From the NCBI RefSeq assembly GCF_024220515.1, contig NZ_JAMXOT010000296.1:1-34736 (forward strand): a stretch of DNA of 34,736 bases. The letters run 5' to 3'. The number at the start of each line of letters is the position of its first letter. Position 1 is the first letter of the stretch. Under the pieces are notes generated by a model. That model did not search any database, was not told where the DNA came from, and saw only the letters and a program-made list of their open reading frames with translations. This stretch comes from Oscillatoria sp. HE19RPO (GTDB taxonomy: Bacteria; Cyanobacteriota; Cyanobacteriia; Cyanobacteriales; Laspinemataceae). Below, piece after piece: positions 1 to 34,736 of this stretch. Made by a program: the position numbers and the translations under genes.

Positions 1-2
1 GG

Positions 3-98
3 CCCCCCGACAAGAGCTATTTCTGGGTGGGAGGAACAGGAACTGGGGGTAATAGAGTCAGTGCTTGCTTCGTTCATTTTTCTGCGGATAAGGTTTAG
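3..98 (+). CDS. C-terminal end of an unidentified protein (partial)
   Basis: The third forward frame is open from the window edge to a TAG at 96-98 and gives about 31 residues, including YFWVGGTGTGGNRVSACF. The Gly/aromatic composition looks protein-like, but no family can be assigned from so short a piece. Frame 1 is also open for 36 codons, so the choice of frame is uncertain. The next 200 bases (99-295) contain one GCGATCGC site and no gene that I can support. Confidence 0.3.
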   Translation, partial: PPDKSYFWVGGTGTGGNRVSACFVHFSADKV

Positions 99-295
99 TA
101 AGGGTTATGAATAATTGTACCCCCCTGTAATCCCTATCTTACTTTTACAATTCCCCGATTTGGTGCGATCGCTGTCACTTTTTTTTTATAACTTTGGAGG
201 GTTGACTTTTGAGGGAGAATATGGTATAAGAACCACAGATTTCACGGATTGTCACAGATGAAGGGGTGAGTGGGTGAGCGGGAGAGGGGGAGAGG

Positions 296-354
296 TAAAT
301 GACAAAGGACAAATGACAAATGACAAATGACAAATGACAAAGGACCAATGACAA
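296..354. repeat. Degenerate heptanucleotide tandem repeat (array A)
   Basis: About eight copies of a seven-base unit of the type AAATGAC/AAAGGAC/CAATGAC sit directly against the stop codon of the minus-strand gene at 355. They belong to the same family as the arrays near 9.5, 10.3, 13.6, 14.7, 16.6, 23.0 and 31.5 kb. Short tandemly repeated heptamers (STRR) are a known feature of filamentous cyanobacteria. Confidence 0.85.
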
Positions 355-2148
355 TCAACCATCAACTCTGTTTGTTTCCCAATTATTCCACAGTTGGCGC
401 AAGGCTGCTTCTAAATTTGTTACGAAACCGCGCAGGTCAAATAATGGCAATTTATTCTGATTTTCGAGTAATTGACGACGCAATCTGACTAATTCTTCTC
501 CATCCCTTGCCAATTCAACTGCCCGGGTTTCATAATCGTTTTTGCTGTTACAAATGAGGGCATTTAATTCAGCAGCGGCGCAGATACTCGCCCCGATGCG
601 GGAGGCATTGGTGTTGCCGGGACGGGTTAAAACGGGGCATCCCGCCCACAACGCACTAATCGCTGTAGAACCGGCATTTTCGGGCTGCAAGCGAATTGCT
701 TCGCCCAAGGAACTGGCAGCAGTTTCTATGTCTCCTTCTGCTTTCAGGGATTGACTGAGATAAAAGTGGAGTTGGGCGGCATGGGGATTGAGTTGAATGG
801 CGCGATGCAAGGGAGAAATTGCCTCAGCATGGCGGTTTAATTGTTGTAGGGATTTACCGAGGTTGGTGAGGGCGACAATGTTATCGGGTTCGAGTTGCAA
901 GACTTGTTGATAGAGGGGAATAGCGCGATGAAATTGTTGTTGTTGATGGTAAGTGAGGGCGTTATTGATAAGTTGCGACCGATCGCTGTTTGTTGTTTGG
1001 GGTTGTGGGGAATCTACTAAAGGACGATCGCAGGTTTGACCGGCAGAAACTAGGTCGTTGTCATGATTATTCTCGGAACTCTCTTGAGGATCTGCGATCG
1101 CCTCCTCCAAGGTAATCAACTGCTCGATTTCTTGGGTTTGAAATCCCAACGCCATCGGACGCTGTACTCCGGGCAGCACTCCCACATCATATAATTCGGT
1201 TATCGGTTCGGCAATCCGCATCCAATGTATCGTTGTGCCACTGTGCAAATCGATAACCAGCAATCCACAGCGCGGATCGGTATCTTTTTCGGCTAGTCGT
1301 TCATCTAACAACAATCCCGAAAATGTACCATCTCCCGATCGCGGTTTGGACAATCCCACAATGGCGTAATTATCCCAAAATGCCAGCCCTCGGGCGTATC
1401 CGGGACAAAAGGCGATCGCTTCAAATTTCCCTGTTTCTAAATCCACATAGCCCAATTCTCCTGCACCAGAATTGAGTACCCACAATTTACCTTGATAAAA
1501 GCGCGGCGAATGGGGCATACTCAAACCACTCACAATAATTTCATTGCTTTCCATATCGATAATCATGCCGCCATCGCGCCGTCTGTCGCGCCATCCATCC
1601 ACTACGTCGGAACGACTGCAAGCGGTGACGTAGCGCGGTTTTCCTTCAACGATTGCCAATCCATTGAGGTGACAGCGATCTTCGTTAATGATTTTAGAAA
1701 TAAACGGCGGTTTCCATAAGGGTTTGCAACTGTGGCGATCGCTAACTGTTGCCACGCAATTGAGTAAGGTGCTGATAAAAATCGGTTGTCCTGCATCGGT
1801 GACAATCACATCATGAACGTCGATATCGCCGGTGGTATAACCGATGCGGGGAATGTAGAGTTTATCGTATCCTTGATACAATTGTCCCCGGGATAGGGCG
1901 TTATCCAGTTGCCACAATTGATATTTGGAACTCAGATACAGGCGATCGGGGGTACAATACAATCCCATCGCGCGATCGAATTTCCGTTGAAAGGCGGAAA
2001 ATTGTCCGGTTTCGGGATTAACGCCAATAAACGCCAACCAACTGGTTTGATAGGTGGTAAACGCGAGACTGATTTGCTGTTGTTGCAACCAGGGAATAAA
2101 TTCGCGATCGCTGGTTAAAAACGGAGTGTTTTGTTGAACTTGTGCCAT
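355..2148 (-). CDS. TIGR03032-type protein fused to TPRs and a truncated O-GlcNAc-transferase-like tail
   Basis: A 597-aa protein in three parts. Residues about 1-350 have the repeated beta-propeller-like character of the TIGR03032 family (for example TSWLAFIGVNPETGQFSAF and MPHSPRFYQGKLWVLNSGAG), whose function is unknown. Residues about 390-490 are TPR units (AIPLYQQVLQLEPDNIVALT, AISPLHRAIQLNPHAAQLHF) that normally bind proteins. Residues about 490-590 match the end of bacterial O-GlcNAc-transferase (SPINDLY/Glyco_transf_41) domains: an ALWAGCPVLTRPG-like loop, ASRIGASICAAAEL, and the closing LFDLRGFVTNLEAALRQLW. Most of the glycosyltransferase catalytic domain is missing, so transfer activity is unlikely. 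It looks like an internal deletion that fused TPRs to a remnant tail. No Shine-Dalgarno is obvious. The 3' end abuts a heptamer array. Confidence 0.85.
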   Translation of the reverse strand: MAQVQQNTPFLTSDREFIPWLQQQQISLAFTTYQTSWLAFIGVNPETGQFSAFQRKFDRAMGLYCTPDRLYLSSKYQLWQLDNALSRGQLYQGYDKLYIPRIGYTTGDIDVHDVIVTDAGQPIFISTLLNCVATVSDRHSCKPLWKPPFISKIINEDRCHLNGLAIVEGKPRYVTACSRSDVVDGWRDRRRDGGMIIDMESNEIIVSGLSMPHSPRFYQGKLWVLNSGAGELGYVDLETGKFEAIAFCPGYARGLAFWDNYAIVGLSKPRSGDGTFSGLLLDERLAEKDTDPRCGLLVIDLHSGTTIHWMRIAEPITELYDVGVLPGVQRPMALGFQTQEIEQLITLEEAIADPQESSENNHDNDLVSAGQTCDRPLVDSPQPQTTNSDRSQLINNALTYHQQQQFHRAIPLYQQVLQLEPDNIVALTNLGKSLQQLNRHAEAISPLHRAIQLNPHAAQLHFYLSQSLKAEGDIETAASSLGEAIRLQPENAGSTAISALWAGCPVLTRPGNTNASRIGASICAAAELNALICNSKNDYETRAVELARDGEELVRLRRQLLENQNKLPLFDLRGFVTNLEAALRQLWNNWETNRVDG

Positions 2149-2276
2149 AATTATTAACGGATAAACATCGAATACAATCCCAACCCAATGACGCGCATTG
2201 CGCCCCTGATGCTGATTTTACCAATTTTTAAGGCGACGGCGGGTGCTTTGCCAATCATCCTCCCCTATCAGCAATT

Positions 2277-2326
2277 GTAGGGTGGGCAATGCCCACCGCA
2301 TAGAAGGTGGGCAATGCCCACCCTAC
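2277..2326. repeat. 50-bp GTAGGGTGGGCATTGCCCACC-type hairpin element (copy 1)
   Basis: The outer arms GTAGGGTGGGC and GCCCACCCTAC pair, and each half is itself palindromic around CAATG. The element begins three bases after the ilvA stop codon, so it is placed to end the ilvA transcript. A second copy of the same length, also preceded by CAGCAATT, lies at 6926-6975 just after another stop codon. Confidence 0.8.
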
Positions 2327-2329
2327 TTT

Positions 2330-3841
2330 TTATCCCAGAAACAGGGTATAAGCGGGATTTTTATTTTCATCCCAATAGCGATATCCCACATTATCTAAAA
2401 ATGCCTGCCATTCCTGCATTTCTTCCGGCGGGACTTGCATTCCTACGACAATTCGCCCGTAATCAGACCCGTTATTGCGATAGTGGAACAAGCTGATATT
2501 CCAGTTACGACTCATGTGTCCGACGAATTTCATTAAGGCACCGGGACGTTCAGGAAATTCAAAGCGGTAGAGTAATTCATTATGGGCGAGGGGGGAATGT
2601 CCTCCGACCATGTGCCGTAAGTGTAACTTAGTGAGTTCGTCATCGGTGAGGTCGAGGGTTTTGAATCCATTGGCCTCAAAGGTTTCTACCATGTTGGCGG
2701 CATCGGCGCGGTTGGTGATTTGCATTCCGACGAAGATATGCGCTTCTTTTTGGTCGGCGATGCGATAGTTAAATTCTGTGAGATTTCGTCTCCCAATACA
2801 GTCGCCAAATTTGCGGAGACTTCCCGGTTCTTCGGGAATAGTGACGGCAAAGATTGCTTCACGACGTTCCCCAAATTCCGCACGTTCGGCGACGAAGCGG
2901 AGGCGATCGAAGTTCATGTTGGCACCGCAGGCGACGGCAATTAAGGTTTGGTCGGTGATGCCTTCTCTTTCGACATACGCTTTTGCACCGGCGATCGCCA
3001 AGGCACCGGCGGGTTCTACAATCGATCGCGTATCTTCAAACACATCCTTAATCGCCGCACAAGTATCATCGGTGCCGACAAGGATAATATCATCCACATA
3101 TTGTTGACACAACCGGAATGTTTCTTCACCAACTTCTCGAACTGCTACCCCATCAGCAAATAGTCCCACTTGAGATAAGCGCACGCGATGTCCCGCTTGG
3201 AGGGATTGGGACATGGCATCGGCATCGATGGGTTCAACGCCGATAATCTTAATTTCTGGACGTAAGCGCTTGACATAGGCGGCAATTCCCGAAATCAATC
3301 CACCCCCCCCGATCGCCACAAAAATGGCATGAATCGGTTTCTGATGTTGCCGTAAAATTTCCATGCCAATGGTTCCCTGTCCCGCAATTACATGAGGGTC
3401 ATCAAAGGGATGAATAAAGGTTAGTCCTTTTTCCGCCTCCAATTCCCGGGCATAAGCATAAGCATCATCATAAGTATCCCCATGCAACACCACCACTCCC
3501 CCACGAGATTTGACAGCATCCACCTTGACTTGAGGCGTTGTCACCGGCATGACGATAATCGCCTGGGTTCCTAGACGCGATGCACCGAGGGCGACCCCTT
3601 GCGCATGGTTGCCTGCGGAAGCTGCAATCACGCCTTTTGCCAGGAGATCCGACGGCAGTTGCGCCATTTTGTTGTATGCACCCCGCAATTTAAAGGAAAA
3701 CACCGACTGCATATCTTCCCGTTTGAGCAGGAGTTGATTATCCAGTCGGGCGGACAGATTCGGGGCATACTCTAGGGGCGTTTCTTGGGCAACATCGTAG
3801 ACACGGGCGGTCAAGATTTGGACCAGGTAATCGCAATACAT
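2330..3841 (-). CDS. ilvA: Threonine ammonia-lyase, biosynthetic
   Basis: A 503-aa PLP enzyme that deaminates threonine to 2-oxobutanoate, the first committed step of isoleucine synthesis in the cytoplasm. The N-terminal catalytic domain shows the PLP lysine in SVFSFKLRGAYNKM (K51), the SAGNHAQGVA substrate loop, and the glycine-rich phosphate-binding loop AIGGGGLISGIAAYVKRL. The C-terminal ~170 residues form two ACT-like regulatory modules (FAVTIPEEPGSLRKFGDCIG and YRFEFPERPGALMKFVGHMS), as expected for the long isoleucine-inhibited form. The length agrees with that family. The ATG at 3841 has no clear ribosome site, but it gives the expected N-terminus. A hairpin element follows the stop codon directly. 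Confidence in the family is very high. Confidence 0.97.
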   Translation of the reverse strand: MYCDYLVQILTARVYDVAQETPLEYAPNLSARLDNQLLLKREDMQSVFSFKLRGAYNKMAQLPSDLLAKGVIAASAGNHAQGVALGASRLGTQAIIVMPVTTPQVKVDAVKSRGGVVVLHGDTYDDAYAYARELEAEKGLTFIHPFDDPHVIAGQGTIGMEILRQHQKPIHAIFVAIGGGGLISGIAAYVKRLRPEIKIIGVEPIDADAMSQSLQAGHRVRLSQVGLFADGVAVREVGEETFRLCQQYVDDIILVGTDDTCAAIKDVFEDTRSIVEPAGALAIAGAKAYVEREGITDQTLIAVACGANMNFDRLRFVAERAEFGERREAIFAVTIPEEPGSLRKFGDCIGRRNLTEFNYRIADQKEAHIFVGMQITNRADAANMVETFEANGFKTLDLTDDELTKLHLRHMVGGHSPLAHNELLYRFEFPERPGALMKFVGHMSRNWNISLFHYRNNGSDYGRIVVGMQVPPEEMQEWQAFLDNVGYRYWDENKNPAYTLFLG

Positions 3842-3947
3842 GGGGTCAGGGGGGTTGGTAAAAACGGGATAGTCTTTTATTTTACGCTACTGGGGCGACC
3901 CCTCTTTACAAGAGTAGGTTTTTTACGCTTAACTGCACCTGATGGTT

Positions 3948-4224
3948 CCCTCCCCTTGGCAAGGGGAGGGTTAGGGTGGGGTCCTCTTGGCGTGGCAATT
4001 CCCTACGGGATAGCTCCGCTTACCGCCAAGTCACTTACTCTTAGAGGCGATTCCCTACGGGATAGCTCCGCTTACCGCGCCTGTATGGAACCCCAAGTGC
4101 CAACCTCTTTCTTCGGGAGGTGCTTAAGCGCCTCCCGAGGACCCTTTACCCACCCATTCTTCGTGACATGGCTTTGCCATGTCACGGGGACCCCACCCTA
4201 ACCCTCCCCTTGGCAAGGGGAGGG
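3948..4224. repeat. 277-bp non-coding element with 37-bp terminal inverted repeats
   Basis: The ends 3948-3984 and 4188-4224 are inverted copies that match at 36 of 37 positions. Each end contains its own small palindrome, CCCTCCCCTTGGCAAGGGG. Inside are two perfect 29-bp direct repeats (3998-4026 and 4050-4078, containing CCCTACGGGATAGCTCCGC), a CGGGAGG/CCTCCCG stem near 4113-4137, and a perfect 10-bp stem at 4163-4172/4176-4185. No protein is supported. It resembles a MITE-like or composite palindromic repeat and fills most of the gap between ilvA and the next gene (3842-4318). Confidence 0.8.
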
Positions 4225-4318
4225 GACCGGAGATTAAGTTTCCCTAAAGAAAGCGGCCATTTTATAGGGAAAAAGCTATGATGGCAGACAACCTTTTTTA
4301 TGGTGAGGATTCCGAATT

Positions 4319-5596
4319 GTGGATAAGTCCATTATTCAGTTAGTTGACGAGCTACCTACTGACAACATTACGGTAAAAGTGTTAAAGGCATTGGATTATT
4401 TGATGCCCGGTCAGTGGGATAATTTAGTTGGTTTTGACCAGAGTATTCGAGCCATTACCGGAGAAAGTGACCCGCAGGCTATACAAAAGATTCGCGATCG
4501 GGCTGTGGCTTTGTATCACGACCCGAAGCAAGGCTATCAGACGGCCATTAAACTTTATCAAACGATTGACCGCGCTGATGCAGCCTTAGCTACGGCAGCT
4601 TTAGCCAACAAAGTGGGAGAAAAAATCAGTTTTCTGTCATTTTTAAATAAAATGACGCCGAAAGCAGATACGACCCAAACCATTGATTTATTGCTGAAAG
4701 TTGTTGTTGAATTGATTGCTTACTGTAAACTAAATGGGTGGCCCAATCCTAATCCTCAACAATTTGCGGCTGCCTTGGCGAATACCTATCAAGATGCGGC
4801 TTTGATGCGGATGATGGCATTAGTTTGTATTGATGGTGTGTTGCCTCTTGGCCCCAATTTTCTAGGGAAAATTCACGAAGTGATGACCGGGAATGAGGCG
4901 AATTTAATCACGGGAAATCCTGTGTTTGTAGCGGTAAATAATTTTATCCCGGGAAATAGTCCTTCAGATAAAGTGGGGTTTATTAATCAGGGGTTTGAGG
5001 CGGTAGAAGGGTGGATGAACAACCTGGTGGCTAAAACGGGGGTGACGCCTCAATCGATTGTGCAAGGTTTGGGTAAGTTTATCCAAATTGCCGATGATAA
5101 TTTAGACTTTGTAGCGGCCTTTTTAGACCAAACTACAAATTATTATGAACATACCGGGATTCAAACTGTTGCCCGAAAATTGATTTTGGATGCTCAGGGT
5201 TCTATGAATTTAGGGACACTACCCGCAACGGGAACAACCTCAACACCCTCGGGTTATGCGGTGGGTCAAACGGTAGAAGTTTGGGATGGAGAGGAGGAGG
5301 ATTGGTATGAGGCAACGATTCTCAAAGTTAAGGATGATGAATACTTTGTACATTATGTGGGGTATGGTTCCTCGGAGGATGATTGGGTAGAGGAAGAAGA
5401 TGTGCGCGATCGCAATTATTCGCCATCGGATGACTATGATTATGCGATCGGTCAAAAGGTAAAAGTTTGGGATGAGGATGAGGAGGAATGGTACAGCGCC
5501 ATCATTGAGAAAGTTAAACGCAAGAAATGTTTTGTACATTATCTTGATTATGATTCCTCTCATGACGAATGGGTGGATAATGATGAGATTAGTTAA
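4319..5596 (+). CDS. Protein with two C-terminal Tudor-knot/chromo-barrel-like domains
   Basis: A 425-aa protein starting with GTG, preceded by GGTGAGGA at a normal distance. Residues 1 to about 300 are mostly helical and I do not recognise them. After a TTSTPSG-type linker, two similar ~50-residue acidic modules follow (about 312-360 and 373-425). Each has the pattern VGQ-V-VWD-EE-WY-A-I-KVK---FVHY-(G/D)Y-SS-D(D/E)WV, the signature of Tudor-knot/chromo-barrel domains. In eukaryotes these bind methylated peptides or nucleic acid; the bacterial role is unknown. The two modules are also similar at DNA level, so they arose by tandem duplication. A terminator-like hairpin follows. The binding partner is unknown. 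Confidence 0.85.
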   Translation: MDKSIIQLVDELPTDNITVKVLKALDYLMPGQWDNLVGFDQSIRAITGESDPQAIQKIRDRAVALYHDPKQGYQTAIKLYQTIDRADAALATAALANKVGEKISFLSFLNKMTPKADTTQTIDLLLKVVVELIAYCKLNGWPNPNPQQFAAALANTYQDAALMRMMALVCIDGVLPLGPNFLGKIHEVMTGNEANLITGNPVFVAVNNFIPGNSPSDKVGFINQGFEAVEGWMNNLVAKTGVTPQSIVQGLGKFIQIADDNLDFVAAFLDQTTNYYEHTGIQTVARKLILDAQGSMNLGTLPATGTTSTPSGYAVGQTVEVWDGEEEDWYEATILKVKDDEYFVHYVGYGSSEDDWVEEEDVRDRNYSPSDDYDYAIGQKVKVWDEDEEEWYSAIIEKVKRKKCFVHYLDYDSSHDEWVDNDEIS

Positions 5597-5674
5597 AAGA
5601 TTGCCCGGAGGAATTGGGTAGAGAGACTCACTCAATCCCCTGGAAAGTCAATTTCCCATAACATTTAGCGTCTA

Positions 5675-5710
5675 GGTGGGTTGAGCAAGTATCACCCACC
5701 TTGTTTTTAT
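5675..5710 (+). terminator. Rho-independent terminator
   Basis: The stem GGTGGGT (5675-5681) pairs with ACCCACC (5694-5700) and is followed at once by TTGTTTTTATT. It lies about 80 bases after the stop of the Tudor-knot gene and is oriented to end that transcript. Confidence 0.7.
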
Positions 5711-5736
5711 TAGGACTTACGCAATCTTTCAAATCA

Positions 5737-5784
5737 AACCATCAATGTAGAGGCGATTCGCGAATCGCCTCTACATTGATGGTT
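5737..5784. repeat. 48-bp perfect palindrome
   Basis: Positions 5737-5760 and 5761-5784 are exact reverse complements with no spacer, centred on ATTCGCGAAT. It could form a cruciform or an RNA hairpin, but no T-run follows, so it is not a standard terminator. The remainder of the gap 5785-6048 holds two GCGATCGC sites and no gene that I can support. Confidence 0.9.
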
Positions 5785-6048
5785 AACTGGGGTGTTGAGT
5801 GCAGGGTTGAGAGTGAGGGAGGACCTGTTTATCTGGTTTCAGCCTGCTCTCTTGACGGATGTGATGGTCTCTGGGATAATTAGAGGCGATCGCAACTTGG
5901 GACCGTCAGGGGCGATCGCCCTCACGGCTTACCAAATCTGGATTCCATAAACTTGAGGCTTGAGTGCGACTCTTCTCTCGACCTAGAGGGAATAGTTTAT
6001 AGGAATGATCCGTATCCCCAAAACAAACAGTAAAAAAAGGTGAATTTT

Positions 6049-6816
6049 ATGGTACAATCTTCGGCGGATAAAAAATTACCTTTATTAAATAAAATACCAG
6101 AACCGCTCAAGACCTTAATCAACAAAATCAGGGAGGAGCATTACCCAGAACTTTATGAACCCGAGGCCGATGGAACCGCCTCCTTAGAGGAGGCATTAAC
6201 TGAAATATTAGACGTTTTTCAAAACAGCGGGAAGACCTTGTGTCACCTGCGATTTGTTTGGTTAGCCTTGATTTTGGCGTTAGTCGTCGAGCCAACTGTA
6301 GAATATTATCAGCCTCAAAATAATTTTACAACATCCACCCTAGAATTGCTAGAGCGTTGGATATTTTCAGAAATTGACTCAAACCTATCTTCGGCCCGTT
6401 TAAATCTTGAATTACAACAAGAAATAGACAATTTAGAGGCGATTGTTTCAGAACCGATTGATCTAGTCAAAAATGGAGAGATAGCCAATTTACAAATTAT
6501 TTCTGAATCCCGAGATGTTTTTAAAAATGCCATCCGGGTGCTAGATCGGGAGCAAGCGAAAGAAGCTACCTTAGAAATTTTACAAGATTGTCTGGAAGGA
6601 TATGCAATTTTCCCCGGTTCTGCGGGACGACGAGATCTATTTGACTGGTGGTTATTAGAGGTGGTTCCCGCTAGTTGGTATTTATTATCTCCCCGGGCGC
6701 TTTATGTCGGAGAAGGGGTGGAAAATCCAGAAGAATTCCAGATAGAGCGGATTAAAAAACTTCAAGAAATCAGCAGTCAAGTCAGGTCTATTTTTACCAA
6801 AAATTCTAGTACATAG
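6049..6816 (+). CDS. Helical protein of unknown function
   Basis: 255 aa from the ATG at 6049. A GTG three codons upstream (6040) is possible, but AAAAGG at 6035-6040 lies at ribosome-site distance from the ATG, so I prefer the ATG. The protein is soluble-looking, acidic and strongly helical. It has one hydrophobic stretch (LRFVWLALILALVVEP, near residues 70-86) that could be a buried helix or a single membrane segment, and a Trp-rich patch DWWLLEVVPASWYLLSP. I do not recognise a family. It stands alone between two repeat-containing gaps, with the CHAT gene converging from the other strand. Confidence 0.75.
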   Translation: MVQSSADKKLPLLNKIPEPLKTLINKIREEHYPELYEPEADGTASLEEALTEILDVFQNSGKTLCHLRFVWLALILALVVEPTVEYYQPQNNFTTSTLELLERWIFSEIDSNLSSARLNLELQQEIDNLEAIVSEPIDLVKNGEIANLQIISESRDVFKNAIRVLDREQAKEATLEILQDCLEGYAIFPGSAGRRDLFDWWLLEVVPASWYLLSPRALYVGEGVENPEEFQIERIKKLQEISSQVRSIFTKNSST

Positions 6817-6925
6817 ACTTTGGGAAATAGAGGAGGTGAGAATCAGGATTGTGTAGGCGATCGCCTTTTGCCCATCTCACACGAAATCCGGTTGTGATAG
6901 GTCTATAAAAAACGAACCAGCAATT

Positions 6926-6975
6926 GTAGGGTGGGCACTGTCCACCGTAGGTTCGGTGGGCAATGCCCACCCTAC
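6926..6975. repeat. 50-bp GTAGGGTGGGC hairpin element (copy 2)
   Basis: Same length, same outer arms (GTAGGGTGGGC / GCCCACCCTAC) and same preceding CAGCAATT as the copy at 2277-2326. It ends nine bases before the stop codon of the minus-strand CHAT gene, between two convergent genes, so it may serve as a shared transcript end. Confidence 0.8.
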
Positions 6976-6984
6976 ATTTAATAC

Positions 6985-9456
6985 TCACCGAGTCGCCGAT
7001 TCGCCAATTAGGGTAAACAAGGCCCATTTTCTCACATCAGGATACTCTTGCATCGTTGCCAGCATCGCTTGTCTTAAAGCTACCGCCCGATCGCCAGTTT
7101 GGGGAAGTAGTCGATAAAACTCCTGCATCAATTGTGCGCTTGCCCGATCGTCGGTTTGCCATAACGAGACAATCACACTTTCGGCCCCGGCACCGATGAC
7201 GGCGCGAGATAATCCAATAATGCCATCGCCGGTAATGCTTCCTCCACCTGTACTGCAAGCACTCAACACCACCAACCCAGCATTCAACTCCAAGCGGATA
7301 ATTTCCTCAGAAGTGAGCAATCCGTCATCGCGATCGCTCGGTGCCAAGGCGATCGCCCCCAATAACCCCGACTCGCTAAAATCATCCAGTAACCCGTGAG
7401 TTGCCAGATGGACGATTCCCGCAGAACCCATCCGTTCTACCACCACCGTCTCGGTTGCCTCACTTCCGATTAACGGTTGAGTATTCAGCATCGCCGCAAT
7501 CGCAGTCGCTTCTTGTTCCGCAGCAGGTAAATTACCCAATCCCACTTCTGGTTCTCCCGGGTTTCTTGCAAAAATCGGCATCACGGGATTACCCACCACT
7601 AAAGCACCTGCGGTTTCCCTGGGGCGATCGCGTTTCGCTTGTCGAGCAATTTGCAAAACTTGAATCCCGGGGGATGTGAGAATCGTATGTCTTTCGATTA
7701 AGTAGCGATCGTTCTCATCCAGCAGCGCGGGAAACGGCACGAAAAACAACTCTTGGTGGGGAATAAATATCACTTTATCTTCAGGATTTTGGGGAAGTAA
7801 ATCCGCAATTGGTGCTATCAATAATTCGTGCAGTTGTTTTAAGTGTCTCGGGTAAATTTTTTTCTCAGGAATGCTGGGGAGGGTTTCTGTGATAAAAGAA
7901 CGACTGCCTCGCACCAATCCCGTTAACAGGAATTCCGGTTGCGCGTCGGTTTCTTCTCCGACCAAAAACGGGACTAAATTATCACGAAATCTTTCTAACT
8001 GGCTTAAATCCACTTCCCGAAACGTGATTTCACCTGTGGGTTTTACCACCCAAATGAACAAAACGGAATTTTTAGCGGAATTATCCCCAACAATTGAATA
8101 TTCAACCAATGTCGCATTTTGCTCTGCTGCGACTTGCTGAATGTCTGGAATGGTGGGGGGAGGAATTTGGCGGTCCGCAAATTCTTGTACCGCTTCTGGA
8201 GACAGCCGTTTAGCCATTAACTCCACAAAAGCCCGAGCGCGACCTCTTTCGGCCACGGTTAATGCTTTCTCGGCTTGATTTTGGGCAATTAATGCTTTTT
8301 GCAGCACGCCATAAGTCTGCCGATATTTATCAAAAATAGAGACTTTGTTGATATCGCTCAATCCTGGACGTAAGGATTCTAAAACATCAATGCCTGCATA
8401 TAATGTTTCCGTCGCTTCAGGAAGTTTCCCGGCTTCAAATAAGGCGACCCCTTTATTATTGAGGGTGACAGCCATTCCCGCTCGATTGCCGATAGTTTCC
8501 CGAATCTCTAAGGCGCGATCGTAGAAGTCTAAGGCTTGAGAATAGTCCCCCATCCGTCGATGAACTGAACCTAAATTGTTGAACGCTTGTCCGATAGAAT
8601 CTACCTCTCCAAGCTCAGTCATGATTGCCAATCCTTGCTGATAGGCTTGGATTGCTTGAGGATAATCGGCTAATTTTTCATGAATTGCGCCGATATTAAT
8701 CCAGGTTTGACCGATTCCTAGGGTATCTTCTACTTCGGTGGCGATCGCCAAACTTTTTTGGTAAAATTCCAGGGATTGGGAAAATTCACCGAGCGCATCA
8801 TAGGCGGCTCCAATATTGGCCAAAGCGATACCCATTGCAAACCGATCGTCCTCTTCCTCAAACAGAGATAGAGCGTTTTCAAATGAAGCAAGTGCCTTTT
8901 TCGGTTGTCCTAACTGTCTGTAAAGTTCTCCCATATTGGTAAGGATTACCGCTTCACCATATCGTTCCTGCTCCCCTTGGAGAATTGGCAAGGCTTGCTG
9001 ATAGTAATCGAGGGATTGGGGATAGTCAGCTAGAGATTGATAAACTGCACCGAAATTGACCAGAGTTTGTCCGATTCCCGAGGTATCATTAATGTCTTGA
9101 CGGAGGGTGAACGCTTGGTTTAGAAATTCCAACGCTTGGGGATAGTCACCGAGGATGCGATAGATGACAGCAATATCATTTAAAATCACCCCTTCTAGGT
9201 GGCGATCGGCCACTTCCCTCGCCATTGCCAAAGCGCGCTCAAACGTTGCCAGTGCCTCCTGAAACTGTCCGCGATCGGTCTGTTCATAACCCAGTTCATA
9301 CAATCGCCATGCTTCTTCAGCGAGACTTTCTTCCCCAGTTTGTGCCAATACCGGCAACAATCCAAGTTGAGGAGAAAGAAATTTGATAAACTGGATTTCA
9401 CCCAAAACAATAAACCAAACAAGGAAAAAGCAGGACGAGATATTTTTTAGACGCAT
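6985..9456 (-). CDS. Secreted TPR-CHAT (caspase-like) protein
   Basis: About 823 aa from the ATG at 9456, which begins a signal peptide (MRLKNISSCFFLVWFIVL). An upstream ATG at 9492 is possible, but its extra residues come from repeat-flanking sequence. Residues about 50-390 are many TPR units of roughly 40 residues (for example GDYPQALEFLNQAFTLRQDI). The C-terminal CHAT domain carries the caspase-like dyad: His687 in VHLATHGLLDD and Cys734 in VVLSACSTGGGS. It then has the usual GLSRAVIGAGAESVIVSLW segment. CHAT proteins are peptidases of the separase/caspase clan, often switched on through attached sensors. It is divergent from the sigma-factor gene at 9662 across a heptamer array. The substrate is unknown, and export would place it in the periplasm. 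Confidence 0.92.
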   Translation of the reverse strand: MRLKNISSCFFLVWFIVLGEIQFIKFLSPQLGLLPVLAQTGEESLAEEAWRLYELGYEQTDRGQFQEALATFERALAMAREVADRHLEGVILNDIAVIYRILGDYPQALEFLNQAFTLRQDINDTSGIGQTLVNFGAVYQSLADYPQSLDYYQQALPILQGEQERYGEAVILTNMGELYRQLGQPKKALASFENALSLFEEEDDRFAMGIALANIGAAYDALGEFSQSLEFYQKSLAIATEVEDTLGIGQTWINIGAIHEKLADYPQAIQAYQQGLAIMTELGEVDSIGQAFNNLGSVHRRMGDYSQALDFYDRALEIRETIGNRAGMAVTLNNKGVALFEAGKLPEATETLYAGIDVLESLRPGLSDINKVSIFDKYRQTYGVLQKALIAQNQAEKALTVAERGRARAFVELMAKRLSPEAVQEFADRQIPPPTIPDIQQVAAEQNATLVEYSIVGDNSAKNSVLFIWVVKPTGEITFREVDLSQLERFRDNLVPFLVGEETDAQPEFLLTGLVRGSRSFITETLPSIPEKKIYPRHLKQLHELLIAPIADLLPQNPEDKVIFIPHQELFFVPFPALLDENDRYLIERHTILTSPGIQVLQIARQAKRDRPRETAGALVVGNPVMPIFARNPGEPEVGLGNLPAAEQEATAIAAMLNTQPLIGSEATETVVVERMGSAGIVHLATHGLLDDFSESGLLGAIALAPSDRDDGLLTSEEIIRLELNAGLVVLSACSTGGGSITGDGIIGLSRAVIGAGAESVIVSLWQTDDRASAQLMQEFYRLLPQTGDRAVALRQAMLATMQEYPDVRKWALFTLIGESATR

Positions 9457-9486
9457 TTGAGTTATAGGAAACAGAGAATAGGGAAC

Positions 9487-9672
9487 TGTCATTGGTCATT
9501 TGTCATTTGTCCTTTGTGATTTGTCCTTTGGATGGTTGAATACTCAGAACAAACCAACAACCAATGACTAATGACAAATGACCAATGACAAATGACCAAT
9601 GACCAACGACCAATGACCAACGACCAATGACTAATGACCAACAACCAATGACCAACAACCAATGACCAACGA
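9487..9672. repeat. Bipartite, inverted heptamer array (array B)
   Basis: 9487-9532 holds GTCATTTGTCATTTGTC-type units and 9558-9672 holds the reverse-complement type (CAATGAC, AAATGAC, CAACGAC) in many tandem copies. The two arms could pair. The array lies between two divergent genes. Its last units include the ATG of the sigma-like gene at 9662. Confidence 0.85.
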
Positions 9673-10303
9673 CCCACTACAATCCCTCATTCAAGAGACT
9701 TGTCGTCACCCTCCCCAAACTGTCGAACGCCAGCGAGGATTGACTCAACTGTACCGGCTGATTGTCCAATCAGGCAAGCTTTGGCGAGAATATACTCCCT
9801 ATTATGAAGAAGCGTGGCAACAAACATGGCTGTATTTTTGCCTGAATCTATGCGAAGCAACCACCGCCAAAGATAAATATGACCCCGATCGCAGTCGGGT
9901 TACCACTTGGCTCAATTTTTACCTCAAGCAGCGACTCAAAGATCGTGCCATCAAAGCGCAACACCAGAAAAATCAACTGGTTTCAGCATCACAACCTGTT
10001 GATGACGACGACACCCTCAAGTTTTTAGATACCTTTGAGGCACCTCGGGATATTCCTCCGATACTCCAAGCGACTCGGGAATGGGTGGAAACTGACCCCA
10101 CCGGAGAATTGCAGGGGATCCAGGTTCGAGGTCGAAAAGATGTCACCTGTCAATTGTTAATTCGGCGACGGTTACCCCCAGAAACCTCCTGGGATGAACT
10201 TTCCGCAGAATTGGATTTGCCGGTTTCGACCCTCAGCAGCTTTTATCAGCGTAAATGTATGCCTCAATTGCGTAAATTTGGCGAATCCGAAGGATATCTA
10301 TGA
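9662..10303 (+). CDS. Atypical sigma-70-like factor of the DUF1822/CHASE2 locus
   Basis: A 213-aa protein. Residues about 45-110 resemble sigma region 2: EEAWQQTWLYFCLNL, then YDPDRSRVTTWLNFYLKQRLKD, the 'fdp...tWL..i..nrl.D' pattern of ECF-type factors. The last ~55 residues resemble region 4, with a helix-turn-helix around SWDELSAELDLPVSTLSSFY. The middle is divergent, so promoter recognition may be unusual. In cyanobacteria such genes are often followed by DUF1822 and CHASE2 genes, as here. The ATG lies inside the heptamer array and has no standard ribosome site. It is a candidate reader of the GCGTAAA-N15-CGATAGGTAA sites downstream (inference). Confidence 0.8.
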   Translation: MTNDPLQSLIQETCRHPPQTVERQRGLTQLYRLIVQSGKLWREYTPYYEEAWQQTWLYFCLNLCEATTAKDKYDPDRSRVTTWLNFYLKQRLKDRAIKAQHQKNQLVSASQPVDDDDTLKFLDTFEAPRDIPPILQATREWVETDPTGELQGIQVRGRKDVTCQLLIRRRLPPETSWDELSAELDLPVSTLSSFYQRKCMPQLRKFGESEGYL

Positions 10304-10324
10304 AGGGGAACAGATGAGTTGTGG

Positions 10325-10390
10325 GTGGTCCGTGGTCCTTCGTCGTTTGACTAAGGACAAATAACAACTAACTAAGGATAAATAACAAAT
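10325..10390. repeat. Degenerate inverted heptamer array (array C)
   Basis: The units switch orientation halfway: GGTCCGTGGTCCTTCGTC-type on the left and AAGGACAAATAACAA-type on the right. It fills the 85-bp gap between the sigma-like gene and the DUF1822 gene, and its last unit contains that gene's ATG. Confidence 0.65.
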
Positions 10391-11357
10391 GAAAAGTAAC
10401 CAAATTTCCGAATTAGAAAATTTTACCATACCGATGTTGATTGCTAGAACTTCGCGCCGCTTTGCGAAGCAGTTTGCACTTGAACAACCGAATCGGCAGA
10501 AAGCTGAACAAGTTTATTTTAATACCCTAGCGGTTTGCGTGGTGAAGGATTATTTGGAATGGATGGGAATTGCTACTCAACTGAGTGCGGCAGAAAGTTG
10601 GAATGCGATCGCTCGTTTAGGAAGCAATGTTGCTGATTTACCTGTGACGGGATTGGGACGTATTGAATGTCGTCCAATGCGAGAACATGAACCCACTTGT
10701 CACATTCCCCCGGAAGTTTGGTGCGATCGCCTGGGGTATGTGGTGGTAGAAATCCAAGACTCCCTGAAAGAAGCAACGATTTTGGGATTCATCAACCGGA
10801 TTGATTCCCAACAGTTACCTCTGAATCAGTTACAACCGATTGAAACCTTGCTAACCACCTTGGCAGAGTTGCGCCTTGGGGTTTCCTCTAACAATGCGAT
10901 CGCCTCCCAATCTCCTGTGGTGTTACTCACTCAATGGTTGCAAGGCTCTTTTTCCGAGTCTTGGCAATCATTTCAAACCATTTTTGGGGAAGAAACACTC
11001 GCGTATCATTTCCGAAATTCTCCCCGCGAAGGGGATGGGGGAGTGGAACGCGCCAAACTGATAGACTTAGAAATGCAGTTTGCCACCCAAGTGGTGGTGT
11101 TGTTGGTGGCACTCACCCCAGAACCCGATCGCATTGCCGTGAGAGTCCGACTCTATCCCCCCGATGGAGAAACTTATTTACCGCTAAATCTGAGATTGGC
11201 ATTGCTATCGCCAGAGGGGGAGGTTCTCCAAGAAGTGCGATCGCGCCGCCAGGATAACTACATCCAACTTCCCCGCTTTACGGGTGAACCCGGGGAACGG
11301 TTTTCTATCCAAGTCGGGCTAGAAAATGCCACAATTGTCGAAACCTTTGAAATTTAA
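10389..11357 (+). CDS. DUF1822 family protein
   Basis: A 322-aa soluble protein with the typical DUF1822 layout. The N-terminal half has the family segments ARTSRRFAKQFALEQPN, VYFNTLAVCVVKDYLEWMGI and GRIECRPM. The C-terminal beta-rich half ends in VRLYPPDGETYLPLNLRLAL and FSIQVGLENATIVETFEI. DUF1822 is cyanobacterial and of unknown biochemical role. It regularly sits between a sigma-like gene and a CHAT-CHASE2 gene, and here it is 12 bp from the latter, so the three are probably one transcript. The C-terminal part resembles a repeat-bearing adaptor more than an enzyme. No catalytic motif is visible. Confidence 0.88.
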   Translation: MKSNQISELENFTIPMLIARTSRRFAKQFALEQPNRQKAEQVYFNTLAVCVVKDYLEWMGIATQLSAAESWNAIARLGSNVADLPVTGLGRIECRPMREHEPTCHIPPEVWCDRLGYVVVEIQDSLKEATILGFINRIDSQQLPLNQLQPIETLLTTLAELRLGVSSNNAIASQSPVVLLTQWLQGSFSESWQSFQTIFGEETLAYHFRNSPREGDGGVERAKLIDLEMQFATQVVVLLVALTPEPDRIAVRVRLYPPDGETYLPLNLRLALLSPEGEVLQEVRSRRQDNYIQLPRFTGEPGERFSIQVGLENATIVETFEI

Positions 11358-11369
11358 TCCGGTTTTCCC

Positions 11370-13658
11370 TTGTCAAAAGTAGTCGTTATTAATCTGGGAT
11401 ATGGCAATTTGCTCGGTGGGTTCCCCAATGTTACCGCGCTACTTTGGGAACCGGAAAATCCGCGTCCGCTGAAATTCATCGGTGCTTTACCTCCTGCGAC
11501 CGAATTAGAGGCAATTTATCGGCGGTGGCAACTGATTTATCAAGCACTTTATCGGACTCCCGGATGGCGTCCTCGCATCAAAATCGACCGGGAAGATATT
11601 ACGAATGTTTCTCAAGTTGAGTTTGCGGATATTTGTAGTCAATATGTTCAACTGATTGATGAATGGTTGAATGCGGAGGGATTTAGAAATATCGATCGCC
11701 AGTTGAGATCGCATCTCCACCATTCCGATGAAATCCAAGTGATTCTGGAAACCGATGACGATCGCCTGCGTCATTTACCCTGGCATTTCTGGAAGTTCTT
11801 GTCCGATTATCCGAAAGCAGAACTGGCGCTGAGTGCGCCTCAATATCAACGGGTGGAAAAATCTCATCACAGAGAGCAGATGAGAATTTTAGCGATTTTG
11901 GGAGATAGCAATGGTATTGATATCGCCGATGATCGCTCTACTTTGTCCGAACTTTCCGATGCAGAAACGGTGTTTTTGGTGGAACCCTCCCGTCAGGAGG
12001 TGGATGAACAGTTGTGGGACGATCGCGGTTGGGATATTTTATTTTTTGCGGGTCATAGTGAAAGTCAAGAAGAGGGAAACCGAGGATTACTCGCCATCAA
12101 TCCCAGGGATAAAATTGGTATTTCTCATCTGAAATCGGCCCTGAAAACGGCAATTGCTCGCGGATTGCAGTTGGCTATTTTTAATTCTTGCGATGGGTTG
12201 GGATTAGCGAAAGAACTGGCAGATTTACAGATTCCTCACATTATTGTTATGCGAGAATCGGTTGCCGATGGGGTGGCGCACCTATTTTTGGTAAATTTTG
12301 TTAAAGCATTTTCTAGCGGTTCTTCCTTTTATTTAGCGGTGCGACAAGCGCGGGAACGGTTGCAAGGATTAGAAGATCAATTTCCTTGTGCGAGTTGGTT
12401 GCCGGTGATTTGTCAAAATCCTGCGGAAGTACCGATGCAGTGGCGATCGCAACCTGTAGTAGAACCTCAGCAATCCTCTAAAGTTCGCGATCGCTGGGTG
12501 GGGTTCATCCCATTGGCAGTCACCTTGATTCTGATTCTGATCCGCCAGTTGGGACTATTGGAAGGATGGGAACTCAAAGCGTATGACCACTTCCTGCGAT
12601 CGCGTCTTCCAGAGCCCCCAGACTCCCGGATTTTAATCGTGGAAATTCCCGAATCCGATATACAATCGAAGCAAGAATATCCGATTTCTGATGCCACATT
12701 AACCCAACTGTTGCAAAAATTAGAACTGCATCAACCGAGAGCAGTCGGCTTAACCCTCTATCGAGATTTACCCGTTCCTCCGGGTCATGGGGAATTAAGG
12801 GTTCAGATGCAGCAGCAATCGAATCTATTTGCCATCTGTAGCTTTGATAAATCTCATCGAGAATCAGTAGGAGCGCCGGAGGGAATCCCCACCAACCAAT
12901 TAGGATTTGATGATATACTCATCGATTCAGATGGGTTGGTGCGTCGTCATCTCTTGTTTATGAGAGCTTCTTCCGATTGTAACACGGGCTTTTCCTTGAG
13001 CTTTCAATTAGCCCAAAAATATCTAGGGGAGGAGAATATTTTACCGGACAATGAAGGCAATAAAAACAAGCCATTGAAACTGGGTAAAACAATTTTAAAT
13101 CCCCTGGAACTGAATACCGCAGGATACAAAACCCTCACCGACGGAGGCTGGTATGTGATGTTAAATTATCGTCCTTTTCCCATTGCCAGAACTCTCACCC
13201 TGACCGAAGTCTTAAATGGCGAATTTAACCCCAATTGGGTGAGAGACCGAATTGTTCTCATCGGGATGACCAGTCGAGTCCAGCCTAACGCTTTTTTCAC
13301 CCCCTACGCCATCGGCAAATCTCCCTCGGAAAAAGTACCCGGAGTGATGCTTCAAGCCCAAAAAGTGAGTGAGATTATCAGTGCAGCACTGGATGGACGT
13401 CCCATGATTCAAGTATGGAGTGGGTGGAAAGAACTGCTCTGGATTGGACTGTGGTCAGGGATAGGAAGTGCGATCGCCTGGTGCATTCGAGGGAGACTCC
13501 GCCGAGTCAGTGCCATCCCCCTGGCGATCGCACTTCTCTATCTCCTCTGCTATCTGCTCTTCCTCCACAGCACCTGGGTTCCCCTCATCCCCCCAGCATT
13601 GGCATTAGTCATTAGTCATTTGTCGTTTGTCCTTTCTCAAGGGACTAAAGACAAGTGA
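11370..13658 (+). CDS. CHAT-CHASE2 membrane protein
   Basis: A 762-aa protein starting with TTG 12 bases after the DUF1822 stop; no better in-frame start is seen. The N-terminal ~370 residues are a CHAT peptidase-like domain with the dyad His229 (FFAGHSESQEEG) and Cys274 (IFNSCDGLGL). A membrane segment (FIPLAVTLILILI) leads to a CHASE2 extracellular sensor domain (AYDHFLRSRLPEPPDSRILIV ... VRDRIVLIGMTS). The end has about three more membrane helices. The layout suggests a periplasmic sensor controlling a cytoplasmic peptidase-like domain. The last residues (ALVISHLSFVLSQGTKDK) are read from a heptamer array, so the repeat has grown into, or replaced, the original C-terminus. Confidence 0.92.
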   Translation: MSKVVVINLGYGNLLGGFPNVTALLWEPENPRPLKFIGALPPATELEAIYRRWQLIYQALYRTPGWRPRIKIDREDITNVSQVEFADICSQYVQLIDEWLNAEGFRNIDRQLRSHLHHSDEIQVILETDDDRLRHLPWHFWKFLSDYPKAELALSAPQYQRVEKSHHREQMRILAILGDSNGIDIADDRSTLSELSDAETVFLVEPSRQEVDEQLWDDRGWDILFFAGHSESQEEGNRGLLAINPRDKIGISHLKSALKTAIARGLQLAIFNSCDGLGLAKELADLQIPHIIVMRESVADGVAHLFLVNFVKAFSSGSSFYLAVRQARERLQGLEDQFPCASWLPVICQNPAEVPMQWRSQPVVEPQQSSKVRDRWVGFIPLAVTLILILIRQLGLLEGWELKAYDHFLRSRLPEPPDSRILIVEIPESDIQSKQEYPISDATLTQLLQKLELHQPRAVGLTLYRDLPVPPGHGELRVQMQQQSNLFAICSFDKSHRESVGAPEGIPTNQLGFDDILIDSDGLVRRHLLFMRASSDCNTGFSLSFQLAQKYLGEENILPDNEGNKNKPLKLGKTILNPLELNTAGYKTLTDGGWYVMLNYRPFPIARTLTLTEVLNGEFNPNWVRDRIVLIGMTSRVQPNAFFTPYAIGKSPSEKVPGVMLQAQKVSEIISAALDGRPMIQVWSGWKELLWIGLWSGIGSAIAWCIRGRLRRVSAIPLAIALLYLLCYLLFLHSTWVPLIPPALALVISHLSFVLSQGTKDK

Positions 13659-13683
13659 CCAAGGACAAAGGACCAAGGACCAA
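13604..13683. repeat. Inverted heptamer array overlapping a CDS end (array D)
   Basis: The left arm has ATTAGTCATTAGTCATTTGTC-like units and encodes the end of the CHAT-CHASE2 protein. The right arm has GACAAGTGACCAAGGAC-like units after the stop codon. The two arms are inverted with respect to one another. Confidence 0.7.
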
Positions 13684-13764
13684 TAGACCTCTTGCAAAAT
13701 TCTTGAAAGCCCCCCTTCTTAAGGGGGGTTGGGGGGATTAATCCGGATTTTTGCAAGAGGTCTA
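13684..13764. repeat. 81-bp MITE-like element
   Basis: Perfect 16-bp terminal inverted repeats (TAGACCTCTTGCAAAA and its complement) flank an inner CCCCCCTT/AAGGGGGG hairpin at 13710-13728. There is no coding capacity. It lies between the CHAT-CHASE2 stop and the DUF928 promoter and could also weaken read-through. Confidence 0.75.
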
Positions 13765-13782
13765 ATAACAATTGACAACTTT

Positions 13783-13814
13783 GCGTAAATTTATCCCTAA
13801 ACTGCGATAGGTAA
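13783..13814 (+). promoter_or_regulatory. Alternative-sigma promoter candidate, site 1 (DUF928)
   Basis: GCGTAAA (13783-13789), 15 bases, then CGATAGGTAA (13805-13814), 34 bases before the DUF928 start codon. A strong GGAGGAG ribosome site follows at 13834-13840. The same two boxes with exactly the same spacing occur at 14781, 16729 and 23091. The GGTAA part recalls promoters described for cyanobacterial group-3 sigma factor SigF (from memory). That transcription starts here is inferred. Confidence 0.65.
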
Positions 13815-13847
13815 ACAGAATGTCAACCTGTATGGAGGAGTAGAACC

Positions 13848-14642
13848 TTGTCACATCCTTTGGGGAAACCATCGAACCTGGCGAAATTGCCGATCGCGAT
13901 CGGTCTGATTGTCTTCACCGGCATCGTACCCGTCACGAGAGTTTACGGCACATCTGGCAGTGAATTACGCCCGGACATTGGTCAAGTGCCATCACCCAAC
14001 TCAGCGATCGCCACCGTATTTGAACCCCCCGATCCGGACCCGCCAGAGGGTCGCGAAGGTTCTGGGAGTCGCACCTCATGTCCGCCAGTGGATCAACCCT
14101 TGACCGGATTAATCGCCTCTCAAGTCAATTATACCCTCTCCGGACATCCCACATTCTGGTTCTACGTGCCGTATCCTTCCAATCTGCCGCGTGAAGTAGA
14201 GTTCGTCCTTCTGGATGAACAAAGAACCGAAGTCTATAAAACCGTCGTCCCGATTTCCGATACTCCAGGGATTGTCAGTTTCCGCTTACCGGAAAACATC
14301 CCTGCCTTAGAAGTCGGCAAACAATACTTGTGGCAATTCTCCTATCGATGCAATCCCAGAATTCGCGCCGAAGATGACTATGTAGAAGGAGTAGTCCAAC
14401 GAGTTGCAGCAGATAGCACACTCATCAGTCAGCTAGAAGCCGCAACAACACCGATGCAGCGCGTGGAACTCTATGCAGCGAATGGGTTGTGGCATGAAAC
14501 CCTCACAACCCTCGCGGAACTGCGCCGGGATAATCCAGGGAATGCAGAAATTGCCGCTGAATGGACAGAACTTCTCGAATCCATTGGATTGGGTCATCTG
14601 GCAAATGAGGCGATCGGGGGTTGTTGTAGTCGATTGCAGTAG
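13848..14642 (+). CDS. DUF928 family secreted protein
   Basis: A 264-aa protein with a TTG start nine bases after GGAGGAG; the good ribosome site fixes the start. It begins with a signal-like segment (LPIAIGLIVFTGIVPVTRVYG). The core is the DUF928 pattern: GHPTFWFYVPYPSNLPREVE, VVPISDTPGIVSFRLPE, and QYLWQFSYRCNPR. A C-terminal helical part follows (TLAELRRDNPGNAEIAAEWT). DUF928 proteins are cyanobacterial, exported, of unknown function and usually neighbours of CHAT/CHASE2 genes. This one has its own promoter motif, separating it from the upstream operon, and is probably the periplasmic partner of the CHASE2 sensor (inference). Confidence 0.9.
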   Translation: MSHPLGKPSNLAKLPIAIGLIVFTGIVPVTRVYGTSGSELRPDIGQVPSPNSAIATVFEPPDPDPPEGREGSGSRTSCPPVDQPLTGLIASQVNYTLSGHPTFWFYVPYPSNLPREVEFVLLDEQRTEVYKTVVPISDTPGIVSFRLPENIPALEVGKQYLWQFSYRCNPRIRAEDDYVEGVVQRVAADSTLISQLEAATTPMQRVELYAANGLWHETLTTLAELRRDNPGNAEIAAEWTELLESIGLGHLANEAIGGCCSRLQ

Positions 14643-14646
14643 GGGG

Positions 14647-14760
14647 GTTGGTCGTTGGTCTTATGTCACTGGTCACTGGTCACTGGTCACTGGTCCCTTG
14701 ACCCACACCAAATGACAAATAACAAATGACAAATGACAAATGACCAACGACCAACGACCA
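14647..14760. repeat. Bipartite inverted heptamer array (array E)
   Basis: The left arm has repeated CACTGGT units (perfect over about four copies) and the right arm has repeated AAATGAC/CAACGAC units in the opposite sense. It directly precedes promoter-motif site 2. Confidence 0.85.
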
Positions 14761-14780
14761 AAAACTTTTTTTCCCAATTT

Positions 14781-14812
14781 GCGTAAAAGTTTTCCAGAAA
14801 AGCGAGAAGTAA
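14781..14812 (+). promoter_or_regulatory. Promoter candidate, site 2 (orphan)
   Basis: GCGTAAA (14781-14787), 15 bases, CGAGAAGTAA (14803-14812). As at site 3, it is followed by CCCTCTATTTCAGGAG and then ATGCCGATCGCC (ATG at 14837). That frame stops after seven codons, and no real gene follows. This appears to be the preserved start of a lost transcription unit, cut by the small inverted-repeat element at 14875. Confidence 0.5.
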
Positions 14813-14874
14813 GTAGAACCCTCTATTTCAGGAGTCATGCCGATCGCCAAATCACGATGAATCCCTAAGCAGTT

Positions 14875-15043
14875 TGATATAGCGCATCTAAATCATTCTG
14901 ACACTGGACCTAAGCCTGAAAGTCTTGTAGTGACGAAAGCGATCGCTCTTCTTCCTGTGCGTGATGCTCGATAGCGTCTGTGCCTTGCACTTACATCTTG
15001 CTTGCTTTCCTGATGTCAAACTCCTGCAAAGGTCGCTATATCA
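14875..15043. repeat. 169-bp element with TGATATAGCG/CGCTATATCA ends
   Basis: Ten-base perfect inverted ends bound a non-coding stretch with one GCGATCGC. It is MITE-like, but no target duplication could be confirmed. It lies shortly after the orphan promoter site 2. The stretch 15044-15533 is AT-rich with no gene that I can support. Confidence 0.5.
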
Positions 15044-15318
15044 GGGGAAACTGGGTTTTTGTACAAAAGTACAAATCCCATTAACTGTTAAAAATTAATT
15101 GTTTTATAATTGGTAGTATTTAACTTTTGCCAACTCATTTTTAGTGAAAATAAATTGAATTAGGAAGCGAGATTTGATAAAAAACTTCCGTATAAATACT
15201 GTGTTTTTTCTTCTCAAAAGAATATTTAATTGATATTGAGGAAATTAAATTCTGTTTAACGGCAGAAGGCGATCTTTTTGAACGCCTAGCTGACCTATTC
15301 TGAATTGCTTCTAGTCTA

Positions 15319-15389
15319 GCCACTCTTGTTTTTAAGCCAGTCTAGTATAAAGGGCGAAAAGCGAATTATCACTTAAAAACAAGAGTGGC
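15319..15389. repeat. 18-bp perfect inverted repeat with 35-bp spacer
   Basis: GCCACTCTTGTTTTTAAG (15319-15336) and its exact complement (15372-15389) flank 35 bases. It lies about 145 bases upstream of the VWA gene. It could be a small mobile element, an operator, or a stem in the 5' leader. Confidence 0.8.
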
Positions 15390-15533
15390 ACGCGATAACT
15401 AAAGCCACCAGCAATGGGAACGCTGAAGTGGTTACTTCAGTGAGCTAAATTTGTCACGTCATTCTTGAGCATAAAGCTCTTTCCAAATCTGGAAAATGTA
15501 TTTTATATCGCACCTCAAAAGGGGTGAACGGCC

Positions 15534-16493
15534 ATGAAAATTATCTCTTCAGACAGGTTGTCAGTCACATCGTGCTTAAAACCTGCGGTTTCTATTAGTG
15601 CGGCATTAATCTTAGCGATCGGCCTCACACCATCCGCCCAAGCCGCCAGTTTTGCCGACTTCATTTTTGTCGTAGATGAGTCAGGTTCTATGTCCGGCGA
15701 ACATTCCTGGTTGGGGCAATCCATTGGGGAGTTAGAATTTGCTCTGCGAGGGAAAGGTGTTGGAGTTCGATCCGAAGAAAACCGCTATGGTCTGATTGGT
15801 TTTGGAGGTGGCTATTCTGGCACAAGCCGCTCGTTATCAGTGGGAGGAAACTTATTTGGAAGTGCCTCTGAATTAGCAACTGCCACTAACTCTCTCGTCA
15901 CCAATGGCGCATGGGAGGATGGGTATTCGGCGATTGATTATGCCTTAAACAATTACTCATTTCGCGACGGTGCTGCGGTTAATTTTGTTTTAATTACTGA
16001 TGAAGACCGCGACATTCGTGCGAACAGCGTTAACTTTAACAGTATCCTCAACGGGCTTCAATCCAAAAACGCCTTGCTCAATGTTGTGGTCAACCATCAA
16101 ATGTTCAATGGAAACCGCCAGCGGGCGATTGGTGCCGACGCCCAGGGAAATGCATTTATCGCTGATGGAAGTGGTGGATTTACCACGACTCCCAATACCG
16201 GAGTTTCTAATTCATACAGTTTTGGTACAACGAAAACCGACTATGTAAACTTAGCCTGGGCAACGGGTAACTCAACGATTAGTGGCGCTGCATGGGACTT
16301 AAATTTACTTCGTGCCGGTGGGAAATCAGCTCAGTCATTTACTACAGCATTTTCAGAAATTAAAGCCACTGAAGCTTGGAAGCAAACTGGCAATGGCCAT
16401 TCCACTCAAGTACCTGAACCGACTGCCACCTTGGGATTATTAGGATTGGCTGCATTGGGTTTGAGAAAACGGATGGTTCGCCGATCAATCTAA
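15534..16493 (+). CDS. Exported von Willebrand A protein with PEP-CTERM sorting tail
   Basis: A 319-aa protein with an ATG preceded by AAAGGGGTG. A signal peptide (SISAALILAIGLTPSAQA) is followed directly by a VWA domain with a complete metal site start, FIFVVDESGSMSG (D48, S50, S52), and a later FVLITDEDRDI. The tail VPEPTATLGLLGLAALGLRKRM is a PEP-CTERM signal: a PEP motif, a hydrophobic helix and basic residues. It would be processed by an exosortase-type system and delivered to the cell surface or matrix. VWA domains bind protein ligands, so an adhesive or matrix role is plausible. No exosortase gene lies in the window. A 13-bp hairpin follows the gene. Confidence 0.92.
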   Translation: MKIISSDRLSVTSCLKPAVSISAALILAIGLTPSAQAASFADFIFVVDESGSMSGEHSWLGQSIGELEFALRGKGVGVRSEENRYGLIGFGGGYSGTSRSLSVGGNLFGSASELATATNSLVTNGAWEDGYSAIDYALNNYSFRDGAAVNFVLITDEDRDIRANSVNFNSILNGLQSKNALLNVVVNHQMFNGNRQRAIGADAQGNAFIADGSGGFTTTPNTGVSNSYSFGTTKTDYVNLAWATGNSTISGAAWDLNLLRAGGKSAQSFTTAFSEIKATEAWKQTGNGHSTQVPEPTATLGLLGLAALGLRKRMVRRSI

Positions 16494-16530
16494 TCGGGTT
16501 TTATTGTACCCAATTGACGAAATAATTTCT

Positions 16531-16562
16531 CTTGCTGGGACAGTATGTTCTGTCCCAGCAAG
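16531..16562 (+). terminator. Hairpin after the VWA gene, possible terminator
   Basis: CTTGCTGGGACAG (16531-16543) pairs perfectly with CTGTCCCAGCAAG (16550-16562) around a six-base loop, 37 bases after the stop. No strong T-run follows, so termination is likely but unproven. Confidence 0.55.
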
Positions 16563-16631
16563 AATCGTTTGAATGAAGCGCGATCGCACCAGGTGTCAGA
16601 AACCGGGTTTTTTTCTGCTGTCTTGGTTTTG

Positions 16632-16709
16632 TGGTCATTTGTCATTTGTCATTTGTCGTTGGTCATTTGTCCAGGGACCAGGGACCAGGGACCAGGGACC
16701 AACGACCAA
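16632..16709. repeat. Bipartite inverted heptamer array (array F)
   Basis: The left arm has TCATTTG-type units. The right arm has four perfect CCAGGGA units and CAACGAC units in the opposite sense. It directly precedes the leader element at 16710. Confidence 0.85.
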
Positions 16710-16984
16710 AAACTTTTTTCAGAAATTTGCGTAAAAGTTTTCCGTTACGGCGATAGGTAAGTGTAACCCTCTATTTCAGGAGTTTTGCCGATCGCCAATC
16801 TACTTCTGTGCGCCCCTTGCCATCCCCGGGGAGCCAATATGGATCCCTTGTCTGTTCAGAAAAATCAGTGAACATACTGATGCCTGGGAAGATTAGACCC
16901 GCTTTAATTGGTAATTAGCAAAATTTTTTATTGACGGTAAAACAGCGTTTGTAGTTCCCGAACGCAGAAATTCCCCCTACTCAA
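16710..16984 (+). repeat. Duplicated ~280-bp leader element, copy 1 (upstream of the zorA operon)
   Basis: This stretch aligns over its whole length with 23066-23344, apparently at about 80% by eye. Shared landmarks in order are an AAAAACTTTTTT start, promoter motif, TATTT(C/T)AGGAG, CATCCCCGGGGAGCC, AATATGGATCCC, an ATCAGT...ACTGAT hairpin, GCTTTAATTGGTAAT, TTATTGACG and TTCCCGAACGC. A 28-codon TTG frame here (16785-16871) is not kept in the other copy, so conservation looks non-coding. It lies 138 bp before the first gene of the zor operon. Confidence 0.8.
16729..16760 (+). promoter_or_regulatory. Promoter candidate, site 3 (zor operon)
   Basis: GCGTAAA (16729-16735), 15 bases, CGATAGGTAA (16751-16760). 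Both boxes are identical to site 1 before DUF928. It sits at the start of the leader element, and transcription from here would run through the conserved leader into the gene at 17123. Confidence 0.65.
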
Positions 16985-17122
16985 AAGTCTCTCTTTTCTC
17001 AATTTACTAAAACTATCGCTATCAAGTGAGCGAGTAGCTGGGGCCACAGCCGACCGACTCTCCCTTAAATCCCGGGTCAAACCCGCATTTGACCCAAATT
17101 CAACCTCAAGATTCAAACCCAA

Positions 17123-17476
17123 ATGAATAGTGAATCCAGGGTGAAAAACCTGTTAAATCCGTCCCTAGAACAGCTAATCGACGAAATCCACGCCGTCAAT
17201 CACGGTTGGAAAGTCGCCTTAGCGTTTGGGGATATTCCTGCTTTGGCGAAATCTTTGCAAGAAATGAAAACGCGGTTACAGGTGCGACTGTTGCGCCAGT
17301 ATGCCCCCGATCGCGTTTATCTGGCATTAGATACGGAAACCGCCAGTGAAGAACCCCTGTATGGATTGCGACTGAGGGAACCAGTCGCCGGACACACTGA
17401 TGCAGCACATCTGCCGGTGCGAGTCGCCAAGGAGCATCTCTCACCCGAACGCATAGAACGATTTGGAGAACTGTAA
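17123..17476 (+). CDS. Small protein of unknown function, first gene of the zor operon
   Basis: 117 aa, soluble, starting with ATG. The N-terminal part is helical (PSLEQLIDEIHAVNHGWKVA, LAKSLQEMKTRLQVRLLRQY), followed by RVYLALDTETASEEPLYG and a polar C-terminus. I recognise no family. It is 15 bp upstream of zorA in the same direction and directly downstream of the duplicated leader, so it is probably co-transcribed with zorA. It could be an accessory or regulator of the motor complex. It resembles no ZorE, ZorF or ZorG feature that I can name. Confidence 0.75.
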   Translation: MNSESRVKNLLNPSLEQLIDEIHAVNHGWKVALAFGDIPALAKSLQEMKTRLQVRLLRQYAPDRVYLALDTETASEEPLYGLRLREPVAGHTDAAHLPVRVAKEHLSPERIERFGEL

Positions 17477-17491
17477 CATAGGATACTTATC

Positions 17492-19594
17492 ATGGTGAAT
17501 GGTTTATTTATTCTCATCATTATTGGAGCCGCGATCGCCGCAGGTATATTTGAAGTAGTGGCGATCGGACACTATTACTCATACGAGTGTGGGCCAACCG
17601 CTAAGGCGATCGACTATCTCAAAAAATTCCGAAAAACGGGGGGCAATGGCCTCAACCTCGATGAGAATATGAAGAGATGGTTCCAGCGCCATTTTGAGGG
17701 AGAATGCTGGGGAAATGTGTTTGTCCCGAAGGAAGAGGGGGATAGCTTTGTCATGATCTCCTCCCCCACTGTAGTGAGCAAACCCATACCGCGTGGCCCG
17801 GTGTATTTTGCCCCCACTTTATTGACCGCATTGGGCGTTTTGGGAACTTTTTGGGGAATTTACTCGGGGTTACAAGGAGTGAATCTCAACGCGATTCAAG
17901 AAACTGAAACCCTGCTGAAAACCAGTACCGAACTGCTGGCTGGAATGAAAGTCGCTTTCTCCACTTCTTTGTGGGGGCTGGGCAGTTCCAGTGTGTTTAT
18001 GCTATTCCTCGCTGTTGGAGGATCGGTTCGGCAACGGCGTCGGGATAATTTGCGTTCTGAATTGAGCAAAGTTGCTTTTCTGCTGACTCCAGGACGAATT
18101 TTGGCGCGGATGACACCGGGAGCAACTGGAGGAGAAAGCAATCTGACTGCTGCGGCGATTGGTCAAGCTGTGGCGAAAGAAATGCGATCGGTTTTGCGAT
18201 CGGAACTAACGCCTATTTTCGAGCCTTTAACGAACCTTACTCCAGAGGCGATCGGACAGGCAACCGGAGCACAACTAAATCCCGCCCTCAATTCCATGAA
18301 AGCGGAATTATCCAGCATTCGGGAATTGCAACAAAAACAAGGTCAAGCGGTAGATTATTTGGTCACGCGACTGCGCGAAGAATTAATCGAACCCGTTGTC
18401 CAACGTCTTGATGAAACCGCCAAACTCACCAAGGAAGCATCCGAGGCAGTTAAAGAACTGAAAACTGCTATGGCAGAGATTACTGAAAAATTGACTGAGA
18501 CAGTAGAAAACTTTCATAAAGTACAAAAAGAGACCCTCGAAGATTTAAAAATATTTGCTGGGGATTTAAAAGGAATTCTTGTCCAATTCCGGGATGAAAC
18601 TAGAGGAGTCTTAGAATCGGTTGCCGAAGAAATCAAGCGAGCGGTTGCCGAAAGTATCACAGGAATGGAAGCACAGCGAAAAGCATTTGAAGAGAGTGCT
18701 GCACAAGCGGCTGCAACTTTCGTAGGTATCCGAGTAGAATTAGCAAAATCTCTAGATAAACAAGCCGAACTCCAGAAAGATATGCTGAAAGGAGTCGAAG
18801 CGAGTACCCGGAAAATTATCGAAGAGGCCAACCAAATCTTTAGGGCTCAATCTGAAACTCTGGTGACAATTGGTCGGGAAGCATCTGCATTAATGAACGA
18901 GGCGGCAGCCAACCTAACTGCAACCTTGAGCGGTATAGATGAGAGTCTGAAAAAAACTCGCATAACCGTGCAGGAAGAGTTAGAGAAATTCCGCATCGAA
19001 TACCAAACTGCACTCACGAAATTCTTTGAAGACCAAAACAATCTCCTAGAAGGAACTCTCGGCAAGCAGCGAGAAGCATTAGAAGGGGTTATCGCCCAAC
19101 TTAAAAAAGTCTTCCTAGAAGATGCGAAAGAAATGGAGAGAGCGATTAAAGAAAGTATGTTGTCGATTACAGATACGGCTAAGATAGTGTACAACCTAGC
19201 GAACAAAACTGGGTTAACCTCCGCAGAGCGTGTGAAACAGTTCACAGAAATGTTCGGTGAATTGGGTAGCCAAGCAAACCAGATAGAGAGTGCCTATCAA
19301 AACATGATTGAGAACTTTGATAAATCTCTCAACAAATCCCTAAACCTGATGGGAGAAAAATTGAATGATGCGCTCCAAATTGGCAACGAGCAACTTGCGG
19401 AATATTTGACAAAAGCCAATGCATCGTACACAAAGGCTATTAAAGAAGGAGATGTCGCTGCGGCTGAAGTTTGTCAAAAACTTCACCAAACGGCTCAGAG
19501 CTTGAACCAAAGTACCCACGATCTGATGGATGTATCTCATTACTTAGTTGCATCGGCTAAGGAACAGGAAAATGGAAAGGGACGTGGTAATTAA
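17492..19594 (+). CDS. zorA: ZorA-like MotA/TolQ/ExbB-type channel protein with long coiled-coil tail
   Basis: A 700-aa protein. The first membrane helix (LFILIIIGAAIAAGIFEVVAI, about 4-28) is followed by a loop, then two core helices typical of the MotA/TolQ/ZorA family: YFAPTLLTALGVLGTFWGIY (about 107-130) and a segment around TSLWGLGSSSVFMLFLAVGG (about 157-178) after the LLAGMKVAFST motif. Residues about 205-690 are an extended coiled coil rich in E, K, A and L (for example ETVENFHKVQKETLEDLKIF). This is the architecture of ZorA, whose pentamer surrounds a ZorB dimer in the inner membrane and sends a long tail into the cytoplasm to signal phage attack. The TAA overlaps the ATG of zorB (TAATG), so the two are translationally coupled. 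Confidence 0.9.
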   Translation: MVNGLFILIIIGAAIAAGIFEVVAIGHYYSYECGPTAKAIDYLKKFRKTGGNGLNLDENMKRWFQRHFEGECWGNVFVPKEEGDSFVMISSPTVVSKPIPRGPVYFAPTLLTALGVLGTFWGIYSGLQGVNLNAIQETETLLKTSTELLAGMKVAFSTSLWGLGSSSVFMLFLAVGGSVRQRRRDNLRSELSKVAFLLTPGRILARMTPGATGGESNLTAAAIGQAVAKEMRSVLRSELTPIFEPLTNLTPEAIGQATGAQLNPALNSMKAELSSIRELQQKQGQAVDYLVTRLREELIEPVVQRLDETAKLTKEASEAVKELKTAMAEITEKLTETVENFHKVQKETLEDLKIFAGDLKGILVQFRDETRGVLESVAEEIKRAVAESITGMEAQRKAFEESAAQAAATFVGIRVELAKSLDKQAELQKDMLKGVEASTRKIIEEANQIFRAQSETLVTIGREASALMNEAAANLTATLSGIDESLKKTRITVQEELEKFRIEYQTALTKFFEDQNNLLEGTLGKQREALEGVIAQLKKVFLEDAKEMERAIKESMLSITDTAKIVYNLANKTGLTSAERVKQFTEMFGELGSQANQIESAYQNMIENFDKSLNKSLNLMGEKLNDALQIGNEQLAEYLTKANASYTKAIKEGDVAAAEVCQKLHQTAQSLNQSTHDLMDVSHYLVASAKEQENGKGRGN

Positions 19595-20352
19595 TGAACG
19601 ATTTTTCTGAGTTTGAAATGGAGGGGGAAATCCTAGAGGAGCAAGACTCTGGGGTTTGGCTCTCCATTGGGGATTTGATGTCAGGACTGCTGATGTTTTT
19701 CGCGCTGCTGTTTGTTACGACTCAACTGCAATTGCATCATAAATATGAGGATGTGCAGCGATTAGAGGGGGAATTGCAAGCCAAAACGAAAGAGGTGGAT
19801 GTCCTCAAAACTGAGTTGGAAGCCAAAATAGAAGAGTTGGATAAGTACCAAAAAGCATTTCAGGATTTACCCCTGATTCTGCTGGCTCAATTGGATAACC
19901 AGATGGGAGGTTCTGACCTCTCAGTGGATCCAAAAACTGGGGATGTGAGTATTGGCGATCGCATTCTGTTCGATTTAGGCAGTGCAGAACTCAAACCCGA
20001 GGGAAAAGCCTTTCTCCAACAGTTTATTCCCGCTTACAGCCAAATCATTTTCTCAACCAATGACTTTAGAACCATGATCACTCGGGTGATTATTGAAGGT
20101 CATACCAGTTCCGATGGTGATGAATCCAGCAACATGGAATTAAGTTTGCGACGTGCGCTATCGGTGACGGACTATATTTCCTCGCAAATGTCTTTTCCAA
20201 ATCAGGAAAACTTTACAACCAAAATTCTAGCAGCCGGTCGAGGGGAAATTGATGCAGAAAAAACCACTGACAATCCCAGCGATCGCAAAGTCGTGTTCCG
20301 TTTCCAGCTAAAACCCCCAGATTGGCAGCAACTCTTAAAACCCGCACCCTGA
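19594..20352 (+). CDS. zorB: ZorB-like MotB/OmpA protein, first copy with coiled-coil insert
   Basis: A 252-aa protein. After an acidic N-terminus (EFEMEGEILEEQDSGVW) there is one membrane helix with the proton-carrying aspartate: LSIGDLMSGLLMFFALLFV, Asp27. Next come about 45 residues of charged heptads (KYEDVQRLEGELQAKTKEV ...), then an OmpA-like peptidoglycan-binding domain with FDLGSAELKPEG, RVIIEGHTSSDGD and MELSLRRALSVTDYI. It should form the stator core inside ZorA and anchor to the cell wall. The start overlaps the zorA stop by one base. A paralogue lacking most of the coiled coil follows at 20485. Confidence 0.92.
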   Translation: MNDFSEFEMEGEILEEQDSGVWLSIGDLMSGLLMFFALLFVTTQLQLHHKYEDVQRLEGELQAKTKEVDVLKTELEAKIEELDKYQKAFQDLPLILLAQLDNQMGGSDLSVDPKTGDVSIGDRILFDLGSAELKPEGKAFLQQFIPAYSQIIFSTNDFRTMITRVIIEGHTSSDGDESSNMELSLRRALSVTDYISSQMSFPNQENFTTKILAAGRGEIDAEKTTDNPSDRKVVFRFQLKPPDWQQLLKPAP

Positions 20353-20360
20353 AGGGTGGG

Positions 20361-20397
20361 GCTATACGGACAAAGCCCGCCTGCGCGGGCTCATAGC
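20361..20397. repeat. Nested hairpin between the two zorB genes
   Basis: GCTAT (20361-20365) pairs with ATAGC (20393-20397), enclosing AGCCCGC (20374-20380) that pairs with GCGGGCT (20385-20391) around a CTGC loop. It fills part of the 132-bp gap between zorB copies and may reduce read-through or mark an inserted small repeat. Confidence 0.6.
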
Positions 20398-20484
20398 GAA
20401 AAGTGAATTTTTATAGCCGGATTTGGTATTAATTAACCCGACTCTAGCTAATCCACTCAGGAAGAGAACAGGAAACCCAAGCCA

Positions 20485-21159
20485 ATGAGCGATTTTTATG
20501 AATTTGAAATGGAAGGGGAAATTTCAGAGGAGCAAGACTCTGGGGTTTGGCTTTCCATTGGCGATTTAATGTCAGGACTGCTGATGTTTTTTGCCTTATT
20601 GTTCATCACCGTGATGGTCCAACTCAAACAGTACCAAGAAGCGTTCGATAAACTGCCTCTTGTCATCCTCAATACCCTCCGTCAAGAAGTCCCTGGGGGA
20701 GATAAATTACAAGTCGATCCGAGAACTGGGGATGTCAGCATTCCCGATGCGATTTTGTTCGATGAAGGGAGCGCCGAACTCAAACCCGCTGGCGAACAAT
20801 TTCTACTCAGTTTCATTCCCGTTTACAGCAACGTCATTTTCTCCAACGATGAATTTGATAACATGATTACTCGCGTAATTATCGAAGGACACACCAGTTC
20901 CTTTGGAGACGAACGCGAAAATATGCAACTGAGCTTGCAACGCGCTTTGTCTGTTTCGGATTACATTTCCTCCCTAAATTTTCCCACTCAATCTCAATTC
21001 AAATATAAGGTATTGGCGGCTGGTCGAGGGGAATTAGATGCGAATCAAACCCTCGATTCTCCTGGCGATCGCAAAGTCGTGTTTCGGTTCCAACTCAGAC
21101 CCCCAGATTGGGGAAAGATGTTCAGCGTACCCTCATCCTCAACGGAGACTCAACCATGA
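20485..21159 (+). CDS. zorB: ZorB-like MotB/OmpA protein, second copy with short stalk
   Basis: A 224-aa paralogue of the preceding gene. The first 45 residues are almost the same (EFEMEGEISEEQDSGVW, then LSIGDLMSGLLMFFALLF with Asp27), and the coding DNA there is clearly similar. The ~30-residue charged coiled-coil insert is absent, so the OmpA-like domain (FDEGSAELKPAG, RVIIEGHTSSFGD, MQLSLQRALSVSDYI) would sit closer to the membrane. The duplication suggests either a mixed ZorB dimer or alternative stators for different envelope distances (inference). Its stop codon overlaps the zorC start by four bases (ATGA). Confidence 0.92.
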   Translation: MSDFYEFEMEGEISEEQDSGVWLSIGDLMSGLLMFFALLFITVMVQLKQYQEAFDKLPLVILNTLRQEVPGGDKLQVDPRTGDVSIPDAILFDEGSAELKPAGEQFLLSFIPVYSNVIFSNDEFDNMITRVIIEGHTSSFGDERENMQLSLQRALSVSDYISSLNFPTQSQFKYKVLAAGRGELDANQTLDSPGDRKVVFRFQLRPPDWGKMFSVPSSSTETQP

Positions 21160-22799
21160 ATTTTAACTTTCGCCCTTTAGAATTGCCACCCCTTCCCCAA
21201 CCGAAAGCGCAAGAGTTAATTAATCTGGCAAACGGAACCGATAAAAGTGGCCCGATCGCACCACCTCAGTTACCGCCGAATATACCGATAGGTCAGGGAA
21301 GAATGCCGCGCAGTCTCGATGATATTTTAGCGGATATTGAGAATGGAACCGGCGAACAGGTGACCATTTTGGAGTGGGTTTACTTGTTTTATGCCAAAGA
21401 AACTTGGGATGAGCAGCAAGGCAGCGATCGGGCTAAATCCACATCGGCAGCGATTTGGAAATTTGCTCTGTCTGACGAGAAGATTAAAGACCGATTATTT
21501 TGGCGATTGGCGATTTATTATAGCCAGGGTAATCAGAATCAGAGAAGGACTAAAAAACGGCCAGTCCTGAAAAATCTGGAGTCATCGGAAAATTCGGAAG
21601 TTGAGAGCGATCGCGAAAAGGTAGAACAGAGTAAAATCAGCGATCGGCCTGTGTTGCCTGTGTCTTTAGTGCATTGCTTCCCTAATTTTGCTTCAGAGTT
21701 TAAAAAGACCGACCTCTTACCCGTAGACATTCTCTTAGCACTGGTAGACAATCAAGGCAATCGACAAATTGCCTCCTGGAGCTTCCAAAATTCAATCACC
21801 CCCAAAAAACTCTTAGAAAAAGCCCGCTTACCTAAGTCTCTAGGTTCAAAACACGGGATATTTATCGAGATTATTAAATATTTTATTAATACCGGGCCCA
21901 GTCGCAATCTCAAGGAGGCAAACTTGATAATCAAGTGCCTCGAAGACATGGGAAGGGAACCGCAAATTCAGGGGGTACAGCATCTACTGACAAAGGTTTC
22001 CACAGAAATTGCCGGTCAGTTTCCGATTCTAGTCAATTGGGTACAGCAACACTATGGCATCGCGAGTGACGGTACTCGTACTCGCTGGAGTGAATTATCC
22101 CAACGGGCAAAAACTGCGTTACAAGATTGGATTGGGGCGCTAAGTTATGGTTATTTCGTGAAATTAGTCCAGATATTATTAGATAAACTGGATCTGCCGG
22201 GTTGGGAACGAAACCAGCTAGAACGTCGGAGGGAATTCTGGTCTAATTATAGCGATCGCTTTGAACGACTTCGGATTTTGTTACCCCAGTCCTCCCAAAA
22301 GGCAACCCAAGAGGCGATCGGCAGTGAATTTGAGCATCAAGATATCAGTATTCTCCAGGAAGATGGCAGCGACCCCACCGAAGTTTGCATCTTTGACTTT
22401 GGACATTGCTGCATTGTGGAATTCTTCCGAGGTACAGGGAGTGAAACTCGCATCTTCAATGCTCAAGATTATCCCGATATTAAAACTAAGCTTTTTCAAT
22501 CTCCCACCCTGTCTTTAAAACGGCTGCGCTACCTCGGCGGAGAAATCCACGACCACAAATATTTGTGGCAAGCCTCTTGTGAAAAATTACTCAGAAACCG
22601 AAATATATATCCGAATGAAGGAACTCAATATTTTAAAGGATTGCATAAAAACTATAGCCAATACAACCGCGAAACCGGACTGCCAGAACCTTCACCACGC
22701 AAACAAGAAGACCGAGAAAATGAATTAAAACGCTGGGAAAAAGACATGAGAGAAATTAAAATAGAGGCTAGTTTGTTTTGTCGTCAATTGGAGAGTTGA
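21156..22799 (+). CDS. zorC: ZorC-like EH-signature protein
   Basis: 547 aa from the ATG at 21156, chosen because ATGA overlaps the upstream stop; an ATG at 21108 would overlap zorB by 52 bases. The N-terminus is proline-rich. The middle is helical, with RREFWSNYSDRFERLRILL. The C-terminal part fits the EH-signature family: a beta hairpin CIFDFGHCCIVEFFRG with Glu422, followed by IHDHKYLWQASCEKLL with His465, His467 and Trp471. ZorC of type I Zorya has this domain and is described as a DNA-binding effector partner. The order zorA-zorB-zorB-zorC supports the call. The usual helicase-nuclease ZorD does not follow. Confidence is good for the EH family and moderate for orthology. Confidence 0.82.
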   Translation: MNFNFRPLELPPLPQPKAQELINLANGTDKSGPIAPPQLPPNIPIGQGRMPRSLDDILADIENGTGEQVTILEWVYLFYAKETWDEQQGSDRAKSTSAAIWKFALSDEKIKDRLFWRLAIYYSQGNQNQRRTKKRPVLKNLESSENSEVESDREKVEQSKISDRPVLPVSLVHCFPNFASEFKKTDLLPVDILLALVDNQGNRQIASWSFQNSITPKKLLEKARLPKSLGSKHGIFIEIIKYFINTGPSRNLKEANLIIKCLEDMGREPQIQGVQHLLTKVSTEIAGQFPILVNWVQQHYGIASDGTRTRWSELSQRAKTALQDWIGALSYGYFVKLVQILLDKLDLPGWERNQLERRREFWSNYSDRFERLRILLPQSSQKATQEAIGSEFEHQDISILQEDGSDPTEVCIFDFGHCCIVEFFRGTGSETRIFNAQDYPDIKTKLFQSPTLSLKRLRYLGGEIHDHKYLWQASCEKLLRNRNIYPNEGTQYFKGLHKNYSQYNRETGLPEPSPRKQEDRENELKRWEKDMREIKIEASLFCRQLES

Positions 22800-22861
22800 G
22801 ATGGGGCTATTGAAACCGGGGAAACTTTCTAAAGTCTCGGGTGTGTGGCAAAGATTATGGT

Positions 22862-22965
22862 AGAAACCTGGTTTCTTGTATTGGTGGGACGACAACGCTA
22901 TTATTTCAATCGACTTTCTTGGCGCTTTCAGGGGCGATAATATCCACCAGAGAAACCCGGTTTCT
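22862..22965. repeat. Pair of AGAAACC-N-GGTTTCT palindromes
   Basis: AGAAACCTGGTTTCT (22862-22876) and AGAAACCCGGTTTCT (22951-22965), each followed within about 50 bases by a similar CAGGGGCGAT segment, form a degenerate direct repeat. A related piece (CAGAAACCGGGTTTT) occurs near 16598. It is non-coding and lies between zorC and the second leader. No gene is supported in 22800-23413. Confidence 0.6.
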
Positions 22966-23031
22966 TTTCTTCGGGCTTCCAGGGGCGATCGCACCTTAAT
23001 CCAAAGTCAAAATTCCAGCAGAATAATAGGG

Positions 23032-23069
23032 GGCAATGACCAGGGACCAGGGACCAGTGAACAATGACC
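23032..23069. repeat. Short heptamer array (array G)
   Basis: Units such as CAATGAC and CCAGGGA (GACCAGGGACCAGGGACCAG) directly precede the second leader copy. This is the same order as at 16632-16710. Confidence 0.7.
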
Positions 23070-23344
23070 AAAAACTTTTTTTCCCAATTTGCGTAAAAGT
23101 TGTCCGTTACGACGATAAGTAAGTGTAACCATCTATTTTAGGAGTTCTGCTGATTGTCAAGCTACGGATTGGTGCGCGATCGGGCATTGCCATCCCCGGG
23201 GAGCCAATATGGATCCCTCATCTGTCAACAAAAATCAGTAAAAATACTGATGCCAGGAAACATTAGAAACGCTTTAATTGGTAATGAGTAAAACTTATTA
23301 TTGACGATAAAAAGCGATCAATGTTCCCGAACGCCCCTACTCAC
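23066..23344 (+). repeat. Duplicated ~280-bp leader element, copy 2 (upstream of the HSP90-like pair)
   Basis: Homologous over its full length to 16710-16984, with the same ordered landmarks. The hairpin segment is preserved with a changed loop (ATCAGTA-AAAA-TACTGAT here). From the -10-like box to the end the two copies differ by only a few bases in length. It ends 69 bp before the 856-aa gene. Sharing of this leader is the main sequence evidence that the two gene sets are regulated together. Confidence 0.8.
23091..23122 (+). promoter_or_regulatory. Promoter candidate, site 4 (HSP90-like operon)
   Basis: GCGTAAA (23091-23097), 15 bases, CGATAAGTAA (23113-23122). It has the same position within the leader and the same spacing as site 3. 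Confidence 0.65.
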
Positions 23345-23413
23345 CCATAGCTATTATTGTGGATCCATTGGGTCAAATCTCTTAAACACTCGTTAAAAGG
23401 TTAATTAATTCTT

Positions 23414-25984
23414 ATGGCAGGTTTTAAAGATACACCGGGACAAAAAGTAAATACAATTAAAAACCTTCTGAAGGAAAGATACAAACAAGGCTTTCCCATT
23501 ATTAAAGAAATTATTCAGAATGCTAACGATGGTCAAGCAACGACCTTAGATTTTGGTATAGCTCAAGGCTTAGGTGAGTCGGTTAAGCATCCGTTACTAA
23601 AAACTCCTGCTTTATTTTTCCTCAATAATGGGACATTTACCAAATCAGATCAAGAATCAATTACTTATTTTGGAATAGATTCTAATGCTAAAGATAGAGG
23701 TAAAATAGGAAAATTTGGCTTGGGTCAAAAGAGTATTTTCCACTTCTGTGAAGCATTTTTTTATATTGCTCGTTCTGAGTCTATACCAGACGGATGTGGA
23801 GAATTTATTAACCCTTGGGCAACTCCTGATGGCAAAGATACTAAACGACCAGAATGGGTCGAACTGTCTAATCAAGATAGGGAAGCATTAGAAAGATATT
23901 TATTCACCCATAATTTAGTTAATTCCCGCAATAACAGTTCATCCTTCTTTTTATTGTGGGTTCCCCTACGTCAGGAGATGATAGATCAACGGTGTATTTT
24001 AGCTAATTACTATGATAGTATTCGATCAGTCAAAGAAAGTCTTCCAGAAGATATGGAAGTGCGAATCGGTCAACTATTACCGATGTTGCGTCATCTCAAC
24101 AATATCAGATTTTTTATAGAAAGTAATCAAGGTAATCTGGAACAAAATTTTTCTGTCTCCTTGTGTTCGGACGAGCAAAATTTCTTATCCCGCTGTATTT
24201 ATCCGAATGCCACAAGTGAACGTATAGATCCTGATGAACATGAGCTACAGGGTAAAATTCATCTAAGTTCAAATGAATCAGGGATTAAATTTGCGGGACA
24301 AGAAAGAATTTTATCTGCTAATAAATTTGGATCACTATTAAAAAATTCAGAAAATCCTTATCAAAATTTTTGGATTTATTTACAACAGTCTCCTTTTTGG
24401 AGTAAAAGAGCTTCTATCAATGAAGATAATGGAGAAGATGAAATTGTTCCTGATAAATCAATTCCCCATTGTGCTGTCGTTTTGACTCAGCAATCTTTAG
24501 GCAATAAATCAAAACCCAAGTTAAATTTACAGTGGACTGTTTTTCTTCCCTTAGCTAGTGAGGAGAAGCATTCACGACAAGAAGAATCAGAACAAGAAGC
24601 TCATGAGGAGATAGACTGTGATGGAAATAAAGATTACACAATTTTTCTTCATGGTTATTTCTTTCTTGATTCCGGCAGAAAATATATAGAAGGACTTCGG
24701 AATATTAGGAGGGATTCATTTCGACCGAAAACTCCTGAAAATGAAGATGAAATGATTGCTCAGTGGAATTATTTACTAGCAACTGAAGGGACTTTACGCC
24801 TTGTATTGCCTTCCATCAATCAATTTTATCAAAAACATAGCTTAACGGATGTAGAAATATCACATCTTTGCAGCGCAATTTTGAAATCGAGATTGTTCGC
24901 AAGTGAAGTTTATAGGCAAAATATTTGTGCTGAACATCAGTGGGTATTCCGGACTCAGCCATCAAATAACGGTTGGGAAATGATTTCAGTGAATGCAAAT
25001 TTGCGATCGCTTCCTGGTATTCCTCCAAAGTGGGAAGTATTTCCTGCATTGCAAGACCTCGCTCAAAATAATTGTTTTATTATTGAAAGCGAACCCAATC
25101 TTTTATCTCTAGATAAAAAGGGAAGATGGGAAAAGCAGGAAATCTGCTCTGTACTCGATTCTCTTAACCCGGGGTTAATATTTTCAAATTATGATGACCT
25201 TCGCTACTTAAACGAATTCTTGAGGCTTCAGGACAATATAATTAAGCAACCGGAGGTTCAGGCCAGTTTAATCAATTTGCTTCGTCAAGGATTTAGACAA
25301 AGTGACCTATCACATTTACAAGGAGAATCTATAAAACCTTTCATTCAGCAACTTATCTCAAAAATTATTCCTCATCAACGATTCAAGCTTAAAAAAACTC
25401 AAGATAGTACGGCTTTTAAGGCAGTTTTAAATAAACTTTATCAACTAGAAATAAATCTGTTTCTGGTTTATGAAACTTTTGAAGTTTTGCCAAGTAGTCA
25501 ATCTGTTTTAACTCCAGAAGAATTAATCTCTCTCCTAACCTGTCTGGACGATTTCCTCAAAAGCAAACCCTCTAACTATAAAGTACCTTGTGAAATTATT
25601 TCTCAACTTTTGTCATCGAGTAAATACGTTGAACAAGTTCTCGATAAACTTGAAAATGAGTCTTTATTTATTGGGTACAACTATAAGGAGGAAAAACCCT
25701 ACTTATACAGTTACAAAAAATTTCAAGATTACCACAAAAAAAATTGTTTATTTAAAGGAGTATGGACAAGCAATATCTCTACCGGCTTAAAAAAATCGCT
25801 GCCGAACACCGATTTAATCTTTATTGACACAAAGTTGGCTGGGATTTTCGGTAAAACTTCATCACTAAGAAATATACCGGAATGCGATGTCAATAGCTGC
25901 CTGCAACTCCTGGCAACACAACCCGATTTAGCTCAAGCCGATCAACGAACTAATCTTTTAAAGGAACTCATCAATCATGTCTAA
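23414..25984 (+). CDS. Sacsin-like HSP90-type ATPase protein
   Basis: An 856-aa protein with an N-terminal Bergerat (GHKL) ATP-binding fold. The N-box is IIKEIIQNANDG (E32, N36, D39). The adenine-site motif is LNNGTF, with Asn where HSP90 has Asp. The lid/glycine motif is GKIGKFGLGQKSIFHF (98-106). This is the sacsin/NO VEIN version of HSP90-like ATPases. The remaining ~700 residues are long, helical and unrecognised. Such proteins recur in predicted defence loci, but their mechanism is unclear. The coding sequence is visibly more AT-rich than its neighbours, hinting at transfer. It overlaps the next gene by eight bases, so the pair is co-translated. It occupies the place of a Zorya effector after zorC. 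Confidence 0.85.
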   Translation: MAGFKDTPGQKVNTIKNLLKERYKQGFPIIKEIIQNANDGQATTLDFGIAQGLGESVKHPLLKTPALFFLNNGTFTKSDQESITYFGIDSNAKDRGKIGKFGLGQKSIFHFCEAFFYIARSESIPDGCGEFINPWATPDGKDTKRPEWVELSNQDREALERYLFTHNLVNSRNNSSSFFLLWVPLRQEMIDQRCILANYYDSIRSVKESLPEDMEVRIGQLLPMLRHLNNIRFFIESNQGNLEQNFSVSLCSDEQNFLSRCIYPNATSERIDPDEHELQGKIHLSSNESGIKFAGQERILSANKFGSLLKNSENPYQNFWIYLQQSPFWSKRASINEDNGEDEIVPDKSIPHCAVVLTQQSLGNKSKPKLNLQWTVFLPLASEEKHSRQEESEQEAHEEIDCDGNKDYTIFLHGYFFLDSGRKYIEGLRNIRRDSFRPKTPENEDEMIAQWNYLLATEGTLRLVLPSINQFYQKHSLTDVEISHLCSAILKSRLFASEVYRQNICAEHQWVFRTQPSNNGWEMISVNANLRSLPGIPPKWEVFPALQDLAQNNCFIIESEPNLLSLDKKGRWEKQEICSVLDSLNPGLIFSNYDDLRYLNEFLRLQDNIIKQPEVQASLINLLRQGFRQSDLSHLQGESIKPFIQQLISKIIPHQRFKLKKTQDSTAFKAVLNKLYQLEINLFLVYETFEVLPSSQSVLTPEELISLLTCLDDFLKSKPSNYKVPCEIISQLLSSSKYVEQVLDKLENESLFIGYNYKEEKPYLYSYKKFQDYHKKNCLFKGVWTSNISTGLKKSLPNTDLIFIDTKLAGIFGKTSSLRNIPECDVNSCLQLLATQPDLAQADQRTNLLKELINHV

Positions 25985-28900
25985 ACAATTACGATATTTT
26001 CTACATGGTCAAAAAGACAAGTATGAAGATGACAAAACTACTTTATATGTCACGGCACAAGAGAGTACACTTTGGCAAAAAGTAGGACAGCAGGTTCTCA
26101 ATAAAAAAGGCGAGGGGTGGCGTTTGCTTGATTCTGCATTAGTAGAGCATATTCCTTCAGCAAAGCGTCAAACACTTGGAATTAATCTCCTTGAATCCGA
26201 TAAAGTTGTGGATTTGATTCGAGAATTAGGGGCAGAATGTGTTGATGGAAGTTTATTAAAATCCTCTGAACGATGCCAGCTACTCGGTTATCTCAGCCAA
26301 AACCCAACGAATGAAGATTTGTGGAAGTCATTGCAACTTCACGAAACGACCGATGGAAGACTGGAATCAATTCAGCCCAATCGAGTGTTTTTGCAAAATC
26401 CACATTTTCCTTTAAATCATCGCTTAAAAGAGTACATCGTCCTCATTAAGCAAAATCGAGAAATTCAACAAAACTGGATACCTCTGTGGACTGCTCATGA
26501 GGCGATCACAACAATTCTCAATCTCCCTGATCCTCATACATATTGCGAGCTAGTTCTGGAGGCACTAACTCAAATATCAACGGAAGATGAAGCAGAACTA
26601 AAAACCAGTTTAAAAATGACCAGTTGGCTACCTAATAAATTAGATGGCCAAGGAATTTGTCCTGCAAATATCCTGAGATTTTCTCAAAGTTTAGAAGAGC
26701 ATCAAGAGAAAATTGCTCAGTTGGATGAAAATAAGCATCCTGAAAAAATACTCCCAAATAAAGTTCGGACAAGCCCGGGATATTCCTCAGCCAGAAAATT
26801 ATTTACTTATTGGCATCCTGAGCAAGTCATCCAGAAGATTTTAGTTCCCAATCAATCTCTTGAATACTGGCAGAAGTTCTACATTGTTATTTTAGATTGC
26901 TTAGTTGCAATGGATAAAATTCCTGAGCACTTAAAAACATCGTTGGAAACAGAAAGCTGGATACCTGTAGACTCAGGCACAATCAGACCTAGCCAAATTC
27001 TAGAGATTGTTTCGAGTCAACTTCAAAAGTATTTACCGACCTTAGTTGAGTTAAGCGGTGGAGAATATACAGAACGATTACAACTTCCTAAAAGAATTAC
27101 AGGACATCCCAGCATTAAAGTTTTGAAAACCTTTTTTTCAAAATGGAGGGAACATGAAATTATTAATTTTCTGCTAGAACAACAAGAACCTCATCAACAG
27201 TGTCAGATTATTATTGATGCTTTGAGTGGTTTATTGGAGAGTCGCCAAAATCAGCACCACCTCAACGATAGTCTAAATCAACTAAAAACAAAACCTTGGT
27301 TACTCAATGAAAAAGGAAATGCAGTGTTTCCTGAAAATATTCTGCATTATCAAGCTGTAGAACAAGATATTGAGGGATTATTGCTCACCGTTGATTCTGA
27401 CTATATTACATCTTCTCAACTTTCTCCAATTATTCGTAACAGCAGTTGTTGGCAGTGGTTAACGCAGCAATTGTTTATCACTCAGGATGCAGCGTTGCAC
27501 CAAGTTGGACAATTGTTGGGAAATGCACCAGAATATCAATTGGGTGAATTTCAAAAATTTCCCATAGATCAATGCTGGGATATCTTCAAAAAAATTGATG
27601 TCAGCTTTCTGCCAGCATGGAACTTTGCTCGCAAACTCTCTAAAGGAAAATTTGAGCTATCGCTCTTGCCAAACCTGTTAGGCAAGATAGATGAAGATAA
27701 GCTTTGTTTGCTTCTTCAAAGACTCTCCAGTTCTAACTCTACACCCGATGAATTGACCGTAGATGTGTTTGACATTTACCTAGACTTGGCTGTTAAATAT
27801 CCTAAGTTCCAGGAAAAAATATTGCCAAATATTGGTCTTCTGAACCAAAAGAATAAATGGGAAAAGCCTGACAAACTGACATGGGGTAAAAGAGATAATC
27901 TTGAGTCTAATTGCTTGTTAGATCCTCTGCAAACCAGCATTATAAAGCAATATTTAGACTCTTTATCACAAGAGAGTGATACGGTTACGATATCGCAAGA
28001 CTTGTCAGGTGAAACCAGTAATTTTAGTATTTTACAAGCATACTTTCGTCTTTGGGAGCCATATTGCCCGCAAGAATTGATTGGTGCATTTATAACGTTA
28101 CTGATGGGCAACGATCCCAATGTAAAAAAGTTGGCTGAGTATTATTTAGGTCGGCGTGATGTGGATGCAATGCGTCAGCGATTGCTAGGAGAACAGGTGC
28201 ATCCTATAGCAAACCGTGAATTTCATATTCATGTAGGACAAGTCAGCGATCGTACCAGCATAGTACCATCAGTATCAGGAAAGTCTTTTAGTGCTGACCT
28301 CCTTCAGTCTGAAAATCCTCAACACCTTTTTGTCAGTGAACTGCAACCCAATAATCTAGCTATAGAACTACTGCCCATTGACCCTGAAAGATTTGGAAAA
28401 ATAGACTTATCGTTACTGATAAAAAGGTCTATTAGAACAATATTACTGGAACTTTATCAGGTTAAAGATGTAGATTTAGATGCCACTTGGAAAGATTTAC
28501 GAGACTCCGATCAACTCGATATTCAGGTAGCAAAGAACTTTTTGCTAGAAGGTGCGCCCTACATTATGAGGATGTTAAAAGTACATAATCGAATTCCTGA
28601 GATCAAAGACCTTTTAACCCAGTGGGATAATTTGCAATACCAGAAAGCAGAACTGAAACAGCAAAAAAAATCTGTAGAACATTTAGAGCATAAAATTGAG
28701 GATTTAATTCTGAACTTGTCTCGATTGCTGGAAGACGAGTCTGCCGAAAGTGAAAACATCCGAAATGAATTTTGGCAAGCAGTGCGAGCCAACATCGGAA
28801 TGCACGGCTACCGTCCGCAGAGCATTCCTTTTGAATTATTTCAAAATGCCGATGATGCAGCAACTGAATGGATGCAAATATCCCCGTCCTTACAAATAGA

Positions 28901-31376
28901 CGAAGATAGAAAGGAATTTATAATTGTGCTATTACCTGGCGATCACAAACTCTTATTTATTCATGCAGGTAGACCAATTGGTTGCTTTCAACATCCTGAT
29001 GTTCCAGAAAAACAGTATCGTGATCGGGGTTTTGATCGCGACTTGGTGAATATGCTGACTTTCAATATTTCCGAGAAAGGAGAAAGTGTAACAGGTAAGT
29101 TTGGATTGGGGTTTAAGAGCATATATCTCATCTGTAAGCGACCTCACGTTATGAGCAAAAATTTAGGGTTTACGGTAGAGGGCGGACTAATCCCATCACG
29201 TCTCAATCCAGAAAACGCTAACAGGTTGAATAAAGAATTACAAAAATATATCAATTTGCCTGATGCAACTGTCGTTGAACTAGAACTTGAAGCCAATTTT
29301 TTGGCTCAAAGTGTTATTCAGGAGTTTCAAGAACTTGCCAGCATCCTCATCGTATTTTCGAGGATTATTAAAAAATGTAGATTGGTGAATCGGAATGTTA
29401 ATGTTAGTTATCCAGATATTAACCTGTCCTGGTCTCCAACACCTATCCCAGGCGTTCGCGGAGTTGAAGTTGGCAAGCATCACATCACTGTAGATAGCAA
29501 TGGGAAAGAATCAACCTTGCTCTGCCTGAGAACTGAGGGAGATTCAGAAGCGGCTTTACTTTTAGGCTTTACCGAAAAAAATGGTCGTCTCATGGGTTCA
29601 TTGCCCAAGACTGTACCGACATTTTGGGTGACAGCCCCTACACAAGAAATGCTCTCTCTAGGTTTTGCTTTGAATGCCAAATTTGACATTACAACAGGGC
29701 GAGAAAGTTTGGTGAAGTCATCTGTTCATAATCGCGAGTTAGCAGATAAAATAGGAAAAGCTCTGGGAGAGGTTCTTTGTTCTCTTTCCCGTGCGAGTCA
29801 GGAAAACTGGCAAACAATTGCAGAGATATTGGGGTTCAAAACTATTGACGAATATGAGTTTTGGAACTTTCTGTGGAAAGAGTTGGCAATTGCTTGGCAG
29901 AATATAAATCCCAGTGATGGGCGTGAAATTATCTGTCGCATCTTGGCGGGCGATCGCGGGATGGGATATCTGATCATTCATTGTAAAGCTTTACCGAGTG
30001 GGTTGTATGGTAACTATCGCCAACTGCTCCTTATCAATGAGATTCGTTATCGAGTCACGGGGAAACTTTTAGAACAGGAGTGTTTCTTAAAAATAGCCAC
30101 TTGGTCACGTTTTCAAGAGCGCTATAAGACTCAGATTATTGCCCAGAGTCAATGGGAAAACGCCAAAAAACTCTTAGGAGAAACTTTTAATTCGCAGCAT
30201 TATTCGGTGAGCGAACTGCGCTTGCTTGATGTATTAAAAGCAGAAATTGGATCTGAACCCAAGGTGACAGCCTCGCAAGCCAAGCAAGTTGGAACATTGA
30301 TTTCAAAATACTTCTTAGAGAGTTTAAGTGGATCTTTAGAAAAGCACGAACTGCAACGCTTCTTGCAAGAAGTTAAGTTTATGTCTAAGACAGAGACTTA
30401 TGTACCTGTTGAGCAGTTGCTCTGCGCTGGATATCATCAGGATGAAGAGGGTTTACTGGTTGGGTTTGCACCAGATAATCGGATTTTGCATCTTGACTAT
30501 CAAGATACTGGTTTAGATTTTTTCATGGCTTGTCGTTCGCGTAGAGAAAGTATTTCTATTGAACAACTTACAGAATGGGCATTACAGGCAGAGACTTCAG
30601 AAAAACGTCAGGCAGTCCGTCATTATCTTTTGTCTGGAGAAAGACGAGAGCAATTAGCAATACGAATTGACGAAAACAGTGCCGGTTCATGGATAAGAAA
30701 TGACGAGAATATCTTAAGAATTATTGGCTTAATGGTAGAAATTGAGAGTGAACGACAAGGACGTCAATTTTCAGAACCCGGGCCGAAAATAAATGGCACA
30801 CATGGAACCGGCACTGATACTGGAAAAAGCGAAAATTCAGTACATTGGGGTAAATTCGGGGAAAAATGGGCTAGATTATTTTATCAATTCTGCGGCTATA
30901 AAAGCATTAATGAACAGCCCGCTCTGGAAGGATTTGATTTTCTTTGCGAAGGTAATGGTAAACCTACGATTAAAGCTGAAGTGAAAGCAATTTCATTTAA
31001 TCGACCTAATATCCGAATGACTATAAATGAATGGTCAAAAATGTTGCAAATTGGAGAATCTTATGAATTGCTGATTGTTAGTCATGACGGAGAGTCTGTT
31101 TGTGAAATCATTCAAATTAAACATCTATGGAAAACACTACAAAATGATTTCTTTGCAAAACTCGGAGCAAAAAATCCTACAGAATGTTATGAAGATGATA
31201 AAGCCGAGGTTCTGGTAGGTTTTAACTTAAATTCGGATAAATCACAGAATGATTTGATTCTTTCTTGGCACAGATTACGTGAAGGTAATCACAGTGATAA
31301 CATTAAAAGATATCGTCCATATCCCTCAACGGTAAATGCTGAAAATCAAGAGGTCCAATTTGAGTTAATCCCTTGA
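25977..31376 (+). CDS. Giant HSP90-like ATPase with C-terminal NO VEIN/DUF3883-type nuclease-like domain
   Basis: A 1799-aa protein. Residues 1 to about 900 are helical, sacsin-like and unrecognised, with repeated (S)WLP/SWIP-type segments. A second Bergerat ATPase lies at about 935-1100: FELFQNADDAA (E953, N957, D960), IHAGRPIG where sacsin-like proteins usually have H(D/N)G(R/K)P, and GKFGLGFKSIY (1040-1048). Ala997 replaces the expected Asp/Asn, so nucleotide binding may be altered. The C-terminus (about 1620-1730) resembles NOV C-terminal/DUF3883 domains: GKFGEKWARLFYQFCGY, then GFDFL (D1654) and AEVKAI (E1668, K1670), a PD-(D/E)XK-like arrangement, then MTINEWSKM. I infer a nuclease effector. 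It overlaps the 856-aa gene by eight bases. Confidence 0.85.
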   Translation: MSKQLRYFLHGQKDKYEDDKTTLYVTAQESTLWQKVGQQVLNKKGEGWRLLDSALVEHIPSAKRQTLGINLLESDKVVDLIRELGAECVDGSLLKSSERCQLLGYLSQNPTNEDLWKSLQLHETTDGRLESIQPNRVFLQNPHFPLNHRLKEYIVLIKQNREIQQNWIPLWTAHEAITTILNLPDPHTYCELVLEALTQISTEDEAELKTSLKMTSWLPNKLDGQGICPANILRFSQSLEEHQEKIAQLDENKHPEKILPNKVRTSPGYSSARKLFTYWHPEQVIQKILVPNQSLEYWQKFYIVILDCLVAMDKIPEHLKTSLETESWIPVDSGTIRPSQILEIVSSQLQKYLPTLVELSGGEYTERLQLPKRITGHPSIKVLKTFFSKWREHEIINFLLEQQEPHQQCQIIIDALSGLLESRQNQHHLNDSLNQLKTKPWLLNEKGNAVFPENILHYQAVEQDIEGLLLTVDSDYITSSQLSPIIRNSSCWQWLTQQLFITQDAALHQVGQLLGNAPEYQLGEFQKFPIDQCWDIFKKIDVSFLPAWNFARKLSKGKFELSLLPNLLGKIDEDKLCLLLQRLSSSNSTPDELTVDVFDIYLDLAVKYPKFQEKILPNIGLLNQKNKWEKPDKLTWGKRDNLESNCLLDPLQTSIIKQYLDSLSQESDTVTISQDLSGETSNFSILQAYFRLWEPYCPQELIGAFITLLMGNDPNVKKLAEYYLGRRDVDAMRQRLLGEQVHPIANREFHIHVGQVSDRTSIVPSVSGKSFSADLLQSENPQHLFVSELQPNNLAIELLPIDPERFGKIDLSLLIKRSIRTILLELYQVKDVDLDATWKDLRDSDQLDIQVAKNFLLEGAPYIMRMLKVHNRIPEIKDLLTQWDNLQYQKAELKQQKKSVEHLEHKIEDLILNLSRLLEDESAESENIRNEFWQAVRANIGMHGYRPQSIPFELFQNADDAATEWMQISPSLQIDEDRKEFIIVLLPGDHKLLFIHAGRPIGCFQHPDVPEKQYRDRGFDRDLVNMLTFNISEKGESVTGKFGLGFKSIYLICKRPHVMSKNLGFTVEGGLIPSRLNPENANRLNKELQKYINLPDATVVELELEANFLAQSVIQEFQELASILIVFSRIIKKCRLVNRNVNVSYPDINLSWSPTPIPGVRGVEVGKHHITVDSNGKESTLLCLRTEGDSEAALLLGFTEKNGRLMGSLPKTVPTFWVTAPTQEMLSLGFALNAKFDITTGRESLVKSSVHNRELADKIGKALGEVLCSLSRASQENWQTIAEILGFKTIDEYEFWNFLWKELAIAWQNINPSDGREIICRILAGDRGMGYLIIHCKALPSGLYGNYRQLLLINEIRYRVTGKLLEQECFLKIATWSRFQERYKTQIIAQSQWENAKKLLGETFNSQHYSVSELRLLDVLKAEIGSEPKVTASQAKQVGTLISKYFLESLSGSLEKHELQRFLQEVKFMSKTETYVPVEQLLCAGYHQDEEGLLVGFAPDNRILHLDYQDTGLDFFMACRSRRESISIEQLTEWALQAETSEKRQAVRHYLLSGERREQLAIRIDENSAGSWIRNDENILRIIGLMVEIESERQGRQFSEPGPKINGTHGTGTDTGKSENSVHWGKFGEKWARLFYQFCGYKSINEQPALEGFDFLCEGNGKPTIKAEVKAISFNRPNIRMTINEWSKMLQIGESYELLIVSHDGESVCEIIQIKHLWKTLQNDFFAKLGAKNPTECYEDDKAEVLVGFNLNSDKSQNDLILSWHRLREGNHSDNIKRYRPYPSTVNAENQEVQFELIP

Positions 31377-31543
31377 AAAACGGGAATCTTGCTTAAACAA
31401 AGTAAATTCTGAGCAAGCTGGCGATCGCAGTTGCCATGAAAGAATTCCCTCCTATCATTCGAGTGCAATGGGAAAGCGAATCGCCCGTTCCCAACCTCAG
31501 AGCGATCGCAACTATCCCAAAGTCATCATCACCCCAGTACCCA

Positions 31544-31594
31544 AAATGACCAATGACAAATGACCAACGACCAATGACCAACGACCAATGACAA
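31544..31594. repeat. Heptamer array (array H)
   Basis: About seven units of CAATGAC/AAATGAC/CAACGAC lie upstream of the aldo/keto reductase gene. The rest of 31377-31663 holds two GCGATCGC-type sites and no gene that I can support. Confidence 0.85.
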
Positions 31595-31663
31595 AAAACT
31601 GTATTGCCGTGGCGCGCCCTATTGTAAGATAGACCCGATTCAACTCATTGACCTCCTGTGACT

Positions 31664-32635
31664 ATGGCAACCAATCTGTCTCTTCCACTTATGGGCTGCG
31701 GTACTTGGGCTTGGGGTAACCGGCTCTTATGGGGATATGAACCCAGTATGGATGCGGAATTACAAGCGGTGTTTAATCTTTGTGTCGAAAATGGCGTGAC
31801 GTTATTCGATACGGGGGATTCCTATGGGACTGGCAAACTGAATGGACGGAGTGAGACGCTGTTGGGGCGCTTTGCTCAGGAGTATCAGGGTCCGAATGCG
31901 GATAACATTTGTATAGCGACCAAGTTAGCGCCTTATCCTTGGCGGTTGACGCGGCGATCGATGGTGTCTGCGGGATCCGCGTCGGCGCAGCGGTTGGGAC
32001 GGCTGGATTTGGTGCAGATGCATTGGTCTACGGCAAATTATGCGCCGTGGCAGGAATGGTCGTTGTTGGATGGATTGGCGGATTTATACGATCGCGGGTT
32101 GGTGAAAGGAGTCGGTTTGTCCAATTACGGTCCCAAACGCCTGGAACGCATTTATCAAAAGTTTAGCGATCGCGGAGTTCCCATTGCTACCCTGCAAGTT
32201 CAATACTCTCTGTTGTCTACCTATCCCGTGACTACCTTGGGACTCAAAGAAGTCTGCGATCGCCTGGGCATTCAACTGATTGCCTACAGTCCCCTCGCTT
32301 TGGGATTATTAACGGGAAAATACTCAAAAAACGGTCCCTTCCCTCCAGGGATTCGCGGATTCCTGTTTCGGAATATTTTGCCCAAAATTCAGCCTTTGTT
32401 AGACTGTTTGAGAGCAATTGCCTCGGACCGCAATAAAACCATGTCCCAGGTTGCTATCAATTGGTGTATCTGCAAAGGGATGATTCCCATTCCCGGGGCA
32501 AAAACTGTGGAACAGGCGCAACAAAATCTCGGTGCGCTAGGTTGGAGTTTGGATGCGGAGGAAATAGAAAAACTGGATCAAGTGGCGGCGAATTCTAATA
32601 AAACAATGGTGCAAAATATCTTTCAAACAACTTGA
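31664..32635 (+). CDS. Aldo/keto reductase
   Basis: 323 aa from the ATG at 31664 (a GTG at 31658 is possible; neither has a clear ribosome site). It is an NADPH-dependent oxidoreductase with a TIM-barrel fold. The catalytic tetrad is visible: Asp49 and Tyr54 in FDTGDSYG, Lys87 in IATKLAP and His120 in VQMHWS. The cofactor-binding end is IPIPGAKTVEQAQQNLGALG. Family segments KGVGLSNYGPKRL and AYSPLALGLLTGKY agree. The physiological substrate cannot be predicted. It is a single gene, unrelated in sequence to the defence genes, and marks the right border of the candidate system. Confidence 0.95.
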   Translation: MATNLSLPLMGCGTWAWGNRLLWGYEPSMDAELQAVFNLCVENGVTLFDTGDSYGTGKLNGRSETLLGRFAQEYQGPNADNICIATKLAPYPWRLTRRSMVSAGSASAQRLGRLDLVQMHWSTANYAPWQEWSLLDGLADLYDRGLVKGVGLSNYGPKRLERIYQKFSDRGVPIATLQVQYSLLSTYPVTTLGLKEVCDRLGIQLIAYSPLALGLLTGKYSKNGPFPPGIRGFLFRNILPKIQPLLDCLRAIASDRNKTMSQVAINWCICKGMIPIPGAKTVEQAQQNLGALGWSLDAEEIEKLDQVAANSNKTMVQNIFQTT

Positions 32636-32656
32636 AATAAATCAACCGGGTAATCT

Positions 32657-32821
32657 CTATATAAGTTTATCAATTTCCTCGATAAGAGTCTGGCATTTGT
32701 GGCGATCGCGTGCTTTTTTGATAAAACCTTGGAAGAACTGGCTAAATCCATTTCTGAGCAATGCTTTGGTATTTTTAGTATTTTCCCCGCCTTCAATATA
32801 AAGTCTAATTTCTGTTACCAT
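32657..32821 (-). pseudogene. 5' remnant of a DUF4276 (TOPRIM-like) gene
   Basis: 54 codons beginning MVTEIRLYIEGGENTKNTKA and LLRNGFSQFFQGFIKKARD, which match the start of DUF4276 proteins. The conserved Glu and Gly residues of the TOPRIM-like metal site are in YIEGG. Full proteins are about 200 residues; here a stop follows after EEIDKLI, so the nuclease-like domain is lost. The ATG overlaps the end of the upstream AAA ATPase by seven bases, the coupling usual for this ATPase/TOPRIM pair. Confidence 0.7.
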
Positions 32822-33243
32822 CGATTGCCTCCAAGTTCACCCATTCGCCATAAATCTCCCAGGGTGTAATTGTCCAGCCACTTTTTCAGTCGGTCTGGAT
32901 CCAAACGACGTAACTCGCTGCCGCGATCGCAGCGATCGCAAACGAGAACAGACTCCGGAGGAAGTGCCGAAATTAAAGCATCGGAATGAGTGGTGACAAT
33001 CAATTGAGTTCGCGCCGATGCCTCCACCAACATCTCCGCAATCAGGGGTAAAATATCTGGATGTAAGCCAATTTCTGGTTCTTCAATACATAAAACAAGT
33101 CCCGGTGTAGGGTCAAGGAGTAATGCCATTAAAAATAAAAACCACAGGATGCCATCGGAAAGACGACTCGCCGGGATGGGTTCACTCAACCCTTCCTCTC
33201 GGATAAAAATTTGCACCGTACCGCCATAAATTTTGATACTCAA
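32815..33243 (-). pseudogene. C-terminal fragment of an OLD-like AAA ATPase
   Basis: About 142 residues that keep only the second half of an ABC/OLD-type ATPase: the signature motif RLSDGILWF, Walker B LVLCIEEPEIGLHPD, and the switch histidine in LIVTTHSDALI, ending GDLWRMGELGGNRW. The Walker A half is missing. The frame stays open upstream to about 33282 (SRSSEELSIKIY), then ends beside the transposase relic, so an insertion probably removed the 5' part. With the DUF4276 start it represents a dead two-gene ATPase/TOPRIM system of the kind linked to anti-phage or anti-plasmid functions. Confidence 0.8.
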
Positions 33244-33296
33244 CTCCTCACTGGACCGTGAAAAGTTCTGTGAGATAATTAATTAGGGGCCTTAAA

Positions 33297-34712
33297 CTAT
33301 CCAGTTCGTCTGTGTATGGCTTGATGCCTGAATGACTCTTTGGCCTGAAGGAATTTTGTCAAAAGTAAGCTGGGTGGACTTTCCGCTAAAATAGAAGGTG
33401 CAGATTGTTGTAGAGTAAGCCGAACAATTTGCTCACTCGGATAACCACTGCTAGGTAGGGTTCTGAACCAGCCCGAAAAACTTTGCCAAATTGTCGAGGG
33501 CATAGATAAACTCAGAATTTGCAAAATCCCTAAAACTAAAGCATTTAGATTGACAAATCGTTCAAATGCTGCTATTTTATCTTGGATATTCACCCAGTCT
33601 TTATCAGAGTAGTCTTGGATATTCATATTTTTAGGTTTTCGGGAAGATGGAGCCATGTTATTCATCCAGAACCGATAGTTAAACCCTGATAAAAGCTCGA
33701 TTAAGGTCCGAAAAGTCACTTCAATTTTAAACCGCCAACTATAAGCCGTTATGATTTCTACTCCCGATCAATCCAGGTCTGTTGAAAAAAGTAGAATGCT
33801 TGGTTTTCCTCCGGGCCACAATACCAACACAAAACGGACTAAATTTTCGGGAGAGTCCCAATGTAAATCTATTGTACGATAACTGACTTTCTGTTTCTTT
33901 CCATAAAGGGATAACGATTCAGTCTTTAAAGAATTTGGGTCATTAAATAACGTGCGTAATTCCAGCGATCGTCCCCAAGTGCGAGGTCTGCCGGGACCTT
34001 TTTTCACGGGGATGGTGGTAACGGATGCTTAACAACCGTATTAATCTTGACCCGAGTAATTAAATGAATTGAATCGAACCGAAACTGATTAATTAATGTT
34101 TTTGAAGCAAAATGACATTCTTTAATGACGTAATTTTCGGCTTTCATTTAAGCCCTAAATAAGCCAGATATTTTATTAATTAAAGTGGGTGAAGTTACCT
34201 CCGGTGTTTGAAGTTCATCTTGAACGAACGAACTTAAGCGGGACAGTAATTAGAGCATACCCGGATTGTAATAAAAGACTAATAGATCCAAAATAATGAC
34301 CCCGAATCCATTTCGGTTTAGTCACATTACTTGATTCTTGATGTAATTTTTAAACTAAGGGCATTTTTCTACCTTCTTTGGGCACTTTAATGCAATCCCC
34401 AACATAAATGGGTTGACCCTTTAACCGTTTAACATTTTCATGAGAAATCAACCATTGATGCCATCTGTCTGATAATGTTTTAGCGCTCCAACTGGTAGCG
34501 TGAAACCAATGCAGAGCGTGTCCATAGTAGTAATCACTCAGTCCCACTGCATTCAGATAACTCGTGATGGCGGGGGTCCGGTTGCATAACAAAATCCCCC
34601 AGACCATAATCACGAACCATTCAAACGCCGCCTCACGGCTGAATGCGGGCCTTAGACTTTCGAGGGAAGGTAAATTCGCTCTTTTGGCTGCATAATGGAA
34701 ACACTGGTTAGC
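33297..34712 (-). pseudogene. Frameshifted DDE transposase relic (IS4/IS701-like)
   Basis: Reading leftward, pieces of one transposase can be followed through several frames. They are NQCFHYAAKRANLPSLES and MIMVWGILLCNRTPAITSYL (34712-34350, ending KVPKEGRKMPLV then stop), KWIRGHYFGSISLLLQSGYA (near 34280), ECHFASKTLINQFRFDSIHL (near 34120), GPGRPRTWGRSLELRTLF and LHWDSPENLVRFVLVLWPGG (34007-33768), and TFRTLIELLSGFNYRFWMNN (33719-33297). At least three frameshifts or stops separate them, so it is inactive. Family assignment is by remembered similarity. The element ends are not clear, and the right end may lie beyond the window. Confidence 0.8.
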
Positions 34713-34736
34713 TTAGAATACAAGCCCTGTATGACT

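Follow-up and report, generated by a model that had tools for sequence, protein, structure and literature searches.

The window, the whole stretch of 34,736 nucleotides of Oscillatoria sp. HE19RPO that was analysed, carries between positions 6985 and 14642 a compact cassette in which genes for a TPR-CHAT protein, a sigma-like protein, a DUF1822 protein, a CHAT-CHASE2 protease-sensor and a DUF928 protein lie together, with both His/Cys dyads intact. The sigma and DUF1822 genes stand directly upstream of the protease-sensor gene in one apparent operon, the DUF928 gene follows, and the TPR-CHAT gene is divergent. The cassette was compared with 80 related loci, the best 80 of 540 relatives, giving with the window a set of 81 loci, many of which end at contig ends. 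Its features are as follows.

6985..9492, minus strand: TPR-CHAT protein with an N-terminal hydrophobic segment, predicted to be secreted (Pfam, hydropathy, homologue alignment; 45 of 81 loci)
9487..9674, no strand: intergenic region between the divergent TPR-CHAT and sigma genes, mostly heptamer tandem repeats
9662..10303, plus strand: divergent two-domain sigma factor, predicted sigma-2/sigma-4 arrangement (profile matches, AF2 model; 62 of 81 loci)
10389..11357, plus strand: DUF1822 protein, N-terminal alpha/beta region and C-terminal Ig-like sandwich, the presumed sigma partner (Pfam 1.5e-77, model; 71 of 81 loci)
11370..12443, plus strand: constant N-terminal module of the protease-sensor, EACC2-like region and CHAT, residues 1-358 (Pfam, paralogue comparison)
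12495..12569, plus strand: first transmembrane segment, residues 376-400 (hydropathy)
12522..13469, plus strand: CHASE2 sensor domain, residues 385-700 (Pfam)
13503..13640, plus strand: C-terminal transmembrane segments, residues 712-757 (hydropathy)
13848..14642, plus strand: DUF928 protein with an N-terminal hydrophobic segment (residues 9-34), predicted to be periplasmic or secreted (Pfam 2e-60, hydropathy; 66 of 81 loci)

An earlier note on this DNA had placed the named families in adjoining open reading frames at these positions, and Pfam matches bear this out for four of the five, the 213-residue sigma-like protein matching no Pfam or NCBIfam model, sigma models included. The note had also described intact dyads in both CHAT domains, as was indeed found. 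The CHAT domain (PF12770) of the TPR-CHAT protein, at residues 549-830, matches at 2.4e-66 (224.5 bits against a cut-off of 24) alongside TPRs and contains His699 (codon 7396-7398) and Cys746 (codon 7255-7257). The protease-sensor gene (11370-13658, plus strand) encodes a CHASE2 domain matching at 2.5e-61 and a CHAT domain matching at 6.8e-12 (45.9 bits against the same cut-off of 24), the latter with His229 (codon 12054-12056) and Cys274 (codon 12189-12191). Among homologues longer than 500 residues the His and Cys are aligned in 40 of 41 TPR-CHAT proteins and in 82 of 83 protease-sensors, the exception being a gap in each case. Hydropathy likewise agrees with the prediction that one CHAT domain lies outside the cell and the other inside: the TPR-CHAT protein has a hydrophobic segment at residues 18-40, and an inner CHAT with an outer CHASE2 fits the membrane segment at residues 376-400 of the protease-sensor and the additional ones at 712-757. 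When five paralogues from the same genome were compared, all but one of the invariant columns fell within residues 3-358, and the C-terminal parts were CHASE2 in three and unlike CHASE2 in two. A sequence search at E 0.01 returned no solved relative of the protease-sensor, and among the 60 solved structures listed for TPR-CHAT the top matches cover the TPR part.

The protein described as an ‘atypical' sigma factor looks by its predicted fold like a divergent two-domain sigma factor. A profile search gave eight matches at E up to 1, four of them ECF sigma factors, with RpoE the best at E 0.0017. The AF2 model consists of a sigma-2-like and a sigma-4-like helical domain, and of the 50 Foldseek matches listed 49 can be recognised, from the title or from what we take the mnemonic to mean, as sigma chains or complexes that contain one; no match had E below 0.001, and TM scores were below 0.5. 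In relatives a longer sigma type occupies the same gene position, one such protein matching Sigma70_r4 at 1.1e-6, and a profile comparison of the two types was weak (probability 2.4). The view of the locus as a caspase-like signalling unit provided with a sigma factor of its own is supported.

The DUF1822 protein is the presumed partner of this sigma factor. The model of the window protein contains no TPR array and gave no Foldseek match at E below 0.001; compared with Ig-like domains and other sandwiches, its C-terminal region reaches a Z score of 7.7 at best, which is within the range of common arrangements. Across the 61 sigma-DUF1822-protease trios in the 81 loci, the two sigma types pair with two DUF1822 length classes (307-366 residues, n=20, and 372-434 residues, n=41), and the DUF1822 tree requires one change of sigma type where the protease-sensor tree requires four, species history being included in both counts. 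Distance correlations, drawn from different locus sets and likewise including species history, are 0.62 and 0.70 for DUF1822 with sigma and 0.45 for DUF1822 with EACC2CHAT. Because DUF1822 and the sigma factor thus appear to travel as a pair, DUF1822 is on sequence grounds the likeliest sigma partner.

That the unit is conserved rather than a chance assembly, and that it recurs in cyanobacteria, is confirmed by the counts over related loci, by short gene gaps and by a proximity of DUF1822 to DUF928 far above expectation (see below). The median gaps between neighbouring cassette genes are 6, 28 and 34 bases (n=62, 65 and 62), the last being that between the protease-sensor and DUF928 genes, and are operon-like, with the proviso that they rest on mechanical ORF starts and that other ORFs may intervene. 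The protease-sensor profile is matched in 163 of 194 genomes of the class, weak matches among which may be other CHAT proteins. The core also varies, as ten of the 81 loci have no DUF1822 within reach and nine have DUF1822 but no recognised sigma; in five loci (L051, L056, L082, L087 and L091) an unassigned family of proteins of about 480 residues, split in L087, stands at the sigma position, and the L091 protein has no Pfam match.

The cassette core (sigma, DUF1822, protease-sensor) has already been predicted in print, as it matches by published description the EACC2-caspase systems with ECF sigma and DUF1822 of Kaur, Iyer, Burroughs and Aravind (2021, eLife; PMC8195603), who proposed the sensor-caspase-sigma idea for it. 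In both, a constant N-terminal region with a caspase-like domain precedes a variable C-terminal part, of which CHASE2 is one that they name, and the sigma and DUF1822 genes adjoin (9662-11357 in the window; PMC8195603); the caspase-like His/Cys dyad is a further likeness. The published subtype does without TRADD-N, and no TRADD-N family is among the Pfam matches obtained here. In contrast, neither ‘DUF928' nor ‘hemagglutinin' occurs in the main text of that paper, whereas the window cassette has DUF928, and DUF1822 is described there as a TPR protein (PMC8195603), whereas the window model combines an alpha/beta region with an Ig-like sandwich. The earlier note, which gave the cluster no known function, needs the correction that such loci had been described, as a prediction, in 2021 (PMC8195603). 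No experiment on the core was found in the open-licence literature (subscription journals lie mostly outside this scope). The same literature offered nothing on a CHAT domain with CHASE2 in cyanobacteria, on HetF with CHAT, caspase and PatU3, or on CHAT with filamentous hemagglutinin or two-partner secretion. A CHASE2-DUF928-WD40 gene cluster of Nostoc punctiforme, for which its authors suggested signal transduction (PMC5587647), resembles the window in having a CHASE2 protein beside DUF928 in a cyanobacterium; in contrast to the window, the passages on that cluster mention no sigma or DUF1822, and ‘CHAT' is absent from the main text (PMC5587647).

The CHASE2 subtype of these loci appears from gene neighbourhoods to be linked with DUF928, with secreted TPR-CHAT and with exoproteins of two-partner secretion (TPS). 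Proximity was counted in 12 genomes assembled into 10 contigs or fewer, with expected values from 500 random placements on each genome as one circle. The rows kept were 54 of 55 for DUF1822, 87 of 91 for DUF928 and 136 of 139 for TPS; those left out were one DUF1822 row, the second half of a split gene (G149), and four DUF928 and three TPS rows that are short fragments, four of these seven being under the cut-off. DUF928 lies within 10 kb of 22 of the 54 DUF1822 genes (1.3 expected), and TPS lies within 20 kb of 15 of these 22 as against 3 of the 32 DUF1822 genes without DUF928 (Fisher p 1.4e-5). Among the 42 loci with full flanks outside the window's group, TPS is present in 20, TPR-CHAT in 26 and neither in 12. 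In the window's own genome all 20 TPS-domain matches lie away from the window cassette; 13 have a CHAT domain within 10 kb, where 2.2 would be expected, and in seven of these TPS and CHAT are in one fused ORF, since the ORF length equals that of a CHAT match on the same contig. It should be emphasized that DUF928 also pairs with TPS without DUF1822, 40 of 87 DUF928 genes being within 10 kb of TPS and only 23 of 87 within 10 kb of DUF1822, and thus the TPS link may owe to DUF928 alone.

Our best reading, to which we assign a probability of about 0.45, is that the cassette works as a transmembrane caspase-sigma switch governing surface and secreted factors. The predicted cytoplasmic CHAT is joined through a membrane helix to the outer CHASE2 sensor; a ligand on CHASE2 would activate the inner CHAT, which would cut or release DUF1822, or cut itself; DUF1822 would normally hold the sigma factor, and loss of this hold would free the latter to activate the cassette together with products exposed at the surface. 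For many relatives the products in question would be the TPS exoprotein and TPR-CHAT, the second of which could process or guard the first outside the cell. Consistent with the switch are the dyad kept in the protease-sensors, the sigma-like fold, the coupling of sigma type to DUF1822, the TPS link, the operon-like order and gaps, the published proposal for the core, the lack of an N-terminal hydrophobic segment in all 73 DUF1822 proteins and the order sigma, DUF1822, protease-sensor, DUF928, TpsA, TpsB and TPR-CHAT on one strand in L058 and L085. Against it stand the loci lacking DUF1822 or a recognised sigma, and the absence of TPR-CHAT from 36 of the 81 loci and from 16 of the 42 full-flank loci outside the window's group. 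Neither TpsA (PF05860) nor TpsB occurs in the cassette of the window or of its group (0 of 10 loci). A further point against is that no candidate for a shared sigma promoter was kept: in the 250-base regions preceding the sigma, TPR-CHAT and DUF928 genes, spaced 4+4 dyads were little above eight shuffles each. The best count, for an A/T-rich dyad of the long sigma type, was 9 of 32 where the shuffles reached at most 7, and the others were 5 of 17 against 4, 7 of 30 against 6 and 9 of 50 against 7. A more ambitious version is somewhat unlikely: DUF1822 would be a novel type of sigma partner, from which the membrane-spanning caspase-like sensor would free a dedicated sigma factor, and the circuit would control a secreted adhesin-like exoprotein and a second, extracellular caspase-like protease acting on it, making an inside-outside caspase pair.

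Other systems join some of these parts. Craspase consists of gRAMP with the TPR-CHAT protein Csx29, Csx30 and a sigma factor, which is freed by CHAT protease action, and it likewise brings a CHAT protease and a sigma factor together; unlike Craspase, however, the 10 window proteins scanned with PADLOC include no Cas effector, the sigma-adjacent CHAT is here a membrane sensor, and TPR-CHAT has a secretion-type N-terminus. Sigma-controlled two-partner secretion is known from cell-surface signalling, for example PUMA3 of Pseudomonas, which resembles relatives such as L058 in having sigma and TPS genes in one locus but differs in that the sigma gene of the cassette has genes for a caspase-like sensor and DUF1822 as neighbours, with neither a TonB receptor nor a membrane anti-sigma among the genes noticed.

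It could be argued that two separate systems are present, an inner one of sigma, DUF1822 and protease-sensor, of the EACC2 kind, and an outer surface unit of DUF928 and TPR-CHAT, with or without TPS, that merely shares the neighbourhood. In the window's own genome DUF928 lies within 10 kb of a CHAT domain in 9 of 14 cases but beside a protease-sensor gene in only 3 of 14; the two EACC2 loci without CHASE2 (L008 and L011) lack DUF928 and TPS over the stretch read; and TPR-CHAT distances correlate weakly with those of EACC2CHAT (0.33) and DUF928 (0.34). In contrast with this separation, TPR-CHAT and CHASE2 distances correlate at 0.67 and DUF928 closely follows the protease-sensor in 62 loci, and we consider two independent systems somewhat unlikely. 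Less probable still is that the caspase domain, on sensing, cuts its own protein, DUF1822 being only a scaffold and the sigma factor acting later. Autopeptidase activation has been proposed for EACC2 systems (PMC8195603), and a constant N-terminal part joined to a variable C-terminal part would suit a protein made for cutting between them. The sigma-DUF1822 pair, however, has been exchanged against the protease-sensor, a pattern that agrees better with a complex of sigma and DUF1822 than with one of sigma and protease.

The candidate defence system that the earlier note saw beside the cassette is real in the sense that ZorA, two ZorB and ZorC genes begin at 17492, with a vWA/PEP-CTERM-like gene (15534) and a small gene (17123) between DUF928 and Zorya. 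PADLOC matches identify these three components of Zorya type I (ZorA 8.8e-222; ZorB 2.3e-74 and 1.2e-71; ZorC 5.6e-174); no ZorD was found among the 10 window proteins scanned, and sacsin-like proteins follow instead. On linkage with defence loci elsewhere the evidence is divided. Within the window's family, 6 of the 9 readable genomes have Zorya behind DUF928, three of these six also carrying prokaryotic viperin (one scanned, two by homology). ZorA cluster members occur in none of the 71 loci outside the window's group, a count that distant ZorA or genes past contig ends would escape, and a PADLOC comparison at E 1e-25 of 100 of the 193 neighbour proteins outside the group with 100 of 109 control proteins, from 20 regions picked at round coordinates, gave no clear enrichment, a result that is not decisive with 25 of the 81 neighbour models listed. 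Neighbours matched 81 models and controls seven. Among the matches listed, mad3 was found in nine neighbours and methyltransferase models, Cas12f and PDC-S03 in one each, as were HmaB, PDC-S17, DpdF, BrxH and IetA among controls. On a rescan of 10 of the 100 neighbours, nine members of one gene family matched mad3; these were not counted as defence, a protein of the same family being an ABC exporter by Pfam. Two of the 100 neighbours and three of the 100 controls contain a methyltransferase-type motif. Most of the excess stems from one broad model matching ABC transporters and from many models of probably one or two methyltransferases, and by our reading of the 25 listed models there are about four defence-like proteins on each side. 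The slot behind DUF928 varies in content between genomes, and in L016 the five-gene cassette is present with a helicase in place of Zorya; the Zorya adjacency is a family-level affair in a slot of changing content. A defence or cell-death module with Zorya, in which CHASE2 senses phage damage at the envelope and CHAT and the sigma factor start a suicidal or protective response, is the least probable reading, since despite the family linkage and the discussion of EACC2 among conflict and death systems (PMC8195603) cassette and Zorya are not tied, and what recurs beside the cassette in other loci is DUF928, secreted TPR-CHAT and TPS exoproteins.

Caspase-like proteins of bacteria are generally interpreted as agents of cell death or immunity. 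The cassette described here has a core that cyanobacteria very commonly carry, and its partners, namely another protease that is predicted to be secreted and, in many relatives, a large surface protein that is also secreted, suggest surface control rather than phage defence. This study adds to the 2021 prediction the sigma-like predicted fold, the pairing of DUF1822 with the sigma factor, the tie to DUF928, TPR-CHAT and TPS, and the family-level Zorya adjacency. If sigma-controlled secreted surface proteins are indeed its output, DUF1822 and DUF928 would gain a function, and caspase-to-sigma signalling would become testable in laboratory cyanobacteria.

The five genes of the cassette were confirmed by open reading frames (ORFs) and, for all but the sigma gene, Pfam matches where the earlier note had placed them:

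6985-9492, minus strand, TPR-CHAT gene, divergent from the plus-strand series
9662-10303, plus strand, sigma factor gene, first of the plus-strand series
10389-11357, plus strand, DUF1822 gene, after sigma
11370-13658, plus strand, CHAT-CHASE2 (protease-sensor) gene, after DUF1822
13848-14642, plus strand, DUF928 gene, after CHAT-CHASE2

Both His/Cys dyads are intact, as had been claimed, and are conserved among homologues longer than 500 aa: all but one of 83 protease-sensors and all but one of 41 TPR-CHAT proteins have them in the aligned columns, and both exceptions are gaps. The suggestion that one CHAT domain lies outside and the other inside also fits hydropathy, which predicts that TPR-CHAT and DUF928 lie outside and that CHAT-CHASE2 has its CHAT part inside and its CHASE2 part outside. 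An N-terminal hydrophobic segment occurs in 42/46 TPR-CHAT and 53/66 DUF928 homologues, and in none of 73 DUF1822 and 64 sigma proteins; the window DUF1822 has one internal segment (224-242), barely above threshold, where its predicted model has strands. Beyond this predicted membrane topology, the steps of any mechanism are ones that we infer. In an Arthrospira locus of the window's group (L079) the protease-sensor is broken up into two ORFs.

A single scan of named genomes yielded 540 protease-sensor relatives. Among 81 loci (the best 80 of the 540 plus the window, many cut at contig ends, and biased by the query towards the CHASE2 type), 71 have DUF1822, 66 DUF928, 62 a sigma factor of one type or the other, 45 TPR-CHAT, 26 an exoprotein of two-partner secretion (TPS) and 4 its partner TpsB. 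Outside the window's group, 42 loci have flanks of at least 8 kb each way, and these contain DUF1822 (37), sigma (33), DUF928 (37), TPR-CHAT (26), TPS (20) and one or other of the last two (30). Median gaps within the plus-strand series are 6, 28 and 34 bases. The cassette is thus a conserved unit that recurs in cyanobacteria, as proposed; it is real and interesting. The protease-sensor profile was matched in 163 of 194 genomes of the class, with at most five candidates scored per genome and weak matches that may represent other CHAT proteins. A typical cyanobacterial cassette also appears in a record titled as a Crocinitomicaceae MAG (Flavobacteriales; L084), probably a misbinned contig.

The core is of a known predicted kind, since Kaur et al. 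2021 (PMC8195603) describe EACC2 as an alpha+beta domain and caspase that stay constant while the C-terminal part varies, CHASE2 being one form of it, and five paralogues of the window's genome have the same constant and variable parts. According to that paper, most EACC2 loci without TRADD-N also contain genes for an ECF sigma and for DUF1822, and a 2017 paper (PMC5587647) places CHASE2 beside DUF928 in Nostoc punctiforme.

The window sigma protein matched no Pfam or NCBIfam model. A 22-row profile matched ECF sigma factors among solved structures (best RpoE, E 0.0017), and four of its eight matches up to E 1 were ECF sigmas in the same region. The predicted model (mean pLDDT 80.9) retrieved almost solely sigma factors (49/50 among the matches listed, by title or mnemonic, including at row 12 an RNA-guided transcription complex that presumably belongs with them), with no match at E <0.001 and low whole-chain TM-scores. 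In 41 loci the sigma position is occupied by a longer gene type (~400 aa and more); one such protein was scanned and matched Pfam sigma region 4, and the long-type profile matched SigF (1e-7). Compared profile against profile, the short and long types match only weakly.

Across 61 loci with sigma, DUF1822 and protease-sensor (20 short, 41 long), DUF1822 measures 307-366 aa with short sigma and 372-434 aa with long sigma. A single change of sigma type suffices for the DUF1822 tree, against four for the protease-sensor tree, these being quick trees from which species history was not removed, and distance correlations, likewise uncorrected, are higher for DUF1822 and sigma (0.62, 0.70) than for DUF1822 and the constant EACC2-like and CHAT part of the protease-sensor (0.45). 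Organism orders are spread unevenly over the sigma types, four short-sigma trios coming from Nostocales, an order whose other trios carry the long type. We read these sequence comparisons as suggesting that sigma and DUF1822, its presumed partner, travel as a pair that is combined with different protease-sensors. Nine of the 81 loci (best 80 of 540 plus window) speak against a strict rule, as their DUF1822 lacks a recognised sigma; one of them, L017, is cut there. In five of the nine (L051, L056, L082, L087, L091) the gene immediately before DUF1822, where sigma would stand, belongs to an unassigned family (cluster 19; ~480 aa, in two pieces in L087) that is perhaps a third sigma type; its L091 member has no Pfam match. 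The predicted DUF1822 model (mean pLDDT 85.5) has an alpha/beta region at its N-terminus and an Ig-like sandwich at its C-terminus, with no TPR array.

The outer partners point to surface secretion. Two loci (L058, L085) carry, on one strand, sigma, DUF1822, protease-sensor, DUF928, TpsA, TpsB and TPR-CHAT. In 12 genomes of at most ten contigs each, TPS lies within 10 kb of 40/87 DUF928 genes (3.4 expected) and DUF928 within 10 kb of 22/54 DUF1822 genes (1.3 expected); TPS is within 20 kb of 15/22 DUF1822 genes with DUF928 against 3/32 without (Fisher p 1.4e-5, neighbouring same-genome copies not being independent). These counts leave out one of 55 DUF1822 rows, half of a split gene, and, as short fragments, four of 91 DUF928 and three of 139 TPS rows. 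In the window's genome, all three CHASE2 loci among the five protease-sensor loci found have DUF928 and two also TPS; the other two loci, which lack CHASE2, show no DUF928 or TPS in the stretch read. Of the 20 TPS matches in this genome, 13 have a CHAT domain within 10 kb, and seven of the 13 are fused to one, as their ORF length equals that of a CHAT match on the same contig. These single long ORFs (1475-2887 aa; contigs C301, C98, C454, C149, C4, C62, C140) seem, from sequence, to be exoproteins with a caspase-like domain. At L007:16420-19998 and L009:2-3694, a TpsB-like region ends a TPS-domain ORF C-terminally, forming a fused two-partner system. TPS is absent from the cassette in all ten loci of the window's group, where the plainest candidate targets are TPR-CHAT, DUF928 and TPS genes elsewhere.

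Among other features of the window, AATGACC-like heptamer tandem repeats fill many intergenic gaps. One such gap is the promoter region between the divergent TPR-CHAT and sigma genes, in which relatives differ in how far the repeats extend. The repeats lie at:

297-361
9487-9674
10357-10405
13599-13683
14665-14761
16634-16708
23034-23070
31545-31592

The protein at 4319-5596 has Tudor-knot/Agenet-like domains, which are probably unusual in bacteria.

PADLOC identified ZorA, two ZorB and ZorC at 17492-22799. The check for linkage to defence loci that the earlier note suggested had a mixed outcome: DUF928 anchors the site in 10/14 genomes of the window's family and, setting aside G197, whose contig stops after the small gene that elsewhere precedes ZorA, Zorya follows in six of nine (window, G195, G201/L015, G203/L018, G204, G205/L019), but no ZorA cluster member occurs in the 71 loci outside the window's group, many of them cut at contig ends. 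In the six, ZorA or ZorC forms two ORFs in several and ZorB is single in two. UvrD-type helicases fill the slot in G196 (L016) and G198 (L017), and G194 (L020) has neither Zorya nor helicase; G203 carries a prokaryotic viperin (2.5e-96), shared by homology with G204 and G205. A PADLOC comparison of neighbours with controls gave no clear enrichment and was not decisive. We read the slot behind DUF928 as variable, a defence hotspot in one family, in preference to a functional tie between cassette and Zorya; within that family a tie is less likely but may exist.

At 17123-31376 the window has a Zorya-like set (two ZorB, no ZorD found) and, after it, two sacsin-like proteins, of which the second carries a NO VEIN domain at its C-terminal end; in L140-L142 the Zorya genes are followed instead by an ORF with a DnaK-like start. 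ZorC, a single ORF in the window, is two overlapping ORFs in two genomes (L015:17712-19464; L139, reverse complement, 12889-14602); the break has an identical position and frame offset in both, either a shared frameshift or a two-gene form.

This study extends the predicted core by its surface-secretion context, the pairing of sigma with DUF1822 and a Zorya slot limited to one family.
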